Source: a virus. Taken from it: a DNA stretch of 64,000 bases. Where the stretch lies: positions 61,757-125,756 of IMG/VR virus record IMGVR_UViG_3300035698_017497; one strand, 5' to 3'. Positions 1-64,000 of this stretch are shown in pieces; position 1 is the stretch's first letter, and each line of letters begins with the position of its first letter. A program made the position numbers and the translations under genes. The notes beneath the pieces were generated by a model, which made no database searches, was not told where the DNA came from, and saw only the letters and a program-made list of their open reading frames with translations.

Positions 1-1
1 G

Positions 2-2509
2 ACAGCTGTGCAGGTATGCTACAGAGACTGGATGCCATTTGGGGATGATGCTAATAAGCAACAAAATTGGCGAATAATGTTTGATGGTAGTGTAAGTAAA
101 TTCTATAAAGTTGATCAGTCACATCAAGGCCGCGGGGTATCATTAGTCTGCAGGGACTTCAGGGCAGATATAAGGAAAACTCCAGCATCTATTGTGTATT
201 CTGGAGGACAAGACTTTAGCGTTAACGAGACTAATGTAGCTGGCATCAGCAGAACCTACTCAGTTAAGTATGGCTCCAGCGAACAGAACGCGACTCAAAG
301 GCAATTTAAGGGCGATGCTCTGTCATCAATTTTGACTATACTTCAGAGGATAGCAGGAAATTCGGCAGGGCTAAACGATAAGCCGACATTATACAATTTG
401 ACTTCAATCAATTCAATGCTTAAGAAAATGATCAAAGAAGCTACAGACGGTGGAACCCAGGCTCAGTTTGGTTTTTTCCTAGACGCTATGGCTAGAGGAG
501 TATGGTTAGAAGCTACGAATGCGTCATCATTAGCTATCTATTTGAATAAGAGATTGAGGATGGATAAGCGTCTTCTGATTCCAAAGAACGAGGCTGGAAC
601 TCTTATATTTAATTCACAGCTTGGGTCTTTTGGCGAAGGTGGCGGTGCTCATATAGGTAGTATTATAATGGGACATTCAAGGTACTCAAGTGTAGAGGCT
701 GTTATAATGAGGCTTGCCGCCTTATTTATGATGAGGCCATATGCATGTAGTACTCCATCTTTAATAGACATATCTGCTGGGCGTAAGGATAATCGGACGC
801 AGGTGATGGATGATCGTGTTTATAAATTTATGGTCACTGATCATCCTGACGAATTTGGCGCACCATATATGATAAATCAAGGCATGATACTTCCACCTAT
901 GGAATTCACTGCACCTCCGAATTGCAATTTGATATTTCCATGTATGACTACCAGAGTAGAGTGGAATCATGATTTTGATATGGATTACACAAGAGCTCAC
1001 TACAGCGTTAATAACTTTTTTAATAATGGCGGGAGTAAAGCTTTTGGGTGCGAAACGTATTCTCTTCCAGCATCACTTAAAGAGAGTAAAGAAAAAGGAA
1101 TGCTTCTAACTGAGGAAGAACGTTACAAAGGTGTGAATATGATGCAGGGGTCTCTTAGGAATGCTTTAATAAGAGATGACTCAATATCGGCATACCTTAG
1201 TACTACTAGTGATGTTAAAGCTTACAACACGGCGGTATCATTGGTAGCAGATCTTACTGCAGAGGTTGATGATCTAAAATCAAAAAAAGAAGGAAAATCT
1301 ATTAAGATTTTAGCAACATTAACAAAAAAAATAAAGACAGTTGTCAGTAAGATGGAAAAGCAAAAGAAAGCTATAAAGATTGTTCAAGACGCTACCCAGA
1401 AAAAAGATGGCAGCGTTAAGAAGGTTGCTTTACATCATGCTATGGTGAAATTTTTTAATGCAAGGTATAGCGGGAGAGTATGTAATATAGAAATGACATT
1501 TAACCCATTTATAATGGCCGGCTTTCCTTCAGCCGTATTCTCAGGGGTCAATGTTCATGGCGAGGATGATTCTAAGAATATAATTGGAATGGTGCAGCAG
1601 GTGAAACATCTGATACAGATATCCCCAAATGGAGGTGAAGCGGTAACATCTGTAGTCTTGAACAACACAAGATTTGAAGATGAGCCAACTGACATGAACG
1701 ATACCGGAGCCCCTCTATTTCTAAAAGCCACCAATAGAATTGATGCCGAGATAGATCCTGAGACTGATGATTTGAGTGTTGGTTATTATACCCCCAATCC
1801 AAAGGGCGGATCTCAGTTTACTAAGAAAAATGAAGCTTTGTCAAAACTTAAAATCGACCCATACGACACATTCTCTTTAGACTCTACATATAATAAACCG
1901 TCTGAATATAAATACGTAAAAGATTTGGTATCGATATCCAAGGAAGATGCCGGCGCAGGGGTATCGAATAGAATATATCTTGACAAGACATACGAGCCAA
2001 ACAGGGTATCGAAATTCTATAAAAATATATTGGGAATCCCAAAAAGCTTTATGCGTAATACATATTTTGGAGCTGATAAAAAGTCTCATACATATGCATA
2101 TGATTCAATTCATGAGGGGCTTAGGAATATATCTGATAATAATAAAGACATGCTTAGTAATTATGAGAGTGCTATGAATTACATATATAGGAATGTAGTG
2201 TCTGTAAATAAATTCTTCGTAAATATCCTCGGCATGAGTAGAAAGATAGATCTTGGCAATGGTAGCGTCTACTCGAATAACCATGAGAACCCAAGCGTAG
2301 TCGCTGATAATGAGATAGACAGCGAATACTTTGGGGTGACAACTGTCGACTATAATGAGAATAAAAGCAAATACTATGTAAGGGGATTGCTTCCAGGAGA
2401 TTTTAGCAGCGTTAAAGAGAGGCTCCCGGAAACCGCAATGATATCCGAGCGCAAACAAGCTGTAAAAAAATATAGAGAGCAAGCATTAATTATTGCAACT
2501 AGACAGTAA
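2..2509 (+). CDS. Large virion structural protein, possibly baseplate/tail hub-like (5' end outside window)
   Basis: The reading frame is open to the left edge, so the true start probably lies outside the window; the first possible start inside is a GTG at 8, with 833 residues from there. There is no signal peptide or clear membrane segment. A Lys-rich, probably coiled-coil stretch lies around residues 415-470. Around residues 495-510 the motif MTFNPFIMAGFPSAVF resembles the 'NP...GFP' segment of phage hub or late-control-D-like beta-barrels. That resemblance and the nearby baseplate genes suggest a hub or central tail protein. The assignment is an inference, and the family is not recognised with certainty. 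The gene is followed closely by a small ORF that lacks a ribosome-binding site. Confidence 0.6.
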   Translation, partial: TAVQVCYRDWMPFGDDANKQQNWRIMFDGSVSKFYKVDQSHQGRGVSLVCRDFRADIRKTPASIVYSGGQDFSVNETNVAGISRTYSVKYGSSEQNATQRQFKGDALSSILTILQRIAGNSAGLNDKPTLYNLTSINSMLKKMIKEATDGGTQAQFGFFLDAMARGVWLEATNASSLAIYLNKRLRMDKRLLIPKNEAGTLIFNSQLGSFGEGGGAHIGSIIMGHSRYSSVEAVIMRLAALFMMRPYACSTPSLIDISAGRKDNRTQVMDDRVYKFMVTDHPDEFGAPYMINQGMILPPMEFTAPPNCNLIFPCMTTRVEWNHDFDMDYTRAHYSVNNFFNNGGSKAFGCETYSLPASLKESKEKGMLLTEEERYKGVNMMQGSLRNALIRDDSISAYLSTTSDVKAYNTAVSLVADLTAEVDDLKSKKEGKSIKILATLTKKIKTVVSKMEKQKKAIKIVQDATQKKDGSVKKVALHHAMVKFFNARYSGRVCNIEMTFNPFIMAGFPSAVFSGVNVHGEDDSKNIIGMVQQVKHLIQISPNGGEAVTSVVLNNTRFEDEPTDMNDTGAPLFLKATNRIDAEIDPETDDLSVGYYTPNPKGGSQFTKKNEALSKLKIDPYDTFSLDSTYNKPSEYKYVKDLVSISKEDAGAGVSNRIYLDKTYEPNRVSKFYKNILGIPKSFMRNTYFGADKKSHTYAYDSIHEGLRNISDNNKDMLSNYESAMNYIYRNVVSVNKFFVNILGMSRKIDLGNGSVYSNNHENPSVVADNEIDSEYFGVTTVDYNENKSKYYVRGLLPGDFSSVKERLPETAMISERKQAVKKYREQALIIATRQ

Positions 2510-2529
2510 AATATAGTATTTTTAATATT

Positions 2530-2793
2530 ATGGAAAAATTAGCAATTAAATTAGGACCAATGGCTCGCAAGATTGCACTGTATGGTGATTCATTTTCTAG
2601 AAGTGATGTTTTGCGCAATGCTTCTAAGAAGGCTAAGTTTGCCGATGAGGTGTTTGAAGTGTCTCCGTCTAGGTATAAGTCCAACTTTCCAAGTATGAGC
2701 TCTGGAGCTGGCGAAATTGCAGCTGTTCCAAAAACATCGAGAGTTGCTGGGCAGTTAAATATAAAAGAGTTTACTCAATCTTACAGGCCATAG
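2530..2793 (+). CDS. Small hypothetical protein, 87 aa
   Basis: This short protein of unknown function begins MEKLAIKLGPMARKIAL. It is basic at the N-terminus and rich in Ser and Ala, with no recognised domain. It lies 20 bp after the large structural gene. The intervening bases are only A and T, so no Shine-Dalgarno site is visible and translation may depend on the upstream gene. The N-terminal MEKLA recalls the EKIA motif of the next three genes. It is probably real because it fills the gap between two coding genes in the right direction, but its role is unknown. Confidence 0.55.
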   Translation: MEKLAIKLGPMARKIALYGDSFSRSDVLRNASKKAKFADEVFEVSPSRYKSNFPSMSSGAGEIAAVPKTSRVAGQLNIKEFTQSYRP

Positions 2794-2836
2794 AATTGAT
2801 GCATGTTTATCTGTTTAATTTATTAAGGAGCTTTCA

Positions 2837-3169
2837 ATGAGTTATGAAGATGTTTATACAGACGCTTACAATGATGAGCTGGAGAAGATTGCTAAGGAAA
2901 AGAAGCGCGGATTTAAGAGTAAAATTCTTGGTGCCGCAGGTTCAAGTTTTAATGCTTCAATGACTAGGGCTCTGCCAGCAGCTACAGTTGGAGCTGTGAC
3001 CGGATATCTAATATCGAAAGGTTCCTCAGCAGCAGTTAGAAACTCGGCCACACGTATTGGTGGCAAGATAGGTGTGATTGTAGCGCTCCCATTTACTGCG
3101 TTAAAAATGTATAATAACGTTATCAAGTCTGAGAAAAAGTTTCAGAAAAAAAATAATAGTATTAACTAA
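2837..3169 (+). CDS. Tagged small protein 1 (N-terminal MSYEDVYTDAYNDELEKIA)
   Basis: First of three consecutive proteins sharing an acidic N-terminal segment of about 19 residues, here MSYEDVYTDAYNDELEKIA. It is followed by a Lys/Arg-rich hinge and a Gly/Ala-rich hydrophobic region (about residues 45-95) that could insert in a membrane or pack as helices. The ribosome-binding site AAGGAG lies 8 bp before the ATG. No known domain is recognised. The shared head with divergent bodies suggests a common targeting, docking or processing signal, for instance for packaging in the virion. That role is an inference. Confidence 0.7.
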   Translation: MSYEDVYTDAYNDELEKIAKEKKRGFKSKILGAAGSSFNASMTRALPAATVGAVTGYLISKGSSAAVRNSATRIGGKIGVIVALPFTALKMYNNVIKSEKKFQKKNNSIN

Positions 3170-3187
3170 TTTACCAAGGAGTTTTCA

Positions 3188-3664
3188 ATGAGTTACGAAG
3201 AGATCTACACAGATGCGTACAACGATGAGCTAGAGAAGATTGCTGAAGAAAAGAAGAATGGAGTTCTCGGCAAGGTTATTGGTGGAGCAGCAATTCTCGG
3301 TACTGGCGCTGGGGCTATCTTAGGCGGTAGAAGTTTTTTAAGATCAGCTATTGGTAAATCTACGAAAAAGTATCTTGGAAGAAATAGCAGACGTTTAATG
3401 TCTGAAATGGAGTCTGACAGAGGTGATGTTGGCGGAGCCCTTAAAGACGCTATTGCCGAGGGCAGGTTAGGGATCGGGAGACGTACAAGATCTGGGGTAT
3501 CTAAAGCTAGGGATATATATAATTCTAATACTGGAAAGGTTAGCGGAGCTTATAATTCTGCAAAAAACAAGATTAAAAACGCACCTGATAATCTTAGGGC
3601 TAGCTTAAAATCTCAAAAAGACGCCGCTTCTCTTAAGAGAATAAAGATTGATGTTGGAACTTAA
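3188..3664 (+). CDS. Tagged small protein 2 (N-terminal MSYEEIYTDAYNDELEKIA)
   Basis: Second member of the tag family, 158 aa. After the tag comes a Gly/Ala-rich hydrophobic segment (about residues 28-50, containing GGAAILGTGAGAILGG) and then a basic, probably disordered or helical C-terminal half. AAGGAG precedes the ATG. The first 50 nt are identical to those of the gene at 3748, although the rest of the two genes differ. Glycine-zipper-like segments of this kind occur in membrane-active or virion-internal proteins, but no family is recognised and the function is unknown. Confidence 0.7.
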   Translation: MSYEEIYTDAYNDELEKIAEEKKNGVLGKVIGGAAILGTGAGAILGGRSFLRSAIGKSTKKYLGRNSRRLMSEMESDRGDVGGALKDAIAEGRLGIGRRTRSGVSKARDIYNSNTGKVSGAYNSAKNKIKNAPDNLRASLKSQKDAASLKRIKIDVGT

Positions 3665-3747
3665 TTTGGATTTTGTATAAACTACGTACAAAAAAACCAG
3701 CCATTAATACTTGTGGGTATTTTTCATTTTAAAAGATTGGATATAAT

Positions 3748-4215
3748 ATGAGTTACGAAGAGATCTACACAGATGCGTACAACGATGAGCTAGAGAAAAT
3801 AGCATCGTCTAGAGCTGAGGCTAAAAGGGGCAAAATCGCAAAACGATATCGTGATGAAGCTAAATGGAATGAATTTAATGAAGATCTTGAATCTTCCAGA
3901 ACTAGAAAGGGAGCAGTTGCAAATGATGCTATAGTACTTGGAGGCATTGGTGCTGGAATAGCGTCAGGAATTGGAACTATTGCTTTAATTAATAAAATTA
4001 GAAAAGGTAAAGTGCCTACAAGCATAACGCATGGCGCACTAGCAGGAATGGGTGCTGGCTTAGTCGGAGGTGTAATGGTATCAGATAGAGTTACTAAAAA
4101 TACTCCGTACGGGATAGCTTCAGATAAAGCTGTAAATAAGTACCGGAAATACCTTGAAGCCGAGTCTAGGCAAAAAAAGATTGATGAGATCAATCGATTA
4201 AAAAGCGAACTGTAA
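3748..4215 (+). CDS. Tagged small protein 3 (N-terminal MSYEEIYTDAYNDELEKIA)
   Basis: Third member of the tag family, 155 aa. The tag is followed by a charged helix (residues 20-50), then two Gly/Ala-rich hydrophobic segments (about 58-78 and 92-112) that look like a glycine-zipper hairpin, and a charged C-terminus. It is separated from the previous gene by 83 bp and has only a weak ribosome-binding site. An intrinsic terminator follows, so the three tagged genes end a transcription unit that probably starts upstream with the large structural gene. Its function is unknown; a virion-associated or membrane-interacting role is inferred. Confidence 0.7.
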   Translation: MSYEEIYTDAYNDELEKIASSRAEAKRGKIAKRYRDEAKWNEFNEDLESSRTRKGAVANDAIVLGGIGAGIASGIGTIALINKIRKGKVPTSITHGALAGMGAGLVGGVMVSDRVTKNTPYGIASDKAVNKYRKYLEAESRQKKIDEINRLKSEL

Positions 4216-4247
4216 TAGCCATATACATTTATGTACAAAAATATCAA

Positions 4248-4275
4248 GGCAGAGTTTATTCTCTGCCTTTTTTTT
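4248..4275 (+). terminator. Intrinsic terminator after the tagged-protein genes
   Basis: A 7-bp stem GGCAGAG/CTCTGCC with a six-base loop is followed directly by eight T residues. It sits 33 bp after the stop of the third tagged protein and before the sigma-like gene, and separates two transcription units. Confidence 0.9.
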
Positions 4276-4333
4276 AGCTATGGGGTGATTTATATTATAT
4301 TATAGTATATATCTAATCCGGAGAGCGTAAAGT
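4276..4333 (+). promoter_or_regulatory. Probable promoter region of the sigma/baseplate unit
   Basis: Between the terminator and the sigma-like gene lies a very AT-rich stretch with TATATTATATTATAGTATA around 4289-4308, followed by a GGAG ribosome-binding site at 4320-4323. Its position just after a terminator implies that transcription restarts here. The exact promoter elements cannot be fixed by eye. Confidence 0.4.
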
Positions 4334-5038
4334 ATGGCACAGACAGATGCTGAAAAAATATTAGAATGGCAGAAAACCAAAGATCCTCAACTGTTCTTCG
4401 ACATTGTTAAGCAATACAATCCGATGATCCACAAAACTGTTAATCAGTATAGGACTACCGGGCTGGCAAAGTCTACACTTAAGGCTAGGGCTCAGGCTGA
4501 GTTTTTAAATGCGATTGTATCGTATAGCCCCGAGTATAAAACTTTACCATCTACCCATATATGGAATCACCTTAGGAAGATTCAGCGCGCTGCCACTGAG
4601 TCTCTAACATCTGGGCGTATCCCTGAACATAGAAATCTTAAGATGGCAACATTTGCAACCGTTAAAGCGAATCTGCGCGACCATTTAGATAGAGAACCTA
4701 GCTCAGTGGAAGTAGCTGAAGAATTGAAATGGTCTCCAAAGGCGGTAGAGATGATGGAGCGAGAGGTCAATGATGAAGTCACTGCGTCTAATGCAGAGTT
4801 TTCATTTTACGGTAATTCGACACAATTTGAAAATAAGGATCTGGCAAATGTTGAAATATTATATCATAGCAATGTGTCTCAGCCTGATCGCGTTATACTC
4901 GAGCACACATTTGGGTTTGGCGGAAAGACAAGACTTAACAATAAAGAAATTGCTAAACAATTAAACACAAATGAGATGGCCATTACCAGGGCTAAGAGAA
5001 AGCTCAGCGATAAAATAAGAGACATGAGGAGTGTATAA
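4334..5038 (+). CDS. Sigma-70-family-like RNA polymerase sigma factor
   Basis: This 234-aa protein has the layout of a small sigma-70 factor that would redirect host RNA polymerase. Residues 22-88 resemble region 2 (IVKQYNPMIHKTVNQY, AEFLNAIVSYSPE, THIWNHLRKIQRA). Residues 94-145 resemble region 3, with RIPEHR, a linker and the helix-turn-helix-like SSVEVAEELKWSPKAVEMME. Residues 183-232 resemble region 4 (NNKEIAKQLNTNEMAITRAK). A GGAG site precedes the ATG, and the stop overlaps the next start as TAATG, which implies translational coupling. A phage sigma factor for late genes is the likely role by context. The target promoters are not known. Confidence 0.75.
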   Translation: MAQTDAEKILEWQKTKDPQLFFDIVKQYNPMIHKTVNQYRTTGLAKSTLKARAQAEFLNAIVSYSPEYKTLPSTHIWNHLRKIQRAATESLTSGRIPEHRNLKMATFATVKANLRDHLDREPSSVEVAEELKWSPKAVEMMEREVNDEVTASNAEFSFYGNSTQFENKDLANVEILYHSNVSQPDRVILEHTFGFGGKTRLNNKEIAKQLNTNEMAITRAKRKLSDKIRDMRSV

Positions 5039-7143
5039 TGGCTGGGCCAAATATAGACATTGTTCAAGATCTCATAGATACAGAATGCGTTATTCGCCAA
5101 AAGATCAGGGACTTTTGCAAAAAAATCCGTGAAAAAATTGAGGCTATTGCGGACATAATTGAGACTATTGTAAATTTAATAATTCAGATTAGGTTTGGCA
5201 AAATGCCAGACGCTTTACTGGCAACGCTTATAGCTGCCTCGTTGCAGTTAGCAGGAGAGGTCGCAGCAAATATAATGGCAGCCACAGGAGCTGCTTTTAC
5301 AGCTATTCTTGAAGCCTTGTTAGGTCCTTTGTTAAAAATGATTATGGTAGCGCCCGGAGCATTGAGCAGCATAGTTAGAATACCTCAAGACGCTGCTATT
5401 AAAATTGCTATGCGTGAGAGTAGGTATATTAGAGCTGCACAAAATAACATGTCGGTAATTATTAAAATATTAAAGAAATGGTTAAAAGCTCCATCGCAGA
5501 TAAATTACAGAAAACAAATGCAGGACGCTCTTCGCCATATAAGTGCAGCAATTAAAAAGTTAAATTCCGTTATAGCTCAACTTGAGAATGATGGCAATTC
5601 TGTTTTTGATACGTCGGCATTTAAAATAGCTGAGCTGAATGTATCTAAGGCTATAAGTGACACTTACATGGAAATAGATAATCCTTTAATGGATGCCATA
5701 AAGGAATCCCAAAAGATTGAAGCTGACACCTATTACGTCACAGAGTCCGCAAAGATCAAGGTGGTTCATAAAGCCAATTTAGCAGATATAAAAGCAGCTT
5801 ACATTAAAGATGTCCAGGAAAATACCTTAAGTGATAAGATTAAAGTGCATAGGGATGGAGTATGGATTACGAGGCACTCTAAAAATAATACAAAAATAGT
5901 TGCTGAAAGTTTTGAGGAAGCTGCATATAAAATAAAGTACCAAGAAGAGCTGGACTTAGAAAATACAAGATACAAACTTGAGTTGTCTGTGGCAAGGGAG
6001 GAGGCTGATGCAAAAGCATTAGTGTCCAGGAAAGCTTTTAGAAGCGCTAAGGCTTCCGTGAAAACTGAGTTTAATTCAGACATCCAAACTCTTGGTGAAC
6101 AAGCTGGTAGTTTTATATCAAACATAGGCGAAGCGTACTATTCATATAAGCAGTGTCAACAGTATACCATATCTGTATTTAATTATAAATCATTAGTATC
6201 CTCCTTGATTGCATTTCTGATTAAATTTATCAGAAAGGCCGGCAATGGCACAGGTAAGCTGAGCGCAATTATGCTGAGCAAGGCTGTTGATGTCATAGAC
6301 CCTCTTGAACAGATGTATGAGGAGACGTTGAATAAAGCTGCTCCTGAATTTAAAAGCGAAATGGCCCTAGAGCTCGCTGCCGGACATCAGCTTTTGACTT
6401 TTGCAAAAGTTATAATGACATCAGCCTCCACCGACTCAATGATAGCACTGATCAATGCCGACGATTTACTTGAAGACGAACAAGAGAAGATGAATAAACT
6501 CATGGAGGCTATTTACAATATTAAAGATTGGGATGGAAAAACCGGAGTATGGGGAGTTCAAGCATCGATATCTCTCAGTAATCCTTACATAGACGTTATT
6601 TTAAAAGCTGCATCGTTATCGATAGCTCTTCCAATTGCTTTAATATCTGGTGATGGCGAGAAAGCAAATAGTACAATATCAGAATTTTATGGTAAAACAA
6701 GAAGTCTTAAGGCTCATAATAGAGTTGTGCTAAAGGCTCTTAATACTTATAAGATTCCGAAGCACCCATTCACTAAGGAATTTGAGGAAGTGCTTAGTAA
6801 ACTTGGATTCTTAAGTATGTTTTCTGCACTGCTATCTATAAAGGGAATCATCTCATCGATAATAGATATGGCTCAGGGGTTTAAGAATTTAAAGAGATGT
6901 CAGATGGATTCTGGCGCCAGTGCCAGAGGAAATACCACTTATAGGAATGAGGCTAAGGCCGCAGTACTTCCGGCAGTTGCAGACACGAGAGATGGAAGAC
7001 TTCGTGAAGTTGAACTTAAAGATATACTTGCAAGTGAGTTTTTGGGAGACGTAATACCTGAGGCTAATAGGAAAATAGACGAGAGCTTTTCTGGGTTTGG
7101 AAGCGACCCGACTGATCCGTCTGCGAATATACGTATCTATTAA
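5038..7143 (+). CDS. Large helical virion-associated protein, unknown function
   Basis: This 701-aa protein is mostly helical. An Ala/Leu/Ile-rich hydrophobic stretch spans about residues 58-107. Charged, coiled-coil-like segments lie around residues 160-190 and 245-345, and further hydrophobic helices around 385-400, 535-550 and 600-625. The composition could fit a tape-measure-like or internal tail protein, but there is no diagnostic motif and the length is modest for a jumbo-phage tape measure. Its start is coupled to the sigma-like gene (TAATG), and baseplate genes follow. The function is an open inference. Confidence 0.6.
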   Translation: MAGPNIDIVQDLIDTECVIRQKIRDFCKKIREKIEAIADIIETIVNLIIQIRFGKMPDALLATLIAASLQLAGEVAANIMAATGAAFTAILEALLGPLLKMIMVAPGALSSIVRIPQDAAIKIAMRESRYIRAAQNNMSVIIKILKKWLKAPSQINYRKQMQDALRHISAAIKKLNSVIAQLENDGNSVFDTSAFKIAELNVSKAISDTYMEIDNPLMDAIKESQKIEADTYYVTESAKIKVVHKANLADIKAAYIKDVQENTLSDKIKVHRDGVWITRHSKNNTKIVAESFEEAAYKIKYQEELDLENTRYKLELSVAREEADAKALVSRKAFRSAKASVKTEFNSDIQTLGEQAGSFISNIGEAYYSYKQCQQYTISVFNYKSLVSSLIAFLIKFIRKAGNGTGKLSAIMLSKAVDVIDPLEQMYEETLNKAAPEFKSEMALELAAGHQLLTFAKVIMTSASTDSMIALINADDLLEDEQEKMNKLMEAIYNIKDWDGKTGVWGVQASISLSNPYIDVILKAASLSIALPIALISGDGEKANSTISEFYGKTRSLKAHNRVVLKALNTYKIPKHPFTKEFEEVLSKLGFLSMFSALLSIKGIISSIIDMAQGFKNLKRCQMDSGASARGNTTYRNEAKAAVLPAVADTRDGRLREVELKDILASEFLGDVIPEANRKIDESFSGFGSDPTDPSANIRIY

Positions 7144-7190
7144 TGCATTTTCGATAGCAGTTACCAACCCCATATTGTATATTTTATATC

Positions 7191-7649
7191 ATGGATATAG
7201 ATTTCAATACAATTCTACGCGGTGACCGAGAAGAGTTCACCATTGAAGCTGGCGGTAAGGCCGTTGAAGGTAACCGTGCGCTGGCTAATCAATTTGAAAT
7301 TACGCTACTTACGTCGTGGAATGATTACTATTATCCTGAGACCGGTGAGATTAAGTCGGACACTTTTGGCGGAAACTCACTTAGATATGTTGGGCCACAG
7401 TACAACACTACTGACATTACAAGCATAATGGCAGCAATGACAGCCGCCGTAAATAACACCATTGAATCAATACAGAAGGAGCAAAGAAGTAAAAGTGTTC
7501 CGTTAAATGAGCAAATAAAATCAGCTAAAGTGTCCGATCTTTATACTAGCGGAGATACTATTTATTGTGTTATAGATGTTATTCCTATGGAGCTTGACCC
7601 TTATAGCGAAATCAAGTTAAACCTACCTATCATAAAGGTAAGGACATAA
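7191..7649 (+). CDS. gp25/gp46-like baseplate wedge protein
   Basis: This 152-aa protein has the size and position expected of the small baseplate protein of the T4 gp25 / Mu gp46 group, directly upstream of the J-like wedge protein. It contains a beta-strand-rich start, the FEITLLTSWNDYYYPETGE segment, a central helix (AAMTAAVNNTIESIQKEQ) and a C-terminal strand region (GDTIYCVIDVIPMELDP), matching the family's order of elements. In contractile-tail phages this protein joins the sheath to the baseplate. Sequence similarity is weak, so gene order carries much of the call. The start is the ATG at 7191, 47 bp after the previous gene. Confidence 0.6.
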   Translation: MDIDFNTILRGDREEFTIEAGGKAVEGNRALANQFEITLLTSWNDYYYPETGEIKSDTFGGNSLRYVGPQYNTTDITSIMAAMTAAVNNTIESIQKEQRSKSVPLNEQIKSAKVSDLYTSGDTIYCVIDVIPMELDPYSEIKLNLPIIKVRT

Positions 7650-7652
7650 AAA

Positions 7653-10583
7653 ATGTTTGATATTATTCAGTATTTAAGAAAAAGATGGAGTCAGGTATCG
7701 CAGGCTACAGGGCAGCGCGGAACATTCGTTGACGAGCTAGCCACTAAACCTACAGGTATTATACTCGGGGAATATTATAATTTACTTGTAGAGGAACGTA
7801 CTATTAACAATATTGCTCTTTGGCAGGATATGACAGAAGAGCAGCTTGATTTTTTTGGAAACAAATTCTTTATACCTAGGGTTGATGGCACCAAAGCTTC
7901 AGGGTCTGTAACTATGTATTTTGATGAAGCTTCTGATTTTGAGATAACTGGAGATGTAAAATTCGTTAATGAGGATGGTGTTGAATATTTAGCTTCACAA
8001 CCGTCCTTCGTGAGTGGGAGCGTTCTCAATCAGTCTGATAGCGATTATGCATTATACGAGTATACAGTGCCTGTAGTTGCGCTACTTGCTGGATCTCAAT
8101 CTAATATAAAAGCGAATACGGTTACAGAGATAAGCGGTGGTGATTTTGCATATAAATATGTGACAAATAATGCCGCTATACAGAATGGCGTTTACAGAGA
8201 ATCGAATGAGGAATATGCTAAAAGATTGTTTTACTCTACAAATAACAGAAGTCTTTCGAATCGTGGATCTATAACTACCCAGATTCAGACTTTATTTCCA
8301 GCTATAAAATCAATGTATGTAGCTGGAGCTGGGGACGCTTATATGGAGCGAGATCTTATTTATGGATCAGATGGAAAGGTCGACGATATAACCTTTCTTG
8401 GAAAAACTCCCGGAAGCGGAATAGTTAAGCATTCAGCATACCCTGACTTGTTTCCACCAAGCCCAAACTCAGATACCTATGCTCAGTACAAGCCTTTCAC
8501 TTTAAGCGCATCTGCAGATAAGCCAGTTACGATATCTGCCATAAGTGCAGATGCTTCCATCGATCAGGATCCGGCTATTAACGGCATAAATTTAGGTCTT
8601 GAAAATTCTTATGAGCAATATTCTGGATTGTTTTTTGATGATTACCATAAAAACGCCATTGTAGAATCTGATTATATATTCGACGGCGTGTCTGACGGAT
8701 ACGACGATGTAGTGGTAGCCGGGAATGGGTTAAGGCCTGGTGTGTATGGCGAATTAATAGATAGTGCTGCGAACGATCCTATTGAATTCTCGGGCGCATC
8801 TATACAGATGAGAGCCGTCACTGAAGACAATAGAGCAGTTGTAGTATCTAAAGATATTGGTAAGCGTGGTGGAGTAAAACTTATTGGAACATTGAAGACC
8901 CCTTCTGAAGCATCTGCTCTAAAAACAGTTTTGCAGTTTAGTGTTGGCGGGATAAATGCTGGAAGTTCCGTAGACGCTTTCTCCGGGATTGGGTTTGGGA
9001 TATATCCTTATGCTGCGTATAATAGCTCATTTAATAATGCAATCGCATTCATACATACCGGAACATATTACGGAGCAACTCAAATATATCTTGAGAATGG
9101 AGCGGGAGGATACGTCTCTGATTTTAATGCCGTAGTAGAGGATAATGTAAAATTTAAAGAAGATATGCAGTATGATTTTGAATTTATACTTTATGACAAT
9201 ACCCTAAGTGGAAATAATGATAATTCTGATGAGCCTAGAGATATATACGCAACCTTACTGCTTACTCCTGCCGACTCGGCTTACGACACTATAAAAATTA
9301 GAGCCACTACAAATATGCTTAGGCCTATAAAGGAAGAATTCCTTCTTGAGGATTCCGACTATTTTGGTGAGTCTATCAAAATAGCTCTACAGCCATCTAC
9401 TACAGTTGATGGAACTGAGTTGTGGACTGTTAATAATATCGTAGCCACAGACTTAACAGAGTCTCATGCACAGATGGCTTTAGCTATGGATATTGCGAAT
9501 CTTACTGGGGACGTTAATTTCTACATAGCTGCTGATGGTGAGGGGTTTCTGAATAATGGCGTAATCGAAGGAGCTGAGGTGTTTGTATGGGACCCATCAT
9601 TAGATTCTCTTTATACTCCATCATCTTCATTAAATACAGGTGCATGGAAAAGGCTTAATGAAATTTCTGGCGGAGGAATGTCAACAATATCGGGAGCATC
9701 TGAAGTAATTAAAAATATAGAAGAGTATGTAGTGGGTGGAGCTCTGCCTAATAAGGTGATGTTTTTAGTAAAGTCTTTAGGTAAATCAAAGTCATCAAGT
9801 GAATTTAGAGGAGACGCTCTTGATGATGTCCAAGTAAGGCTCAGTGTTGGGTATGTTAAGATTGAGAATGTTCTTAGTAGTTACTACCATTCAAACACAG
9901 AAACAGATTTATATCTTTCTACTTTTTTCAATACCGAAAGTCTTCCAGAGGAATCAGTTGATGTTACTAAGACCAGTAATGAAACTTATTTTGAATTAAG
10001 TACAGATACTGGTTTTAGCTCTCCAATAGCCAACATAGCCAGTATCACTACTGGTGATAGCGGTGACGAGCTTCAGATTCCGGACGACGAGTATGAGATA
10101 GTGTACAGCGATGATGATTTTAGAGGGTCAAGCTCTGAGATAATAAAAATAATACTAGATGATAGTGCTGTAAATAATATCTCTGTTCAGTACGTAGGGT
10201 ACCCAAAGATAGCTGAAATACAAGGGTACTTCTCAGACTCTCAATATAAACAGAACTTTGGAAACTATCTAATAAGGCATAAATACCCATGCTCTTTAGA
10301 CATAGCTCTCACATATTCAGGGTCATTACAGATTGATGAAATAAACACAATCATAACAGATTATATAGATACGAAAGTAACAAGCACGTTATCTAAGGAT
10401 AAGTTGTGGCAATATCTGTATGACAATGGTTATATTTCAAATATAGGAAGTAACGATCTTACAATATCTTACGAGAAACTTGATAGCGAGTTTGATATTG
10501 AATCAGGAGATATCGATAAAGAGTTAGAGATAAGGCCAATAGATTTTTTCTATATTAAAAAAATAGAATCAACAAAGATATAA
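7653..10583 (+). CDS. Baseplate J-like wedge protein (Mu gp47 / T4 gp6 type)
   Basis: The N-terminal 230 residues carry the features of baseplate J-like proteins: an initial helix, a segment that pairs ASGSVTMYF with a strand-rich domain, AGSQSNIKANTVTEI, and the core NGVYRESNEEYAKRL followed by SLSNRGSITTQIQTLFPAI and a VAGAGD turn. These proteins form the wedge ring of contractile-tail baseplates. At 976 aa it is far longer than Mu gp47. The extra region (about residues 270-850) is beta-rich and may be a decoration or fibre-attachment domain, before a J-like C-terminal end (EIQGYFSDSQYKQNFGNYLIR). It starts 3 bp after the gp25-like gene. Confidence 0.85.
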   Translation: MFDIIQYLRKRWSQVSQATGQRGTFVDELATKPTGIILGEYYNLLVEERTINNIALWQDMTEEQLDFFGNKFFIPRVDGTKASGSVTMYFDEASDFEITGDVKFVNEDGVEYLASQPSFVSGSVLNQSDSDYALYEYTVPVVALLAGSQSNIKANTVTEISGGDFAYKYVTNNAAIQNGVYRESNEEYAKRLFYSTNNRSLSNRGSITTQIQTLFPAIKSMYVAGAGDAYMERDLIYGSDGKVDDITFLGKTPGSGIVKHSAYPDLFPPSPNSDTYAQYKPFTLSASADKPVTISAISADASIDQDPAINGINLGLENSYEQYSGLFFDDYHKNAIVESDYIFDGVSDGYDDVVVAGNGLRPGVYGELIDSAANDPIEFSGASIQMRAVTEDNRAVVVSKDIGKRGGVKLIGTLKTPSEASALKTVLQFSVGGINAGSSVDAFSGIGFGIYPYAAYNSSFNNAIAFIHTGTYYGATQIYLENGAGGYVSDFNAVVEDNVKFKEDMQYDFEFILYDNTLSGNNDNSDEPRDIYATLLLTPADSAYDTIKIRATTNMLRPIKEEFLLEDSDYFGESIKIALQPSTTVDGTELWTVNNIVATDLTESHAQMALAMDIANLTGDVNFYIAADGEGFLNNGVIEGAEVFVWDPSLDSLYTPSSSLNTGAWKRLNEISGGGMSTISGASEVIKNIEEYVVGGALPNKVMFLVKSLGKSKSSSEFRGDALDDVQVRLSVGYVKIENVLSSYYHSNTETDLYLSTFFNTESLPEESVDVTKTSNETYFELSTDTGFSSPIANIASITTGDSGDELQIPDDEYEIVYSDDDFRGSSSEIIKIILDDSAVNNISVQYVGYPKIAEIQGYFSDSQYKQNFGNYLIRHKYPCSLDIALTYSGSLQIDEINTIITDYIDTKVTSTLSKDKLWQYLYDNGYISNIGSNDLTISYEKLDSEFDIESGDIDKELEIRPIDFFYIKKIESTKI

Positions 10584-10595
10584 GGAGTCAATAGC

Positions 10596-11828
10596 ATGGT
10601 AGTACAATTCGGAGCAAACGCTGGAGTTTCATTATCGCAGGCTGTATCTGGAATAAGCAGCATATCTGACAATATTATCCTGCAACAAGACGGAGAATGC
10701 TCAGAAATACTTCCTGCTAAATTTAAAGACTTATCATTTGGAGATGCCTACTCTATATCTATCAAGGGCGATGGTAGTAAAATATTTCTTTCTGAGTCAT
10801 CATTCAATAATGCTGGCGGACTCGGAGGAAGTAGAGCGTGGCCGTACTTGCAATTTGGATCAGTTGACGGTCTTAAAAGCATCTCACTGGAGAATGTTAA
10901 ATTTGTCATAACTCCTGATTATGTCAATGGCGCTAGCAGTGCAGTACCATGCATAATGCTTAACGACGATATTGAATCTGCTCTTTCTGAAAACTCGAAT
11001 ATTGTAGATGCGTATATGACTTCTGTCATTGGGGTTACTTTCAATAGCGTTGCATCGTTAATATCTGCAAACGCTGATGTAGAGTACTCTTACGATCTTA
11101 GGATTAGGTCATGTAACATATTCAGAGCTGCTCATGTTATTGATAATATTGATATCGATGGCGTTACTGGAAAACTGTCTGTAGAGAATCTTACAGCAAT
11201 AATGTCAAACTCATCAAGTAACCCTATTAGTGTTTCAGTAAAAGATAAGATTAATCAGAAAATTTACAATTCGTATATTGTTAATCAGTCTGGACCATCT
11301 GCCCCAAACTCGGCGATGATAGATCTTAAGAATGTTTATACATATGGATCTGGGTCATTCGATTTAAAGAAAAAAAATCCAGCCACTTCTCCAGATAGAT
11401 GTATGATGGATTATAGCAATATTGATAGTATTTATTTCCTTACTCCAAAATTCAACTGCCAACTATTCGCGGGACCAGATCGTGACCCCATTTTTGCCGG
11501 AACTGTCAGATACAATAATGGATCAACAATCAAAATTGGAAGTATGATAGCTGGTGGATCAGGAGTATCTTACGATCTTGCCCCGCCAAATAACATAGCT
11601 GCCATATCAATTGATGGTAATATAAAAGTTTCGTGGGATGAGCCGTCTGACACAGCAAGTGCAATATCAGGATACCAAGTGTACCGGTCTTCTATTGGTG
11701 GAGATGTAATTAATTTTAATAACATAGATCAAATCGGGTCAGTGCAAAAAGGAAGTACAGAATACATAGACACGTCAGTAGTTCCTGGCACCGATTACTG
11801 GTACAGGGTTAAATCTTACAAGGCTTAA
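10596..11828 (+). CDS. Virion appendage protein with C-terminal fibronectin type III domain
   Basis: This 410-aa beta-rich protein follows the J-like gene after 12 bp, with an AGGAG site. Residues 1-320 look like a beta-solenoid or beta-sandwich appendage. Residues 325-410 form a recognisable fibronectin type III domain: a proline-led first strand (LAPPNNIAAISIDG), the VSWDEPSD strand, GYQVYRSS, and the closing DYWYRVKSYKA. FN3 domains are common on phage tail and head decorations and are thought to aid weak binding to cell-surface sugars. The precise role here is not known. Confidence 0.7.
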   Translation: MVVQFGANAGVSLSQAVSGISSISDNIILQQDGECSEILPAKFKDLSFGDAYSISIKGDGSKIFLSESSFNNAGGLGGSRAWPYLQFGSVDGLKSISLENVKFVITPDYVNGASSAVPCIMLNDDIESALSENSNIVDAYMTSVIGVTFNSVASLISANADVEYSYDLRIRSCNIFRAAHVIDNIDIDGVTGKLSVENLTAIMSNSSSNPISVSVKDKINQKIYNSYIVNQSGPSAPNSAMIDLKNVYTYGSGSFDLKKKNPATSPDRCMMDYSNIDSIYFLTPKFNCQLFAGPDRDPIFAGTVRYNNGSTIKIGSMIAGGSGVSYDLAPPNNIAAISIDGNIKVSWDEPSDTASAISGYQVYRSSIGGDVINFNNIDQIGSVQKGSTEYIDTSVVPGTDYWYRVKSYKA

Positions 11829-11830
11829 TA

Positions 11831-12082
11831 ATGAATGTAATAGGATTTTCTGAAGCTTCGTGCTGTGTTGTTGGAGACGCTATAGTTTCTGATCTTAAGC
11901 AATACTCTGATCCTTCAGAATCACGCTTTGTTGAATATGATATTTTTGTTGCTGACTTTTCGGAATCCGCTGAGGCAATATCAGAGATAGTTAATTTTGG
12001 CCAGTTTGGTGATGCTACGTATTGCGAGTTGGTAAATACAGACGTATCGCAAATGTCAAGCTGTGCAAGATGCAGAATATAA
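11831..12082 (+). CDS. Small hypothetical protein, 83 aa
   Basis: An acidic 83-aa protein with six Cys (CC at 11-12, then 66, 78 and CARC at 78-81), found between two appendage genes. It starts 2 bp after the previous stop, and the downstream gene begins 13 bp after it. The reading direction and tight spacing support it. No domain is recognised. The C-terminal Cys cluster could bind metal or form disulphides in a mature virion. Confidence 0.6.
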   Translation: MNVIGFSEASCCVVGDAIVSDLKQYSDPSESRFVEYDIFVADFSESAEAISEIVNFGQFGDATYCELVNTDVSQMSSCARCRI

Positions 12083-12095
12083 ACGAGGATTGTCA

Positions 12096-13589
12096 ATGTC
12101 TAAAATTGTTAATTGGTATTACGATGAAGATAATGGCGCCGGCCAGCAGACCGGCGAGATCAATTATCCATTTGCAACATTTGAAAATTTGACATCGGCT
12201 ATAGAAGCTACTGCGGATGTTGACGTCTTAAATATATACATAAAAGGTCAACTAACAGCCCTAGCCACACCTGCTGAAATAAATGATTCAGTTGGCGAGT
12301 TTAATGTATTGCCACATCCTAGCGAGAACAGCTATACAATATTGTCATCCGGATTATCTGATAAAAAAGTTTTTAGAATTAATAATATTGACGGTGAGTT
12401 AAATGTAAATTACAATAACGCAATCTTCAGCATTGGCCCAGACAGTGCGTTTTATGCTATAGATTACGAGTTTGATGGTGACGGAACTCTCAATTTGGAT
12501 TTTGTTAACTGCGTATTTTATAGAAGCTCTACGCCTGGGACTTCCGTGTATCCAATCAATAGCACGAACGCTTATGTTACGGATGCGTCACTGGTAAATG
12601 TTGGCTATTATGGATGTGTGTTTGATGTCTATTTTGAAATTAGTTTCAAAATTGGAAAACATATGGCCACCGATTTGACCAGGCACGTTGTAACGGTAAG
12701 GGACTCTCTATTTAAGACTTTTAGCAATACTATCACTGGAAGTATAATAACTTTAGATATAGATTACTGTGAGTTCTCTGAGGCCTTTACTATTGACAGT
12801 GTTGCTATAACTGGAACTAACGTCGTTAGTAGTACAGCATTCGCAGATCTTAATGTGCAATCTATTGTGAATGGCAGTCAGATATTACAATATTTTGAAC
12901 AGTACGAATTCTCTGTTCAGCTTTCGCCCGAGTTCCTTACAACATCTCCTGTTGGACTTAACGGCGGAGTCAGAGTTGGCCCCGGGGCATTTTATTTTGT
13001 TGGTAGTACAATCTACGTAGATCTAGATTTAGAAGAGACTGATTACGGAGACGGTACAGTCAGGGATCCTTATAATTATTGGCAACTTGAATCTTTTGAA
13101 GATTTTGGATATGGTGATGTTGTAAAGATAAAAGGCACTAAGCATATAGATGGTCAAGAGTTTGAATGGTTTATGAGAAACAAAACCCTTAATTATGTTA
13201 AATTAAAAGGCTGGGACATTGGCGTTAACGGCATTTGGAAAATTCAGCTTAAGGATTACATAGTATCGACGTACTCTATCTTTACTGGATGCATATTAAC
13301 TTCTGTGGAGATGTCAGATTTTCTAATTATAAATGAAACTGAATCGGATATAGATATTAAGTCAATAAATAATTGTGAGGGTACCGCAACAAAGTTTAAA
13401 AATTTTATAATACATTGCAATGAGATAGATTCATCTGTTTATGGTAATTTCAATGTAGAATCCACATATGTCGAGCCAGGGTATTACGGCGGAACTATAA
13501 CTGCTAATAAGTTAAGGCTGAATAGCGGGCTTGGATGTAAAATAAAAGATACTATACTTAACATTCAGAGCGTTGAGGATTTAGTCTAA
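12096..13589 (+). CDS. Beta-helix tail/appendage protein
   Basis: The start is placed at the ATG at 12096, where a CGAGG ribosome-binding site lies 7 bp upstream. An in-frame ATG 33 bp earlier lies inside the previous gene and lacks a site. The 497-aa product is rich in beta-strand repeats of the right-handed parallel beta-helix type (recurring hydrophobic-Asn ladders such as LNVNYNNAIF and LNLDFVNCVFY). Such folds make up tail spikes and fibres that contact the host surface. No catalytic residues for glycan cleavage can be assigned. The stop overlaps the next start as TAATG. Confidence 0.6.
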   Translation: MSKIVNWYYDEDNGAGQQTGEINYPFATFENLTSAIEATADVDVLNIYIKGQLTALATPAEINDSVGEFNVLPHPSENSYTILSSGLSDKKVFRINNIDGELNVNYNNAIFSIGPDSAFYAIDYEFDGDGTLNLDFVNCVFYRSSTPGTSVYPINSTNAYVTDASLVNVGYYGCVFDVYFEISFKIGKHMATDLTRHVVTVRDSLFKTFSNTITGSIITLDIDYCEFSEAFTIDSVAITGTNVVSSTAFADLNVQSIVNGSQILQYFEQYEFSVQLSPEFLTTSPVGLNGGVRVGPGAFYFVGSTIYVDLDLEETDYGDGTVRDPYNYWQLESFEDFGYGDVVKIKGTKHIDGQEFEWFMRNKTLNYVKLKGWDIGVNGIWKIQLKDYIVSTYSIFTGCILTSVEMSDFLIINETESDIDIKSINNCEGTATKFKNFIIHCNEIDSSVYGNFNVESTYVEPGYYGGTITANKLRLNSGLGCKIKDTILNIQSVEDLV

Positions 13590-16500
13590 TGAGCTATTAT
13601 GTAAGCAAAACAGGATCAGCCACAACACCTTACGATACCCCAGCTAAGGCTGCTAATAGGATAACTGACGTTAGCGTTTACGGAGTATCTGTCGGTGAGA
13701 CATATTACGATATTAGACTTTGGTCAGAGAACGACGGTGATGTTATACGTGAAGATATCTCCGCTGGCGAGGCTGCAGGTCTATACTCATTTGGCGAAGA
13801 CACTGGCAGCGTTACTGAGACTGTGGTTATATCCGGAGATCCACTAAGTCCATTTGTCCCGAGAGTATTTTTTAATACAGTCAACTCGTATGCTAAAACA
13901 TTTAATTTTTATAGCGGTGAATCGCTTAGAAATGTTACAGTTCAAAATTTTATGATTGTTGCAGATCCGGATGGGATAAATTTATCAAATGGTTTCGTTA
14001 CTTGCAATGGTGGAGCGGAGCTATTCGAGAGCGTTGTTATTAGTGGGACTTTCTGGGATTTTAGACAAGGCGGATTAATAGGCGCACCTGCCATACTAGA
14101 CATATATGCGCATTGCGAGAGATACACTATAGAGAGAAACGTGCTACTTGTAAGCTCGCTTGTTTATATTATAGACATTAGCGTTAGCTCAGTTGCTGGA
14201 GATGGATCTACTGTTAGGAATAATACTATAGTAAGATACGGAATAGCAAGCGATCCAACAGTCAGGTTTAATAATGGAATAGATGTTGACTCGAATACTT
14301 ATTCTGAATTCACTAACAATATAGTTATCAATAAAGATTCAAGTACGTGCACTGCTGTAATATTTGAAAACGACGTTAGTTTTATTTCTGACCACAACTG
14401 CGCGACAATTGCCAGCACTGATCAGTTATTGATAATAGTTGACAATACAGGAAATTCATTGTACCCAGGTCCATCTACTCTTTTGGAAGACCCATTGTTT
14501 GTAGAGGTTCCTGATGCTACCGAGCTATTAGATTATATGGATCCAAAATTAAATCTTCAAGCTGTCTCTCCATGTAGAGATGCTGCAGATGATTATGGAG
14601 ATATTGGCGCTTATATATATACTAACGAAATACAAACTGGAGTGGTAGATCTTGAGAATGTAGAATCGCCATTAGACTTGTCGACAATAGTCAACGTTGT
14701 CATATCCAACGTTACGCATCTTTCTGATATAAGCGATAGGCTTCCAACCTTTTACGAAGTAGGCAATTTTGAGGTTCAGGATTATAATGTGGGGAACGTG
14801 ATACCAACTCAGTCCGGGTCAGCATCGTATGACGATTATAGCACTGGAATAGTTGGAGTGGAGAGGGTAGGAATTGGAGGCCTATCGTTTAATATTATAA
14901 GTGTTGAGGTTCCATATTATCTAGAAACCAGAATCGACTGCGCTCCTCCCAACATTACTTATTGGAAGTTCTGGAATTACATATCAACATTCTGGAATTT
15001 CAAGTCAGACCAGTTAAAAGAATGGTTCGAAGATTTTTGGCGTGGGCTAAGCGAGATGAACCATAAACTGACACTGCACGCTAGTAGGTTTTTAGCATTA
15101 CAGGCCCCTGAAAATGCACTTGAGTGTGTTTATGATTATCAGATGTCTGTAGACTTAGGGCCTCTCAATAGTATGCCTATAGAGCTAAATCCCCTAGTCC
15201 AAATCGGGCGTAATAAATTTATATCACCAACAGGAGTGGTGGTAAATCCACCTACACTTAATCAGGAAACTGGTGAGCAGGAGTATTTACACTACATAAT
15301 TGTTGGACAGTATGATTACTATGCAGCTTTCGATACTTTTGATGTAACTAAAAAAATGTACATAGTTGTAAATGATAAATCTACCGGGGGCCGAGAATAC
15401 TTCGAGCTTAATGGGTTAGTGTCAAGTGAAGAAGGCACGTTCCCTAATCAGTCAGGTGTGAAAGATGCATACGCTTTTGAGATAGCTTCAGATTTATCTA
15501 GTTATATAGATAAAGATTTTGCATTTTACCTTACTACTGGAAGAGCTTACTATGTTGGAAACGAAATAGTCTCAATAGATTATTTAAGAAAAAACCCGGC
15601 TACTGTAGGGGTGCTGTATTCAAATGACATAGACTATTATATGCGAGATGGAATTGTGGAATTTTATAATGACATAGACTATTTCGACACGGTGTACTGT
15701 GATTACGTTGAGTACACTGACACGTACATATATGAGACTTACGGAAACCTTGTGGGGATAATTGACCATCACACTTACAATTATGATAATTACCATGGTA
15801 AGGTTGCGATCAACGCTGCACTTAAGGGGTATCAGGAAGCCGGCAAGGAGAGTGGTGCTAATTTGGCACTGAACTCGTTGTATGCAGCTCCTATTGCTGC
15901 TGAAGATGGTGAGGTAGTTGGACTGTTTGAGTCTTACGGATATAGAGTTAGCGATGTATCAATCATATCTGGCGATTATTACCAGATCACTGTAGACGTT
16001 GAGGATGATCTTTCGTACATGTTCCAGAAAGGTACTCATATTTATTGTGATGATACTAACAAAATATACACAGTAGACTCAGTAATAGATCGTGATGCTG
16101 GAACTATCAAGGTCCTGATGGAAGACTCTGATTGCCTTATTGAAAATGAACATACAGTATATCCAAGACTTAGAAATAGATTTGATATTATAGAGTACGA
16201 AGCTGAGTCTAGCGAAAAAGGCGGAGTAATCGTAATGGATGTCAGAGAAGAGCTCTTGGCTATGGCTAACCAGATAGATGTCATAAATACCATAACTGAG
16301 GGTAAAGCTTATCCTGAAATAATAGTTTATGATGCCGTGTATAATGGAACTTACCATATGACTAGCGTTGAATACGGTGTTGAGCCTAGTAGCGCCCGTG
16401 TAAATCTTTACAAAACGTACAATGATGATATAGCTGCATACAACGACAATATAGCTGTCGACGTTGTTGAGGATAAGAATGGCAAGGCTCATGTGCCATG

Positions 16501-16795
16501 GCTAACACATAAATTTTTACTAGTGAAGCACAGCGCGTCAAAGTATAGGAAATATTATCTTGACTCTACAGTCGATACAATTTACGAACGTGGCGATCAA
16601 GTTTATAAGTATGACATTCTGGCAAGAAATGTAAGTAGATTTTCCAATGATTCATTCCCGGGATGGAACGGGTACGGTCAGTTTGAAGCTTTTAACGATC
16701 ACGACTCTGCTTACGGGCTGATCACTATAACATCTGAAAATCCAGGGGTGGATCCTGGAACTTATTTACCTGTTGGATATAGGACTATAGATTAA
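13589..16795 (+). CDS. Beta-helix plus baseplate-like structural protein, 1,068 aa
   Basis: Residues 1-350 look like a right-handed parallel beta-helix, ending in SPCRDAADDYGDIGAYIY, a typical closing sequence of bacterial beta-helix proteins. From about residue 385 the protein changes character. A Trp/Phe-rich helical segment (YWKFWNYISTFWNF, residues 460-475) leads to EWFEDFWRGLSEMNHKLTLHASRFL, and then a long beta-rich region. This second half is likely the tail-attachment or baseplate-contact part, with the helix domain facing outwards. That domain layout is an inference. It is translationally coupled to the previous appendage gene. Confidence 0.65.
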   Translation: MSYYVSKTGSATTPYDTPAKAANRITDVSVYGVSVGETYYDIRLWSENDGDVIREDISAGEAAGLYSFGEDTGSVTETVVISGDPLSPFVPRVFFNTVNSYAKTFNFYSGESLRNVTVQNFMIVADPDGINLSNGFVTCNGGAELFESVVISGTFWDFRQGGLIGAPAILDIYAHCERYTIERNVLLVSSLVYIIDISVSSVAGDGSTVRNNTIVRYGIASDPTVRFNNGIDVDSNTYSEFTNNIVINKDSSTCTAVIFENDVSFISDHNCATIASTDQLLIIVDNTGNSLYPGPSTLLEDPLFVEVPDATELLDYMDPKLNLQAVSPCRDAADDYGDIGAYIYTNEIQTGVVDLENVESPLDLSTIVNVVISNVTHLSDISDRLPTFYEVGNFEVQDYNVGNVIPTQSGSASYDDYSTGIVGVERVGIGGLSFNIISVEVPYYLETRIDCAPPNITYWKFWNYISTFWNFKSDQLKEWFEDFWRGLSEMNHKLTLHASRFLALQAPENALECVYDYQMSVDLGPLNSMPIELNPLVQIGRNKFISPTGVVVNPPTLNQETGEQEYLHYIIVGQYDYYAAFDTFDVTKKMYIVVNDKSTGGREYFELNGLVSSEEGTFPNQSGVKDAYAFEIASDLSSYIDKDFAFYLTTGRAYYVGNEIVSIDYLRKNPATVGVLYSNDIDYYMRDGIVEFYNDIDYFDTVYCDYVEYTDTYIYETYGNLVGIIDHHTYNYDNYHGKVAINAALKGYQEAGKESGANLALNSLYAAPIAAEDGEVVGLFESYGYRVSDVSIISGDYYQITVDVEDDLSYMFQKGTHIYCDDTNKIYTVDSVIDRDAGTIKVLMEDSDCLIENEHTVYPRLRNRFDIIEYEAESSEKGGVIVMDVREELLAMANQIDVINTITEGKAYPEIIVYDAVYNGTYHMTSVEYGVEPSSARVNLYKTYNDDIAAYNDNIAVDVVEDKNGKAHVPWLTHKFLLVKHSASKYRKYYLDSTVDTIYERGDQVYKYDILARNVSRFSNDSFPGWNGYGQFEAFNDHDSAYGLITITSENPGVDPGTYLPVGYRTID

Positions 16796-16826
16796 TTATT
16801 TTATATACTAAATAGAAAGTTCAAAA

Positions 16827-17210
16827 ATGATAGTAGCAGATATTACAAAAACAAACATGATGGATGAAATGTACGCTCTGCTCAATGATGGGCTTGGCGG
16901 AGTTGGCGAGATATCCATAAAGGACGCTCTCGGTGTCGAAATAGCTTCATTGGTATTTGCCAATATAGAAAAGGATTACTCTACTAGCAGTAAGAAAATA
17001 ATCCTAAAAGACACTACTGATAACTATACTATAGAGGGCGTTGTTTTAGGGGATGGAACGGCTGTAAGTTTTGATGTTATAGCTAATAGTATAACTGTTT
17101 TCTCTGGAAGTATAACTACCCATCTCGGCAATGGTGATATTAAATTTAGTAGAGTTGTGTGGTTAACGGATCAGCTCGTAACATTAGAGAATTTTACAAT
17201 TATCTTTTAG
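16827..17210 (+). CDS. Small beta-rich virion protein, 127 aa
   Basis: This 127-aa protein is made largely of predicted strands (ISIKDALGVEIASLVF, KIILKDTTDNYTIEGVVL, SITVFSGSITTHLG). It sits between two large appendage genes, and only 9 bp separate it from the next gene. It resembles the small beta-sandwich proteins that cap or attach fibres, but no family is recognised. The upstream 31 bp are AT-rich and have a weak AGAAAG site. Confidence 0.6.
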   Translation: MIVADITKTNMMDEMYALLNDGLGGVGEISIKDALGVEIASLVFANIEKDYSTSSKKIILKDTTDNYTIEGVVLGDGTAVSFDVIANSITVFSGSITTHLGNGDIKFSRVVWLTDQLVTLENFTIIF

Positions 17211-17219
17211 GATATAAAT

Positions 17220-20126
17220 ATGAAAACCAGCAGAAAAAAACAGATTTATGGAAATCAGTACCAGATGGTATACATTGGCGACACTGATCTCGTTGGTATG
17301 GCTAAATGGTATGGTAACGAATCTTTTGCCAGCTTAGGGAACTCTACTGAGACCGTCATAGGCATGAAGTGTATACTGGATGATGGGTTCACTGGCGATC
17401 CTGGACCCGGAGCTGATATCGTTGCTGCTATAACTCCTGAAATACTATACAATAGAAGTAGTGACGATGAGTACACACTTATAGACAATACTGTCCCGTC
17501 TGTTAAAGTCGTTAAATCTTCCACAGTCTATATGGATATTAATGCTACTGGGTCATATGTAAAAATATACGGTTCAGCAGATGAGTACATACTAATGGAT
17601 GCAGTTAGTGGCCCAACTATAGATACGCATAAGACTGCAACTCAATTTATAAGACTCACGGCTGATTCGGCTGCAAATATTGGAATCACATGTCAGTACA
17701 GTGCTGCGTACAATGTCATCCTTCAGAATAATAGCGGTTTTTCAGAGTTAGAAATAAACGCTGGAACAGGACAAAGGATACTAGTTAGATCAGATAGCGG
17801 GATGCTTATACAACACGTAGCAGAAGCTGTTATAGTTGATAGTAATAAGATAATGTTTATATCTGATTATCCGACAAATACCGAGTCTGTAATTTATAGA
17901 GTGTCGAACGATAGCGGTAGCGGAGTCTTTGAAATTAACTCAACCGATTTTAAGGGTGAGGTTGGCGCTAAGGCTGTAATCTTTGGCAAGGCTTTAAATA
18001 TAGCTTCTATCAACGTGGCGGCATATCCTAATGATGAATATGCCGTTATAGGAATATCAACGGATGGTTTGATTGGATCGTACGGAAATTCCGCGCAAAC
18101 ATCTTCAACATATATAGGTCAGAATACTCGTGTTACCGGAAGTGGTACAACTCCAGTACCGGTGAGAAGAGTAGCTTCAGCTGGTCGTGGTGGAGCTGTA
18201 GTAGTTCTTCATAATACATCTGCTATATATAATTATTTGTATAATTCTGCATCAGATTCTTACGCTGAAATCTTGTCAATGTTTCCACATACTGACGCTG
18301 GAAATACTTCTGGCGGTTACATGAATGCTCACGGGTATGCTACATATAAAATGAATAATAATATGATGGCAGCTTGGTACATGGATGCATTTCCAACTCC
18401 AAAAGTTGCAACTTTTGAAGGTGACTCACTGGTAGTTGGTAGTTTATCGGCAGTAGTAGCAGCATATCCAGAAGATAATGACGGAGCATCCATACAGCTT
18501 CATGACAGTGGGTTTATACAAGCCTTTAATAATCTTAATTTCAACCCTCACGTAAGCATTGGGTACAACACTTACACAGTAGATGCTGGTTATGGAAACT
18601 TTTCATCAGTTAGGCATAACGTTGCGTACTCCGGTGGGTGCGCGCTATTAATGGGAGCGTTTTCTAAGTTTACGTTTAGAGCATATCAAAAAATTGCAGA
18701 TTCATATAAAGATATAGCGACCTTAAGCCCTAACTGGACTGATGACACTCCTGAGTTTTGGCTTGGCAGCTCAGCTACCGGAGCAGCTCGCGTTGGCATT
18801 GAAGCTAGATCTTATTTTGAATTTGACAATACTGCAGGACAGGGACAGGTTTATTTATATATAAGAGACGCTGCAACGACTACAGTATTTTACCCATTAA
18901 ATATTACATCAGGGGTATTTGAAGCAAACAACAATACTACTGTATGGTTTAATACGTTAAATTCCGGAGGGACTATAACTGGCGCGATAAGATGGCACTT
19001 AATGGGTGGAGTTGAGGTAAGGCAAGATTTTAAAGCCCCACTTGCTAGAGTCGGCATTAACGATGAAGATGCTGGTTTTAATTATGGGTCTGCTATAATA
19101 TACGAAAAGGATGACATAGGACTTGGGTTTAGATACACTGATACTAGTGAGTATTACACTAGTCTTTTCGCAATAGAAATAGGAGCAGCTACTGATACTT
19201 CATACTATCAATTTAGACAATTTAAAGATGGCGAAACTGGCCAGGCAGTCAATGGGATGCGTGTAGGAGTTACCACGACTGGAGTAGATATACTGGTAGA
19301 GGGTGCGCAAACATATTTAACCGTGGGAATGGGTGGATCTAATACATACCTTAAGTTTGATGCTACTACTTGTACCTTTAAGGATGGCACTACCACACTG
19401 TTATCTCTTGATGGTAGCGGCAGCCTTGACGTTGTTGGTAATATCGATATGGTGTTCACTAAATATATTGGGTCAGCCAATTCGAAAATTACATTTGACA
19501 ATGGCGAGCTATCATTTAATAATAATATATATCTTACAGCTGCCGTGTCTGCTGATAGGACACTTTATTTCAGCGCAGGTTCATATATAGAGTTTACGGA
19601 TTCAAGTACAATTAAGATTGCAAAATGGCTATCCTTAAATGCTATAAACGCAACTCTTTCCGCCTCATCAACTACTCAGAAGTCTATTGCGGCGTATGGA
19701 GATGACGCACTGCAGTTCTGTGTGAAGGATCCAGATACAACATATAGGGTTGTTGATATTGCCAGAAAGACTGTTAGCGGATACATGAGCAGAGCTATGA
19801 TTGGCGGGACTATGGCTAGCAAGATCATACCGCTTTTAACTGTTCTTGATACTCCTGTAGTTATAAAAAGAATGTCAGTATCAATGGCCTCTAGTGGTGC
19901 TGGGAATGTACCTTTGGCGCTTCGTAGATCAGTCAGCCTTGAAGCTGCAGAGGGAAGTCCTGGTGCAGGCACAGGTTTATCGTCATTTACCCTTACTGCA
20001 TCAACTACTATGGATTCTGACGATACTGTAGATCAGGCTATTGCTATTGATCAAGTTGTATACCTTGAAATCCAGGATACAAGCAATGTGTGCGACCTTG
20101 TGCATGTGGATATTGAATACATTTAA
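17220..20126 (+). CDS. Large tail-fibre-like protein, 968 aa
   Basis: This long beta-rich protein carries repeated short strands with Asp/Asn/Gly turns throughout. The N-terminal region includes GFTGDPGPGADIVAAITPE (residues 57-75), a collagen-like or linker segment often seen near the attachment end of phage fibres. Later repeats such as ADEYILMDAVSG and SDDEYTLIDNT suggest a trimeric fibre shaft. The C-terminus (from about 880) contains GSPGAGTGLSSFTLTAS and ends DLVHVDIEYI, a likely tip. It is the last gene before a strong terminator. Receptor binding is inferred from form and position only. Confidence 0.65.
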   Translation: MKTSRKKQIYGNQYQMVYIGDTDLVGMAKWYGNESFASLGNSTETVIGMKCILDDGFTGDPGPGADIVAAITPEILYNRSSDDEYTLIDNTVPSVKVVKSSTVYMDINATGSYVKIYGSADEYILMDAVSGPTIDTHKTATQFIRLTADSAANIGITCQYSAAYNVILQNNSGFSELEINAGTGQRILVRSDSGMLIQHVAEAVIVDSNKIMFISDYPTNTESVIYRVSNDSGSGVFEINSTDFKGEVGAKAVIFGKALNIASINVAAYPNDEYAVIGISTDGLIGSYGNSAQTSSTYIGQNTRVTGSGTTPVPVRRVASAGRGGAVVVLHNTSAIYNYLYNSASDSYAEILSMFPHTDAGNTSGGYMNAHGYATYKMNNNMMAAWYMDAFPTPKVATFEGDSLVVGSLSAVVAAYPEDNDGASIQLHDSGFIQAFNNLNFNPHVSIGYNTYTVDAGYGNFSSVRHNVAYSGGCALLMGAFSKFTFRAYQKIADSYKDIATLSPNWTDDTPEFWLGSSATGAARVGIEARSYFEFDNTAGQGQVYLYIRDAATTTVFYPLNITSGVFEANNNTTVWFNTLNSGGTITGAIRWHLMGGVEVRQDFKAPLARVGINDEDAGFNYGSAIIYEKDDIGLGFRYTDTSEYYTSLFAIEIGAATDTSYYQFRQFKDGETGQAVNGMRVGVTTTGVDILVEGAQTYLTVGMGGSNTYLKFDATTCTFKDGTTTLLSLDGSGSLDVVGNIDMVFTKYIGSANSKITFDNGELSFNNNIYLTAAVSADRTLYFSAGSYIEFTDSSTIKIAKWLSLNAINATLSASSTTQKSIAAYGDDALQFCVKDPDTTYRVVDIARKTVSGYMSRAMIGGTMASKIIPLLTVLDTPVVIKRMSVSMASSGAGNVPLALRRSVSLEAAEGSPGAGTGLSSFTLTASTTMDSDDTVDQAIAIDQVVYLEIQDTSNVCDLVHVDIEYI

Positions 20127-20153
20127 TCAAATCAACCTTAAATGTTGATACTG

Positions 20154-20189
20154 CCCTCTGAATAATGTATTTTATTCAGAGGGTTTTTT
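20154..20189 (+). terminator. Strong intrinsic terminator
   Basis: A 12-bp perfect stem (CCCTCTGAATAA/TTATTCAGAGGG) with a six-base loop is followed by six T residues, 27 bp after the stop of the fibre-like gene. Confidence 0.95.
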
Positions 20190-20218
20190 ATTACCCTATA
20201 AATGTATTTTTTACAAAA

Positions 20219-20237
20219 ACGAAAGGGCTTTCGTATG
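20219..20237 (+). promoter_or_regulatory. Hairpin overlapping the ribosome-binding site before the 20235 start
   Basis: ACGAAA (20219-20224) can pair with TTTCGT (20229-20234), leaving GGGC as loop. The Shine-Dalgarno sequence GAAAGGG is partly within the stem, and the 3' arm touches the ATG. Such an element could restrain translation, but the stem is only six pairs. The effect is an inference. Confidence 0.35.
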
Positions 20238-20795
20238 AGCGCTAAAGAACTAACAATGAGCAAGCTGCAGGCCATAACGGTCTACGGCACACTTCAAGCT
20301 GCACCTAAGACAGGTGACGTTCAAACCCGTATTGCTATGGCACAGAATGTTAAAGCTATGGAATCTACTGTAATTCCTTACTCCAAAGTTGTTGGCGAAT
20401 GTATAGAACTCGTCAAAGAGCAAAAAGAAGCTATCGATAACAAGTACTGCGCTAAGGATAAAGAAGGTAGCTATACAGTCAAAAGAAATGAACAAAATAT
20501 GGTTAGAGGCTTATCCCTTTCTGGGTTAGCATTCTTCCCAATGTACGAGACCGAAGATCTTGAAAAATACGCATCATATGATGCTGAAGTCATCGCTATT
20601 GGTAAAAAAGAGCAGATCGAAAAGATGACTGAGATGCTAGACGAAAAAGTAACTTTTGTATTGGAGACTTTGAATCCTAATAGTATGGGTACAGAGTTTA
20701 ACAATGTAGATGTTACAATTCTTATAGACCTTCTGAGCGATAACTCCTCTGAAGCATCTGAAAAAAAAGAAACTAAAGAGCCTAACAAGGAGTAG
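20235..20795 (+). CDS. Hypothetical protein, 186 aa, first gene of the second fibre unit
   Basis: The start is placed at the ATG at 20235, because GAAAGGG lies just upstream. An ATG 33 bp earlier lacks a site. The product is helical and charged (MSAKELTMSKLQAITVYG), with a Glu/Lys/Ser-rich tail from about residue 165 that is probably disordered. It does not look like a fibre. A soluble helical protein at the head of a fibre unit could be an assembly chaperone, but no family is recognised. The next gene begins 4 bp later. Confidence 0.65.
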   Translation: MSAKELTMSKLQAITVYGTLQAAPKTGDVQTRIAMAQNVKAMESTVIPYSKVVGECIELVKEQKEAIDNKYCAKDKEGSYTVKRNEQNMVRGLSLSGLAFFPMYETEDLEKYASYDAEVIAIGKKEQIEKMTEMLDEKVTFVLETLNPNSMGTEFNNVDVTILIDLLSDNSSEASEKKETKEPNKE

Positions 20796-20798
20796 CAC

Positions 20799-21356
20799 AT
20801 GCTACAAGTCCAATCTTTTAATCCAGAGGTTGATAAGTATATATCAGTCTCTGGTATTAATATTGTTAATGGAGGGGCCTTCGGGGCTCCTCTAATTACA
20901 GCAACACCGCTCAATATTGACATTCGATTCTATGATCTTACAATAACTGTTCCTGGTGTAAATTATTTTGATGTGTCCGGAATAGATATAGTAAGGAATA
21001 GCGACACTGGAGATTGGTTAATCGACTCCGACGATATCGTTCCTAGCGATTCATTTTGGGTCAACAATCACAAGTACACCGCTACAGTAAAAGAATCGGC
21101 AGTGGTAGAGGGAATGGCTGATTTTATTCTTGGTGAATTTATATGGACAGATAATATTACTGAGCAGGTTTTGATGGAGTTGCCTAGCAGGATAATAATT
21201 AATGACGGAGACCCAATAACTGCTCGCATGGAATGGTATGATTCTGGAAGTGATGATGCTATTTTTATAGCAAAACTTTATAGAGATGGTACCGGAGTTG
21301 TTCCGGCTACAAATCATGGGAACATAACTCATCGCGGGGAAGTATATCATGTATGA
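20799..21356 (+). CDS. Beta-rich virion protein, paralogue A
   Basis: This 185-aa protein is related to its downstream neighbour. Both start with a QSFNPEVDKYISVSGINIV-like strand pair and end with a MEWYDSG...AKLYRDG...ITHRGEVYHV-like segment. An AAGGAG site precedes the ATG, and the 3' end overlaps the next gene by 8 bp. The pair lies before the giant appendage gene and may form an adaptor or collar for it. No known domain is recognised. Confidence 0.65.
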   Translation: MLQVQSFNPEVDKYISVSGINIVNGGAFGAPLITATPLNIDIRFYDLTITVPGVNYFDVSGIDIVRNSDTGDWLIDSDDIVPSDSFWVNNHKYTATVKESAVVEGMADFILGEFIWTDNITEQVLMELPSRIIINDGDPITARMEWYDSGSDDAIFIAKLYRDGTGVVPATNHGNITHRGEVYHV

Positions 21357-21951
21357 GGCACAAGTTGTTAATATAGATTCGCAGAAATACATTGCCGTAA
21401 AAGGCTTAGATGTCATATCTGCACAGTTATCTGATGGAGTTGCCGATGGTCCAGTACCAGATGTTATAAATGTTAACATATATTTATTCAAGACATCTGA
21501 CAATACCGACTCGACATTCGTAACACAGTTGAGAAGGCTTAAATCTGGAGAAGATCTGATATGGTTATTGGACATAAACACATCGTTCAACACTAATCTT
21601 TTACATGCTGGAAGATACACTGCTAAAATAACTGACGCCAGAACTTTAAATGTTAGCGAGACTCAGACAACATACGCAGACGCAGGAACAAAAATGCTTG
21701 ATTTTTGGCTTGACGAATTTGTAGTAGACACATGCAAGCTTGAATCTGTAGTTGCTAGATATGCGTATCAGATAGAAACTTCAGGAGTCAGCAACCTTAT
21801 CATGGCATGGTACGAAACTGACACCTCATTTGGAGCTCCGGGCCTTGTAAAATACTATGCAGTTTTATATAAGGGAAATTTCGGAACAGATAGAGCTAGT
21901 TTAATTTCAGAGGTAACCCATAGAGGCCCTGTAATCAAAGGCAACCCGTAA
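21349..21951 (+). CDS. Beta-rich virion protein, paralogue B
   Basis: This 200-aa protein looks like a diverged duplicate of the upstream gene. The N-terminal QVVNIDSQKYIAVKGLDVI and C-terminal MAWYETD...YAVLYKG...EVTHRG correspond to segments in the same order in the first copy. It overlaps the first copy by 8 bp, and its stop is directly followed by the ATG of the 2,828-aa gene, so the three are likely co-translated. A role as a fibre adaptor is inferred from position only. Confidence 0.65.
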   Translation: MYEAQVVNIDSQKYIAVKGLDVISAQLSDGVADGPVPDVINVNIYLFKTSDNTDSTFVTQLRRLKSGEDLIWLLDINTSFNTNLLHAGRYTAKITDARTLNVSETQTTYADAGTKMLDFWLDEFVVDTCKLESVVARYAYQIETSGVSNLIMAWYETDTSFGAPGLVKYYAVLYKGNFGTDRASLISEVTHRGPVIKGNP

Positions 21952-24900
21952 ATGTTTAAAAATCCTACGTTAAATAATATTTCGATATTACCGATACATA
22001 ATTCAAACTTTTGTTCATTTGAAAATTTATCAGAGCAAATTTATTTTTCGGTAGGTTCCGCTGGTGATATGTTTGACCACTCGGGGAGCGATAATTCACA
22101 TGTGTATGATGGCGTTATATCATTTGACATTAATCAGATACATCAAAGCGTAGGAATTGGCGATAAGATCACCATGGATAATGGCGATATTTATTATATA
22201 AAAGGAATTGTTGATAGCAGGTCATGGAAGGTGGGCGTTGTTGATGGGTCACGCCCAAGCGACAGTACAGACTTATCGGTTGTTTCTGTTGAAAAAGCTT
22301 ATAACGGTATTGGTGACGCCATAGATAGTATAGAGCGTATTATCACCAATGACTTCGCCACAAGCGTAGACCTACAAGACGAGCGCACTATTGTTAATAT
22401 AGCATGCTACGACATAGACGATTCGGTGACAAAGGGAATATCATTCTCGAATCAAATAACTATGGGTGCTGCAGGATACATAAGGATCTTTAATCCTCAT
22501 GTTGAGGGCGTAGAGTGCATAAGAAGCCAGAAGCACAATGGTCACCTTGAGTCTGGGAAATACAATCTAACGTTAAACACCGACAGTGTTGGCGGAACAT
22601 CGATAGGCATAAGTCTTTCTGATTACGCTGAGATTGACGGTATGTATATCATAGACTCTTCTGAAAATTCAGACTATACCATATCGCTCTCATCAGGGTC
22701 CAAAATCTTAAGGAGTTATATTGATGCCACTATTGCCAAAAGCAATGCGTGCCTTAATAGCACCGACGGAACGACTGTTCCGGGAATTGTTGCTTACAAT
22801 ACAATCGATTCATCAAATTATACTGTTGTGCTTAACGACCTTGCTCTTAGCACATCTGATTATTACGAAACTTGGTTTTTAAATAATACAATAATTAATG
22901 CTGTTACAGGAATTAATTGCGGACATGCAGATTCTATTATAGCAAGATGTCTGCTACAGTCATGTTCCACTGCATCCGTGGCTCATGTTGACACGTCAAA
23001 TATCTATGATACCACCACAGGCGACACCACGGTGCCAGCTTCTTTGGGAAACGTTCAGAGCGAGACTATTCCATTCCAAACTGACTATATACTTAATGAC
23101 GTATGCGGAAGCGCTCTTACAGCCACTCCAACTGAGCCATTTGAAGTTGAGTACGCAAATTTAAAAACAGACATATTTGGAAATTTAATGTCGCTGCCAG
23201 GAAGAGGTAGTCACAGGTATGTGTCAAGACGAATATACGGCGTAGGCGAGAGTAGCGCTGATATAAAAACTGGATCACCAACGGTAGACATATCAAGTGG
23301 AGTGCTTACATTCTCTACACCCCAGACACATGCTGATGTTACATCCGGATACATAGTAACATTGAGCGGAGTCGACAATGTAATTCTACATGAGCAGATA
23401 AGTTCAGACTCGTGGCTAGTAGCAAAGCATGGATACGCTGACAAATATGCTCCTGCGGACGGCACCAGCATAACTGTAACATCTATAACTCCGGAAACCA
23501 CTTCGCTATACACGGCTAAGGAAACATATATAGAATTAGTAAATGTACATACTCTTGATATTAGGCTGGTGATTAATTGCGTATCTGGTGTTAGTAACGG
23601 GTTATTGGATTTTTATGGAAGCGCAATAATTCCTGATGTTTATAAGTATAGCCCAGACCAATATAGTGAAATTAGAAAAGATATTGACAGAGAGTTTATC
23701 ATAACTGGAGGATCAAATTACTCTGACATTATTTGGATATCTTCGTTCGCAAATTTAAGGTTTACTAACCTAATCTTTGCTAATTGCAATACAGCGATAA
23801 CCATAACGTCAACACCGAATATTAAAATAACAGGATGTGAATTTAGAGATTGCAATAGTGACGCTATACGCGACTATGGAGCTGTTACAGTCCCATGCGG
23901 AGGGGTGTTAATAGCAAATAATATCATTCGTGATTGTAAGGGATATGCTATCAATATTGTTGATAGTGATTCTCCTGCTGTTAATCCATATAGTAGTTAT
24001 CATATTACGCATAACACTATCGCTAAATGTAAAAATGGAATAAGGATAGCTGTCAAGAATTTGGGTCGTGATAGTTACACTATTATGAATAACATTATAG
24101 TAGACTGTGGCGACAGTGCTATAGATGCTGATATGTCTCCATTAAGCTACGGCGCATACTCTGGGAACTATTCAGATGATGAGTCAATACTTCAGCTTGG
24201 GGAATTGAATAGCGCATTAGAGAATCAAGTCAAGTTTAGCCAAAGAGTAGACACACCCTACGTTGTTGACACAGCGTACGAGGCTACAAATATGTCTGTG
24301 AAGCCAATTTTAAATAAGGAGAAGTTTGATTTTTCTACAGGAATACTTGAAAAAAATAGAAACGATGTAATTTACTGTGCTGGAGCATATGCATTTACTA
24401 TAGAAAATCATAGGTTTATGTCAGTTAGAAAGGATCCTCTTACGGCATCCTACTCGACTGGAGACGTCGAGCTTAAGAATTCGATACTAACATTTGATAC
24501 AACACCGTCTACAGAATTGGTTATAGGCGATAAGGTAACGTTCACAGACGAAGCTGTCTCTGTTTATTTAGCAAGTAAAATCAATGCATATAGTTGGGTT
24601 GTTGTAGATAATACTGGAAACTTATATAGTGCAGACATAGAGCCATCTGGCACAACTACCATCTCAGAGGTATCAGACGATCTTAAAAACGCAATCGATA
24701 CAGATTTCGCTAGCGAATTCGTGTCTCCGGCAAGTCTAGATAGCAAGATTACTATCGCAATAGCATCCTCTTCCGTAGCATACTCACATGACGGTGTAGA
24801 AATACCTGCATTATGGAATACTACTTCTGAAAACAGGCTTGTGATAAAGACTCCGGTAGATACGTTTACTGAATGTAATTCTGCGCATAGGCATGATAAT

Positions 24901-27900
24901 ACTACTGACGCACCATTGGGTGAAATAAGAATAACTAATGGTGAGACTTACGGCATATTAATAGAAGCCAGCTTTGTTGATATTGAAGGCTTGAACATCA
25001 CAAGAGACGCTTCCAACATCAGTGCACTTGAAGGAATAAGGCTTAGCGACACTGCTGCGTATTGTTGCGTAACAAAGAATCTGATACATAACATTACTGA
25101 TGGTATAGTGCAGGAATATAGTGTGTCTACTGTTATGGGCGCTATAATAGATATGAATACCACACTAAGCATAGACGATGAAGCTTTTCAGATATCTGAC
25201 GGGACAGCTGAATTTAATACAGCTATAGATACTGGCGGCAATGCTTACACCTTAAACGCAAAAGCTAAACTGGCCAACTCAACATCTATCAATACTGTTG
25301 GGTATAGCCTGGTGCAGATAGATGATTCTCAGGCGATATCTTGCATTTTTGATGGGACTATAATTGGGTACAGCTCTGGGTATAAACTTCCAGCAATGTA
25401 TAACACAAACTGCATTGAGAGCGTAACTGCAGTTACTCAAAATGCAGATATAAATAATCCTACGACTGGAAAATTTCACAGATACGATTTTGACCATACT
25501 TATGCAGCGACACCAGTTTACAGTAATGAGGCTACAGATATAGCTGGAAATTATATAAAAGAATTTTCCAAAGGTTCTGATCAGCCAGATGAAGATACTA
25601 TTGAGATGCTTTACTCTTACGGATACCAAACAGATTTCCTGTCTGGCGGTAGTTCTAATGGGACAATATCTGGAGGTATTCTTACATTCTCAGACGTTAC
25701 AAATTTTGATGCTGACCCAAGGTTTGGGGCTGGGCATGTTGTAAAAATGTCTGGTGGTGACGAGGTATATTTGCAGCGAAGAGTCAAGCCGTTTTACAAT
25801 ACTCAGTGGGTAGTTAAGGATTTGCATGGAGAAACTCCTGATGATTTATCTATAGAAGCTGTCTCAAGTATTGAATACGCAGTATATTCAGACATCGTAG
25901 CAGCTAACAATGGCAGGGTTTTCGATTCATACCATGCAAATACAGCGCATAGTCTTTCAAGAAAGTTATCTACAGGGCACAGCCAGCCGTTCCATCCTAG
26001 AAATGCAAGGATGGTGGTAATCGCTATAGTTTATCCGTCAGATAAAATCTCTGGAAATTACGGATATCCATTTCAGACTACCGAAGCTGTACTTGGCGCA
26101 GGAAGCATGACTACTAAGGATCATTATTTTAAACTGACGACATCTTATGATTATATATGGATGAGTAATTATAATGTTAGATATCTAAACGATTCTATAG
26201 GTGGAATATATAGCAATAATAATATATTAGGAAATACAGTTACTCCAGCTGACGGAACGGTAGTTAAAGTCGCTGCAGATTACACTGTTGTAGAGGGCTT
26301 AAAGATGATATACAGCTCTATACAAATAGCCAATGCTAGTGAATGCAAAATAGACGGGTGCTTAGTGTACGATACTATATCAGCCACCAACATGCTTGAG
26401 CCATGCATTGCGAATTATTATAGCGGAAGATGGTACCAACATGCCGGCCTTACTCAAAAATTCTATGAAGTTTCCACGATTAGTTCGATTTGGAATACCG
26501 TGTACGGTAATTCTACTAACAACGGTGGCGTTGTGTCGATGGATGTTGACGATGTTTATTATTCAATTATAGACCCTGCCAACACTTCCAATATCGTTGA
26601 GGTGGAAGCTATGCCGACGTCTAGTAATTACAATATAGGTTTTAAGTATTCTGAATCCGTGACTCCGACAACTGCCGAGTTTAATGTTGATTACGTTGAT
26701 GACGAATATGCTAAAATTACATATGATTTTAATACCGTAGACGGAACACCAGTGTCAACGTATAAAGAGATTTTAATAAGGCTAAAGTTTGGTCAGCCGA
26801 TAAGATTAAGATTAGCAGTTAAGGCTGATGCGTATAATGGAAATGGATACTTCTCTCTTGATAAATCTGGATCGTACAATCTTATAGCTCAAATAAAAGT
26901 TAACGGTGAATGGTTTACAATATCTGACGACGCTATACTTGCAATATCCGACAACGACTTCGAGGTGAAGACTACTAATTCAGGATTTAACGAATTCGAC
27001 TTTGCGTCAAATGTTGTAGCGACAACTTTTGTTACTACATTTTTAAAACCTGGAACTACATACAACTTAGGGTCCATGGAGAAAGCCTACATTTCGAGTT
27101 GCTTGGCAATGGCTGGATATTACGGATGCATAATGTCTGGAGGAAGAGATATAGTATACAACTGTACCGCAAAACTCCCTACCGCTAGCGCAGCATTCGT
27201 ATATCATTATAAGGATAAGCTTGTCAACTGCTACGGCGAAGGAATATCTGGATTAAACACATCCTTCTATCCGGCAATTGAATACGAGGCAACTATTCAT
27301 CACTGCATTGCGTCTGACTCGTGGCTTGATTCATACATAGACTCTGATAATACTCTTCAATGTTTTGGTGACTATGTTAATTACAACGCCCTTTACGGTA
27401 ACTTTGTTCATGGGTTTAATCAGCGCGATCAATTTCTAAACTCATCTGGGGTAGATCTTTCTAGAGATCCTGATTACCCAATACAGAGAAGTATTAATGG
27501 AAGCGAGTTCGACGATGGTCGTAATTGGCCTATGGGATCAGTGTCTCAAAATAGGACAAATGCTGTAATAATAAAAGTATCAGTAGGAGACACATCAGAC
27601 GATTTTGGGTCAGGCGGAACGTGTACATTGAAGGTTGCTCCTATAACAGACATCGTTCAACATACCGGGTACACAGCGGTAACTTTTGATACTCCGCAAA
27701 CAGACGTCTTGCTGACTGCAGGGATGAAGGTTGAGATTTCTGGATGGGGCAATACGACCCTGCCGATCTACCTTTCTAAAAAGATAAGCAACACGGTATG
27801 GGAGTGTCATACAGTGTCTGGACTCGGAGATGCCGGAGCTTCTGGAGAATTTTCTGGAACAGTTTTAAGCATAAAACCTATGTACGATAATCTATCAGAC

Positions 27901-30438
27901 GTTGCTATTCCGTCATCATCCGGATTGCTCGGAATAAATATATACATCAATAAAGATCTTACTAATGATGAGCTTGACTTTTCATCATTAAAGAATATCC
28001 CAGACTTGACGACGTATATTGGAACCGCAGATCACCCAGTCAGAGTCATTGTTCCTAATGGAGACGAATCGTCAAATGTAAACCTTAGGCATGATGGAAA
28101 AACTGGAGGGGTGACTTTAACAAACTGCAGACTAGATGTTCCTAAACATACAATTATAGAGGGCATACATTTTGATGGAATAAAATCTGGAGACAGCGAA
28201 ATTGTATCAGTCAGGTCCGGCGTCAAGGTTTCAAACTGTATGTTTGAAAATATGCCTGACTCAGACGCTCAGGATGAGAATGTTGCAATAAGAATAGACT
28301 CAATGCCATTTGAATATATCTTTGCGTCATTAGCATCTCTTGATTATAAGATATTTTATGCAGGCGCAGGACATGTCAGGAATTGCGTGTTTAATAATGT
28401 GCAGGGCTATTGCGTAAATATTAACCAGTCTGTCGACTCTACGTTCAGGGATTACCTTAATGTAAATAATAATACTATGTATAATTGTAAGCATGGAGTT
28501 AAGGCTGAACCTGTAGACGACGCTTCATCTATGATGATTGTTCTAGCGTACAACAACGTCTTAAGCTTAATGTCTAAAACTTCATTTAGCGCAGGCAATA
28601 GACATACTCCAGCTTTGCTATGTAAAAACAATATAGACTGTTCTGATTCTGCAGATGACTTCCTTACGCATCCAGGATTCGAGTACTATGTTGACGACAC
28701 TAAGCTTCAGTCTCCTTACAATTTTACCAATGTCAACCCTGTGTTTAGAAATGTTGCTGAGAATGATTTTAATCCTCACCCGTGGTACGATACAGAGATG
28801 ATAGATAATAGCTGTAAGGATAACGATACGCTTGGACAGAGTCCCTTTAGCGATGACATAGCAGGACAAGAGCGTGGGGTCCTTAAAACTATTGGAGCTT
28901 TTGATTCCGATGATATAGTTGGGTACGCTGAGATCTTAGTAGGCGATATTGATCTTGAATCAACATCGTATGTGACTCAAGGCAGCTCGGAGATTAATAT
29001 TTATCTTAGGCAGCCTGTAGATATAGGCGGGAGCGTTTACGAACCAAACTACATACCCTCAATTAGTCAAACTTATCAGTTTATGAAGATATCGGAAGTT
29101 AACAATGCTCTAATTGATAATCCAAATATAAATATAGTTATACATGTTGAAGGTGGATTTAATTTTCCAGCATATAGCATTTTCCCAACTGACGACGCTA
29201 CATTTAACTTTTTTAATAGGCCAGACAGCACAGTTACTATAAAAACATACGAGCCCGAGCTGCTGACAAATGGAGCCGCTGGAATAGAATACCGTAGCTC
29301 ATTAATAGACAACCAGTCACTTGTAAAAAAAGTCTCTTTTGAACAGATTAAGATATTCCAGAGTAATGACATACTTCCAGTGGAAGTCTCTGAGTATATG
29401 ATACCTGAGCTTGATGATGTTGATGGATTAGAGTTTATAAATTCAATAGTTCAATTTTATACAGGCATAACGCCTACAACTGTTGTGACTCCAGTTTTCA
29501 TAACAAACTCTTTGCTGATATGCGAAAGCCCAACCGCTACGATTTATTTAACAGGATCAGAGGGCGGGAGTTTTGGGATGGTAAATAGTTTAGTAATATT
29601 CTATTCTGCGCTCACTCCAGAAATAAATTACTCAGATAAAGTTGCAGCGTTTTATGTTCGAAAAGTTAATATGTATAATTACGGTGACGGAGACGTGACT
29701 GTCCCGGTATCTTCTAAGTATGACCAGGTAGTAGTAGATGTGAATCCAATGCTAAGAACTAGTATAGAGCTTGGTGACAATACTAGATTACTGATAGATG
29801 AAGACATGAGCCAGTTTCCGAACTCAACACTGGTAGACTCTGGTGTTAATTCGTACTACGATGGTGGCGATATTGATATTGCCGGCAATCAAAGAATATT
29901 TCAAAGTAGGACAATTGATATCGGTCCATTCGAAGCAGAGAATCCTGTAATATTATTTAGTGATAAAAATATTTTAAAAATGTTTCAGGACAAATTGATT
30001 AGAGATGGGGAAGTAATTTACTCACCGTTGCTAGGCTCAAGATATTTAGATATGCATGAGAGAACTGACGGACTGTACGACACTGTAATTGAACAGAACA
30101 GCGCATGGGACGAATATCTTAGAGGATCAAAAATCATCATACAGCTTAATGATAATATTTCTAATTATGAGATTATAACAGACAAAACTCATATAGAGGT
30201 AGGATCCTTCGAAGCATACTATGATATAGGCGAAAGAACTATTGCGTTTAAGAAAACTGGAGAGGTATTAAAAACACTTTTAAAAGCTCCGTACAATAAT
30301 GGTAGGTATGTATATTCTTATAGTGCATTCAGTCGCCAGTTAGTAATTTATATTAATAATACATATTACAAAGGCTCTTCAGGAGTTAGGAATAAAATTT
30401 CCAAACATAAGTTTGGTGGAAATCCAGTTGTAGCATAA
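21952..30438 (+). CDS. Giant modular beta-helix appendage/tail-spike-like protein, 2,828 aa
   Basis: The longest gene in the window. The product alternates a recurring module of about 90-110 residues with long parallel beta-helix regions. Module copies lie near residues 50-125, 426-524, 822-921, 1222-1316 and 1873-1987. Each has a GVLTF-like strand, an IGDKVTF/VTLSG strand, a YLSKKI or YLASKI step, an SWVV or QWVVK strand, and a closing V-S-I-(X)-YNAID-like helix. The intervening helices carry Asn/Ser ladders such as ITNNTI-like turns and GAFDSDD/GPFEAEN closures. The C-terminal 200 residues (from about 2,640) differ and may anchor to the next protein. Function in host contact is inferred; no enzyme site was identified. 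Confidence 0.75.
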   Translation: MFKNPTLNNISILPIHNSNFCSFENLSEQIYFSVGSAGDMFDHSGSDNSHVYDGVISFDINQIHQSVGIGDKITMDNGDIYYIKGIVDSRSWKVGVVDGSRPSDSTDLSVVSVEKAYNGIGDAIDSIERIITNDFATSVDLQDERTIVNIACYDIDDSVTKGISFSNQITMGAAGYIRIFNPHVEGVECIRSQKHNGHLESGKYNLTLNTDSVGGTSIGISLSDYAEIDGMYIIDSSENSDYTISLSSGSKILRSYIDATIAKSNACLNSTDGTTVPGIVAYNTIDSSNYTVVLNDLALSTSDYYETWFLNNTIINAVTGINCGHADSIIARCLLQSCSTASVAHVDTSNIYDTTTGDTTVPASLGNVQSETIPFQTDYILNDVCGSALTATPTEPFEVEYANLKTDIFGNLMSLPGRGSHRYVSRRIYGVGESSADIKTGSPTVDISSGVLTFSTPQTHADVTSGYIVTLSGVDNVILHEQISSDSWLVAKHGYADKYAPADGTSITVTSITPETTSLYTAKETYIELVNVHTLDIRLVINCVSGVSNGLLDFYGSAIIPDVYKYSPDQYSEIRKDIDREFIITGGSNYSDIIWISSFANLRFTNLIFANCNTAITITSTPNIKITGCEFRDCNSDAIRDYGAVTVPCGGVLIANNIIRDCKGYAINIVDSDSPAVNPYSSYHITHNTIAKCKNGIRIAVKNLGRDSYTIMNNIIVDCGDSAIDADMSPLSYGAYSGNYSDDESILQLGELNSALENQVKFSQRVDTPYVVDTAYEATNMSVKPILNKEKFDFSTGILEKNRNDVIYCAGAYAFTIENHRFMSVRKDPLTASYSTGDVELKNSILTFDTTPSTELVIGDKVTFTDEAVSVYLASKINAYSWVVVDNTGNLYSADIEPSGTTTISEVSDDLKNAIDTDFASEFVSPASLDSKITIAIASSSVAYSHDGVEIPALWNTTSENRLVIKTPVDTFTECNSAHRHDNTTDAPLGEIRITNGETYGILIEASFVDIEGLNITRDASNISALEGIRLSDTAAYCCVTKNLIHNITDGIVQEYSVSTVMGAIIDMNTTLSIDDEAFQISDGTAEFNTAIDTGGNAYTLNAKAKLANSTSINTVGYSLVQIDDSQAISCIFDGTIIGYSSGYKLPAMYNTNCIESVTAVTQNADINNPTTGKFHRYDFDHTYAATPVYSNEATDIAGNYIKEFSKGSDQPDEDTIEMLYSYGYQTDFLSGGSSNGTISGGILTFSDVTNFDADPRFGAGHVVKMSGGDEVYLQRRVKPFYNTQWVVKDLHGETPDDLSIEAVSSIEYAVYSDIVAANNGRVFDSYHANTAHSLSRKLSTGHSQPFHPRNARMVVIAIVYPSDKISGNYGYPFQTTEAVLGAGSMTTKDHYFKLTTSYDYIWMSNYNVRYLNDSIGGIYSNNNILGNTVTPADGTVVKVAADYTVVEGLKMIYSSIQIANASECKIDGCLVYDTISATNMLEPCIANYYSGRWYQHAGLTQKFYEVSTISSIWNTVYGNSTNNGGVVSMDVDDVYYSIIDPANTSNIVEVEAMPTSSNYNIGFKYSESVTPTTAEFNVDYVDDEYAKITYDFNTVDGTPVSTYKEILIRLKFGQPIRLRLAVKADAYNGNGYFSLDKSGSYNLIAQIKVNGEWFTISDDAILAISDNDFEVKTTNSGFNEFDFASNVVATTFVTTFLKPGTTYNLGSMEKAYISSCLAMAGYYGCIMSGGRDIVYNCTAKLPTASAAFVYHYKDKLVNCYGEGISGLNTSFYPAIEYEATIHHCIASDSWLDSYIDSDNTLQCFGDYVNYNALYGNFVHGFNQRDQFLNSSGVDLSRDPDYPIQRSINGSEFDDGRNWPMGSVSQNRTNAVIIKVSVGDTSDDFGSGGTCTLKVAPITDIVQHTGYTAVTFDTPQTDVLLTAGMKVEISGWGNTTLPIYLSKKISNTVWECHTVSGLGDAGASGEFSGTVLSIKPMYDNLSDVAIPSSSGLLGINIYINKDLTNDELDFSSLKNIPDLTTYIGTADHPVRVIVPNGDESSNVNLRHDGKTGGVTLTNCRLDVPKHTIIEGIHFDGIKSGDSEIVSVRSGVKVSNCMFENMPDSDAQDENVAIRIDSMPFEYIFASLASLDYKIFYAGAGHVRNCVFNNVQGYCVNINQSVDSTFRDYLNVNNNTMYNCKHGVKAEPVDDASSMMIVLAYNNVLSLMSKTSFSAGNRHTPALLCKNNIDCSDSADDFLTHPGFEYYVDDTKLQSPYNFTNVNPVFRNVAENDFNPHPWYDTEMIDNSCKDNDTLGQSPFSDDIAGQERGVLKTIGAFDSDDIVGYAEILVGDIDLESTSYVTQGSSEINIYLRQPVDIGGSVYEPNYIPSISQTYQFMKISEVNNALIDNPNINIVIHVEGGFNFPAYSIFPTDDATFNFFNRPDSTVTIKTYEPELLTNGAAGIEYRSSLIDNQSLVKKVSFEQIKIFQSNDILPVEVSEYMIPELDDVDGLEFINSIVQFYTGITPTTVVTPVFITNSLLICESPTATIYLTGSEGGSFGMVNSLVIFYSALTPEINYSDKVAAFYVRKVNMYNYGDGDVTVPVSSKYDQVVVDVNPMLRTSIELGDNTRLLIDEDMSQFPNSTLVDSGVNSYYDGGDIDIAGNQRIFQSRTIDIGPFEAENPVILFSDKNILKMFQDKLIRDGEVIYSPLLGSRYLDMHERTDGLYDTVIEQNSAWDEYLRGSKIIIQLNDNISNYEIITDKTHIEVGSFEAYYDIGERTIAFKKTGEVLKTLLKAPYNNGRYVYSYSAFSRQLVIYINNTYYKGSSGVRNKISKHKFGGNPVVA

Positions 30439-30449
30439 AGGAGAGTTCG

Positions 30450-33400
30450 GTGAAGTTTATCAATAATAATATCGGAGATAGTGTTCAACGATCTATTGTA
30501 GAATTTAAAGATACCACCGGGCATACATCATCTCTGTCGGCGTCTGGATACGCTACCGATAAAATTAAATGGGGATCCTCATTCTTACACAAAATAAAAG
30601 GTGATACAGTATCAAATGGCAACATGCTGTATGTTGACTACATAGACCATAACCAGTATATTTTATCTGAATACCAGAATGTCCCATATTTTGACACTTT
30701 TATATCTAAAAATAAAAGCGTAAAGATGTCTAGTTTAGCTAAAGAGGCGGATCGCAAAACTTACAATGCTGCAGCAGATGTAAGTAATTTAGATGGTGCG
30801 GTTAGGTATGAAAATTCAGAAGGTTGGGCATGGCATTCTGATGATATATATATAGAAACTGAAGCTGGGCACGACAGGATAGTTCAGCATAAATTGCATC
30901 ACAAGTATAAGACTTCTCCTGCTACATATTCGGTTATATTACCGCAACACTTAGAGGAAATATACTCCGTAGAAGCAGGATATAGCGCAAGCAAAGCTGT
31001 GGTATACAACTCGATAGGGTCTTCATTCTACCCTGATTCTCCTTGGTTTTCTTACGAGTCTAGCTCTTTTAAGTCTACTGATGGATCAGCCTCCTTAATC
31101 TTAAGTGAGTTTATTCCTGAGGTACCTGTTGGCGGAGACTCTACTGACGTTATTGTGAACCTATCTATACAGCCACACGAATTTGAGTCGATGATATTTG
31201 CAGAACTGTCTCTTAAGTGGGAATACCAAAGCGACAACCTTCAAGACGTTTTAAATGGAAATCTGAAAACTCCAATAATATCGCAGTTTAACAATACGCT
31301 TATAAATTATACTAACTGTATTGCCAGAACATCAAATGAAGACGATCATACTGGAATAATACATATAGCGCAATACAAGATGGATGGTAAGATTTATTTA
31401 CCAAAAACTAATATTAACTTTATATCAACAGCTTCTACCGCAGGTGTCCTAAGCTTGCCAAAGGCTGAGAAGTTAATGTTTAGAATGGCGCAAGGCACAG
31501 GCGAGGGCGGATCTAGAAATCTTGGAAGTTCTGGCTTTTTCCAAAATGGCATCAATATGTTTATAGAAAGACATAAGTGTTATTCTGCGACTACAACCGT
31601 TCATCCGTATCACAAGACTGCTCCAATTGCTAATGGAGATATTGTAGATTACACCCTAGTGACTAGCGAAGGCCTTGCTCCTTCTGGCGTATTTCAAAGC
31701 AGATATCTTAAAATAACAGCAAGGCAAAGTACTGTAGATGATTTAGGAAAATACCTTGATAAGCAAGAGTATAATACTGATATAATACAAAGCCTAAAAT
31801 TTTCTTTCAATGATAATGTTTACAATGTTGGTGATGAATATTGGAATCTTGGAGACATTACATGGAACAGGATTGACAGAGATATATCACATGTTATGTA
31901 TCATGATACCCAAAGATATCCTTGGGGTTCAAGAGATAGATGGGGAGCTCCACTATCGTATCCTTACGTAACTAGATTATTGCTTGAATTCGATTCTACT
32001 ATCGGGCTTAATAACGAAAAGTATGATAAATTTGTAATAGCTGGGGTGGGCGAGCAGAGTCAGGATGTATCTATATCTAGCCCGGCTACTATAATGTATT
32101 TGACCAATAACGGAGCTTCAAATGCAGATATAGAATGGGAAGAGAGAACTATAGATACTGACATAATGGATATTACATCCGTTGGAGAACACGAATTATT
32201 TAGACCAATGATACAGATGCCTAGGGTTCAGGGGTTTATTAAAATACTTAGAAAGAGTAACCTTGCAGCACATAAGGCTAAGAAGTTGCGCAACGGCAAG
32301 ATTGAAGTTTATTATGAGATTGAAATACCATGGAGCTGCGGTGGAACTTATATAAAGAGCGGAAGTAACGGTCAAGAATACCAGGGACAGATATTATATA
32401 CTTCTGAGTACATGAATGCCGGATCAGAAGAAAAAGACGCATACGGACTAAAGACTATATATAACGAGCGCCCTTTGTATACTGGTGCTGAGCTTGTAAA
32501 AAATCCAGAGATATTTTACAACGCATGGGGCCACGACGTAAGTACTTACCCAGACAGATACAGCGATTTGGGAGATACCCCACTGGCAATGGTTCATGTT
32601 ATGGCGCAGGCCTCTGCTGTTGCTATAGCTCCCAACGTAACAGATCCTGGACTTCTAACTGGAGCCCCTGAGGGCACCGAACTTGAGCTTGTAACTATTA
32701 CCCCTGGAAGTGTTGACCACGTTGCTTTTGACGACACCGAGACTCTTGATGGATATGCTCATGACTATGTTTTTTGTATTACTCCAGACCATAGGCACTA
32801 CCTTACCAGCGATAGTAGCGATGAGATGCGTGATGGTAAGCCGGCGCTAGTAGGAGAATTTGATTTAAGTACATTGAACCAAGTGGACCAAGTAGGCGTG
32901 AAAAATCATGCAGCCATTCCTGACACTAAAAGATGGATAAAGACTTCTGCATCTGTTCAGATGATAGCTAAAAAAATGACACATATAGGAGATTTTCTGG
33001 ATGACGGCGAACCTTATTTTAGCCATCTTCCTGATAGAAATTCGGTATCAACCAATGTTTGGTTTGAATCGCAAACGACACCATTTCCAATATTGCCAGA
33101 TACTGATACTGACCCAGACACTACAAATAAGTTTCTTGAGAATGGGAAAAATTCAGGAACTGCAATGTATAGAATAGAGGGAGTTGAAGCTCTTCCTATA
33201 CTCGAGGGGTGGAATACTGACACGCTTAAATGGGACAGGTTATCGGAACAGAAGTTTGATATGTTCCAGAGCCTTGGAGATTCTCTGCTTGATGGAGTGT
33301 TTTTACAAGAAGGCTCAAGTGCTGGTGTTGGAATTATAAAGCAATATTTATTAAGATATAAAGATCCTGACGAGACAGCAACTCAAAGATTTTTATTTCC

Positions 33401-34019
33401 TGGGGATGTTGAGACTTTCGATGATGTTAGAAGCTTTAAGGATATAGTCCTGAACGGGAATGTTAATGACCTGCACTTGTTGGATACTTACACCAACAGG
33501 ATGTATCCAATAATTTTAATAACTGGATCAAATGGGACTGAAAAATTAGGACCAACACCCAACGTTTATCACGAGGTTATGGTATATATTAGAAGCCTAC
33601 ACCACGATGAGATAGAAATAGTTCCAAACGTTGATGTTCCTACATCGTGGGCTGGAGAAAGATATTCACTTGTTTCAAAAAATCATAATGATAAATACGC
33701 AACAACTCTACACTCTGTGTCTGATTATAGGTCGGTTAATATAACTGAATATACTGATATTTTATCTAAAATGTATAGCAGCTTCAGGGTTAGGTCTAAT
33801 ATTGCAAGCGACAATGTGATAGCAGTATCCCGCGATGTAGACAGTGAGACTATGGTGTTCCGGGATACGAGCGAAACTTTCGGGTCAGGAATTATTGATG
33901 ACAATATGCCAGCAAAGGGCTCTTTCGCTACGGGATACGAGTATTTTCCTGAAAATATAGAAATTGACGCAGTAGTGACCATGTTGGCTGTAAATAATTT
34001 TCGTATGATATCCAAGTAA
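30450..34019 (+). CDS. Large virion protein, 1,189 aa, GTG start
   Basis: This protein of unknown family starts with GTG at 30450, with AAGGAG 9 bp upstream, and lies 11 bp after the giant gene. It is beta-rich with many aromatic residues and scattered His (for example IVQHKLHHKYK around residue 150 and DVSHVMYHDTQRYPWGSRDRWG around 480). It contains no repeated helix ladder, unlike its neighbour. It is probably a structural partner of the 2,828-aa protein in the same appendage. No catalytic domain can be assigned. Confidence 0.65.
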   Translation: MKFINNNIGDSVQRSIVEFKDTTGHTSSLSASGYATDKIKWGSSFLHKIKGDTVSNGNMLYVDYIDHNQYILSEYQNVPYFDTFISKNKSVKMSSLAKEADRKTYNAAADVSNLDGAVRYENSEGWAWHSDDIYIETEAGHDRIVQHKLHHKYKTSPATYSVILPQHLEEIYSVEAGYSASKAVVYNSIGSSFYPDSPWFSYESSSFKSTDGSASLILSEFIPEVPVGGDSTDVIVNLSIQPHEFESMIFAELSLKWEYQSDNLQDVLNGNLKTPIISQFNNTLINYTNCIARTSNEDDHTGIIHIAQYKMDGKIYLPKTNINFISTASTAGVLSLPKAEKLMFRMAQGTGEGGSRNLGSSGFFQNGINMFIERHKCYSATTTVHPYHKTAPIANGDIVDYTLVTSEGLAPSGVFQSRYLKITARQSTVDDLGKYLDKQEYNTDIIQSLKFSFNDNVYNVGDEYWNLGDITWNRIDRDISHVMYHDTQRYPWGSRDRWGAPLSYPYVTRLLLEFDSTIGLNNEKYDKFVIAGVGEQSQDVSISSPATIMYLTNNGASNADIEWEERTIDTDIMDITSVGEHELFRPMIQMPRVQGFIKILRKSNLAAHKAKKLRNGKIEVYYEIEIPWSCGGTYIKSGSNGQEYQGQILYTSEYMNAGSEEKDAYGLKTIYNERPLYTGAELVKNPEIFYNAWGHDVSTYPDRYSDLGDTPLAMVHVMAQASAVAIAPNVTDPGLLTGAPEGTELELVTITPGSVDHVAFDDTETLDGYAHDYVFCITPDHRHYLTSDSSDEMRDGKPALVGEFDLSTLNQVDQVGVKNHAAIPDTKRWIKTSASVQMIAKKMTHIGDFLDDGEPYFSHLPDRNSVSTNVWFESQTTPFPILPDTDTDPDTTNKFLENGKNSGTAMYRIEGVEALPILEGWNTDTLKWDRLSEQKFDMFQSLGDSLLDGVFLQEGSSAGVGIIKQYLLRYKDPDETATQRFLFPGDVETFDDVRSFKDIVLNGNVNDLHLLDTYTNRMYPIILITGSNGTEKLGPTPNVYHEVMVYIRSLHHDEIEIVPNVDVPTSWAGERYSLVSKNHNDKYATTLHSVSDYRSVNITEYTDILSKMYSSFRVRSNIASDNVIAVSRDVDSETMVFRDTSETFGSGIIDDNMPAKGSFATGYEYFPENIEIDAVVTMLAVNNFRMISK

Positions 34020-34088
34020 CAGTTGAGTTAAAAATGAGATTGATTTATTTTTATATAGTATAATACAAACCTGCTCTTAGAGGTATAA
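34020..34088 (+). promoter_or_regulatory. AT-rich intergenic region, possible promoter
   Basis: This gap holds TTGATTTATTTTTATATAGTATAATAC (34040-34066 region, quoted in part: TATATAGTATAATAC), which looks like a promoter core, and then the start of the next gene at 34089. There is no terminator before it, so it could add an internal start to the fibre operon. The assignment is tentative. Confidence 0.3.
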
Positions 34089-35234
34089 ATGATTTCGAGA
34101 TCAAGACCTATATCTGGACACCTTACGGATAGCGCCGGAAACATCCTTACAGGTTCAAAAGTTGACGTTAAGATGGTTACTCCAACAGGCAACGTAACTG
34201 TCGACAGTGTTATTGTAAATAACAGCGGATACTTTGTAACTACCCCACTTCCAAACGGGCAATACAACATTTATAGTACTGGTATTTTGATATCATCGAT
34301 ATTCCATTACCATAATCAGTCAGTGCCATGCTATAAGCCTGATGACGCTAATATGAATTTAACAATATTAAGAAATTTCTCAGATTTTGCTGACGACTTA
34401 AAAGCTTCTGAGTATAAGATTTTCTTGCAGCTTGACGGAGAGTATCCACTGCACAATCTTGATGATATTACCGCTCTCGATATAGATGATTCTGGAAATC
34501 CAGGAGATCTTGATTCAGCATGGAACTTTTTTCAGTTGGCGAATTACTCCACCGAGGGAGCTTCGTTTACAACAACAAGATTTAATATTGAGTATTCATG
34601 GGATAGCGAGTATAGCAGAAGATCTAAAAGGAATATATTATGGGCCTCTGTTCCTGGAATAAAGTATGGAGAAAATCTTCCGGTAGTTATTCCGATTGAC
34701 TACTATTCAATTATATTAAGAAATCCTTATACGTACAAGTTCGGGGTATTCGGAACTCCAACTGGAGTTATAGGAGACTATATAGAATGGGACTCCTCTC
34801 TTGGTACTACTAGATTAAAAATAACGGAGGGAGTGCTTCCGTCAGAGCTCGACACTGAGCTGTTTGACAATTCAGTGCTTGGAACGATTGTCAAGATACA
34901 GAGTGACGAGTGGACCCTTGGTGATTTCTACGGAATAATAGCTAAGAAGGAAGTTGCATCATCTGTATCAACCGTATACATAGAGCCACTAAGAAGCTCT
35001 AGATTTATGACATCAGACGATGTCACTACTCCAAACTCGTGGGGTGGAAATAACAGGGATTTTGCTTTTGGAAATAAGATAGGCATTCAATTCTTTGATG
35101 GGTTACAGAAATCATTCCTAAACCTTTCTGGCGATGTTAATATGAGGTTCAGTGTTACTGAAGTTCCATGCTCACACGCAGGTCTTGATGATACTAGTGA
35201 GCATTATACTTACGATCTATCCTCATCAATTTAA
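34089..35234 (+). CDS. Virion protein with N-terminal carboxypeptidase-regulatory-like (Ig-type) domain
   Basis: Residues 4-62 (RPISGHLTDSAGNILTG, a middle VDSVIVNNSGYFVTT and PLPNGQYNIYS) match the pattern of carboxypeptidase-regulatory-like or Cna-B-type beta-sandwich domains, often found on phage surface and baseplate proteins. The remaining 320 residues are beta-rich with no recognised family. It is followed after 9 bp by two tandem fibre-like paralogues. A surface-exposed adaptor function is inferred. Confidence 0.65.
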   Translation: MISRSRPISGHLTDSAGNILTGSKVDVKMVTPTGNVTVDSVIVNNSGYFVTTPLPNGQYNIYSTGILISSIFHYHNQSVPCYKPDDANMNLTILRNFSDFADDLKASEYKIFLQLDGEYPLHNLDDITALDIDDSGNPGDLDSAWNFFQLANYSTEGASFTTTRFNIEYSWDSEYSRRSKRNILWASVPGIKYGENLPVVIPIDYYSIILRNPYTYKFGVFGTPTGVIGDYIEWDSSLGTTRLKITEGVLPSELDTELFDNSVLGTIVKIQSDEWTLGDFYGIIAKKEVASSVSTVYIEPLRSSRFMTSDDVTTPNSWGGNNRDFAFGNKIGIQFFDGLQKSFLNLSGDVNMRFSVTEVPCSHAGLDDTSEHYTYDLSSSI

Positions 35235-35243
35235 GGATTACTA

Positions 35244-36167
35244 ATGAGACATGTTAATGTTCAGGTTGGAATAAAGGAAAGGATGAATGATATCCTTGGG
35301 TATCATACTGATGACGATCCAGACGGATTGACTTCATGGTCTATACAAAAAATTATAAACGATAACCTGAAGAGAATTGGCAAAGGACTGACGTTTAACA
35401 ACTCACGTGGATGCGTTCTGAGTGGAATGTCTATTACCGGCACTACTGGAGACGTAACCATAGGATCTGGCGTAGGAGTGACTAAGAGTGGTAATTTTAT
35501 AGCACTTGACAATTCTATAATATCAGGACTCAATATTGCTAGTTACCCTGGAGCTGTAGGCGAGAATGTATATGTTTTAATGAGATACAAGAAAGAGAAG
35601 TCAACAACTGGACACTCTGCAAATATACAAAATGGTAGCGCTGAGCTGATCGAGTATGACGAGTACACTCATACGGTAGCATCGCCAGATGGAACATATT
35701 TCATTAGATGGGAAACTGATCCTGTTATAGACGATGATGATCTTTTGGTTGGAATAATGTCATATGATGGTTCAGACTACACTGGCGCTATGAATTACCC
35801 GGCACTTGGAACCTTAGACCCTGGACCCATGTCATATGGTGATGCTGAATTTACTGGCACCGTAACGATCGAGACTCTTATCGTTAATACGTTGACATCA
35901 TTTATAAACAGCCTCTCTACTAACAATTTTACCGTTACTGGAACAACAACATTAGGATCTACACTTAACGCTAATGGAAACAATTACTTAAACGGAAATA
36001 CCCAGATTAATGGTAATCTTTTAATAAATAATAACATACTGATACCACACTTGGGAGGGTTTGTTACACCATGGGTAGGCGACATTGTTATCGTTGACAA
36101 CGCCGGAGCTACTCATACCATAGTAATGTATCAGGGTTTAATCAGAAGCCATACCGTTGTTCCGTAA
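35244..36167 (+). CDS. Tail-fibre-like protein, tandem paralogue 1
   Basis: This 307-aa protein shares its ends with the next gene. The N-terminus MRHVNVQVGIKERMNDILG and the segment LTSWSIQ appear in both, as do IQNGSAELIEYDEYTHTV (about 135) and the C-terminal GDIVIVDNAGATHTIVMYQG. The middle contains TGTTTLGSTLNANGNNYLNG repeats typical of fibre shafts. The conserved head likely docks on a common partner, and the divergent middle may vary specificity. AAGGA precedes the ATG. Confidence 0.65.
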   Translation: MRHVNVQVGIKERMNDILGYHTDDDPDGLTSWSIQKIINDNLKRIGKGLTFNNSRGCVLSGMSITGTTGDVTIGSGVGVTKSGNFIALDNSIISGLNIASYPGAVGENVYVLMRYKKEKSTTGHSANIQNGSAELIEYDEYTHTVASPDGTYFIRWETDPVIDDDDLLVGIMSYDGSDYTGAMNYPALGTLDPGPMSYGDAEFTGTVTIETLIVNTLTSFINSLSTNNFTVTGTTTLGSTLNANGNNYLNGNTQINGNLLINNNILIPHLGGFVTPWVGDIVIVDNAGATHTIVMYQGLIRSHTVVP

Positions 36168-36187
36168 ATAATAAAGGGTTGTTCTAA

Positions 36188-37054
36188 ATGAAACATGTTA
36201 ATACTCAAATAGGCATCAAAGAGAGAATGAACGATATTCTAGGGTCTCATTCTGACGATACACCATTGGCATTGACCTCGTGGTCTATACAAGCTGCCAT
36301 GCTTGAGAACCTGAAGCGTCTAGGTCAGGCTTTAACTTTTGACAATCCTGCCGGTGGAGTTCTTGGCAAGGCTGAGTTTGTGCATTCTAGTGACGAATTT
36401 AAGGTTAACGTAGTCGGGGCATTTTTCACAAAGGGTGGAAATTTAATATATCCAAATGCTAACGTTGATACAGGATTAGTAACATCGAGTTTTCCTGCCG
36501 GTTCTGGTGGTACGGACTACATAGTCGTGCAATACGTTGAAGCCAAGAGGGGCGATAGTCATAATTCTAATATCCAAAACGAGGCCGGTGTTGAGGGCGT
36601 AGAATATGATGAGTACATTAGAACATTGTCAGGTGGAGATGCCGATGCCTCGGCAATATTTAGATGGCAGAGCACTAGTCCGACTATAGAGGATAATGAA
36701 GCTATAGTGGCTGAAATTACACAAATAGGATCTACCGGTGTTTTTACAATAGTGACTAATAATATGTCAGCAGCATTTAGCGATGTCGATATTTCCGGAG
36801 ATTTAAGTGTTGATGGAGATACAACTGTCGGTGGAGACTCCAGCATTGCAGGCAAGGTATCGGTAGATGGAGGACAAGATTTGCTGGGCTTTTTGGCCCT
36901 TAACGAAACTGATGGTATTAAAATTGGAGATGTAGCTGGAAGCACAGGATATAGCTATGGATTAAATGGTGATATTGTAATAGAAGATAATGCTGGTGTA
37001 ACTCACACGCTTACATTTAAAAGCGGAATCCTTACATGGCATGCAACAAGTTAA
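36188..37054 (+). CDS. Tail-fibre-like protein, tandem paralogue 2
   Basis: This is a 288-aa duplicate of the upstream fibre-like protein: MKHVNTQIGIKERMNDILG at the start, LTSWSIQ at about residue 32, SNIQNEAGVEGVEYDEYIRTL in the middle, and GDIVIEDNAGVTHTLTFKSG at the end. Its shaft has DISGDLSVDGDTTVGGDSSIAG repeats in place of the Asn-rich repeats of the first copy. It ends the fibre block. A ribosome-binding site AAAGGG lies 11 bp upstream of the ATG. Confidence 0.65.
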   Translation: MKHVNTQIGIKERMNDILGSHSDDTPLALTSWSIQAAMLENLKRLGQALTFDNPAGGVLGKAEFVHSSDEFKVNVVGAFFTKGGNLIYPNANVDTGLVTSSFPAGSGGTDYIVVQYVEAKRGDSHNSNIQNEAGVEGVEYDEYIRTLSGGDADASAIFRWQSTSPTIEDNEAIVAEITQIGSTGVFTIVTNNMSAAFSDVDISGDLSVDGDTTVGGDSSIAGKVSVDGGQDLLGFLALNETDGIKIGDVAGSTGYSYGLNGDIVIEDNAGVTHTLTFKSGILTWHATS

Positions 37055-37086
37055 TTTTTAATAATATAATAAAAGAGGAGCGTGTT

Positions 37087-37764
37087 ATGAGTCATTTCGC
37101 TTTAGGCGAGAAATACCCGATTGATACAAAAGATCAGGTAAAAACAGCTATGAATTATTTTACCAAGTATGTTGACAGATTTGAGCCAACGGATCGCGTT
37201 AAAATAGCTAGTAGCGTCAAGAAGCGTGCGTCGATGTTGAAGGTTGCGTGTAAAGAAGATTGGCTTTTCAACTATTCCAGATTCATGAATAAGGAAGCTT
37301 CATACACGCCCGACTTTGAGCACAATATAGAAAGTCGTAAAGAGTGGTGCCGCGTTAAGGGTGTTGAAAAAATCGCATCTAACGGAGTAGAGGTTGGAGC
37401 TATCAAAATGCTCGAGAAGATAGCCGAAAAGAAGAGTATAGTAGAGCCCCAGGTAATGGCCTCAACTCTTCAGGAATTCGACAAGCTTGCAGGGATTGAT
37501 GTTGACTATGATATACTTATCAACGATCCAGTGATGAGCGTTTGCGGATCTCGCAGTAATCCGAGATATGATTCCGTCAAGGTTGCTGGCGATCTTACTC
37601 AGTATGATATTGCTGAAGCTATTTGTAATAAAGATACTATGGAGAAGGTGGCTTCAACATTCAGCGATAATACCATCAATGCTTTCAAATCTAATCCGAT
37701 TATGACTGCAGCCAATATGACAACCGGAGATAAAGTAATCCTGTCTAATGTGATACGCGGATAG
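37087..37764 (+). CDS. Virion-associated protein with repeated EKIA-like motifs, 225 aa
   Basis: The start is placed at the ATG at 37087, behind a GAGGAG site; an in-frame ATG at 37036 lies in the previous gene. The helical protein begins MSHFALGEKYPIDTKDQVKTA and carries at least seven short motifs of the form (hydrophobic)-x-K-(I/L/V)-A-(S/G/C/E): VKIAS (39), LKVAC (51), VEKIAS (93), LEKIA (109), FDKLAG (131), VKVAG (164) and MEKVAS (185). The same EKIA ends the tag of the proteins at 2.8-4.2 kb. It lies two genes upstream of the portal. Its role is unknown; a scaffold, docking or processed internal protein is possible. Confidence 0.7.
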   Translation: MSHFALGEKYPIDTKDQVKTAMNYFTKYVDRFEPTDRVKIASSVKKRASMLKVACKEDWLFNYSRFMNKEASYTPDFEHNIESRKEWCRVKGVEKIASNGVEVGAIKMLEKIAEKKSIVEPQVMASTLQEFDKLAGIDVDYDILINDPVMSVCGSRSNPRYDSVKVAGDLTQYDIAEAICNKDTMEKVASTFSDNTINAFKSNPIMTAANMTTGDKVILSNVIRG

Positions 37765-37798
37765 TATATTACTTTTGCATATTACAAAGGGCTAAAAC

Positions 37799-38551
37799 AT
37801 GACAACAAAACTTGGAAAAAGCATATTTGAATCCTATATTAGCGGTGACCGTAAAGCTATTCAGGAAGTCAAAGATATGGTTAATGAGCGTGACCAAAAG
37901 GTCAGAAACCTTAATAAGGAACGCTTCGTAATCTACAGCAGCACACTCTCTGCGGATAATCCTCCTGCCGTAGAGATTAATGACTTTCTTAATAAGATTT
38001 ACGGTGACGACTGGTGGGACGAATGGGAGATAGAGACTATCTTTGACCAAATCTATAGAGATTTTAAGGTCATCCCAAACAATAGAGTGAGAGATAAAGT
38101 TCTTGCGCTTAGACATCTGAGTAGGTCTGACGCTGCTTTTGATGACTGGTATGAGTTTGTGCAATTAGCTCAGGCTTTTACTGGTGCGATATCTGATTTT
38201 GAGAATCTAAGAATGCCGTCTGCTGGATCTGCGATAAATGCAATGATGGTGATGAATTATGTCAGGCCTGATATGAAAAATGAGTTTGGTGAAGACATAA
38301 AAAAATTCGTTAGTGTTGTACTTATTGATAGTGGAATTTACGCTCCTCCTCCATCAATAATACAACACGTGACTAGTACCATGAAAAATATGGTCACCAA
38401 AGAAATGCAGAAAAATTGGAAATCAATTTATCAGCATTTAAAAGAACTCAAGCTAGACAGCACATCTATCCCAAGCATACAAGCTAATAGACTGTATAGA
38501 TCAGAGCAAGCTGCTAAGAACTATTATTTCAAAGATATCTCGAAAGGGTAA
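37799..38551 (+). CDS. Hypothetical helical protein upstream of the portal, 250 aa
   Basis: This mainly helical protein has an acidic, Trp-rich patch (YGDDWWDEWEIETIFDQIY, about residues 62-80) and a Met-rich helical part. AAAGGG precedes the ATG, and the stop lies 6 bp before the portal gene. Position suggests a head-related or portal-related function, but no family is recognised. Confidence 0.65.
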   Translation: MTTKLGKSIFESYISGDRKAIQEVKDMVNERDQKVRNLNKERFVIYSSTLSADNPPAVEINDFLNKIYGDDWWDEWEIETIFDQIYRDFKVIPNNRVRDKVLALRHLSRSDAAFDDWYEFVQLAQAFTGAISDFENLRMPSAGSAINAMMVMNYVRPDMKNEFGEDIKKFVSVVLIDSGIYAPPPSIIQHVTSTMKNMVTKEMQKNWKSIYQHLKELKLDSTSIPSIQANRLYRSEQAAKNYYFKDISKG

Positions 38552-38557
38552 TATACA

Positions 38558-40687
38558 ATGGCTAGTTTTGAAGATTTATCAGCTGGACAGGGAATAACGA
38601 CTCCATCGACTTCTGGAAGCAGTAGCACGGTTAGCTATTCGCTTTCTGACGCTGACCTAAGTTATGATAATCCTTTTCTTGACATGACGAGTACTTATAT
38701 TCCGACTCAACTTAAGACAATGTTTAAATTCATAGCTAGTTTTTTGTTTGGGGACCCGTTGGTGAATCAGGTCGTTACAAAGCTGTCTGAATATCCAATA
38801 ACGCAATTAGTATATGAGGCGTGGGAGACTTCGTTAAAGACTGACGATGAGCCTGAAAAGATATGGAAGAATATTCTTGAAAAATGCATAAATGTCAGGA
38901 AGCAGCTTATAGTATCTGGCAGTAACTATTACGGTTATGGTAACGGATACGTCTCGGTTCATTTCCCATTTACCAGAATGGTAAGATGCGTGAAATGCTT
39001 AGCGGCTAATGATGTAAATAACTTTATAACCGGGTCATTGAAATTCAATAAGAAAAAATATACTGGAAAATGTCCTAAGTGCAAAGCGACTACCGATTTT
39101 GAATACTATGACAATGATGTAAAAGATTATAGTAGGGTCAGGATGATTCACTGGGATGTTATGAATGTCACCGTGAAGTTTAATAACATTACAGGTGAAT
39201 CTTTTTATTATTATACTATTCCAGCCAATATTAATAGAGCTGTTAGTACTGGAGATCTTGATATAGTAAACAGTACACCCAAAGACGTTCTTAGGGCTAT
39301 TGCTGCAAATAAAAAACTTAAGCTAAAAAAAGGCAACTTTTTCCATCTCAAGCGTGAGCAGGCATCATACATATACCCAAGCGAAAGAGGATATGGGATA
39401 CCGGCTGTAATGCCAGTAATGAAATCTGTGGTACATAATCAGATTCTCAAAAAGGGAAATGAGATGATTGCATTTGAGCACATTGTCCCATTAAGAATTA
39501 TGTTTCCAATGGCTTCAGGCGAAATAAGTCCACACGTTACAACCGATCTTGGAACATGGAAAACTAAAGTTGACAATTCCATAAAAGCTTGGCGTAAAGA
39601 TAAAAATAAAATAATGACAGTGCCTCTTCCGGTAGGTATTCAGAATCTAGGCGGAGACGCTAAGGCCTTAATGGTCACTCCTGAGGTCAAGGCTACTGAA
39701 GAGAATATTATTACAGGTATGGGAATGATACCTGAGATAGTCAGAGGTGGAGCATCATGGTCTGGAAGTAATGTATCTCTCAGAGTAATAGAAAATAGTT
39801 TTCTAAATCACAGAAGTGACATGGAAGCTCTTTTGGAATTTGTGGTGGATCAAATAGCTGTAAAGTATGATTTGCCAAAAATTAAAGTCACCTTAAGTGA
39901 ATTTAAGATGGCTGACGATCTTCAAAGAAAACAGCTTATAATTAATGCTGCACGCGGAACAGCCAGCGAATCTATACTATCAAGAGAAACTGCCATAAAA
40001 GAGCTTGGGTTTGAGCCAGCAGAAGAATATAAAAATAAGCAGGCTGAGCTTAAAGAGATACTTGACCTCAGGGTTCAGGACGCCCAGGGCGATGCTCGCG
40101 CTAGAGGAGAGGCAAGTATTCTTGATGCTGTATTTGGTGCAGAGGCTGAGGTTGAGCATCAGAACAAGATACAGTCTGGACAGAGAGATGCTAATGAGAA
40201 AAGAGTGATAGCTGATAAGCAGAAATCTCAGGAGAATGCTGATGCTGTTTCTGGAGAAGTTAGCGCTCTTGCAAATGTTGCCGGAGTCAAGAGTCGCGAG
40301 ATATCGATGCCTGACCTTATTCTAAGATTAACTGAACGTTTTGCAATTCTCTCACGTTCTAATAGTGAAGAGTTTAAGATGAGAATGCTTAATATGAAAA
40401 CTTCAACTCCGGCGCTTTACGAGGAAGTTTACAATAATCTTCGTGAGCTTAACCTTATACAGGCTGACTTGAAGCCAGACCTGGCCGTAGCTCAGGAGCA
40501 AACACCTGGAGAGCTTCCTGTATACACTCAAGGCGAAGCTGCCGCACAGGCTCCCGCATCGCCAGCTGAGGCAGGTGCAAATCCTGGAGTAGCAGGAGAT
40601 AAGACTGGAGAAAGTGATAATAGCGAGACTGATACGAGGCCGAATCCGGAGGCAAAACCTCCGCGTAGGGTAACAGCTACAATATAA
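38558..40687 (+). CDS. Portal protein with zinc-ribbon insertion
   Basis: This 709-aa protein has the layout of myovirus portals: an N-terminal helical region, a beta-rich wing, the stem-like segment VVHNQILKKGNEMIAFEHIVPLRIM (quoted in part: LKKGNEMIAFEHIVPLRIM), an IITGMGMIPEIVRGG crown-side motif, and the FLNHRSDMEALLEFVVDQIA helix. Portals form the dodecameric DNA gate of the head. Unusually, residues 144-175 carry C144-x2-C147 and C172-x2-C175, a likely zinc ribbon in the wing. The C-terminal 100 residues are Ala/Glu/Pro-rich and disordered. It is the last gene before convergent terminators. Confidence 0.8.
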   Translation: MASFEDLSAGQGITTPSTSGSSSTVSYSLSDADLSYDNPFLDMTSTYIPTQLKTMFKFIASFLFGDPLVNQVVTKLSEYPITQLVYEAWETSLKTDDEPEKIWKNILEKCINVRKQLIVSGSNYYGYGNGYVSVHFPFTRMVRCVKCLAANDVNNFITGSLKFNKKKYTGKCPKCKATTDFEYYDNDVKDYSRVRMIHWDVMNVTVKFNNITGESFYYYTIPANINRAVSTGDLDIVNSTPKDVLRAIAANKKLKLKKGNFFHLKREQASYIYPSERGYGIPAVMPVMKSVVHNQILKKGNEMIAFEHIVPLRIMFPMASGEISPHVTTDLGTWKTKVDNSIKAWRKDKNKIMTVPLPVGIQNLGGDAKALMVTPEVKATEENIITGMGMIPEIVRGGASWSGSNVSLRVIENSFLNHRSDMEALLEFVVDQIAVKYDLPKIKVTLSEFKMADDLQRKQLIINAARGTASESILSRETAIKELGFEPAEEYKNKQAELKEILDLRVQDAQGDARARGEASILDAVFGAEAEVEHQNKIQSGQRDANEKRVIADKQKSQENADAVSGEVSALANVAGVKSREISMPDLILRLTERFAILSRSNSEEFKMRMLNMKTSTPALYEEVYNNLRELNLIQADLKPDLAVAQEQTPGELPVYTQGEAAAQAPASPAEAGANPGVAGDKTGESDNSETDTRPNPEAKPPRRVTATI

Positions 40688-40760
40688 CGGCGTCCTTCGG
40701 CCCTTTTGTACGCCGTTGTGGTTGGGTGGATTGGTTATTATCGATTCACCCTTCTTTATT
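40686..40760 (+). terminator. Plus-strand terminator after the portal gene
   Basis: Two hairpins in series: AACGGCGT (40686-40693) with ACGCCGTT (40710-40717), and GGGTGGAT (40724-40731) with ATTCACCC (40744-40751, one G-T pair) followed by TTCTTTATT. The second is the likelier terminator. Together they close the structural transcription unit. Confidence 0.7.
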
Positions 40761-40767
40761 GATGGCT

Positions 40768-40793
40768 AAAAAAAAGCGCCAGGAAAACCTGGC
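40768..40793 (-). terminator. Minus-strand terminator of the ubiquitin-like operon
   Basis: On the minus strand GCCAGG pairs with CCTGGC across a TTTT loop, followed by a run of eight T residues. It lies 32 bp after the stop of the double beta-grasp gene and faces the portal-gene terminator. Confidence 0.9.
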
Positions 40794-40824
40794 ACTTCTT
40801 ATATCTGCATTACATCATTTTTAA

Positions 40825-41313
40825 TTAAGCTGCGTTAACAGGTTTGTTAAAAACAACAGAAACCTCTTTGTTTGAATTTGCAACAAGGTGATCTGACCAT
40901 CGTGCAGGCATTCCATTCATTGAGATTTTGTACGTATCGATAATACCAGCCTGTGCTCCATTAAAGAGTTTGCTGACAACATCGTTGCTACATGAATCAA
41001 AAACCTGCTTAATTGTCATACCGGAAACCTCAGGCACTGGAACTCTTACCGGGGCACATCCTGAATTCACAAACAGGATGGTGTAAAAAGAATCTTCAGC
41101 TGACGCAGCGTTAACCTTTTTGTTTCCAACGACAACCGAAAATCCATCATGCAGAATGCAATATACAGAATCTGGTTTTATTCCGTTGACAGTTACCGCA
41201 TTGTCGGAAAATGAGTACCCCTCTTTTACGAGAAGCTCGCTAAGTGTTGCGCCTGTACGAAGTGTTACGTTAGCGATTCCATGACCGATTCTGGCTACTT
41301 TTACTGTAATCAT
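40825..41313 (-). CDS. Double beta-grasp ubiquitin-like (ThiS/MoaD-type) protein
   Basis: This 162-aa protein appears to be two ubiquitin-like domains in tandem. Domain 1 (residues 1-70) has the ThiS/MoaD pattern: an ITVKVARIG first strand, VTLRTGATLSELLVKEG (strand plus first helix), VTVNG and DGFSVVVG. Domain 2 (about 75-162) repeats the order with VPVPEVSGMTIKQVF, ISMNG and EVSVVF. Both end in the same tail, KKVNAA (65-70) and KPVNAA (157-162). There is no terminal Gly-Gly. By context with E1, E2-like and JAB genes it is the likely modifier, perhaps matured at VNAA; that is an inference. It is the last gene of the operon, with GGAG before its ATG. Confidence 0.7.
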   Translation of the reverse strand: MITVKVARIGHGIANVTLRTGATLSELLVKEGYSFSDNAVTVNGIKPDSVYCILHDGFSVVVGNKKVNAASAEDSFYTILFVNSGCAPVRVPVPEVSGMTIKQVFDSCSNDVVSKLFNGAQAGIIDTYKISMNGMPARWSDHLVANSNKEVSVVFNKPVNAA

Positions 41314-41378
41314 AATACTTGTTCTCCTACGTTGTTAGTTAATAAAAAAAATTGCTTACCAGTGTATCAGTGTGATGA

Positions 41379-42122
41379 TTAAGGAAATAGCGCTGGGCTT
41401 CTTGTGTTTGTATAGTCGAATCCAATTACTCCGTATGGACTCAACTGAATTTGTAGCTCGTTCCAGATTACTGGCTCCTGACCATCTCTATTGGAACGAA
41501 AATGATGCATCATCTGAGAGACGCATGTCGTTGCAAGATATATAGCTGTTACCGCTACGCTTGCTGGTGTACCGCAGCCCCCTGCAATACTCTCTTCGTC
41601 TGAATACCACTTACTAAGCCAAACCTTTGAAAGATCATAGCTCTGTGGATTCACCGCAAAAACCATTCCCTCAGTAGAGCCCATGCGTGCTTCTACCATA
41701 AGCTTTGTAAAGGAATTAAACTTGAGCATATGCTCAAAGATCATTTTTCTAGTTTCCATCGAATCGACAGCTAGAAAAGTGTAATCTGCTCTGATGTGAG
41801 TAGCGTCGCTATCTTCCGTGACTCTCTCATTGTGTGTATGGATATCAAACCCCATCTTGTCTTTGATAAGACTTGCTAGAGCATCTACCTTAGGCATTCC
41901 GACATGCTTCATCATGTAGGCTTGGTTTGGAAGGTTGTGTTCTTCAACGATATCCATATCGTAAACATGTAACTCTCCACAGTTAGGTTTACAGAATCCC
42001 ATTTGTGCTAACTGTAAGGCCACGTGCGATCCGACTGCTCCGACGCCAATTATTGCGACCTTAACTCCTTTAAACTCGTCAGGGTTAACGAAGCTAAGCT
42101 GTCTGGTGAAATCAATTGCCAT
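41379..42122 (-). CDS. ThiF/E1-like ubiquitin-activating adenylyltransferase
   Basis: This 247-aa protein has the full E1/ThiF/MoeB core: the nucleotide-binding loop GVGAVGS (26-32), D55-M-D57-IVEEHNLPNQ (the usual D-x-D...N-L-x-R-Q, with Asn in place of Arg), GMPKVDAL with Lys78, and AVDSMETRK (118-126). Cys183 in GGCGTPA is placed like the catalytic Cys of ThiF. The zinc-binding Cys pairs of ThiF are absent. Such enzymes adenylate the C-terminus of a ubiquitin-like protein and pass it on as a thioester. A GGAGG at the end of the JAB gene serves as its ribosome-binding site, so the two are coupled. Confidence 0.9.
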   Translation of the reverse strand: MAIDFTRQLSFVNPDEFKGVKVAIIGVGAVGSHVALQLAQMGFCKPNCGELHVYDMDIVEEHNLPNQAYMMKHVGMPKVDALASLIKDKMGFDIHTHNERVTEDSDATHIRADYTFLAVDSMETRKMIFEHMLKFNSFTKLMVEARMGSTEGMVFAVNPQSYDLSKVWLSKWYSDEESIAGGCGTPASVAVTAIYLATTCVSQMMHHFRSNRDGQEPVIWNELQIQLSPYGVIGFDYTNTRSPALFP

Positions 42123-42124
42123 TA

Positions 42125-43087
42125 TTAAAATCCTCCTTGAGGGTTGTCAAAAGAACCATCTAGAAATGTATTGTCGTCCTGAGCATAAACCATTTCATCA
42201 AAATGAGAATTTTTATTTTCTCTTTTTGACATATTTCTATGATTCATTTTTACGCCACGGTTATCGATTACGGAATGATGTCCGTTTTTTGAGTGGTGAC
42301 CGTAATTGCGTTGGAAGTTATCGGGTGTCGGCCTATCATCTTGAATCAGCTGACTTTGGGAGTTACTGTAAACTTCCTGAACTGGAGGAATTGCTGCAAG
42401 TATTCTTTTTTTAGAAAGATACTTTACAACGTTTGTTATCTTTGGATTTAGAAAATATCCATCCCTAGCAACATCACAGACTTGATTAATTGTTTTGATC
42501 TTATCCATAGTAGACAAATCAGTATTATTAGCAAGTTCTACTAAGGCTCCATTTAGCAACTTTCCGTTACTTAACTCTTCCTCCTGGGTAAGTCTTACCA
42601 AATATGGCATCTCGTATCTAATGCTATTTTTAACATCATACAAATGGATAGTATGCTCCATTCTTTTGTTAAAAACAGCTGAGATATAGTACTCACCATT
42701 AGCGGATTCTCTCAGGAAACGATTGGTAGTGGCATTATCTGTACCAGAGAAATATGCGCTCATGTTAACATGTGAATGAGCCCATCCCCTGATATTTTCA
42801 GTCTCGTCAGCTCTACCTCTATTAAAAAGGTAAAGGAACAGTTCAGTGTCAGCATAATCATCCAACTCGCAATATGCAGCTTGCATAATTTTCTGCTTTG
42901 GATAAAATATATTATACACTTCGTATTCGTTAACAGCCCCGGGGACGCGTTGGACAAACAGCATGAATATAACTTCCATGTCGTGTTGTGATATCATCTC
43001 CCTTATCTTCTGGTCCGTGCTTCCCGTAAAATAAAGCGACGGGAAGGTTGACTCATCATAGCATTTAGCTGTGACTTTTGTAGACAT
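42125..43087 (-). CDS. JAB/MPN (JAMM) metalloprotease, deubiquitinase-like
   Basis: Residues 38-170 form a JAB/MPN domain. The zinc site is H-S-H-(x7)-S-x2-D: His104, His106, Ser114 and Asp117 from the chosen start, with a likely catalytic Glu38 in DMEVIFMLF. JAMM enzymes remove ubiquitin-like proteins from targets or trim their precursors. The C-terminal 120 residues are polar, His/Asn-rich and probably disordered. The start is the ATG at 43087, with GGTGAG upstream; an in-frame GTG at 43099 would overlap the previous gene. It lies directly between the E2-like and E1 genes. Confidence 0.85.
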   Translation of the reverse strand: MSTKVTAKCYDESTFPSLYFTGSTDQKIREMISQHDMEVIFMLFVQRVPGAVNEYEVYNIFYPKQKIMQAAYCELDDYADTELFLYLFNRGRADETENIRGWAHSHVNMSAYFSGTDNATTNRFLRESANGEYYISAVFNKRMEHTIHLYDVKNSIRYEMPYLVRLTQEEELSNGKLLNGALVELANNTDLSTMDKIKTINQVCDVARDGYFLNPKITNVVKYLSKKRILAAIPPVQEVYSNSQSQLIQDDRPTPDNFQRNYGHHSKNGHHSVIDNRGVKMNHRNMSKRENKNSHFDEMVYAQDDNTFLDGSFDNPQGGF

Positions 43088-43088
43088 G

Positions 43089-44498
43089 TTACTCACCACT
43101 TTCTACAAGAGGGAATCTTGTCGTTATTTTGCCAAACGTGTCACTGAGATTTGGATGCTGTATCATATGTATTATTATAGATAGCACACCGTCCATATTC
43201 TCATCACGAATAGCATTCATAAGATCGTTTGCATATCCACCGAAACATGTAGAAGTCTTTACTCCACCGTCACGGCCGACAGTGTTTCTGGTATGCGGAG
43301 AATCTATCGGATTTTCTGCACCTGACTCAATTATCCAATCACTTATATTATGGATGGATATGTGAGAAGTGCTAACAGCTGGATTGGCACTGTTCAGCAT
43401 TTGGATGGGAAGTTTTATGATAAGCTTACCAATATTATACACGTTGCCATTAACGCCATCAGCATGTATGTCGTTTGTAACGATACACACGTAGTCGCCT
43501 TTTACCAACACCTTCTCAATCAAAGGATTGCGGTTACAGTATAACATAAGTGAAAACACGTTCCCCTTAGCAGTGTTCGATCTGTCAATCTGACCCGTAA
43601 GAGCTTGAATTTTATTTTGAGCTCTCAGAATATCATTACTAAGTTTGCTGATAGCAGCTTGGTACTCGTTTACGGCCTGAACCAAGTCATCCTCATTTGA
43701 CGGAGTTGCCAGAATTCCATGCTTGACTCTGACAAAGTCTTTTGCAAAACTTTCGATAGTGGCGCTCACTTCGATTTCGGTAGCCTCAGAATCTGGTCGC
43801 CTCCACATAAGATCGGGATTTGACGTAAGGTTGGATTCGTAATCACGAATTCTGTTATCCTTACGGCCATATTTCATCATACGATCTCTTGGTGGAATCT
43901 CAGGGTCTGGAGCTGGCGCCTGTGCTGGTCCAGGAATAACCTGATTTAACGGCCTGTCATTTCCGGTGAGTACGCCCATGGCAGCTTCATCTCTTTCTTC
44001 ATTTAGCCTATCGCCGTACACGAATCCGTCCTCTACGAGATCATCTTCTGTGGTCGTATCATTCTCGAAGAGCAATCTAGCCTCAGTTTCCTCATCATGC
44101 TGATTATCATTTTGCGCATCCTCTGTATTATCATGCGGCGCTGGGTCTGGTAACGCTACTTCATTTACCCTAACCATAAATGATATTGGTGATCCAGCGG
44201 ATACTATTGGGGATATTGTGGTATTGCCAATAGTTGCAAAAAAGTCCGAAAGATATTCTGATTTAAAGATGGTGTGTGCGATTAGTCTCATGCAGGTAAT
44301 GGCGTCATTTTCGACATTCTCCAACAGTCGTTCTTCGCCGCACCACGGTCTACCATCGTGCTCTATCAAGACTGTACTCCTTCCGCTGTCGGCTGGCGAT
44401 GTAAATGCATTAAAACCATCCATCAAAGCTGGATTCACCAATGTAACTAAATCACTGGCTTCGCGAGGAAGCTTGCTATTTCCTAAAACAAAACTCAT
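43089..44498 (-). CDS. Putative E2-like conjugating protein A (coiled coil plus C-terminal E2-like domain)
   Basis: This 469-aa protein has three parts: an N-terminal domain (1-112), a long acidic, Pro/Gln-rich linker (112-250), and a coiled coil (about 268-306) leading into a C-terminal domain (315-465). The last resembles a ubiquitin-conjugating (E2) fold. It has a strand pair ending NIGKLIIKLPIQM, then SPHTRN (400-405) in place of the E2 HPN motif, a candidate catalytic Cys418 in STCFGGY, and a closing helix GVLSIIIHMIQHPNLSD. The matching order in the next gene and the E1/JAB/beta-grasp neighbours support this. It is pattern inference, not a proven homology. Confidence 0.55.
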   Translation of the reverse strand: MSFVLGNSKLPREASDLVTLVNPALMDGFNAFTSPADSGRSTVLIEHDGRPWCGEERLLENVENDAITCMRLIAHTIFKSEYLSDFFATIGNTTISPIVSAGSPISFMVRVNEVALPDPAPHDNTEDAQNDNQHDEETEARLLFENDTTTEDDLVEDGFVYGDRLNEERDEAAMGVLTGNDRPLNQVIPGPAQAPAPDPEIPPRDRMMKYGRKDNRIRDYESNLTSNPDLMWRRPDSEATEIEVSATIESFAKDFVRVKHGILATPSNEDDLVQAVNEYQAAISKLSNDILRAQNKIQALTGQIDRSNTAKGNVFSLMLYCNRNPLIEKVLVKGDYVCIVTNDIHADGVNGNVYNIGKLIIKLPIQMLNSANPAVSTSHISIHNISDWIIESGAENPIDSPHTRNTVGRDGGVKTSTCFGGYANDLMNAIRDENMDGVLSIIIHMIQHPNLSDTFGKITTRFPLVESGE

Positions 44499-44532
44499 AA
44501 GAGTCTGCCTTTCTTTAAAATATTAAAACAAA

Positions 44533-46242
44533 TTATCTATGAAATGCAGCACGGAGACGATTAACTTCATTGTGAGTGTCTTCCAGTCCTGCGATATTAA
44601 ACGCACATCCGAGATTATTCTCTATCATAACCTCATCGCGGGTAACTCTAGGCCAACATTTTACCTTGCTTCCAGCCGCGTCATTGAAGTTTACTGAGCA
44701 CAAGTAATTAATGCACATCAATAGCGCACTTGAAATATCATATGCTGCAAGCGCTTCGCTTAGACCAATAGTCAATTCGCCTTCGCAAGGTCTACCCTCC
44801 CCGTTGACATGTGGAGCATGGGATCTTTTCCAGAAAGCGTCCACAACACGTGTAGTATTGTACATTCTTAAAGTATAAGTAGTCTTTCTGGCACTTTCTC
44901 CATACTTTACATTTAACCTTATGCAAAATGCGCCTATGTCAAACCAGGCATCTTCGCCAAGTTCAGTCACATTAGCATACAGATTCTTCGTGTAGGCTGT
45001 AACAGTTAGTAATGACATGCTACCATCAGTATTCATCTGCTTGTCCACATTGACCATATTAACCTTTTCGTGGTTCTGTATAGCCCTGATACTGATATCG
45101 ATATTGTCATTGCAAATCCCCTTAGAACTCAAAAGCATGATATCGCTTTTGACGGTACTGAGAGCTTGCTTTTTAGATATGATACGACTCATCAGTTCCT
45201 CTAGGTTGACAATGATAGTATCTAGCTCAGTCTTTTTACTTCTCAGGAGGGCTTCTGATTGATATTTTGCAACATCCTTAATCTCAGATTCAAATCTATC
45301 AATTGCCTCTTTGTAAATGCTTGTGTCAAACTCGAGCATTTGTTTATAGCTCATAGCTCTATCGAACCTTGGGATTAGCGTGTCAATAACAATGTCAACG
45401 GTGCTTGAATTGTTGTACAGAATAAATAGCGAGTCGTATATAGTCTCTATTGCAAGAGTTGCTCCAGTAATAGTATCTTTATATATTTTCTTAATATTTT
45501 TAACGTACTTGCTATTTATCCCAACTATAGGAGTTGATGTTCCGGCTGAAGAAATACCATTATACCTTGATGAATTTGCTCCGTTGATAGTAATTGAAGC
45601 GTGAAGTTCTTGAGAGTTTTTAGTTGCAGATCTTAAGTTGAACGTGTCTGTACTATCCCCTCCAGAGCTTGCCGAAAGAAGTGCCATTTCAGAAGACTGT
45701 TTCGTAAAAGCCTCAAGAGATTCTACGTTTACGAATCTTGTTAGGAATATCTTGTTAGAGATGTGGGCTAGGAGTTCAGTGGTTGACATAGACATATCTT
45801 GCCTCATCGATTCAACATCCTCAGTCGACATCATACCTCCAACTGCTATGGCTGAAAGAAAACTTGACATTCTTCCTAGAGTTGAATACAAATTTGTATC
45901 AGTAAATCCTTTAATCCACATGATTTTAGATTTAGGATGCCATAATTTTAAATCATTAAATTTATTTAAAACTCTAGCGGCTAAATTTATACGAACTGTC
46001 GGGGTCAAATGAGACTGCACAATAAGATCGACACCATTAGTGGCTAACATAATACCATTAGTCCCGATAAGTCCAGGGATCATTCCTGCAAGCTTGCCGT
46101 CTATATTGATATGCTTTATGCCAGAGCTCGAAACTGACCCGAATTCATTGATAATTTTTATAATCACCTCATTAATATCCTTAACTCCAGAACGATGCAT
46201 CATGTCTAAAATAAAGTATCTTCTAATTTTGTTAAAATTCAT
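44533..46242 (-). CDS. Putative E2-like conjugating protein B (coiled coil plus C-terminal E2-like domain)
   Basis: First gene of the operon, 569 aa. The N-terminal 250 residues are unrecognised. A coiled coil spans about residues 310-370. The C-terminal domain (about 378-535) parallels that of the downstream E2-like protein: FDIGAFCIRLNVKYG strands, APHVNGEGRPCEGEL (476-490) with candidate catalytic Cys486 a short distance after the PHVN motif, and a closing helix YDISSALLMCINYLCSVNFND. PHV-N...G.-C-.G is the arrangement expected of bacterial E2-like families. Two E2-like proteins with similar layout suggest two conjugating specificities or a heteromer; both ideas are inference. Confidence 0.55.
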   Translation of the reverse strand: MNFNKIRRYFILDMMHRSGVKDINEVIIKIINEFGSVSSSGIKHINIDGKLAGMIPGLIGTNGIMLATNGVDLIVQSHLTPTVRINLAARVLNKFNDLKLWHPKSKIMWIKGFTDTNLYSTLGRMSSFLSAIAVGGMMSTEDVESMRQDMSMSTTELLAHISNKIFLTRFVNVESLEAFTKQSSEMALLSASSGGDSTDTFNLRSATKNSQELHASITINGANSSRYNGISSAGTSTPIVGINSKYVKNIKKIYKDTITGATLAIETIYDSLFILYNNSSTVDIVIDTLIPRFDRAMSYKQMLEFDTSIYKEAIDRFESEIKDVAKYQSEALLRSKKTELDTIIVNLEELMSRIISKKQALSTVKSDIMLLSSKGICNDNIDISIRAIQNHEKVNMVNVDKQMNTDGSMSLLTVTAYTKNLYANVTELGEDAWFDIGAFCIRLNVKYGESARKTTYTLRMYNTTRVVDAFWKRSHAPHVNGEGRPCEGELTIGLSEALAAYDISSALLMCINYLCSVNFNDAAGSKVKCWPRVTRDEVMIENNLGCAFNIAGLEDTHNEVNRLRAAFHR

Positions 46243-46334
46243 AATATAATCTCCAAATCTTTTTTAATTAATAAGTAAATAAAAACCCCTTCACTATTAT
46301 TATCTCATTTTTTATATATGAAATAACATTAAAA
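46243..46334 (-). promoter_or_regulatory. Promoter region of the ubiquitin-like operon
   Basis: The minus strand carries GAGATAATAATAGTGAA at about 46290-46306, a motif shared with the upstream regions of the genes at 54048 and 61105. A GGAG site precedes the ATG at 46242. A terminator for the previous gene lies just upstream, so transcription of this operon probably starts here. Confidence 0.45.
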
Positions 46335-46335
46335 G

Positions 46336-46364
46336 AGCCCTAACTATTTAAGTTAAGGCTTTTT
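46336..46364 (-). terminator. Terminator between the SNF2 helicase and the ubiquitin-like operon
   Basis: A 10-bp inverted repeat (AGCCTTAACT/AGTTAGGGCT on the minus strand, one G-T pair, five-base loop) is followed by CTTTT. It lies 23 bp after the helicase stop. T residues on both sides make it usable in either direction. Confidence 0.7.
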
Positions 46365-46386
46365 CAATAAATGATATGCTCGGGGA

Positions 46387-48204
46387 TTATTTATTAATTT
46401 CAGCAACCCTGGAAAGTACCGACAAATCAAATGATAGCTTCTCTTTAGCTTTGACTTTTTTCTGAATCATTTCTTCGATAGTATCTTGACAAACTATATC
46501 TATCGCAGTGACTTTTTTCATCTGACCGTTTCTGTGCTGCCTACCTATAGCTTGATCTCGCTCAACAAACGAATATGTATTCTCATAAAATATCATATAA
46601 TTTGAGTACTGCACGTTTTGGCCTACGCCAACCTTTTTAATAGATGCTACAAAGAATCTGTATTTAGGATCACGAAATTCTTGAACCTTGTCATATGCAT
46701 CATCTTTACTGCCGCATGTCAATACTGCATTTTCGCCATATTTTTTCTGCAAGCGCTTGGTTACAGACATTACACTATGACGAAATGCGCACCAGATTAT
46801 AATTTTGATATTTTTTGGAAAATCGTCAAGGCTTTTAACTAACACATCCTCTTTTTTGTTTTGCTCTAATACTATGGTGTTTGTTTTCTTAATCTCTTCA
46901 CCATTGGGCATCTTAACAATAACTTTATTTTTATAAAATCCAGAAGCGATTTGTCTAAGCTTTACGACTAGCACTAGTGAGTTCTCAACTTGAACTTCGT
47001 TGCTACATATAGTCCTATCACAATCCTTACTCATATCACAATTATCGCACATGTTATTTATATGAGCAGCAAGCTCTTCCTTCATATGATTATAAACAAC
47101 CATCTGTTTACTTCCGAGCTCAACATTAATCTGCTTGTATGTTAAATCAGGTATGTCTATACAATCTTCCTTCTTGAATGTTACGGCATACCTATTAATC
47201 ATTTTACCTACAGCGACTCTGGCTCCTTTGCGCTCAACCCATACATGCTTATTTTTATCAACTGCACGCATATAGTAATTTCTGAATGCGTAGTAGTTAG
47301 ATATAGGAAGAGTGTCAGCGCCCATGAATCGATAAGGCATATAGAATGACATTAAGTTATTGGAATGAAGCGTTCCTGTAGCTATGTATTTGTATTTAAC
47401 ATTGCCGAAATGATCGAGTATAGCTTCAGTTTGTTTAGAGTCTGGAGCCCCAACCCTGTGAGCCTCGTCAAGGATAACCATTTGAAAATAATCTTTTGGA
47501 ATGAAGCCTACAAAATGCCTCACTGACTCATACCCAATAATGTAGATATCATAATCGCGATTGAATTTGCCAATCTTATATTTTTTATTAATAATTTTAT
47601 CTGCACTCTCACTCCCATGCAGGATAACCCCTGAAAGATTGGGGACTTGAATATCCATCTCAGGGATAATGTTTTTTCTCAGTGGTGCTAGAGTTATTAT
47701 TAAGGCTTTCTTAACTTGCTTACGTCTTATTCTCTCGTCAATTGCCCACAGATACGGACCAGTTTTGCAAGTGCCTGGATCAGATAGCAGCGCAGCCTTA
47801 GATGAAAAAACCATCATGTTGTACATTATTTTCTGATGCGCGAGAGGATTGTACTCTCCGCTATAATCATAATCGAAATAGATTCCATTGTGGCTTCCGT
47901 CAGGATTCGCCACCAGGCCTTTTCGATATTGTTTCTTAATCTTTTCAAGCTTATCTAGCTCATTCATATGACTGTCGTTAAATGCCGCTATTTTAGCCGT
48001 TGCAGTTGGGGTCATTTTAATTTGCTTACCCTTAGCTGCTCTAAAAATGTTGAGACATCCATCGAGAGGAACAAATACCCTAAATCTCCTTTTGTCAAGA
48101 TATCCGTCAGTATACCCGGTTATCTTTTTTAAAAGATCCTCATTTGCACATTGAACTATAAGCTCCTCGGTATTTTCTGGATTCTCTGAAATTTTAACCA
48201 TCAT
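46387..48204 (-). CDS. SNF2-family DEAD/DEAH-box helicase
   Basis: This 605-aa superfamily-2 ATPase has motif I in SDPGTCKTG (141-149), motif II DEAH (246-249), motif III ATGTLHSN (275-282), motif V VGVGQNVQYSN and motif VI QAIGRQHRNGQ (551-561), the latter typical of SNF2 and related phage helicases. A Cys cluster C386-x2-C389-x5-C395-x4-C400 between the two RecA-like lobes probably binds zinc. Such helicases remodel DNA during replication, recombination or packaging. It overlaps the upstream gene by 11 bp and is the last gene before a terminator. Confidence 0.88.
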   Translation of the reverse strand: MMVKISENPENTEELIVQCANEDLLKKITGYTDGYLDKRRFRVFVPLDGCLNIFRAAKGKQIKMTPTATAKIAAFNDSHMNELDKLEKIKKQYRKGLVANPDGSHNGIYFDYDYSGEYNPLAHQKIMYNMMVFSSKAALLSDPGTCKTGPYLWAIDERIRRKQVKKALIITLAPLRKNIIPEMDIQVPNLSGVILHGSESADKIINKKYKIGKFNRDYDIYIIGYESVRHFVGFIPKDYFQMVILDEAHRVGAPDSKQTEAILDHFGNVKYKYIATGTLHSNNLMSFYMPYRFMGADTLPISNYYAFRNYYMRAVDKNKHVWVERKGARVAVGKMINRYAVTFKKEDCIDIPDLTYKQINVELGSKQMVVYNHMKEELAAHINNMCDNCDMSKDCDRTICSNEVQVENSLVLVVKLRQIASGFYKNKVIVKMPNGEEIKKTNTIVLEQNKKEDVLVKSLDDFPKNIKIIIWCAFRHSVMSVTKRLQKKYGENAVLTCGSKDDAYDKVQEFRDPKYRFFVASIKKVGVGQNVQYSNYMIFYENTYSFVERDQAIGRQHRNGQMKKVTAIDIVCQDTIEEMIQKKVKAKEKLSFDLSVLSRVAEINK

Positions 48205-48703
48205 CAGTACTCACCCAGTTAAAGTATCCTGTAATAATTTTATTTACCTTAACGATAACAACAAATTCAAGAGATTGCTTATCGTTTGACCATCTCTTTA
48301 ATTTAAAATTATACCTATACTGTTCACTCATGCCAGACCCACGTCCCTCTTCAAAGGTGTAAGACTTTTCGGAGAAAGCTTTAGCAATCGCAGTAAGTAT
48401 GAATGACTTAAAATTAGACGGTGTTATGATAGACTTCTTAACATCTCTATTGTAAATATCATTGTAGGCTTCGTAATCCTCTCTGATTGCATGTTCAAAT
48501 CTTTCTATGATCTGAGTAAAGCCATGGTCAGTAATGTATAAAGCTATAGCGTCCCAGTCGGAGCTATTCTCTGCATTCTCAAGTACCACTCTTTCACAAT
48601 CAGCCTTGACCCTTTTGAGGTTTGCAGCGTCATGTTCGATATCATTGAGATCACTTGCAGCCTTAGCATAGTCAAGGGCCACAGACTCAATTTTATTACC
48701 CAC
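48194..48703 (-). CDS. Hypothetical protein, 169 aa, GTG start
   Basis: The start is placed at the GTG at 48703, because GGAGG lies 6 bp upstream. The longer reading from an ATG at 48739 has no site and would overlap the previous gene by 44 bp. The product is charged, with a helical N-terminal half (NKIESVALDYAKAASDLND) and a beta-rich C-terminal half (YRYNFKLKRWSNDKQSLEFVV). No domain is recognised. It lies between a hypothetical protein and the SNF2 helicase and overlaps both. Confidence 0.65.
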   Translation of the reverse strand: MGNKIESVALDYAKAASDLNDIEHDAANLKRVKADCERVVLENAENSSDWDAIALYITDHGFTQIIERFEHAIREDYEAYNDIYNRDVKKSIITPSNFKSFILTAIAKAFSEKSYTFEEGRGSGMSEQYRYNFKLKRWSNDKQSLEFVVIVKVNKIITGYFNWVSTDDG

Positions 48704-49436
48704 AATTTCCTCCAGTGTATTTGAATTTAATAATTCCATTAGGATGCATAAAATTATCGGAATTAAATGCTCCTACATATTTATACTTATCAATACTTTT
48801 ACTTTTTCCGCACATTCCAATTAACTCAGATGTATTTCTTCCAGTTCTATAGTAGCTGCCTCTATGGTCGTAAAGGCGATACGACACAACGCTTTTATCA
48901 TTGTAGTCTGAGACATACGCATACAGATCGCCTCTTTTGATAATGTCGTATCCTGATAGCGAAAAGCTTATCCTTGGATAATATAGGAAGTTTTTCACCA
49001 TAGACATCGCGCAGTCTACTGGAATAACCACTCTTCCACCTTGAGTAAAATAAGGTGCAGCAATACGCCTCTGAGGCTTTATTACTTTTTTTCCTGCCCA
49101 GTGAAAGTTTACAGTAGAACTATTTGAGATAACTCTCATTATCTCATTGTCGTCCGGGAATATTCTATTAACATATTGAATGATTCTCATCTGATGGTAC
49201 TTACTATATTGACTCGGCAGCACAATATAAACTTTCCCATCTTCAATGAGAGTCTTTGCAATTTCTTCACCATAAAGCAAAGCATTATCAGGGTTATGAA
49301 TTTTGAATACAAGGGACGCTGTACGCCCCTCGCATTCCTGAAGAACTCTAACCTCTTTTAATTCATGACCCTTTATAATACTCATAGAGTACTCTGAATA
49401 CACTCTGAGTTTACGAGAGAAAGGAATCTTATACAT
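48696..49436 (-). CDS. Hypothetical protein, 246 aa
   Basis: A basic protein rich in Tyr and Arg with no recognised family. Strand-rich segments alternate with charged loops (for example GRVVIPVDCAMSMVKNF and RRIAAPYFTQGG). It overlaps the exonuclease-nuclease fusion upstream by 8 bp and the next gene by 8 bp, so it belongs to the same operon. AAAAGG precedes the ATG. A nucleic-acid-binding role would fit its charge and context but is only an inference. Confidence 0.65.
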   Translation of the reverse strand: MYKIPFSRKLRVYSEYSMSIIKGHELKEVRVLQECEGRTASLVFKIHNPDNALLYGEEIAKTLIEDGKVYIVLPSQYSKYHQMRIIQYVNRIFPDDNEIMRVISNSSTVNFHWAGKKVIKPQRRIAAPYFTQGGRVVIPVDCAMSMVKNFLYYPRISFSLSGYDIIKRGDLYAYVSDYNDKSVVSYRLYDHRGSYYRTGRNTSELIGMCGKSKSIDKYKYVGAFNSDNFMHPNGIIKFKYTGGNCG

Positions 49437-51477
49437 TTATATAACCTTTTTTCTCAACCTCTTCAACGGTTGCGGCTACAAATTTATTAGTCTTCTTCAC
49501 TGATGTGAACATTTCAATATCCTTATCCTTAAGTTTTAGCCCAAGCTTCTTAACCATCTTCTCGAAGTTAGCCTTGGTGAGACTCAGGAAAGATAATATC
49601 TTACCTTTATCTATCTCGTATCTCTTAAGGACTTCTATCATTGAAATTATATCATAATTAGAACTCTCTAAGGTGTAGAAGCTAAGCCTTGCGTCTTCAT
49701 CTATAACAACAGGCTCGTCGCTATTTTTGATATAATTCTTACATTCTTTTGAAAGACGATCTGATTCAAGCTTGTTCTGCTCAACCTTCTTCCATGCCTT
49801 TGCGCACGATTCTGCAGAGTTGACCACTATCTGATCCATCTCGCCAAGACTCTCAACCATATTGTTGAATAGTGTGCAATGGCCAAGTTCGGCAACGTGG
49901 CAGCCGGCACAAAACTCATTACGGTTAGGTCTAAAGGCGTCTTCTGTTTTTGCAACCTCAGCCTCTACGGCTTTAACATTTGTATCGATCCACTCTTCGA
50001 CATCTTTTATGAGACGGTTGATGTGTTCTACGCCAGATATCACAAGGTCAACAGACTGGTTGAATCTTATGTAGTCTATGCGGATAACTATTTCGTCAAC
50101 ACCGTTCTCTCCGCCAATTTGCAGTCCAAGATTTTTGATAACCATATACGCATACATCTTGGTTTGAATATCCCTAGACATCTTTTCTGCAGATAGCATA
50201 GTTCTGGAGCTTTTGTAGTCAGTTATTACTAACGAGTTATTGAAGAAATCTATAACATCAGCAATTCCTCTTATGAACACATTCTTATCAAAGAATCCTG
50301 TTGGATTTCCCTCTTTGTCAAGCGCCATCTTGCGCTCAAAAATTGACAGTTCTCCAGTAAGCTGCGTAAAATCGTGAGACCTATAAAACATTCCCATGAT
50401 AATATCAACATCCTTCACAAGGTCTGGATTGTTACACCCCTGACTTGCTTTGGCTATATTGCATATCGATGTATAAGACTCAAGATCAGGCATGGAAGGA
50501 TTTTCGTATTCCACATCCTCTTCTGAAATGTAGCCATCAACCTCAAGGAATAGTTCTGAGAATTTAGAAAATCCAGTAAGCTCTGGGGTAAGCTTTTTAT
50601 TATTGTATATATCTCTAGCAGTTTGAGAAAGCTCGTCGTACGACAGTGGATCCTTGTCAGTATTTCTAGAGTAAGAGACGTACATATTTACCCACTTCTC
50701 GCGGTGGCACCATTTACCGCATGCTTCAGCTATGGAATGACAAGTCTTTCCCACGACGAAGTAATCTTTTGCATCCTCATATGTTTTCTTTAAATAACTG
50801 TAATACCATTTTAATGGACATTGCACAAACGAGTTGAGTCGTGAGTACGAGTATCCCATTTTGGCTACAGCTTTTCTATCGGAAACATCTGGAGACACTC
50901 CATTTACTTTTTTAACTTCAGACATGAATAAATCCTCCTGATTCTTTCCAGCCTCTTCAAGGCTATGCAGTTTAATGAACAGCTCTATATTTTTGTCGAC
51001 ATCATAAGATGCCCTATGGGCAAGTTTATCATCCCATTTAATATTCAATTTTTTGCACATGCCCTTAAGCTTGTGTCTACCCTTAAATGCCTCCCTTGAC
51101 ATTTCGAGAGTGTCATAAACTTCTGATGGTTCAATCATTAAAAATTTAATATCAAAATTCTTAATGTTATGACCAACGACTATTCTGTTGCCGACCATTT
51201 TTGCTAACTGTTCTCTGATTCCGTCCTTTAGGTAGTTAGGGCTATCCTTGACCATATCTGAAGTTATTCCATTAATCTTTGTAGTCTCGAGAGGTATAAT
51301 TCCAGACATGGGATGACACAGAGTTGAGAAAGATTTTCCCCTGATTCCACCCAAATTGAATTCAGTGGCGGTAACCTCTACTATTTCGTCTGTTCCGTCA
51401 GGCCATGGGTTCAGCCCGTTAGTCTCAGTGTCTATGCATACAAACGGGAAGTCTATAAGGCTATCACTCACTATCAT
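49429..51477 (-). CDS. Fusion of DnaQ-like DEDDh exonuclease and Cas4/RecB-like Fe-S PD-(D/E)XK nuclease
   Basis: Residues 8-175 are a DEDDh 3'-5' exonuclease: D16-x-E18 in CIDTETNGL, KINGIT, GHNIKNFD with Asp109, and His154-x4-Asp159 in AHRASYD. Residues 208-540 resemble Cas4/AddB/RecB nucleases. Cys220 in FVQCPLKWYY together with C523, C526 and C534 (CAGCHVAELGHC) form a likely 4Fe-4S site; His247, Asp407 (GIADVID) and D420-Y-K422 are the PD-(D/E)XK site. The last 140 residues are unassigned. Both activities would process DNA ends in replication or recombination. It overlaps both neighbouring genes. Confidence 0.85.
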   Translation of the reverse strand: MIVSDSLIDFPFVCIDTETNGLNPWPDGTDEIVEVTATEFNLGGIRGKSFSTLCHPMSGIIPLETTKINGITSDMVKDSPNYLKDGIREQLAKMVGNRIVVGHNIKNFDIKFLMIEPSEVYDTLEMSREAFKGRHKLKGMCKKLNIKWDDKLAHRASYDVDKNIELFIKLHSLEEAGKNQEDLFMSEVKKVNGVSPDVSDRKAVAKMGYSYSRLNSFVQCPLKWYYSYLKKTYEDAKDYFVVGKTCHSIAEACGKWCHREKWVNMYVSYSRNTDKDPLSYDELSQTARDIYNNKKLTPELTGFSKFSELFLEVDGYISEEDVEYENPSMPDLESYTSICNIAKASQGCNNPDLVKDVDIIMGMFYRSHDFTQLTGELSIFERKMALDKEGNPTGFFDKNVFIRGIADVIDFFNNSLVITDYKSSRTMLSAEKMSRDIQTKMYAYMVIKNLGLQIGGENGVDEIVIRIDYIRFNQSVDLVISGVEHINRLIKDVEEWIDTNVKAVEAEVAKTEDAFRPNRNEFCAGCHVAELGHCTLFNNMVESLGEMDQIVVNSAESCAKAWKKVEQNKLESDRLSKECKNYIKNSDEPVVIDEDARLSFYTLESSNYDIISMIEVLKRYEIDKGKILSFLSLTKANFEKMVKKLGLKLKDKDIEMFTSVKKTNKFVAATVEEVEKKGYINV

Positions 51478-51967
51478 TCTCCAATGCTTTTAGTCTATCG
51501 GTTTCCCATATAAATCCATTATCATTGAATGTCATAACATCCCTGATAGACGATAGTTTAAGGCTTTTATTTTCAAAGTTTTTATCCACCTTATCAAGAA
51601 TCCATTTAAGCTTATCAATGACATTAAGATGATATCTAAGCTCAGCTGCAGTATTAGACAGGTTGCTTTTTCTAATTAGAATGTTGCTAATGTATGATAA
51701 TTCACTAGGACTAAAGTCGCATAATATATTTGTAAACTCTTTCCTAACAGTTACATTGTATTCTTTTTCTATACCTATTTCAAGCTCTTCTATTCTGCCA
51801 TGTAATGTTTTATTTTTTATACATAGTTCTGAGACATTGTACTGTGCAGTTCCAAGTGCAAAAGCTTTTTTGTCATACTTACAATTGACCACGTACCATT
51901 TACGTATGTAAATTGCCGCAACAATTATAGATATTGCTAATAATGGTATTCCTATAAAATAATGCAT
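51464..51967 (-). CDS. Small membrane-anchored protein with coiled coil
   Basis: This 167-aa protein starts with one clear membrane segment (residues 4-22, FIGIPLLAISIIVAAIYI) followed by positive residues (RKW), then a helical, probably coiled-coil region (residues 45-75) and a polar C-terminus. A strong AGGAGG site precedes the ATG. It overlaps the exonuclease-nuclease gene by 14 bp. The layout resembles spanin-like or inner-membrane phage proteins, but its place in a replication operon argues against lysis. Its function is unknown. Confidence 0.65.
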   Translation of the reverse strand: MHYFIGIPLLAISIIVAAIYIRKWYVVNCKYDKKAFALGTAQYNVSELCIKNKTLHGRIEELEIGIEKEYNVTVRKEFTNILCDFSPSELSYISNILIRKSNLSNTAAELRYHLNVIDKLKWILDKVDKNFENKSLKLSSIRDVMTFNDNGFIWETDRLKALENDSE

Positions 51968-52001
51968 CCAATCCTCCTGTATAGTTAATAGCTAAAAGTA
52001 T

Positions 52002-52190
52002 TTATCTAATTTTTTTCTGATTCACTGTTTTGCAATTCTTGCAAGTTCCAATTGCTGTAAAATAGCCGTTAGATGTTGATCCTGGATTCGTGGATGCTTT
52101 AATGACTAGGTCCATACTTTCGCCACACTCAATACATTCAATTGGGTACAACTTACTTCTGTGGGGCGGAGTTTTGCTCATTTCTCTCAT
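52002..52190 (-). CDS. Small zinc-finger protein, 62 aa
   Basis: Two CxxC pairs (C19-x2-C22 and C50-x2-C53) 27 residues apart make a treble-clef or zinc-ribbon fold likely. The start is the ATG at 52190, with GGAG upstream; a TTG 6 bp earlier in the same frame is less likely. A perfect 26-bp palindrome lies just upstream. Nucleic-acid binding or transcription modulation is plausible but not shown. Confidence 0.65.
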   Translation of the reverse strand: MREMSKTPPHRSKLYPIECIECGESMDLVIKASTNPGSTSNGYFTAIGTCKNCKTVNQKKIR

Positions 52191-52217
52191 AGTCAAATTC
52201 TCCGTATTAAAATGTGG

Positions 52218-52243
52218 TTGGGGTTGACACGTGTCAACCCCAA
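52218..52243. promoter_or_regulatory. Perfect 26-bp palindrome between two genes
   Basis: The half-site TTGGGGTTGACAC is followed directly by its exact reverse complement. In RNA it would form an 11-bp stem with a four-base loop. No T-run follows on either strand, which argues against a simple terminator. It could be a protein-binding operator or an RNA processing/stability hairpin between the zinc-protein genes. Confidence 0.6.
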
Positions 52244-52261
52244 TGAAAAATATACTAAACT

Positions 52262-53308
52262 CTACTCATCGTCAAGAGCAGACGCTGCTGCTGCCTGGAT
52301 CCCTGAAGATGGCGTTGCTGCCACTTTAGCATCCTCGTCAACGACAGGCGCGTTGTCAGTAACTATTCCGATCGGCTCTTCTATAACCACCTCGGCGTCT
52401 TCATTATCAATATCTTCTGGTGAGGATATCAATTTAGAGCCTGGTAAGTTTGAGCCAATCTTTACAGTTTCAGAAATCGCACTGCTGATAAGCTGAAAAA
52501 CATTATCCTGCTTGATGATCGCAAGTACAGGTTCGCTTATATCATTTTCAACCTCTTTTGAAGGTATCAACTCTGTGACATAAACCTCCCTGCCTCCAGA
52601 TATTATCTTGGTATGTTTTAAGTAGAAGACCATTCCGAGCAGACCTTTAAATTCTGCTGACGGATCTGTCTGTCTACGAATAGCATATGCAAGTTTCTGC
52701 TTCTCAAAAATGTTGTTTAACATACTCTCGATACCTGTTACGGTGTTGAGAGAGTTAGTTGACATTTTGTAAGGTCTAAGCAGGCTGAGGTCAACCTCTG
52801 GCCACAAGACTAGCGATCCATTCACATGGCATTTGCCGTCTATGTAATCTGGGCATTTCTTGAATTCGCATTTGCGATCAACGTATACTCTCTCGCCTTT
52901 TTCCTCAGTCATAAACTGAGCTGTAGTACCTTCACCGTAACCTTTGCAGACAATTTCTTGCTTGGCGTTATACATTCCAAGAAAACTTGTCCACATTTGA
53001 TCGAGTGTTGGAACCATGGATATGCATTTGATGTACGTTGGAGCCTCCTGCTTTGTTACTTCGCGTAACTTTGCCTGGATCTCCTCGTTCTCTTTCCATA
53101 CCTTTCGTTCCACTATACGCTTACTCGCCCCAGAGCCAAGGCGCTTCTTCTCCATAGTGCTCTTAAGGAATCTAAAATGCCCGGCAGCAACCGGGTAGTT
53201 ATCCTTATTTGGGCCTTCTCCAGGAGCAAAACCCGTAGAGATTTTGCCCTTGAATTGAATCTTGGTAGTTTTAGCTACCCCATTCTCTGCTGTTAAACCA
53301 TTGATCAT
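52262..53308 (-). CDS. Recombination directionality factor-like (Gp3-like) zinc protein
   Basis: This 348-aa protein resembles the Gp3-like family, which includes the phiC31 recombination directionality factor and many proteins of unknown role in lytic phages. The matching features are an N-terminal STGFAPGEGPNKDNYPVAAGHF-like strand pair (quoted in part), CKGYGEGTTA with Cys121, a zinc motif C147-x4-C152-x7-C160 in KCPDYIDGKC, VLWPEVDLS and STNSLNTVTGI. The C-terminal 75 residues are acidic and disordered. In lytic phages this family often sits next to replication genes, as here (an SSB-like gene is adjacent). Its true function here is unknown. GAGGTG precedes the ATG. Confidence 0.65.
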   Translation of the reverse strand: MINGLTAENGVAKTTKIQFKGKISTGFAPGEGPNKDNYPVAAGHFRFLKSTMEKKRLGSGASKRIVERKVWKENEEIQAKLREVTKQEAPTYIKCISMVPTLDQMWTSFLGMYNAKQEIVCKGYGEGTTAQFMTEEKGERVYVDRKCEFKKCPDYIDGKCHVNGSLVLWPEVDLSLLRPYKMSTNSLNTVTGIESMLNNIFEKQKLAYAIRRQTDPSAEFKGLLGMVFYLKHTKIISGGREVYVTELIPSKEVENDISEPVLAIIKQDNVFQLISSAISETVKIGSNLPGSKLISSPEDIDNEDAEVVIEEPIGIVTDNAPVVDEDAKVAATPSSGIQAAAASALDDE

Positions 53309-53322
53309 CTATCACCTCATTA

Positions 53323-54048
53323 TTAAAATGGTAGGTCGTCTTCTACAATATCGCTACTTCCTGCACGTTCGCTGGTAACGCCAGCTTCGCTTGTATTTCC
53401 GGTAGGAATACCAATATCTCCGGAATCTCCGGATGGATCAGCTGAGATGTCGCCAACTATCTGCACATCATCATCGCCTGTAGCCTCTCTGAAGCTGCTT
53501 ACATCCATCTTGATAGCTCCACTTGGAGCAAGATCTTCCACGATTTCCACGAGGAAAGTTCTGTTACAGATGTCTGGGGTGTTAATAATCTTAACGTTCT
53601 CGCCATCCATCTCAGCTTCAGTTATAAGATTTTTCAGAACCCAGTCAACATCGTCAGGATGTACATCTTTTGTTCCGACAAGTTTTGCGATAACGCCTTT
53701 TGCATATTTTGCAATATTTTCACGTTTGGTCTCGTCAGCTTCTGCGCCTGCCCATAGAGGGAAGTTGTAGAATGTGTAGTCTCCTGCAGCGATTGGCCCG
53801 ATAGCCTTTATCGCTTTAAAGCTCATTTTAAACATCACTGTCTTAGTGGATGCTTCCTCAAGGCGTGGCCCGGTAACAAGTTCTGACTTCTTGTTATTGT
53901 AGAAGGCTACGCATGCCGGCTGCATAAGAAATGTTCCTGGGGTTTTGATTGCTTTACCGGCTTCGAATCCATCAGCTGACGCTTTGTCATACGCTGATGA
54001 TGATGCCGCTGCCTGGTTCCGGTAACGATCTGCTAAATTTTCACTCAT
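53323..54048 (-). CDS. Single-stranded DNA-binding protein-like, with SSB-type C-terminal tip
   Basis: This 241-aa protein ends EDDLPF, the acidic-hydrophobic tip that bacterial and phage SSB proteins use to recruit partners. A Gly/Ser/Asp-rich disordered linker (about residues 195-235) precedes the tip, as in SSB. The folded part (about 38-190) is beta-rich but not a clear OB-fold by eye. It lies between the Gp3-like gene and the primase-helicase pair, the natural place for an SSB. The tail is strong evidence and the DNA-binding domain is inferred. Its own promoter motif and an AAGGAG site lie upstream. Confidence 0.7.
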   Translation of the reverse strand: MSENLADRYRNQAAASSSAYDKASADGFEAGKAIKTPGTFLMQPACVAFYNNKKSELVTGPRLEEASTKTVMFKMSFKAIKAIGPIAAGDYTFYNFPLWAGAEADETKRENIAKYAKGVIAKLVGTKDVHPDDVDWVLKNLITEAEMDGENVKIINTPDICNRTFLVEIVEDLAPSGAIKMDVSSFREATGDDDVQIVGDISADPSGDSGDIGIPTGNTSEAGVTSERAGSSDIVEDDLPF

Positions 54049-54100
54049 ACAAACTCCTTCTGTTAATTAAAAGATTCTATTACTATTATTATAGCTACAA
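54049..54100 (-). promoter_or_regulatory. Promoter region upstream of the SSB-like gene
   Basis: The minus strand contains CTATAATAATAGTAATAG at about 54080-54097, with a TATAAT -10-like box. The same ATAATAGT core occurs upstream of the genes starting at 46242 and 61105. A 52-bp gap here, in an otherwise overlapping gene row, supports a separate transcription start. Confidence 0.5.
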
Positions 54101-54751
54101 TTAAAGCTTAATAACATCGAACTTTTCAAAGAATTCTTTCATGCCTTCCTTGTCTACCTCGGCCTTATTAACCATATTGTCGTAGGGCACCACATTGATA
54201 GGTTGAGGCTTGTCCCATCCTATCTCTATATGAATATCATCCATATACTTTAAAAGAAGAATATCATAATCGAAGTATTCGCCAATTAGGTCTAGGACAT
54301 TTTGCCCTATCTCCTCAATAACATCATCTTCATTATGAATATGCCTAACCCCTTCGAGTAAATTCTGAATTAGAGTAGATAACCCATCTCCAGAACTGTG
54401 CTCAAAATCAGTATGGCATTTAATGTAAATTGCAAGTTCGCGATCAGCTTTGAATTTTCTCTCTAGCAATATCGCGAACCCTTTATTCACACTGTTTGAC
54501 GCCACAATAGCATCTTTTAAATTTACACTAGGATCCGCTTTGTCCTTATCGAGATGCCCTAGCGATACTAGCTTTTTCATGGAAGCTTCTATTTTATTAG
54601 TCTCCCACTGCTTAATCCCGCACGTAAAGAAAGAGTCTTCGTTCTCAGTCATTAAGCGTAGGGCTTTTTGCATTATCCTGGTTGTAGGTATTATCATCAG
54701 GTATTCATTTATCCTGTTGATTGTTTTCAAGAACCTTTGACCTTTGATCAT
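54101..54751 (-). CDS. Hypothetical protein overlapping the primase-helicase gene, 216 aa
   Basis: A helical, charged protein of unknown family. GGAG lies 8 bp before the ATG at 54751, inside the end of the primase-helicase gene, so a 47-bp overlap is accepted; a Met at 54697 lacks a site. The overlap implies translational coupling and a possible partner role for the helicase. Notable segments are an N-terminal basic helix and an acidic C-terminus (EGMKEFFEKFDVIKL). Confidence 0.65.
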   Translation of the reverse strand: MIKGQRFLKTINRINEYLMIIPTTRIMQKALRLMTENEDSFFTCGIKQWETNKIEASMKKLVSLGHLDKDKADPSVNLKDAIVASNSVNKGFAILLERKFKADRELAIYIKCHTDFEHSSGDGLSTLIQNLLEGVRHIHNEDDVIEEIGQNVLDLIGEYFDYDILLLKYMDDIHIEIGWDKPQPINVVPYDNMVNKAEVDKEGMKEFFEKFDVIKL

Positions 54752-57700
54752 AGCTTTTCTCCATATTATCTGATAGCCACTGTTTAAACATTTCAGTTTT
54801 TACATAACCTCGACCATCAGTGGTAAGACATCTTCTTCCCATAAGCACTCCAAGCAGAGAGCTTGCTCCATCCATCTGTCTCATTCCGGTAGTTTTACCA
54901 TTACCATTCATATTAGCGTTAACCATATAACACTTGCCCATAGCTACCCTGTTTAAATAATCTGTAAACAATGGAAGTATTGACCTTTCGGTAAAACGCT
55001 CAGTTGACATTAGCAATGTCGGATCAACATACCTAAGTATATTATCCATGAAATCCATATTCCCCAACTCCTGAGATCTCCAAACGCTTTTAGAGAAGAT
55101 GTCTAGGCGGAAGTTTTTACTACTATAGACTCTACGCATCCACTTGTCAACGTAATCTATATGTTCTTTCTTAAGGAGAACCTTGCTATGATCTCCCTCA
55201 GCAGTACTAAACGTCCTTAGTGCAATTGATATCCCCAATCTCTCTAGTTTGGCTGGCATTTCGAGATTTACCAATTGAGTCCTTGAATGAAAAACCTTTA
55301 GCAGTGCTCTTCCGGTGTCCCATATGTGCTGATGTATGCCTTCCTCATATACGACATCGTTTCCAGTTCTGGAAAATACCCACCTAATTAGCGTTTGAGC
55401 TTGATACGAGTTAAACTCATCTGTCAATGCTTTAAAGCCAAATTTAAAGCTATCAAGATCAACGTCATCAGATTTTACTATGTATGCCAGATCAAATCTA
55501 GACAATACCTGTGGAGCTCCGCACACGCCTAACAGTATATCCATACCAGTAGGTGTATCTGTACTCTTATCAGACATGTCCTTCCTAGGATTTGACAACA
55601 TTATCTTCCTTGTACGTGCTGGAATTTTTCCAGCAACTATTTTTGAAATTTCAGCGATACCATCTGATCGCATTGAGTTCATGTGAAGAAGTAACTGAAC
55701 AGATATTTCTGACAATTCATCAATAACAATAAGGCCCTTATCGTTCTGCGGAATAACTCCCCATTTAATTGTTGGAGATTTCTCAACAGTAGATACCCCT
55801 CCAATAAGTCCAGCCTCTGAGGCTCCTCCGGTACCCTCTACAATATCGCCACACTGATATAGTCTTCTCAAAGCTTTAGCTGCAATAGACTTACCAGACC
55901 TCGACTCGCCGACAATTAATACCTCAACCCACCCCCTGGTTATGCTTGGAAGTAATACGGGGTCGTCGATATTCGTAAGCGAGCAGTATGCTGAGTCGGC
56001 AACAAAGAAGATATCTCCCCTGTCGTTTAGTCCAGCAGCTTCCGAGTACATTCCGTATCTTCTGTCAAGATGCTCAGTAAGGGTCTCGCCTTTAGTCTCA
56101 GGCTTGTAGACCTTTAGGGTGTCGATTACTTCGTCTGTAATCTTAAATTTATCAATAGAAGTTTCTATCTGTCTTGTCTCGTACACATAGAATCCTCCAG
56201 ACTGATTCTTTGGAGATACCACAGATACTCCGACCATTTCGTAAGACTTATTTGGGCGCAAGTTGATGTCGCCTTTGATGTAAGCTCTGATATGACTATT
56301 GGCAGTATCGCCGCCAACATATGTCTCACTTTCCATATTGTCAGATATGTCATTTACAGGCGTCGATAGACGCGCTGTATTTATCCTAGTACTTTCAACT
56401 TCTTCAATATCCATATACCTACAAGTTCTATGCAAAAGAAGCATATCTCTGATAGCAATTTTACGCTTCTCTTCTGGAACCTCTATCATTGCAAGATAGT
56501 CTTTTACATGTACCTGAACAGAGTCTTTATCGCCCTTTTCTCCATACCTTGTAATAAGATTGAATTTTACAAAATCAGAATTGGCAAAATCTGGATGCCT
56601 GGGAAGATTGCAGTCCTTGCACGCTTTTGTTTTAAATTCACTATCCCTCATGCATTTACAACTCACATGCAATAGTTTTGGAGCAAAGAAAAATTCACTT
56701 CCAACATTCTCTACGGCTGCAACTGTGCTAAGCTCAATCGCACCATTAGGGGACATATATTCTTGTCTTCCAACAGAGTGGAGAGAAACTTTAACAGTCT
56801 TCTTCTGAGTTCTTAAGGGATTAAAATTATATGGAGAAGTCTTTCTAACCTTCTCAGCGAACCTTTCTATTGCAGTATCTCCAAAAGAATTTTTCTTCAT
56901 ATAATCCGTGAAATCTTTTTCAGATCTCTTCATCTTACCATTAACAGTCGTTACCGCGTTAGGGTCTAACCCGTAAGGATCGTCGTCGCTTTTGTTAAAA
57001 TCGATGATCTTAATTTCTTTTGCATAATTGTATAATTGCTTGGCCAGCTTTTTGGATCCAGCCACTCCTGCGTCATCAGCATCGAGGCATATTATAATGA
57101 TCTTATTTCCGAAAAGATTCTCAGCAATTTCCTTCTCGAACATTTCATCAATATTGACCCTTGAGGCTGGTCCTAAAGTTACTGCTCCATCAATATTATG
57201 CGCACATGCACATAGCGAATCCGGCTCGCCTTCGAATATGTATAAAACCTTTTCGGTAATATTTATAAACGGAAACGGAACATTAGTTTCCCTTCCAGGA
57301 AAAGGATATGTCCATTTCATACCTGTTTTATCGAAAGGGTTGTACAGCTTAACATTTATCAGACCTGTCTGATCTAACAGCGGTATAACAAATGAATTCC
57401 TCTGCTTGTCAAATCCGAGATGAAATGCCACTACAACCTTCGGGGTTATGTGCCGTTCCTTTAATAAGTATTCCATTGCTACATGGTTATTTAAAAGATT
57501 GTCAGTCCATTCGTCAAGCTTTGTATTCCAATCTTTTATAGGCTTAGATGGATCGTCGTCATAATACACTGTAATTTTTCGACGTCTATTCCACTCCTCC
57601 GCAGCTATGATGCTGTCCTTAGTATTAACCCGCTCTTCAGGAAAGTAAATCTCAACGACGTCTTTCGGGCTTTGGCTAAACTCATGCTCGCAAAAATCAA

Positions 57701-58013
57701 AGAAGTTGGTATTTGGATCATGCTCCTTCATGAAGGTTGTGAAATTTCCACGACACCCACATGTGAAACATATATACATTCCAGTCTCATTATCTATGCT
57801 CATTGAGGGCGTGCTGTCTCTGCCTTGAGTATGACCCATGGGGTTAAGACAATGGTAATTCTTACCCTTGCCTTTCATGACTCCTTTGCCCTCATAAATT
57901 CTATGATAATTTCCGCATAGCATCATATTGTAATGATCCTTTACGACTTGGTAATGCTCCTTCTTAATCCCTTTCGATTTAACCTTTGCGGTTGTCCCGG
58001 CTTTAGTTGTCAT
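54705..58013 (-). CDS. Primase-helicase fusion: CHC2-like zinc finger, TOPRIM and MCM-like AAA+ helicase
   Basis: This 1,102-aa protein joins priming and unwinding. Residues 50-90 have a CHC2-like zinc finger (C55, H61, C82, C85). Residues 255-330 are a TOPRIM domain (FEGEPDSL with E261/E263/D265, LGPASR, and the metal pair D311-A-D313 in CLDADDAG). Residues 452-468 carry C-x-C...C-x2-C, like the MCM N-terminal zinc ribbon. Residues 695-815 are an AAA+ domain of MCM type: Walker A GESRSGKS (702-709), TGGASEAGLIGGV, Walker B GLIVIDEL (760-767), KIPARTRK and sensor SNPR (807-810). The fusion resembles the few known phage/prophage primase-MCM proteins. It is the likely replicative primase-helicase. 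Confidence 0.85.
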   Translation of the reverse strand: MTTKAGTTAKVKSKGIKKEHYQVVKDHYNMMLCGNYHRIYEGKGVMKGKGKNYHCLNPMGHTQGRDSTPSMSIDNETGMYICFTCGCRGNFTTFMKEHDPNTNFFDFCEHEFSQSPKDVVEIYFPEERVNTKDSIIAAEEWNRRRKITVYYDDDPSKPIKDWNTKLDEWTDNLLNNHVAMEYLLKERHITPKVVVAFHLGFDKQRNSFVIPLLDQTGLINVKLYNPFDKTGMKWTYPFPGRETNVPFPFINITEKVLYIFEGEPDSLCACAHNIDGAVTLGPASRVNIDEMFEKEIAENLFGNKIIIICLDADDAGVAGSKKLAKQLYNYAKEIKIIDFNKSDDDPYGLDPNAVTTVNGKMKRSEKDFTDYMKKNSFGDTAIERFAEKVRKTSPYNFNPLRTQKKTVKVSLHSVGRQEYMSPNGAIELSTVAAVENVGSEFFFAPKLLHVSCKCMRDSEFKTKACKDCNLPRHPDFANSDFVKFNLITRYGEKGDKDSVQVHVKDYLAMIEVPEEKRKIAIRDMLLLHRTCRYMDIEEVESTRINTARLSTPVNDISDNMESETYVGGDTANSHIRAYIKGDINLRPNKSYEMVGVSVVSPKNQSGGFYVYETRQIETSIDKFKITDEVIDTLKVYKPETKGETLTEHLDRRYGMYSEAAGLNDRGDIFFVADSAYCSLTNIDDPVLLPSITRGWVEVLIVGESRSGKSIAAKALRRLYQCGDIVEGTGGASEAGLIGGVSTVEKSPTIKWGVIPQNDKGLIVIDELSEISVQLLLHMNSMRSDGIAEISKIVAGKIPARTRKIMLSNPRKDMSDKSTDTPTGMDILLGVCGAPQVLSRFDLAYIVKSDDVDLDSFKFGFKALTDEFNSYQAQTLIRWVFSRTGNDVVYEEGIHQHIWDTGRALLKVFHSRTQLVNLEMPAKLERLGISIALRTFSTAEGDHSKVLLKKEHIDYVDKWMRRVYSSKNFRLDIFSKSVWRSQELGNMDFMDNILRYVDPTLLMSTERFTERSILPLFTDYLNRVAMGKCYMVNANMNGNGKTTGMRQMDGASSLLGVLMGRRCLTTDGRGYVKTEMFKQWLSDNMEKSYDQRSKVLENNQQDK

Positions 58014-58047
58014 ATTAAAATTCCAATTTTGGGTATAGGGAACTCAA

Positions 58048-58068
58048 GGCTACTAAAAAATAGTAGCC
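58048..58068. other. Small hairpin upstream of the primase-helicase gene
   Basis: GGCTACTA (58048-58055) and TAGTAGCC (58061-58068) form an 8-bp stem with a five-A loop. There is no T-run after it on the minus strand, so it may be an mRNA processing or stability element between two genes. Confidence 0.4.
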
Positions 58069-58099
58069 AGTATTAATATCTTCAACATGTAAAAAAAAA

Positions 58100-58390
58100 T
58101 TACATATTGTCTATATCTATTTTATTTTCATTTGCTGAAGCGTCATGCGTTGGCCTGTCACCATTGTTAAGCCAGATGCTTCCGCTTTTGCGTTTGTGGT
58201 ACCATACGTTTCCACCTCTTTTACTCTCGATGTCTGCGAGCTCAACTGTTCTTCCGTTAATCTTGAGTGCCAGATCTACTCGTCCGGTAAAAGTGGGTAG
58301 AATATGCAACGATAGGCCCATAGCCTGATCGTTTATAACGATCTTTGTTTCGAACACTTTGCTAACATCGTCAATAGCGATACTACTCAT
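58100..58390 (-). CDS. Small hypothetical protein, 96 aa
   Basis: A small, probably beta-rich protein with a charged, Lys/Arg/Gly-rich loop (SKRGGNVWYHKRKSGSIWL, about residues 56-74) that could bind nucleic acid. GGAGG lies upstream of the ATG. Its start overlaps a possible 30-aa ORF as ATGA. It precedes the primase-helicase gene in the same direction. The family is not recognised. Confidence 0.6.
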   Translation of the reverse strand: MSSIAIDDVSKVFETKIVINDQAMGLSLHILPTFTGRVDLALKINGRTVELADIESKRGGNVWYHKRKSGSIWLNNGDRPTHDASANENKIDIDNM

Positions 58391-58479
58391 ACATTTTTCC
58401 TCCGTGTTAAGAAATTAAAAACTCCGACTATAAGAACATAACTAATTACTATGCAGATTTGCAAGCCAAAATGTGTCAT
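58387..58479 (-). CDS. Possible 30-aa membrane microprotein
   Basis: The product MTHFGLQICIVISYVLIVGVF continues to a basic end (TRRKNV); quoted in part, the core IVISYVLIVGVFNFL would span a membrane. Its stop overlaps the next start as ATGA, which often marks coupled genes. No ribosome-binding site is visible, so it is uncertain. A 14-bp palindrome (TACCACATGTGGTA, 58497-58510) lies 17 bp upstream. Confidence 0.35.
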   Translation of the reverse strand: MTHFGLQICIVISYVLIVGVFNFLTRRKNV

Positions 58480-58496
58480 AGAATATATGATTTGGG

Positions 58497-58510
58497 TACC
58501 ACATGTGGTA
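58497..58510. promoter_or_regulatory. 14-bp perfect palindrome, possible operator
   Basis: TACCACATGTGGTA is its own reverse complement and lies in a 125-bp stretch without a large gene, upstream of the small genes leading to the primase-helicase. A repressor site is possible, but no matching regulator is identified. Confidence 0.35.
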
Positions 58511-58539
58511 TTGTAAATAGAATATAAATTGTAAAAATT

Positions 58540-58569
58540 AAAAAAAAGACCCCTTTAATAAAGGAGTCT
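58540..58569 (-). terminator. Intrinsic terminator after the YiiX-like gene
   Basis: On the minus strand AGACTCCTTT pairs with AAAGGGGTCT (one G-T pair) across a three-base loop, followed by seven T residues. It ends the transcription unit of the papain-like hydrolase. Confidence 0.88.
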
Positions 58570-58582
58570 CTAATTTAGTATA

Positions 58583-58614
58583 GCACGCCAAGGGCTTCCC
58601 CCCTCTAAGCGTGC
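58583..58614 (-). other. Hairpin spanning the stop codon of the YiiX-like gene
   Basis: GCACGC and GCGTGC (58583-58588 and 58609-58614) can pair across a 20-base, G-rich loop on the minus strand. The stem includes the last codons of the gene, and the terminator lies 13 bp further. It may stabilise the mRNA 3' end. Confidence 0.35.
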
Positions 58615-59177
58615 CACCTCCTAGATTCAAATCTAAGAGCCTGTACTCTTTGGCGTATATCATCAGGCGTAACCTTTTCGCTGGCTTCGCCCCAATTTGT
58701 GCCTATAAATCTATTTGTTTTTCTTGCAACATACTCAGAGCAGAAGTCTTCTTTATCTCTAACTTTGACTTTTTTAAAAACAAATGAGAGGTCTCCCCTG
58801 AAAGAATAATCTATTCCAGCCACAAAATCCTTAAGCACTGAATCTACTAAATGGCTTTTGATCCCATCTGTAAATAAACCACTTCCAACAATATCAAGAA
58901 TGTACCTTTTGCGCTTACCCTTATTGTATATCGTTAGTGGATTAATATCAAGACCTTTAGTTGTCATCTCTGCTATCATTGAATATTTCCCAAGCTTAAT
59001 TATGATACCAGTATGGGTTGACACCTCCGGATTATGCCTGTACCTAAATCCTCTAGATGCCATTTTTATAGCGTATGCTATCGCACCCATACCTCCGCAT
59101 ATAACGATATCTCCGGTATTAATATTATCCGACAATAACTTAAATTCCTTGCCCTTGTTGTTTTCTACAATGCTCAT
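58605..59177 (-). CDS. Permuted papain-like (YiiX/NlpC-P60 superfamily) cysteine hydrolase
   Basis: This 190-aa protein fits the permuted NlpC/P60 layout: a start GDIVICGGMG (22-31), His55 in STHTGIIIK, a following IAEMTTKGLDI strand with Glu70, and a later catalytic Cys146 in DFCSEYVA. YiiX-like enzymes hydrolyse amide or ester bonds of lipids, peptides or peptidoglycan. The substrate cannot be told from the sequence. No signal peptide is present, so it would act in the cytoplasm unless exported by other means. It is the last gene before a terminator. Confidence 0.75.
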   Translation of the reverse strand: MSIVENNKGKEFKLLSDNINTGDIVICGGMGAIAYAIKMASRGFRYRHNPEVSTHTGIIIKLGKYSMIAEMTTKGLDINPLTIYNKGKRKRYILDIVGSGLFTDGIKSHLVDSVLKDFVAGIDYSFRGDLSFVFKKVKVRDKEDFCSEYVARKTNRFIGTNWGEASEKVTPDDIRQRVQALRFESRRWHA

Positions 59178-59196
59178 AAGATTATCCGTTCTTGAA

Positions 59197-59376
59197 TTAT
59201 TTAATTCTTGAACTCAATGTATACTCAGAAACCCTAACCTTTTTCTTAAAGTGCAGAGCTTCAGTAGGATTAACATAGCTGAAGTTCGGATTACGCTGGA
59301 AGAATGACATAAGTAATCTTTTAGGGTAAGTGAATGCTCCGCTGAGCCTTCTTATTAAATATACCATTTCCCTCAT
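59197..59376 (-). CDS. Small basic protein, 59 aa
   Basis: The product begins MREMVYLIRRLSGAFTYPKR and ends in EYTLSSRIK. It is strongly basic with hydrophobic patches. AAAGGA lies 8 bp before the ATG, and the gene fills the gap between the papain-like hydrolase and a zinc protein in the right direction. No family is recognised; nucleic-acid or membrane binding would fit its charge. Confidence 0.6.
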   Translation of the reverse strand: MREMVYLIRRLSGAFTYPKRLLMSFFQRNPNFSYVNPTEALHFKKKVRVSEYTLSSRIK

Positions 59377-59409
59377 AATTTTTTCCTTTATTTTTAAAAT
59401 TAGACTAAA

Positions 59410-59820
59410 TTAAGCAGGTTTCGTCTTACTCTCAGTGTCCTTGGCCATTTCGAATAGACCGGTAGTTTCCGCAACCTCATGTTGCATGAAAAAGAAGCGC
59501 GATGAAAGTATATGCCTTAAAAGCTCTTCATCGTCAATTAGTTTTGCTATGGTGTGTTCAGCCAGCACAAAGAACCCTCCAGTACGATAAGGATTTTTCT
59601 TGTCGTCTGTTAACTTCTCGTCATATGTTATGGCTATTATACCTAGCTTCATATACTCCTTGCAGGTTTGGCAAGGCTCCATGCTGACAACCTTACCATG
59701 CATGCTCTCAACTTTCTTAGCTAGATGCTTGGTAGGCGTCTTATTCATTAATATGTCTGAGTTTCCACCGCAGTAAAAACATTTAGTGAGTGCTACTCTA
59801 ACAGTGTTATTGTTGGTCAT
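59410..59820 (-). CDS. Zinc-ribbon protein, 136 aa
   Basis: Two CxxC pairs (C14-x2-C17 in CFYCGG and C50-x2-C53 in CQTCK) form a likely zinc ribbon, followed by a beta-rich half. The start is the ATG at 59820, with GGAG upstream; a Met 27 bp earlier lacks a site. It overlaps the KH-domain gene by 14 bp. The family is unknown. Confidence 0.65.
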   Translation of the reverse strand: MTNNNTVRVALTKCFYCGGNSDILMNKTPTKHLAKKVESMHGKVVSMEPCQTCKEYMKLGIIAITYDEKLTDDKKNPYRTGGFFVLAEHTIAKLIDDEELLRHILSSRFFFMQHEVAETTGLFEMAKDTESKTKPA

Positions 59821-60052
59821 CTTGATAACTCCATGGATTAAATTCAATTGGTGAAATTTTTATTCTCATATCACCGATACCGTTGTTGAGGTATCTAGCC
59901 AAATGGTTAATGGTCGCTCCTGCCTTACCTATCAATAGTCCTGGTCTTCTCAAAAAGATTCTGACATTCAGCAATTCGTCACTCTCGTAACAAAATTCTA
60001 TCTTGCATACCCCTAGCATCGATGTCGGAAGACCCCTGACTTCAGGTTTCAC
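59807..60052 (-). CDS. KH-domain RNA-binding protein, 81 aa, GTG start
   Basis: Residues 14-70 match a type II KH domain of the ribosomal protein S3 kind: KIEFCYESDELLNVRIFL, the loop RPGLLIGKAG (36-45, GKAG being the signature GxxG), a helix ATINHLARYLNN and a last strand MRIKISPIE. KH domains bind short single-stranded RNA or DNA. The start is a GTG 3 bp after the stop of a 36-aa ORF, so the two may be coupled. A stand-alone KH protein is unusual in phages. A role in mRNA control is an inference. Confidence 0.75.
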   Translation of the reverse strand: MKPEVRGLPTSMLGVCKIEFCYESDELLNVRIFLRRPGLLIGKAGATINHLARYLNNGIGDMRIKISPIEFNPWSYQDDQQ

Positions 60053-60055
60053 ATC

Positions 60056-60166
60056 TCAAACTGATCCATGCATATCATCAGCATTAGAGCGTAATCCGTC
60101 AAAAAACATCTTAGTCCATTGACGTATAGATCTCTGTATCGTTAATTTAAAGTCGTCTGTTAACAT
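60056..60166 (-). CDS. Possible 36-aa protein between the Cys-rich and KH genes
   Basis: The product begins MLTDDFKLTIQRSIRQWTKM and ends DDMHGSV. AAAGG lies before the ATG, which overlaps the stop of the previous gene (ATGTTAA). Its stop is 3 bp before the KH gene. The clear ribosome-binding site and tight packing favour a real gene, perhaps a leader for the KH protein. Confidence 0.5.
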   Translation of the reverse strand: MLTDDFKLTIQRSIRQWTKMFFDGLRSNADDMHGSV

Positions 60167-60666
60167 AGCGTACCTTTCTCTTTTTTAATTATAGTTGCAA
60201 AACTGCACCCATACCCAGTACATACCAATGATCTCAACTTTACTGGCAATGCACATCCAGTTCCATACATCCAAAATCCAACATCCTTATGAAATAAGGT
60301 ACTAATTTTTTTTAGATTTTCAGGCCTTATATCCGTCCAATTAAAATACCCCAAATCTCTATAGCAATTTCCACAGCACCCCTTTCGATTAGATATGATC
60401 TGTCCAGTGTTCTGTTTTTTGCTATGCGTAATAGATATAATCCTTTTGGTAGATTGCGCTAAATCATCCTTGGAATAAAAATCAAGAGCGCATTTTGTCT
60501 GACGATTAAGCCGTCTCTCACACTCGCATGTGCCCTCTTTGTTAAATTTGCAATCAAGTGAAGCTCTAGTTTTTCTATACTCGTCAGCTTTATCATTGCA
60601 TTCTTTAACAAATTCGACCGGAATACTTGCAATTATATCGTTAAATTTTTTATAAAATTCATTCAT
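60160..60666 (-). CDS. Cys-rich putative zinc-binding protein, 168 aa
   Basis: The start is placed at the ATG at 60666, behind AGAAAGGG. A longer frame reaches 60852 but would run through a strong terminator hairpin and has no ribosome-binding site. The protein has 13 Cys in groups: DCKFNKEGTCEC (39-49), C59, CCGNC (97-101), C138, C149 and C154, suggesting two zinc sites. No family is recognised. It ends with an overlap to the small ORF before the KH gene. Confidence 0.65.
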   Translation of the reverse strand: MNEFYKKFNDIIASIPVEFVKECNDKADEYRKTRASLDCKFNKEGTCECERRLNRQTKCALDFYSKDDLAQSTKRIISITHSKKQNTGQIISNRKGCCGNCYRDLGYFNWTDIRPENLKKISTLFHKDVGFWMYGTGCALPVKLRSLVCTGYGCSFATIIKKEKGTLC

Positions 60667-60683
60667 AAATTCCCTTTCTAAAT

Positions 60684-60718
60684 AAAAAATAGTCTCCCAC
60701 CCAGAATGGTGGGAGACT
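60684..60718 (-). terminator. Strong intrinsic terminator ending a structured RNA region
   Basis: An 11-bp perfect stem (AGTCTCCCACC/GGTGGGAGACT) with a six-base loop is followed on the minus strand by ATTTTTTATT. It lies 18 bp before the start of the Cys-rich gene, so it ends whatever is transcribed from upstream. Confidence 0.92.
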
Positions 60719-60955
60719 ATACGAGAGGCTGGGCAATACCGCGAGTACCGCCCAGTCGCTTTCCTCAAGATCAGCTGCTTTTGTAAGGTCTTGCCCTTTT
60801 TTGTCCAGCCGACGGTAGGCCCGATAGATTTAAGCATATTCCAAGCATTCATCTAAGTTAACTTACACGAAGCTAAGTAGGCTGGATCCTGATTACCAGA
60901 TCCGTACCTAACACTTAAATGGGAATATAGGCTTTACCGAGCACGATTCATAGTA
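60719..60955 (-). ncRNA. Candidate structured non-coding RNA or long mRNA leader/trailer
   Basis: This stretch is richer in G and C than its surroundings and lacks a gene with a ribosome-binding site. On the minus strand it can form an 11-bp hairpin (60729-60755) whose two G-U pairs become A-C mismatches on the other strand, a 7-bp long-range helix TCCAGCC/GGCTGGA (60880-60886 with 60804-60810) and a bulged hairpin at 60884-60903. The strand bias of the G-U pairs and the terminator directly after point to a functional minus-strand RNA. No known RNA family was matched. Confidence 0.4.
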
Positions 60956-61105
60956 TTAAGCTATACCCTTTAAGGTACGCTTAACTCTCAACTTTCCTGC
61001 AATACGCTTCATGATTTTCTTGCGCCTATTCTTAAAGGCACGTGCAAGAACCTGTATTAATGGTTCGTCGTGAAATGACATAAATTGAGATAGGCTACTA
61101 ATCAT
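60956..61105 (-). CDS. Small basic protein, 49 aa
   Basis: The product starts MISSLSQFMSFHDEPLIQVL and ends in a Lys/Arg-rich helix (KNRRKKIMKRIAGKLRVK). AAGAGGAG precedes the ATG at a good distance. It is preceded by a promoter-like motif and followed by the structured RNA region. Strong basicity suggests DNA or RNA binding; no family is recognised. Confidence 0.65.
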   Translation of the reverse strand: MISSLSQFMSFHDEPLIQVLARAFKNRRKKIMKRIAGKLRVKRTLKGIA

Positions 61106-61169
61106 ATAAACTCCTCTTAAAAAGTGTTAGTTTAATACATTCACTATTATCATACCATAAACGGAGCAG
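61106..61169 (-). promoter_or_regulatory. Promoter region of the 49-aa gene
   Basis: The minus strand holds GGTATGATAATAGTGAATG at about 61136-61154, sharing the ATAATAGTGAA core with the regions upstream of 46242 and 54048. A good ribosome-binding site follows. Confidence 0.45.
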
Positions 61170-61952
61170 TTATAACATCATCCCAGAATCTTTTGCAGAG
61201 TGATACATATTTGCAAGAGATACCATAAATTTATTAACTGTAGCTGATCCGAGCTGAGAATGTATTTCAGACTTAAGGTTTCTTACACCGTTCCAGTTCT
61301 TAATATCAATACCGAACCTATCAACGAATTCTTTCATATCACGAAGACCAAATATCTCATTTTCAAGCTTTTTATTCTTACACATTATCGTTCCACATTT
61401 GGACGACACATCGTCATGTATAACTTTAGCCACCTTGCGCCCAGTATCAGACTGAGTGTCGCGATCAACCAGCCATTGCGACCATGCCTCATTTTTGTCA
61501 ACTTCACTTCCAAGGCGGTATGCCGGCTTGCGTATATCAGCTCTACTCATGAGAATGTATCTCATTAGCTCACTATCGCTGGCCTCTGAATTATATGCGG
61601 CTTTCACTTTTGTATAAAGTTTAGTGCCTGTCCTTGATATATACATTAAGCCTACGCCCTCAGGAACCTCCACCTTATCAATAAGACCATAAGGGCATAC
61701 AAAGTAAAGCATGTTGCAGTACTTTTTATACTCAATAAATTTAGTGTCTCTAAGGAAATCCTGCCGATTGACTTTAATCTCATACCCAATTGATGTTACG
61801 GGACTCCATGTTCTTTTCATAACCCACGCATCTAACCGAAGGCAATCTCTAGCCCAGGTGCTTCCGGTTTTACACTCTGACACAAAAACGTCGCTAGAAT
61901 GTTTAGACGACAGAAGTGAAAGTATGTCTTTAGCATTTAGCTTAGGATTCAT
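61170..61952 (-). CDS. MmcB-like PD-(D/E)XK nuclease-fold protein
   Basis: The start is the ATG at 61952, with GGAGG upstream; a Met 30 bp earlier lacks a site. In this 260-aa protein the first 120 residues match the MmcB-type restriction-like fold: RLDAWV with Asp41, GYEIKVNRQDF with Glu58-x-Lys60, FIEYKKYCNMLYFVCPYGLI, and the closing VPEGVGLMYIS. MmcB proteins act in DNA repair in bacteria. The C-terminal half has a helical, unassigned domain. It overlaps the upstream gene by 11 bp. Nuclease activity is inferred from the intact D/ExK residues. Confidence 0.72.
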   Translation of the reverse strand: MNPKLNAKDILSLLSSKHSSDVFVSECKTGSTWARDCLRLDAWVMKRTWSPVTSIGYEIKVNRQDFLRDTKFIEYKKYCNMLYFVCPYGLIDKVEVPEGVGLMYISRTGTKLYTKVKAAYNSEASDSELMRYILMSRADIRKPAYRLGSEVDKNEAWSQWLVDRDTQSDTGRKVAKVIHDDVSSKCGTIMCKNKKLENEIFGLRDMKEFVDRFGIDIKNWNGVRNLKSEIHSQLGSATVNKFMVSLANMYHSAKDSGMML

Positions 61953-62352
61953 TCTTAGCCTCCGTAATAGGCTCAATCTCAATTAGTGAGTTAGTACCGT
62001 CCATACGGCATACGTCTGAGCACACGTTATGTATTCGACTCTCAGCACCATTGCGATCCTTCCATAGTCTATTCCTTGCGACCTGCAACATATCATATGC
62101 TGCAAGATGGTTAGGCCGGGCATCCTTAGACCCAACACCTCTTCCGCAAAGATCGCTACACGCGTTCAATTCCACCTCAAGCTCACGTGTAAGAAGCCTT
62201 ATGCGATTGTTGTCACATTTGGCTAACATGGCAGGAGTCTCAACCAAGCTGAGAGCTATCCCAACTTGGTTTAAGTGGATTCGTGTAGCGATCTCCAAAC
62301 TCTGTTCTAGAGTTGACAGCTGACTCTCGTTCAGAGTTATTTGGTACATCAT
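61942..62352 (-). CDS. Hypothetical helical protein, 136 aa
   Basis: This mostly helical protein contains Cys in pairs (ACSDLCGRG and VCSDVCR), possibly for metal binding. It overlaps the upstream gene by 4 bp and the downstream nuclease-fold gene by 11 bp, so it is part of the same operon. No family is recognised. Confidence 0.6.
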   Translation of the reverse strand: MMYQITLNESQLSTLEQSLEIATRIHLNQVGIALSLVETPAMLAKCDNNRIRLLTRELEVELNACSDLCGRGVGSKDARPNHLAAYDMLQVARNRLWKDRNGAESRIHNVCSDVCRMDGTNSLIEIEPITEAKNES

Positions 62353-62717
62353 TTCAGCATCCGTTTATCAAATGCGCTAACAATCCTATCTGCTTTTGAT
62401 ATCGCCTGCTCTTCACTCATGCTGATTAGCGATGCAGCTGAAAGATACGCTTCGCACCATAGCTTTTGTCTAATAGGTGTAGCTATGCTCTTTAGGAGGC
62501 TGTGAGCCGCCTTTAAATCCTCTACTATCGAAGAATTTTCGATTGAGGCCTCTACGATATCTTTTTGGAAATTAGACACAATACCCATCAACTGATCTGC
62601 GTATTTATTCGCGACTGCTACTAGGTCGTCGCTTGTAGTCGTGAGTACCATAAAGATAAATTTGTACACACTGTCCCTAAGCTCACTCAAAGATCCTAAA
62701 TTTTTATCATTACTCAT
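62349..62717 (-). CDS. Hypothetical helical protein, 122 aa
   Basis: An all-helical protein with regular hydrophobic spacing, for example SVYKFIFMVLTTTSDDLVAV and SIVEDLKAAHSLLKSIATP. It overlaps the next gene by 4 bp and lies 15 bp after the exoribonuclease. The function is unknown. Confidence 0.6.
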   Translation of the reverse strand: MSNDKNLGSLSELRDSVYKFIFMVLTTTSDDLVAVANKYADQLMGIVSNFQKDIVEASIENSSIVEDLKAAHSLLKSIATPIRQKLWCEAYLSAASLISMSEEQAISKADRIVSAFDKRMLK

Positions 62718-62732
62718 AGCGCCTGCTTTCTG

Positions 62733-63305
62733 CTAAAATACTATTTTAGCGTCTTCATATGTTTTTCTTAAAAAATTATACTTATCTCTACAGTTCTTTG
62801 CATCACTAAGCGCGTTATGTATGTCATAATTATTATCAACATCAAGGTGAGAGCATCCCACCATTCTGGAAAGCTGCTGTACGTCATTAACGTACATCGG
62901 GTAACCGCCTGGCAAGTTGACCATTCTACCAAATAGACCGCAGAATACAACCCAGTCATATGAGCCAAAATCTGCCCAAAATTCTATATTGGGAGTTACC
63001 GAAAATGATTTTCCAACAATGTGGTTGATATCATGCACTATCTCAGACTTGCTAGCTCCGTACTTCATATAATTACCAACGCTTCGGTAGTTTGGTATTT
63101 CGATAAGCACGTTTTTATGCACCCAGTCAGAAGCATTGGAAAGGTCAGCATCTTTATTAACTGCATAATAATCTTCATCACGCAACTTGTCTGCATTGTT
63201 AGAGCATGAGCTATGGTCAGTCAAGAGACCTATGCTGATAAGCTCTATATGGTTAGGGGTCTCGATAAATTCCGTGTCAAAAAAAATCCTTATCTTATCT
63301 GACAT
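62733..63305 (-). CDS. Rv2179c-like 3'-5' exoribonuclease (DEDDh family)
   Basis: This 190-aa protein matches the Rv2179c-like group of RNase-T-fold exonucleases: Asp10-x-Glu12 in FFDTEFIE, the family's ELISIGLL strand and YYAVN, a third acidic residue in FWADFGSYDW (Asp112 or Asp117), and His163-x4-Asp168 in IHNALSDAKN. Such enzymes degrade RNA from the 3' end and occur in several large phages. The gene's own stop codon lies in a short inverted repeat (GCTAAAATA/TATTTTAGC, 62732-62750). GAAAGG precedes the ATG. Confidence 0.8.
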   Translation of the reverse strand: MSDKIRIFFDTEFIETPNHIELISIGLLTDHSSCSNNADKLRDEDYYAVNKDADLSNASDWVHKNVLIEIPNYRSVGNYMKYGASKSEIVHDINHIVGKSFSVTPNIEFWADFGSYDWVVFCGLFGRMVNLPGGYPMYVNDVQQLSRMVGCSHLDVDNNYDIHNALSDAKNCRDKYNFLRKTYEDAKIVF

Positions 63306-63324
63306 AATTTTTCCTTTCTGATAA

Positions 63325-63525
63325 TTAGAATAAGCTTTCCTGAAGAGCGAGATCTTTGTATTTACGCTTAAATCTTCTCACCTCTCCAGATTCAGTGACA
63401 CACTGAATGTGTGCTACCTTCTTTTTTTCATCAATACTGAAAACTTTTCCAACAGCATTCATGTTACCGCTATTCATAACTACAACGCTGACGCCTACCT
63501 TAACGTCGTCGGTTGAAAACGTCAT
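63325..63525 (-). CDS. Small KOW/SH3-like protein, 66 aa
   Basis: This small beta-rich protein has a VKVGVSVVVMNSGNMNAVGKV start that resembles a KOW or SH3-type barrel, and a basic end (RFKRKYKDLA). It overlaps the upstream gene by 4 bp. A nucleic-acid or protein contact role is possible. The family call is weak. Confidence 0.55.
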   Translation of the reverse strand: MTFSTDDVKVGVSVVVMNSGNMNAVGKVFSIDEKKKVAHIQCVTESGEVRRFKRKYKDLALQESLF

Positions 63526-63854
63526 GTCACCTTTCCTCTCTTTTTGTATTTATCAATACACTTTCTGCTTTTAACAGCTTGCCTTAAATTTAATCTAAAT
63601 TCCTTGCTGGTGAAGGATCCTTCCGTGGTAGCTCTGTTGTAATATATATTTTTGACAGCAGCGCCTATCTCGGCTTGTGTTATTTTATCTTTACGTATCA
63701 TGCCAACTGTGATCTTGGAGACTCCTTTAAATCTATCTGCGGCTGATACCTTGCTATTTTTAGGTATACTGGAGAACACTATTGAATCGATCTCTTCGGG
63801 TGTCTTTGGAGGAAGGAACTCTTTTACTATTCCAAATCTTCCAGGACGCATCAT
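63522..63854 (-). CDS. Small basic hypothetical protein, about 110 aa
   Basis: This basic helical protein has a Lys/Arg-rich C-terminus (QAVKSRKCIDKYKKRGKV). The start is uncertain: ATG at 63854 or 63851, or a TTG at 63869. Only a weak site is present. It overlaps the next gene by 4 bp. The candidate mobile element start lies 80 bp away on the other strand, so the gene's promoter may lie in or beyond that element. Confidence 0.55.
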   Translation of the reverse strand: MMRPGRFGIVKEFLPPKTPEEIDSIVFSSIPKNSKVSAADRFKGVSKITVGMIRKDKITQAEIGAAVKNIYYNRATTEGSFTSKEFRLNLRQAVKSRKCIDKYKKRGKVT

Positions 63855-63869
63855 CGATCCGTTAACCAA

Positions 63870-63933
63870 AGATGTATTCTATTCTTTTAATTAAAAGGTT
63901 GCATAATATCCTTTTTTGTAGTATATTATAAGT
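63870..63933 (+). mobile_element. Possible left end of an IS607/IS605-type element
   Basis: Divergent intergenic region between the last minus-strand gene and the recombinase-like start. It is AT-rich (TTTTTTGTAGTATATTATAAG near 63911-63931, quoted in part as TTGTAGTATATTATAAG), likely carrying the recombinase promoter. IS607 elements lack terminal inverted repeats, so the exact end cannot be located from this side alone. Confidence 0.35.
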
Positions 63934-64000
63934 ATGAAATTATCAATATATGCAAAAAAGCTCGGAATCCAGTACAAAACTGCTTGGAATCATTTTAGTA
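63934..64000 (+). CDS. tnpA: Start of a probable IS607-type serine recombinase (cut by window edge)
   Basis: The visible 22 residues, MKLSIYAKKLGIQYKTAWNH and FS, match the typical N-terminus of IS607-family TnpA, a MerR-like helix-turn-helix that reads MKLSxxAKKxGIxYxTAxR in many members. The gene runs off the right edge, so the catalytic serine cannot be seen. It is on the plus strand, against the local minus-strand genes, as expected for an insertion. The gene symbol is tentative. Confidence 0.6.
   Translation, partial: MKLSIYAKKLGIQYKTAWNHFS

Follow-up and report, generated by a model that had tools for sequence, protein, structure and literature searches.

A probable ubiquitin-like conjugation pathway with two E2-like proteins and a double modifier encoded by a tailed phage

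The known bacterial operons for ubiquitin-like (Ubl) conjugation that have an assigned role, Bil and type II CBASS, act against phages. An operon in which a phage itself carries the parts of such a pathway raises two questions: is the pathway complete, and what would a phage use it for? We examined such an operon in a window of 64,000 nucleotides, the whole stretch that was analysed, from a 125,756-base virus record that encodes baseplate, tail-fibre, helicase, primase and exonuclease genes. A sequence-only reading of the window had described a five-gene operon on the minus strand of a tailed phage. The baseplate and tail-fibre genes agree with such a carrier, and all five open reading frames are present, all on the minus strand and with a spacing of −11 (an overlap) to +65 bases between neighbours. 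From the upstream end, the features are as follows.

46336..46360, minus strand: terminator-like hairpin at the boundary between the helicase gene and the operon (consensus scan only)
44533..46242, minus strand: E2-like protein A, 569 aa (profile, AF2 model, Foldseek)
43089..44498, minus strand: E2-like protein B, 469 aa (profile from other phages)
42125..43099, minus strand: JAB/JAMM metalloprotease, 324 aa, GTG start (weak Prok-JAB match and conserved residues)
41379..42122, minus strand: E1/ThiF-type activating enzyme, 247 aa (PF00899, conserved residues, PDB matches)
40825..41313, minus strand: modifier with two ubiquitin-like units, 162 aa (Ubl profile, AF2 model, Foldseek)
40724-40751: second terminator-like hairpin, in the convergent gap beside the probable portal gene (consensus scan only)

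The two hairpins, at 46360-46336 and 40724-40751, are in line with the terminator that had been claimed for the operon, as far as a consensus scan goes. The claim that the operon has its own promoter was not confirmed: 22 promoter-like sites were observed versus 16.7 ± 3.1 in shuffled sequence.

The E1 protein matched the ThiF family PF00899 with E=1e-21, exceeding the family cut-off, and the residues expected of it were all found: G26-x-G-x-x-G-S (GVGAVGS), D55-x-D (DMD), N63, Q67, K78, D120 and the candidate catalytic Cys183, which is conserved in 97% of aligned E1 proteins. In the N-x-x-R-Q motif of E1 enzymes, Asn stands here in place of the canonical Arg (NLPNQ). The protein is a single 247-aa adenylation domain, the second, inactive adenylation domain being absent, and its PDB matches were UBA5, UBA1, UBA3, ThiF and MoeB at 1e-19 to 1e-15. 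The JAB protein matched Prok-JAB with E=3e-4, under the curated cut-off. Its JAMM residues, E42, H108-S-H110, S118 and D121, are intact and 99-100% conserved in 70 homologues, which upholds the proposed protease with a His-Ser-His...Ser-x2-Asp signature, and a small JAB-family profile weakly matches the JAMM proteases N11, CSN5 and AMSH in the PDB. The protein carries an additional C-terminal region of about 130 aa.

When searched alone, the 569-aa and 469-aa proteins gave no useful match in Pfam, PHROGs, NCBIfam or PADLOC. An E2 profile built from 22 other phage proteins, with the window and its nearest relative excluded, matched the 569-aa protein with E=5e-19 and the 469-aa protein with E=3e-6; judged by these profile matches, both long proteins are members of one E2-like family, as had been proposed. 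The Cys and Gly of a C-x-G motif are conserved in 72 of the 72 family members. A profile of 31 E2 domains searched against the PDB returned ubiquitin-conjugating enzymes only, with individually weak matches (E 0.09-0.54), and in these alignments HPH lies opposite HPN and Cys opposite Cys. In protein A the E2 domain spans approximately residues 412-538 (44629-45009) and the candidate catalytic Cys486 lies within S-H-A-P-H-V-N-G-E-G-R-P-C-E-G, while in protein B the domain spans approximately residues 333-458 (43125-43502) and the candidate Cys418 lies within S-P-H-T-R...S-T-C-F-G-G. The AF2 model of the protein A domain (pLDDT 86.7, pTM 0.81) has an E2-type fold, and the top Foldseek matches, weak ones at E=4e-3 and TM 0.3-0.4, were Ubc9 and other E2 structures.

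Protein B may be a catalytically dead, UEV-like scaffold and not a second conjugating enzyme. Its profile score is weaker (3e-6 vs 5e-19) and the first His of HPH is absent from it (SPHTR; CPHAR in the equivalent protein of a related locus, L005), but both of these copies retain the Cys and C-F-G, and we regard the scaffold as a real possibility that we would not favour. Paired E2s are also present in four other loci (L005, L006, L091 and L093) and in one bacterial chromosome (L085).

The 162-aa protein, too, had no useful match in Pfam, PHROGs, NCBIfam or PADLOC when searched alone, and a Ubl profile trained on other phages, again with the window and its nearest relative excluded, matched it with E=1.3e-8. 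The PDB sequence matches of this Ubl family include SAMP2, PF1061, TtuB, ThiS and MoaD. The AF2 model (pLDDT 87.8) contains two beta-grasp units, and the top Foldseek matches were ISG15, FAT10 and linear di-ubiquitin (E=5.6e-7 to 3e-6), which substantiates the double beta-grasp protein of the sequence-only reading; a chance beta-grasp structural domain was rejected as its identity. Unit 1 covers approximately residues 1-70 and ends in K-V-N-A-A (VNAA at 67-70), and unit 2 covers approximately residues 75-162 and ends in P-V-N-A-A at the stop codon. The terminal Gly that is usual in characterised modifiers is thus absent, and because the end is Ala-Ala and not Gly-Gly, it is not certain that the E1 activates the modifier. 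The L005 modifier ends in SAA/SAAK and other family members in GG, GA, GN, GS or NA. GG is a frequent modifier end in other phages, in some cases followed by a short tail, and one of their modifiers is a polymodifier of tandem GG...GG form, as expected for precursors processed by a JAMM protease.

An E1 together with a beta-grasp protein might also act as a sulfur carrier system like ThiF-ThiS or MoeB-MoaD, forming a C-terminal thiocarboxylate that serves to thiolate cofactors, tRNA or DNA. In NCBIfam the E1 scores best against ThiF models, but its 80 bits lie far under the equivalog cut-off of 159, so that the ThiF/MoeB equivalog level is not reached. ThiS, MoaD and TtuB are among the Ubl family matches and the E1 bears the label 'thiamine biosynthesis protein' in phage records; however, E2-like proteins with the invariant Cys accompany most copies of the module, the modules examined had no recognisable rhodanese, cysteine desulfurase or sulfur gene next to them, and two modifier units per protein with Ala-Ala ends are unsuitable where a terminal Gly is needed. 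With the equivalog score and a terminal Gly-Gly carrier both missing (the carrier ends AA), a sulfur-carrier pathway was rejected as very improbable.

Since profiles, conserved residues or structure support each component, as do the neighbourhoods described below, the operon is, with high probability, the complete E1-E2-modifier-JAMM conjugation pathway proposed for this phage, without a recognised E3. Given the missing terminal Gly, we describe it as working like the general conjugation pathway. Of what the sequence-only reading had named as fatal to its conjugation model, neither the want of an E2 fold nor a plain structural beta-grasp domain was seen, judged on the modelled E2 domain of protein A and on the modifier. 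In the presumed thioester relay, the E1 would adenylate the C-terminus of the double modifier and load the modifier onto Cys183, and the E2-like proteins would receive it on Cys486 (probably also on Cys418) and hand it on to target proteins, at lysines or other groups, in a conjugation that the JAMM protease would reverse by stripping the modifier from targets, besides trimming modifier precursors. That there are two E2s points to either two classes of target or a pair of one active and one regulatory E2. Our analysis identified no E3, target or proteolytic partner, and because no E3 was recognised, the best candidates for selecting targets are the E2 proteins' long N-terminal regions.

The named relatives of the operon, Bil, CBASS Cap2-Cap3 and PRTRC, proved to be kin at a distance, and membership did not hold: the operon belongs to neither Bil, type II CBASS, 6A-MBL nor PRTRC. 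As in Bil, a double-Ubl modifier, a separate E2, a JAMM protease and an E1 are encoded in one operon. BilD is a two-domain E1 with inactive and active adenylation domains (PMC11354881), whereas the phage E1 is a single domain, and the BilD model matches the phage E1 only over 211-335 of 453. In BilB the histidines of the CEHH motif follow the Cys, whereas here HPH precedes it, as does the eukaryotic HPN; the phage operon also differs in having two E2s and in being phage-borne. No operon protein matched the BilA, BilB or BilC models, although the two beta-grasp units correspond to the two-domain Ubl of the BilA type. Bil membership was rejected for want of an inactive plus active E1 and of the BilB CEHH motif.

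Type II CBASS Cap2-Cap3 and 6A-MBL Cap2_3 likewise have E1, E2 and JAB activities encoded together in a single operon, and the phage E1 resembles models of this type (NF058523, 9e-14; PADLOC E1-E2, 1e-13). However, Cap2 is a fused E2-E1, and the phage operon encodes its own modifier, without a CD-NTase or MBL gene; with separate E1 and E2 genes and a helicase and the probable portal as neighbours, membership was again rejected. PRTRC, classified as type 6d, has separate Ubl, E2, JAB and ThiF-type E1 genes (PMC1779556), as does the phage operon, which differs in its two E2s. PRTRC_ThiF matched the E1 at 8e-14 (51.6 vs a cut-off of 144.75 bits) and PRTRC_A the JAB protein at 0.005 (16.4 vs 101.8 bits); these were the only PRTRC models that matched, both far under cut-off, and PRTRC membership was rejected as well. 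The polyUbl type (6e) shares a tandem Ubl modifier, JAB, E1 and E2-like protein with the phage operon, but its E2-like protein is described as inactive or RWD-like and its E1 is fused to JAB or another domain (PMC1779556), whereas the phage E2s retain their Cys and the operon contains no fusions. TAPI-TAPK of phages lambda and T1 also have Ubl and JAB domains, but they are tail genes without an E1 or E2 (PMC1779556). The human fold neighbours, ISG15, FAT10 and linear di-ubiquitin for the modifier and Ubc9 for the E2, share 8-17% sequence identity and differ in domain orientation, a resemblance of fold from which we do not claim descent.

The module is not peculiar to its source phage and belongs to a broad phage family. 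Scans of viral contigs with single sequences (the E1 of the window, the 569-aa protein, a Xanthomonas phage E1) gave no match, nor did a tblastn search of annotated phages with either E2 protein; the wider family was uncovered through an E1 alignment. In more than 130 further phage contigs an E1 gene stands next to one for a JAB protein, and most of these modules also include an E2 and a small modifier whose end is GG, GA, GN or NA. Where at least 5 kb was available on both sides of the E1 (n=90), JAB was present in 87/90 loci, E2 in 73/90 and the modifier in 67/90, and across 147 loci all profile matches lay within 5 kb of the E1 and on its strand, with none elsewhere. This comparison with related phages shows the E1-JAB-E2-modifier neighbourhoods to be conserved. 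Cultured phages of Xanthomonas and Flavobacterium have relatives of the E1, as do crAss-like phages; culturable examples are Xanthomonas phage PhiXhv-15, the Flavobacterium phage Fpv1 group and phiCrAss001. Of three matches in bacterial chromosomes, two (L086 and L087) were not counted, as the E1 tree placed them well outside the family and they showed no partner genes.

What the phage uses the pathway for can be approached from its neighbours. The sequence-only reading had placed the operon next to the portal gene; the adjacency stands, and the identity of the portal is weak (phrog_64, E=0.002). This probable portal gene adjoins the operon directly and convergently, an arrangement repeated in L005, and lambda-type tail assembly employs the Ub-like TAPI and the JAB-containing TAPK (PMC1779556), as would suit conjugation to the phage's own head, portal or tail during virion assembly. 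However, the relatives that we checked adjoin replication/recombination genes and not structural ones, and the operon lies on the strand opposite to the structural genes, after the helicase gene, so we find an action on the virion unlikely.

Where a role has been assigned to known bacterial operons of this composition, it is anti-phage, and Bil tags tail proteins of invading phages. The E1 partly matches the PADLOC models E1-E2 (1e-13) and BilD (5e-8). The pathway might accordingly be aimed at other genetic elements or the host, in defence, in superinfection exclusion or as a counter to host Ubl defence. Yet the module is found in many unrelated phages, often by replication genes and not in obvious defence islands, and no nucleotidyltransferase or metallo-beta-lactamase partner was seen at the window locus; such a use is conceivable and, to us, rather doubtful.

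In the window the neighbours of replication/recombination type are an SNF2 helicase, an exonuclease and a primase-helicase, and at other loci a helicase, DNA polymerase, exonuclease, Sak4 or DnaB lies near the module. That many homologous modules stand beside such genes mildly favours the modification of proteins, from the phage or the host, that belong to the DNA replication/recombination stage; we take this as the likeliest use, though at less than even odds. Broadening this tentatively, phages of many lineages may run a dedicated Ubl conjugation in their replication block to modify replication or host proteins, here with an ISG15-like Ala-Ala dimer; as Ala-Ala replaces the diglycine ends, the E1 would have to activate a non-glycine terminus. 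The lineages concerned include jumbo phages and crAss-like gut phages, the latter by motif and gene order.

The putative E2 of the crAss-like phages is assigned from its motif and its place among the genes only: profile searches of Pfam and the PDB returned no E2 match for it, and against the profile of the other E2 family H-x-H and C-x-G were aligned with a probability of 6%. Term searches in a crAss-like phage survey (PMC7886860) and a jumbo-phage survey (PMC7824862) gave no mention of ThiF, JAB or phage ubiquitin-like conjugation. No account of a complete E1-E2-Ubl system encoded by a phage turned up in the open library that we searched, and the novelty is provisional to that extent.

Intact E1-E2-modifier-JAMM modules in more than 100 phage contigs suggest that bacterial viruses may run protein tagging of their own. 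The E2 core of HPH...C-x-G and the diversity of modifier ends (GG, GA, GN, NA and AA) should be useful for tracing the origin of ubiquitin conjugation from sulfur-carrier chemistry. The E1 is entered as a 'thiamine biosynthesis protein' in several related phage records, and for at least some of these genes the annotation is corrected here.

The five-gene minus-strand operon that the sequence-only reading had proposed was present as five ORFs at 46242–40825, with a spacing of −11 to +65 bases, in the virus record of 125,756 bases of which the window is 61757–125756.

Features of the operon and its flanks
46360–46336: terminator-like hairpin between the helicase gene and the operon (consensus scan)
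46242–40825, minus strand: operon of five ORFs, listed in transcription order
first gene, minus strand: ORF, E2-like protein A, 569 aa
second gene, minus strand: ORF, E2-like protein B, 469 aa
third gene, minus strand: ORF, JAB protein, 324 aa
fourth gene, minus strand: ORF, ThiF/E1 protein, 247 aa
fifth and last gene, minus strand: ORF ending at the 40825 side, modifier protein, 162 aa
40724–40751: terminator-like hairpin in the intergenic stretch next to the probable portal gene (consensus scan)

An SNF2-type helicase gene lies directly upstream on the same strand, with exonuclease and primase-helicase genes farther upstream. The presumed portal neighbour is indeed a gene downstream and convergent to the operon, but its identity as a portal is weak (phrog_64, E=0.002), and the operon's supposed own promoter was not borne out, because the promoter excess was non-significant in the consensus scan. 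The plus strand of the window carries a baseplate wedge gene and a tail-fibre gene, and a 2828-aa ORF (21952–30438, plus strand) was seen within the tail/structural region.

The window E1 matches ThiF (PF00899, E=1e-21), and its family profile matched UBA5, UBA1, UBA3, ThiF, MoeB, SAE2, ATG7 and the bacterial BubCD in PDB. Among aligned relatives, the proposed active-site residues G26, G28, D55, D57, N63 and K78 were invariant, and D120 and Cys183 were kept in 99% and 97%. The N-x-x-R-Q motif reads NLPNQ in the window, so that the usual Arg is replaced. The JAB protein matched Prok-JAB under the cut-off (E=3e-4); the expected JAMM residues E42, H108, H110, S118 and D121 are all present and 99–100% conserved across 70 relatives, and a small JAB family profile gave weak PDB matches, nearly all to JAMM proteases (N11, CSN5, AMSH).

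As single sequences, neither E2-like protein yielded a useful match in library scans. A search of IMG/VR with E1 sequences aligned from four phages yielded 157 relatives; 80 loci were retained, in which the JAB-adjacent gene usually encodes H-P-H-x(2-10)-C-x-G. Across the final set of loci, this pattern occurred in 37 of 1078 proteins at most 5 kb from E1 on the E1 strand and in 0/980 elsewhere. A profile made from 22 proteins of this kind, excluding the window and its nearest relative L005, recognised both long proteins, that of 569 aa at 5e-19 and that of 469 aa at 3e-6, supporting the assignment of two E2-like proteins. The Cys and Gly of C-x-G were retained in 72/72 family members. Against all PDB sequences the family gave seven matches up to E=10, individually weak (0.09–0.54) and all ubiquitin-conjugating enzymes, in which HPH pairs with HPN and Cys with Cys; UQ_con was the Pfam family matched by most members, yet by only 2/31 (best 0.0055). 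Of the 20 best PDB fold matches to the predicted E2 domain of the 569-aa protein (pLDDT 86.7, pTM 0.81), nearly all were E2s or E2 complexes, Ubc9 first (E=4e-3, probability 0.96), with low TM scores of 0.3–0.4.

The 162-aa protein was recognised by a Ubl profile built from other phages (1.3e-8 overall; 3.8e-6 for unit 1 and weakly for unit 2), and the modifier family matched SAMP2, PF1061, TtuB, ThiS and MoaD in PDB. The predicted model showed two beta-grasp units (pLDDT 87.8), their mutual orientation being unsure because pTM was 0.52; the folds closest to it were those of ISG15, FAT10 and linear di-ubiquitin (lowest E=5.6e-7). Many family modifiers end in GG plus 0–4 further residues, others in GA, GN, GS or NA. 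The L024 modifier is a tandem with VKGG closing each unit, and a 332-aa phage polymodifier (L091, 10771–11769) combines an acidic tail with two or more Ubl units, whose endings are AGN and KGN. Both window units end in VNAA and both L005 units in SAA; since NA or NAA endings also occur in a separate group (L032, L122, L123, L127, L128), loss of the terminal Gly is repeated or old.

A second scan brought the total to 147 loci. Of the 90 E1 genes flanked by 5 kb or more on each side, 87 shared their module with a JAB gene, 73 with an E2-like gene, 67 with a modifier gene and 60 with all of these; across the loci every JAB, E2 and modifier match lay within 5 kb of E1 on the same strand, with 0 elsewhere in 2.4 Mb. 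These counts describe the family and are no independent test, because some profiles derive from the same loci; the E-values of the window proteins against the E2 and Ubl profiles do not depend on the window. E2s come in pairs in the window and L005, in L006 (part of a phage record of 395 kb), in L091 and L093, and in L085, from an Anaerolineaceae chromosome, with the order modifier (...VKGG)–E2–E2–JAB–E1 (5130–9709). The L085 module adjoins a tyrosine recombinase gene and is possibly an integrated element. In the E1 tree the window and L005 paired (100/100) and joined L091, L006, L092 and a phage clade with GN-ending modifiers (98/90). Scanning bacterial genomes with one phage-derived pattern gave three matches, only L085 being a family member; judged by this narrow pattern, the module may be rare in bacteria.

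The double modifier resembles BilA and ISG15. However, BilD has a second adenylation domain whereas the window E1 has only one, the E2 motif differs from the CEHH of BilB (PMC11354881), and the PADLOC Bil E2 and JAB models did not match the window proteins. E2 and E1 are fused in Cap2 but separate here, and matches to PRTRC models were far under the cut-off. Therefore, the window set works like these systems but is a member of none. In 2006, Iyer et al. (PMC1779556) had predicted operons of the E1-E2-JAB-Ubl type in bacteria and a lambda Ubl-JAB pair. In the open literature searched, no full set carried by a phage was described, which would make this a new form of those operons.

From the parts, residues and folds observed here we infer a chemistry in which the JAMM protease would trim the modifier, E1 would adenylate it and then form a thioester, the E2s would pass it on, and the JAMM protease would take it off. 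Replication- or recombination-stage proteins are tentatively proposed as targets, because such neighbours occur in many lineages. A role in defence, where the known systems point, is only slightly less likely, and virion targets, suggested by the adjoining probable portal gene, are less likely still. In L008, a Ubl-E2-JAB-E1 module is closely followed by a gene for a ClpA/C-like ATP-dependent protease (phrog_4871; 11245–13776), which hints at possible degradation of the tagged proteins in some phages.

The E1-JAB pair also occurs in crAss-like phages (cr111_1, Steigviridae) and Flavobacterium phages, surrounded by replication genes (primase, uracil-DNA glycosylase, exonuclease). Upstream are an E2 candidate with Y-x-H-S-H...F-C-x-G, whose homology to the other E2 family is at most putative, and a protein resembling a Ubl, with K-S-G-(G/A) closing its core ahead of an extension. 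The order Ubl–HSH...C-x-G protein–JAB–E1 is conserved in L004 (3737–7612), L053, L036 and other such loci, and phage records name the E1 'thiamine biosynthesis protein'. In Flavobacterium phage Fpv1 (L003, 4635–6927) the JAB gene is apparently split by an opposite-strand endonuclease gene (5151–5900); in its close relative L053, JAB reads as a longer ORF.

Follow-up and report, generated by a model that had tools for sequence, protein, structure and literature searches.

Bacterial replication forks carry a DnaB ring that moves 5'-to-3' on the lagging strand, whereas archaeal and eukaryotic forks carry an MCM ring that moves 3'-to-5' on the leading strand, and the primases of the two are unrelated. 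In gp4 of phage T7, a CHC2-TOPRIM primase lies N-terminal to a ring helicase, whose motor is of the RecA/DnaB type and whose polarity is expected to be opposite to that of an MCM motor. Primases fused to an MCM exist as well: in phages and prophages of Bacillus (e.g., gp45 of vB_BboS-125), an archaeo-eukaryotic primase (AEP) of the PriS type (Pfam DNA_primase_S, 3.9e-10) precedes an MCM N-terminal domain and an AAA+ motor. These AEP-MCM fusions are probably of the kind reported in two works that PMC5862659 cites, McGeoch and Bell 2005 and Samuels et al. 2009. By description, Cch and Cch2 of SCCmec are also comparable: PMC7581432 presents them as helicases of bacterial mobile elements that form hexamers, with Cch close to MCM and Cch2 moving 3'-to-5', although their primase is a separate protein. 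Finally, TOPRIM and MCM are joined in one protein in Microbacterium phage Krampus (gp47), Bacillus phage BSP7, Weizmannia phage Youna2 and Arthrobacter phage Wollypog (gp50), all carrying the annotation "DNA primase(/helicase)". No description of such a fusion was found in the literature searched, and Kazlauskas et al. 2016 (NAR) or Samuels et al. 2009 might mention one.

The protein studied here is encoded in a window of 64,000 nucleotides of the virus record IMGVR_UViG_3300035698_017497, and crosses a bacterial primase type with an archaeal/eukaryotic helicase type in a single chain (Table 1). It shares with T7 gp4 the position of the primase and the EGExD motif of the TOPRIM domain, but its motor is an MCM AAA+; with vB_BboS-125 gp45 it shares the phage MCM clade and the layout, but its primase is CHC2-TOPRIM. 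The four named phage proteins have the same domain order at about 22-25% identity, and are shorter (961-1005 aa versus 1102). TOPRIM-MCM seems to be functional in real phages, some of which have laboratory hosts (Microbacterium foliorum, Bacillus subtilis). This offers a small, single-protein system for the coupling between an MCM and a primase, a subject for which the large complexes of CMG and Pol alpha have otherwise been used, and shows that primase and helicase types are exchangeable.

Table 1. Coordinates (window positions) of the fusion gene, its parts and the neighbouring genes
Feature	Position	Strand	Basis
TOPRIM primase-MCM helicase, whole gene, 1102 aa	54705..58013	-	one intact ORF, ATG start; Pfam, PHROGs, AF2 model
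CHC2-type zinc finger, aa 45-105 (C55, H61, C82, C85)	57699..57881	-	Pfam Zn_ribbon_DnaG/CHC2 2.7e-7
TOPRIM catalytic domain, aa 258-344 (E261, E263, D311, D313)	56982..57242	-	Pfam Toprim_2 1.6e-5; DnaG profile match 2au3
MCM N-terminal domain, aa 400-645	56079..56816	-	separate AF2 model, Foldseek, VIA
Candidate zinc site in MCM N-terminal domain (C452, C465, C468, C531)	56421..56660	-	Cys conservation
MCM AAA+ motor, aa 646-977	55083..56078	-	Pfam MCM; VIA
Walker A GESRSGKS, aa 702-709	55887..55910	-	K708 in 57/57
Arginine finger motif RFD, aa 839-841	55491..55499	-	R839 in 57/57; alignment with LSRFD of Sso MCM and yeast Mcm2
C-terminal helical region, aa 978-1102, possible winged helix	54705..55082	-	secondary structure of AF2 model only
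216-aa protein, overlaps 3' end of fusion gene	54101..54751	-	ORF
241-aa candidate single-strand DNA-binding protein, C-terminal tail DDLPF	53323..54048	-	tail sequence
348-aa protein, Gp3-like (recombination directionality factor-like)	52262..53308	-	Pfam 2.5e-7
DEDDh exonuclease fused to PD-(D/E)XK nuclease, same cluster	49429..51477	-	RNase_T 6.5e-20, PDDEXK_1 1.1e-18

Domain composition and identity of the motor

The preliminary description had read a CHC2-like finger, a TOPRIM domain, an MCM-like zinc ribbon and an MCM-type AAA+ core in one polypeptide, and this was borne out by profile searches and by the AF2 model. The Pfam matches to Zn_ribbon_DnaG/CHC2, Toprim_2 and MCM exceed the curated cut-offs (39.1 bits against 23.3 for MCM; 5.8e-10, aa 692-848), and in PHROGs the two halves match different families, aa 47-381 "DNA primase" (2.1e-28) and aa 691-848 "DNA helicase" (5.3e-13). 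Besides the Walker A, the other motifs then quoted were located at aa 729-736 (GGASEAGL), 798-802 (PARTR) and 807-810 (SNPR). The full model reached a mean pLDDT of 84.5 with a pTM of 0.62, so that the arrangement of the primase relative to the MCM part is not reliably predicted. Modelled alone, the MCM N-terminal domain scored higher (mean pLDDT 89.3, pTM 0.83), and its best 50 Foldseek and best 50 VIA rows consisted of MCM or replisome entries throughout, with Z up to 11.8. The ribbon corresponds to four cysteines inside this predicted fold, a candidate zinc site judging by their conservation (C452, C465 and C468 each in 57/57 family proteins, C531 in 54/57).

The family profile, built from 57 aligned proteins and compared with the PDB, retrieved DnaG (2au3, 2.2e-27), Mcm2 (2e-12) and an archaeal MCM (3f9v, 3.3e-11), all motor matches being MCMs among the best 60 of 77; chains of T7 gp4 were also retrieved, by the primase half. 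The best 50 Foldseek matches of the full model were likewise all MCM or replisome entries, and VIA superposed aa 404-971 on SsoPfMCM (9nuk_A) with Z 29.9 (454 aligned residues, rmsd 4.2). A motor from another AAA+ clade, such as SF3 or RuvB-like, was absent from the Pfam matches, from those best 60 of 77 PDB profile rows and from the best 50 structural rows. A RecA/DnaB motor of the T7 gp4/twinkle type was rejected, the motor being MCM by Pfam, PDB profile and VIA and DnaB_C having no match in the record, and so was an AEP primase, no AEP family appearing among the Pfam matches, in contrast to vB_BboS-125.

ComM and Mg-chelatase belong with MCM to the helix-2-insert superclade, and the AAA+ part could in principle be a bacterial motor of that type instead of an MCM. 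The Pfam MCM model alone is unspecific, since it matches in all 10 of 10 bacterial control genomes; the RFD motif is also present in ComM, and Mg_chelatase matches the window protein weakly (E 0.019). However, the family AAA+ profile gave 34-60 bits on seven of eight archaeal/haloviral MCM references (the exception being the plasmid pFS01 "MCM", 0.3) and 9.4 bits on ComM of E. coli, and both the PDB profile matches and the MCM-type N-terminal domain of the predicted structure speak against the ComM reading, which we regard as extremely improbable. Profiles, structure comparison and AAA+ scores thus support the reading as a TOPRIM primase joined to an MCM helicase with a complete predicted core (N-terminal domain plus motor), and none of them grouped the AAA+ part with another clade.

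Conservation of the catalytic residues

The catalytic residues of both the primase and the helicase are largely conserved across the 57 aligned proteins. In the motor, K708 (Walker A), E766 (Walker B), N808 (sensor 1), R839 and K922 are invariant; D765 of Walker B is D in 52 and E in 5, and R925 is R in 53 and K in 4. The lysine of the pre-sensor-1 beta-hairpin is a recognised feature of the MCM helicase family; its column (K791) holds K in 36/57 and G in 17/57, and the hairpin strands are predicted in the AF2 model. In the CHC2 finger, the cysteines are kept in 53, 54 and 52 of the 57, and the histidine column has His in 22 and a gap in 35.

Within the TOPRIM domain, E263, D311 and G316 are invariant and D313 is found in 56/57, which argues against a decayed primase half, or one that only holds the template, in what would then be a plain MCM helicase. 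What favours such a decay is that the column of the first TOPRIM glutamate, E261 (conserved in 52/57), is altered in five proteins (to G in four and to A in one), two of which, L002 and L010, are near relatives, and that D265 is replaced by K in 5 and D370 by N in 5; priming might therefore be altered in some members. The window protein, for its part, keeps all three residues, and a loss of its primase function is, in our judgement, very unlikely.

Distribution and primase exchange in the phage MCM clade

Such fusions had been called rare. For isolated phages this holds, since the family is matched by 51 of 50,697 phage records, most of them annotated "DNA primase" or "DNA primase/helicase", but the lineage as a whole is widespread: a search of IMG/VR by a single 8-residue pattern led to at least 154 confirmed relatives. 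Two trees were calculated, with 37 and 32 TOPRIM-MCM proteins, respectively, part of those collected. The second lacks the long rows API480, ComM and pTN3, as well as Sso MCM (a short piece), Ajin, L090, L018 and L082; pFS01 (no Walker A by the pattern used) and L097 (which carries an intein) are outside both. ComM is a single outgroup row in the first tree and absent from the second, which places the MCM-versus-ComM question beyond both.

In the two trees the helicase half falls in a separate phage MCM clade (support 100/99 and 100/100), which also includes the proteins with an AEP. The mixture of a bacterial-type primase with an archaeal/eukaryotic-type helicase, as initially proposed, is right in the MCM type, but the motor stands at some distance from the MCMs of archaea and eukaryotes. 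Since both TOPRIM and AEP primases sit on one phage MCM clade, this points to primase exchange and not to a recent import from archaea. As to which primase came first, the best trees nest the AEP-MCM group inside TOPRIM-MCM (91/88 in the first, 94/87 in the second), but TOPRIM-MCM as a single clade is not rejected (p-AU 0.317, second tree). As a tentative proposal, for which the chances are somewhat below even, TOPRIM and AEP primases, of two unrelated enzyme superfamilies, would have been exchanged at one joint, before the MCM N-terminal domain. The leading face of the MCM ring would be a place that generally suits a primase and at which phages and eukaryotes arrived independently, with rings running N-first and the primase mounted in front; the sub-clade of the window may, in addition, use a host or an unrecognised polymerase at such forks.

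Role at the fork and neighbouring genes

DnaB_C was detected in none of the 36 records with the same MCM (35 TOPRIM-MCM and one AEP-MCM; 7 of them named phage records) nor in that of the window, these being mostly contigs and maybe incomplete, while the T7 and T4 controls both matched. On these grounds, the fusion probably serves its phage as replicative primase-helicase, and TOPRIM-MCM appears to replace the usual bacterial helicase across the whole phage lineage. Six copies would form an MCM-type ring that unwinds the fork with ATP. In each subunit, the MCM N-terminal domain is preceded by a primase of the DnaG type, whose zinc finger would read the template and whose TOPRIM domain would make the primer. 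The ring would travel along the leading-strand template in the 3'-to-5' direction, N-tier first; such N-first movement is reported for Sso MCM (PMC6831031). A ring of this orientation would carry the primase on its front, the side on which the excluded lagging strand is expected to emerge for priming, in a geometry similar to that of Pol alpha-primase on the eukaryotic CMG (PMC10501992). The protein may thereby do a job like that of T7 gp4, i.e., unwinding coupled to priming, with a motor of opposite polarity.

PolA, PolB and DnaE were not recognised in the record of the window or in its five near relatives, so the fork of these six sub-clade records is only partly accounted for, whereas the Krampus, BSP7, Youna2 and Wollypog phages have PolA or DnaE. 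The negative result for the record of the window would fit a heavy reliance on the host replisome, in which the fusion would be an initiator/loader, or a recombination helicase with side priming, and the host DnaB would unwind the fork; the nuclease and SNF2-type genes in the same cluster also speak for this view. Nevertheless, PolA occurs in 17 of 35 other records and DnaE in 12 of the remaining 18, so that 29/35 have their own polymerase and replication modules accompany the family in most cases. In named relatives, the gene lies near polymerase, RecA-like and nuclease genes, which, like the cluster of the window with its nucleases, SNF2 helicase and SSB-like gene, speaks for the replicative role. 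The DnaB result also counts against a host-DnaB fork, and in DNA viruses with a replicative primase the helicase is typically fused to it or encoded nearby (PMC7581432). We consider this alternative unlikely and retain the replicative primase-helicase. A conserved gene of 569 aa (44533-46242), with relatives in 5/5 clade records, was considered as an unrecognised polymerase and set aside, given its PHVFxDGxxCxG-like C-terminal motif and the adjoining ThiF/JAB genes; having no family match, it is at most a lead.

Among the neighbours, the Gp3-like protein has relatives in 5/5 loci of the clade and the DEDDh-PD-(D/E)XK fusion in 4/5. The 241-aa protein, a putative SSB by its tail, has relatives in L010, L011, L013 and L014. 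The 216-aa protein has no Pfam or PHROG match; its counterpart in L002, by position only, is a protein of 229 aa with the C-terminus DDELPF.

Domains and active sites of the fusion protein

The window is the right-hand 64 kb (61757-125756) of a 125,756-base virus record, and its fusion gene is an intact reading frame of 1102 aa. Pfam places a CHC2 zinc finger of the DnaG type first, followed by TOPRIM and finally the MCM motor, each above its curated cut-off. PHROGs, in turn, name the first third a DNA primase and the motor a DNA helicase. These profile matches agree with the preliminary description, which had placed CHC2, TOPRIM and an MCM-type core on one polypeptide, and the four AAA+ motifs it listed (GESRSGKS, GGASEAGL, PARTR and SNPR) are all present. 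In an alignment with 56 relatives, the Walker A lysine, the Walker B glutamate, the sensor-1 asparagine and the arginine finger are invariant (57/57), as are three cysteines of the MCM N-terminal domain (NTD); at the hairpin position, just 36 of the 57 have the lysine. Within TOPRIM, E263, D311 and G316 are invariant (57/57), D313 is found in 56/57 and E261 in 52/57, the latter being present in the window protein and missing in five others, among them those of the near-relative loci L002 and L010.

Identity and relationships of the MCM module

The Pfam MCM model alone is unspecific, since it also finds matches in 10/10 bacterial control genomes, and the identity of the motor was therefore examined by further tests. 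With a profile of the 57 proteins run against PDB chains, the motor matches MCM2-8 and archaeal MCM (best 60 of 77 matches listed), and the primase half matches DnaG and T7 gp4. With an AAA+ profile of the same proteins, seven MCMs from archaea or haloviruses score 34-60 bits, against 9.4 for E. coli ComM and 0.3 for pFS01, an archaeal plasmid protein annotated as MCM. Searched with the full-length AlphaFold2 prediction (mean pLDDT 84.5, pTM 0.62), Foldseek and VIA yield exclusively MCM or replisome entries among the best 50 matches listed by each (best VIA Z 29.9, over 454 residues at 4.2 Å, aa 404-971). The same entries alone make up the best 50 matches of either search when the NTD is modelled by itself (aa 400-645; pLDDT 89.3, pTM 0.83; top Z 11.8), and because both models behave in this way, the protein is predicted to contain the whole MCM core, more than an AAA+ cassette.

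The preliminary assignment of the AAA+ region to the MCM type is thus borne out by the PDB profile, the AAA+ profile scores and the structural matches, and the AAA+ phylogeny it had proposed sets the phage MCMs, whether bearing TOPRIM or an archaeo-eukaryotic (PriS-type) primase (AEP), apart as one group from archaeal, haloviral and eukaryotic MCM (support 100/99 for 53 domains; 100/100 in a second tree of 45, without long rows). In both trees the AEP-MCMs are nested within the TOPRIM-MCMs; a single TOPRIM-MCM clade is not rejected (p-AU 0.317, 45-domain tree). Whichever tree applies, one MCM module, NTD included, bears either primase: in the AEP-MCMs of Bacillus phage vB_BboS-125 and of locus L097, the similarity to TOPRIM-MCMs sets in at roughly the point where the TOPRIM domain finishes.

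By tblastn, 51 of 50,697 phage records match the window protein, and in 41 the match covers 80% or more of its length; the 51 include two records of one AEP-MCM phage and a short Listeria phage piece matching the N-terminal fifth only. Among seven named-phage proteins, vB_BboS-125 has a PriS-type AEP plus MCM by Pfam and the other six have CHC2 and/or TOPRIM plus MCM, the MCM score lying below the curated cut-off in three of these six (Manatee Spring phage, Krampus and API480; E ≤0.0016); the Wollypog and Krampus proteins are without a CHC2 match. In IMG/VR, at least 154 relatives were confirmed with a single pattern and 80 were kept; five loci fall in the window's own clade, with L002 recurring as one of them. 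A collection of genomes of bacterial and archaeal species yielded two, a TOPRIM-MCM on a Bacteroidales MAG contig and an AEP-MCM on a Fermentibacteria MAG contig (L097). The latter carries an intein-like insert at Walker A.

MCMs of bacterial phages and plasmids, AEP-MCM fusions included, are already known (PMC5862659), as is the fusion of a primase to a DnaB-type helicase in T7 gp4 (PMC10359460). No description of a TOPRIM-MCM fusion was found in the literature searched, the coverage of which is incomplete, and an earlier mention is possible.

Replication genes and proposed primase placement

DnaB_C has no match in the window's record, in the 36 MCM-bearing records of this kind that were searched (seven of them named phage records) or in 12 AEP-MCM records, one of which is probably vB_BboS-125 (equal length, 100% match); T7 and T4, the positive controls, both match by the same method. 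PolA occurs in 17/35 records; of the remaining 18, 12 have DnaE. The six in which neither was found are the five from the window's clade plus G022, a 52-kb contig, and PolB is found in none of them (0/6). PolA or DnaE is present in 29/30 tested records outside the window's sub-clade; PolA, PolB and DnaE all go unrecognised in the window's own record and in its relatives G001-G005. The cases with no recognised polymerase amount to fewer than six independent ones, because the identical BLAST values of G002 and G005 (loci L010 and L014) make it likely that these two are near copies.

Sso MCM is reported to travel N-first (PMC6831031), and Pol alpha-primase to bind the leading edge of CMG, its catalytic subunit lying above the lagging-strand exit, between the Mcm3 and Mcm5 zinc-finger domains (PMC10501992). 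The primase of the fusion protein is attached directly in front of the MCM NTD and would take the same geometry by construction. By this analogy, the primase may sit at the front face of the MCM ring, a placement that the predicted model does not fix.

Neighbouring and other genes

Across the clade's five loci, relatives of the fusion gene and the Gp3-like gene are present in 5/5, and those of the SSB-like and nuclease genes in 4/5. In the named phages, the gene lies close to genes for a helicase, a nuclease, an ATPase (RecA-like or other) and a polymerase of the PolA or DnaE type. Elsewhere in the window, the four genes within 41379-46242 form a possible phage ubiquitin-like conjugation cassette; the 569-aa family is present in 5/5 near relatives, and its motif is E2-like.

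Features of the window, of its own record outside the window (L098, L099) and of related loci (L002, L097)
Feature	Location	Strand	Remarks
Fusion gene	54705-58013	minus	
216-aa protein	downstream of fusion gene		
Candidate SSB, 241 aa	downstream of fusion gene		DDLPF tail
Gp3-like protein	downstream of fusion gene		
Exonuclease-nuclease fusion	49429-51477, downstream of fusion gene	minus	DEDDh exonuclease and PD-(D/E)XK nuclease in one protein
ThiF/E1-like gene	within 41379-46242	minus	ThiF 1.1e-21
Prok-JAB-like gene	within 41379-46242	minus	0.00031, below its cut-off
469-aa gene	within 41379-46242	minus	without credible match
569-aa gene	within 41379-46242	minus	family motif PHVFxDGxxCxG
AEP-MCM gene	L097 4635-8825		
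Reverse transcriptase-like gene	L098 14947-16119		PHROG 2825 2e-47; PHROG 1423 'Reverse transcriptase' 1.6e-13
1005-aa protein	L099 5352-8369		intein/LAGLIDADG matches; close to the terminase gene
Repeat protein	L002 14229-15011		near-identical SLDLGSLTSAAGLKLPT repeats
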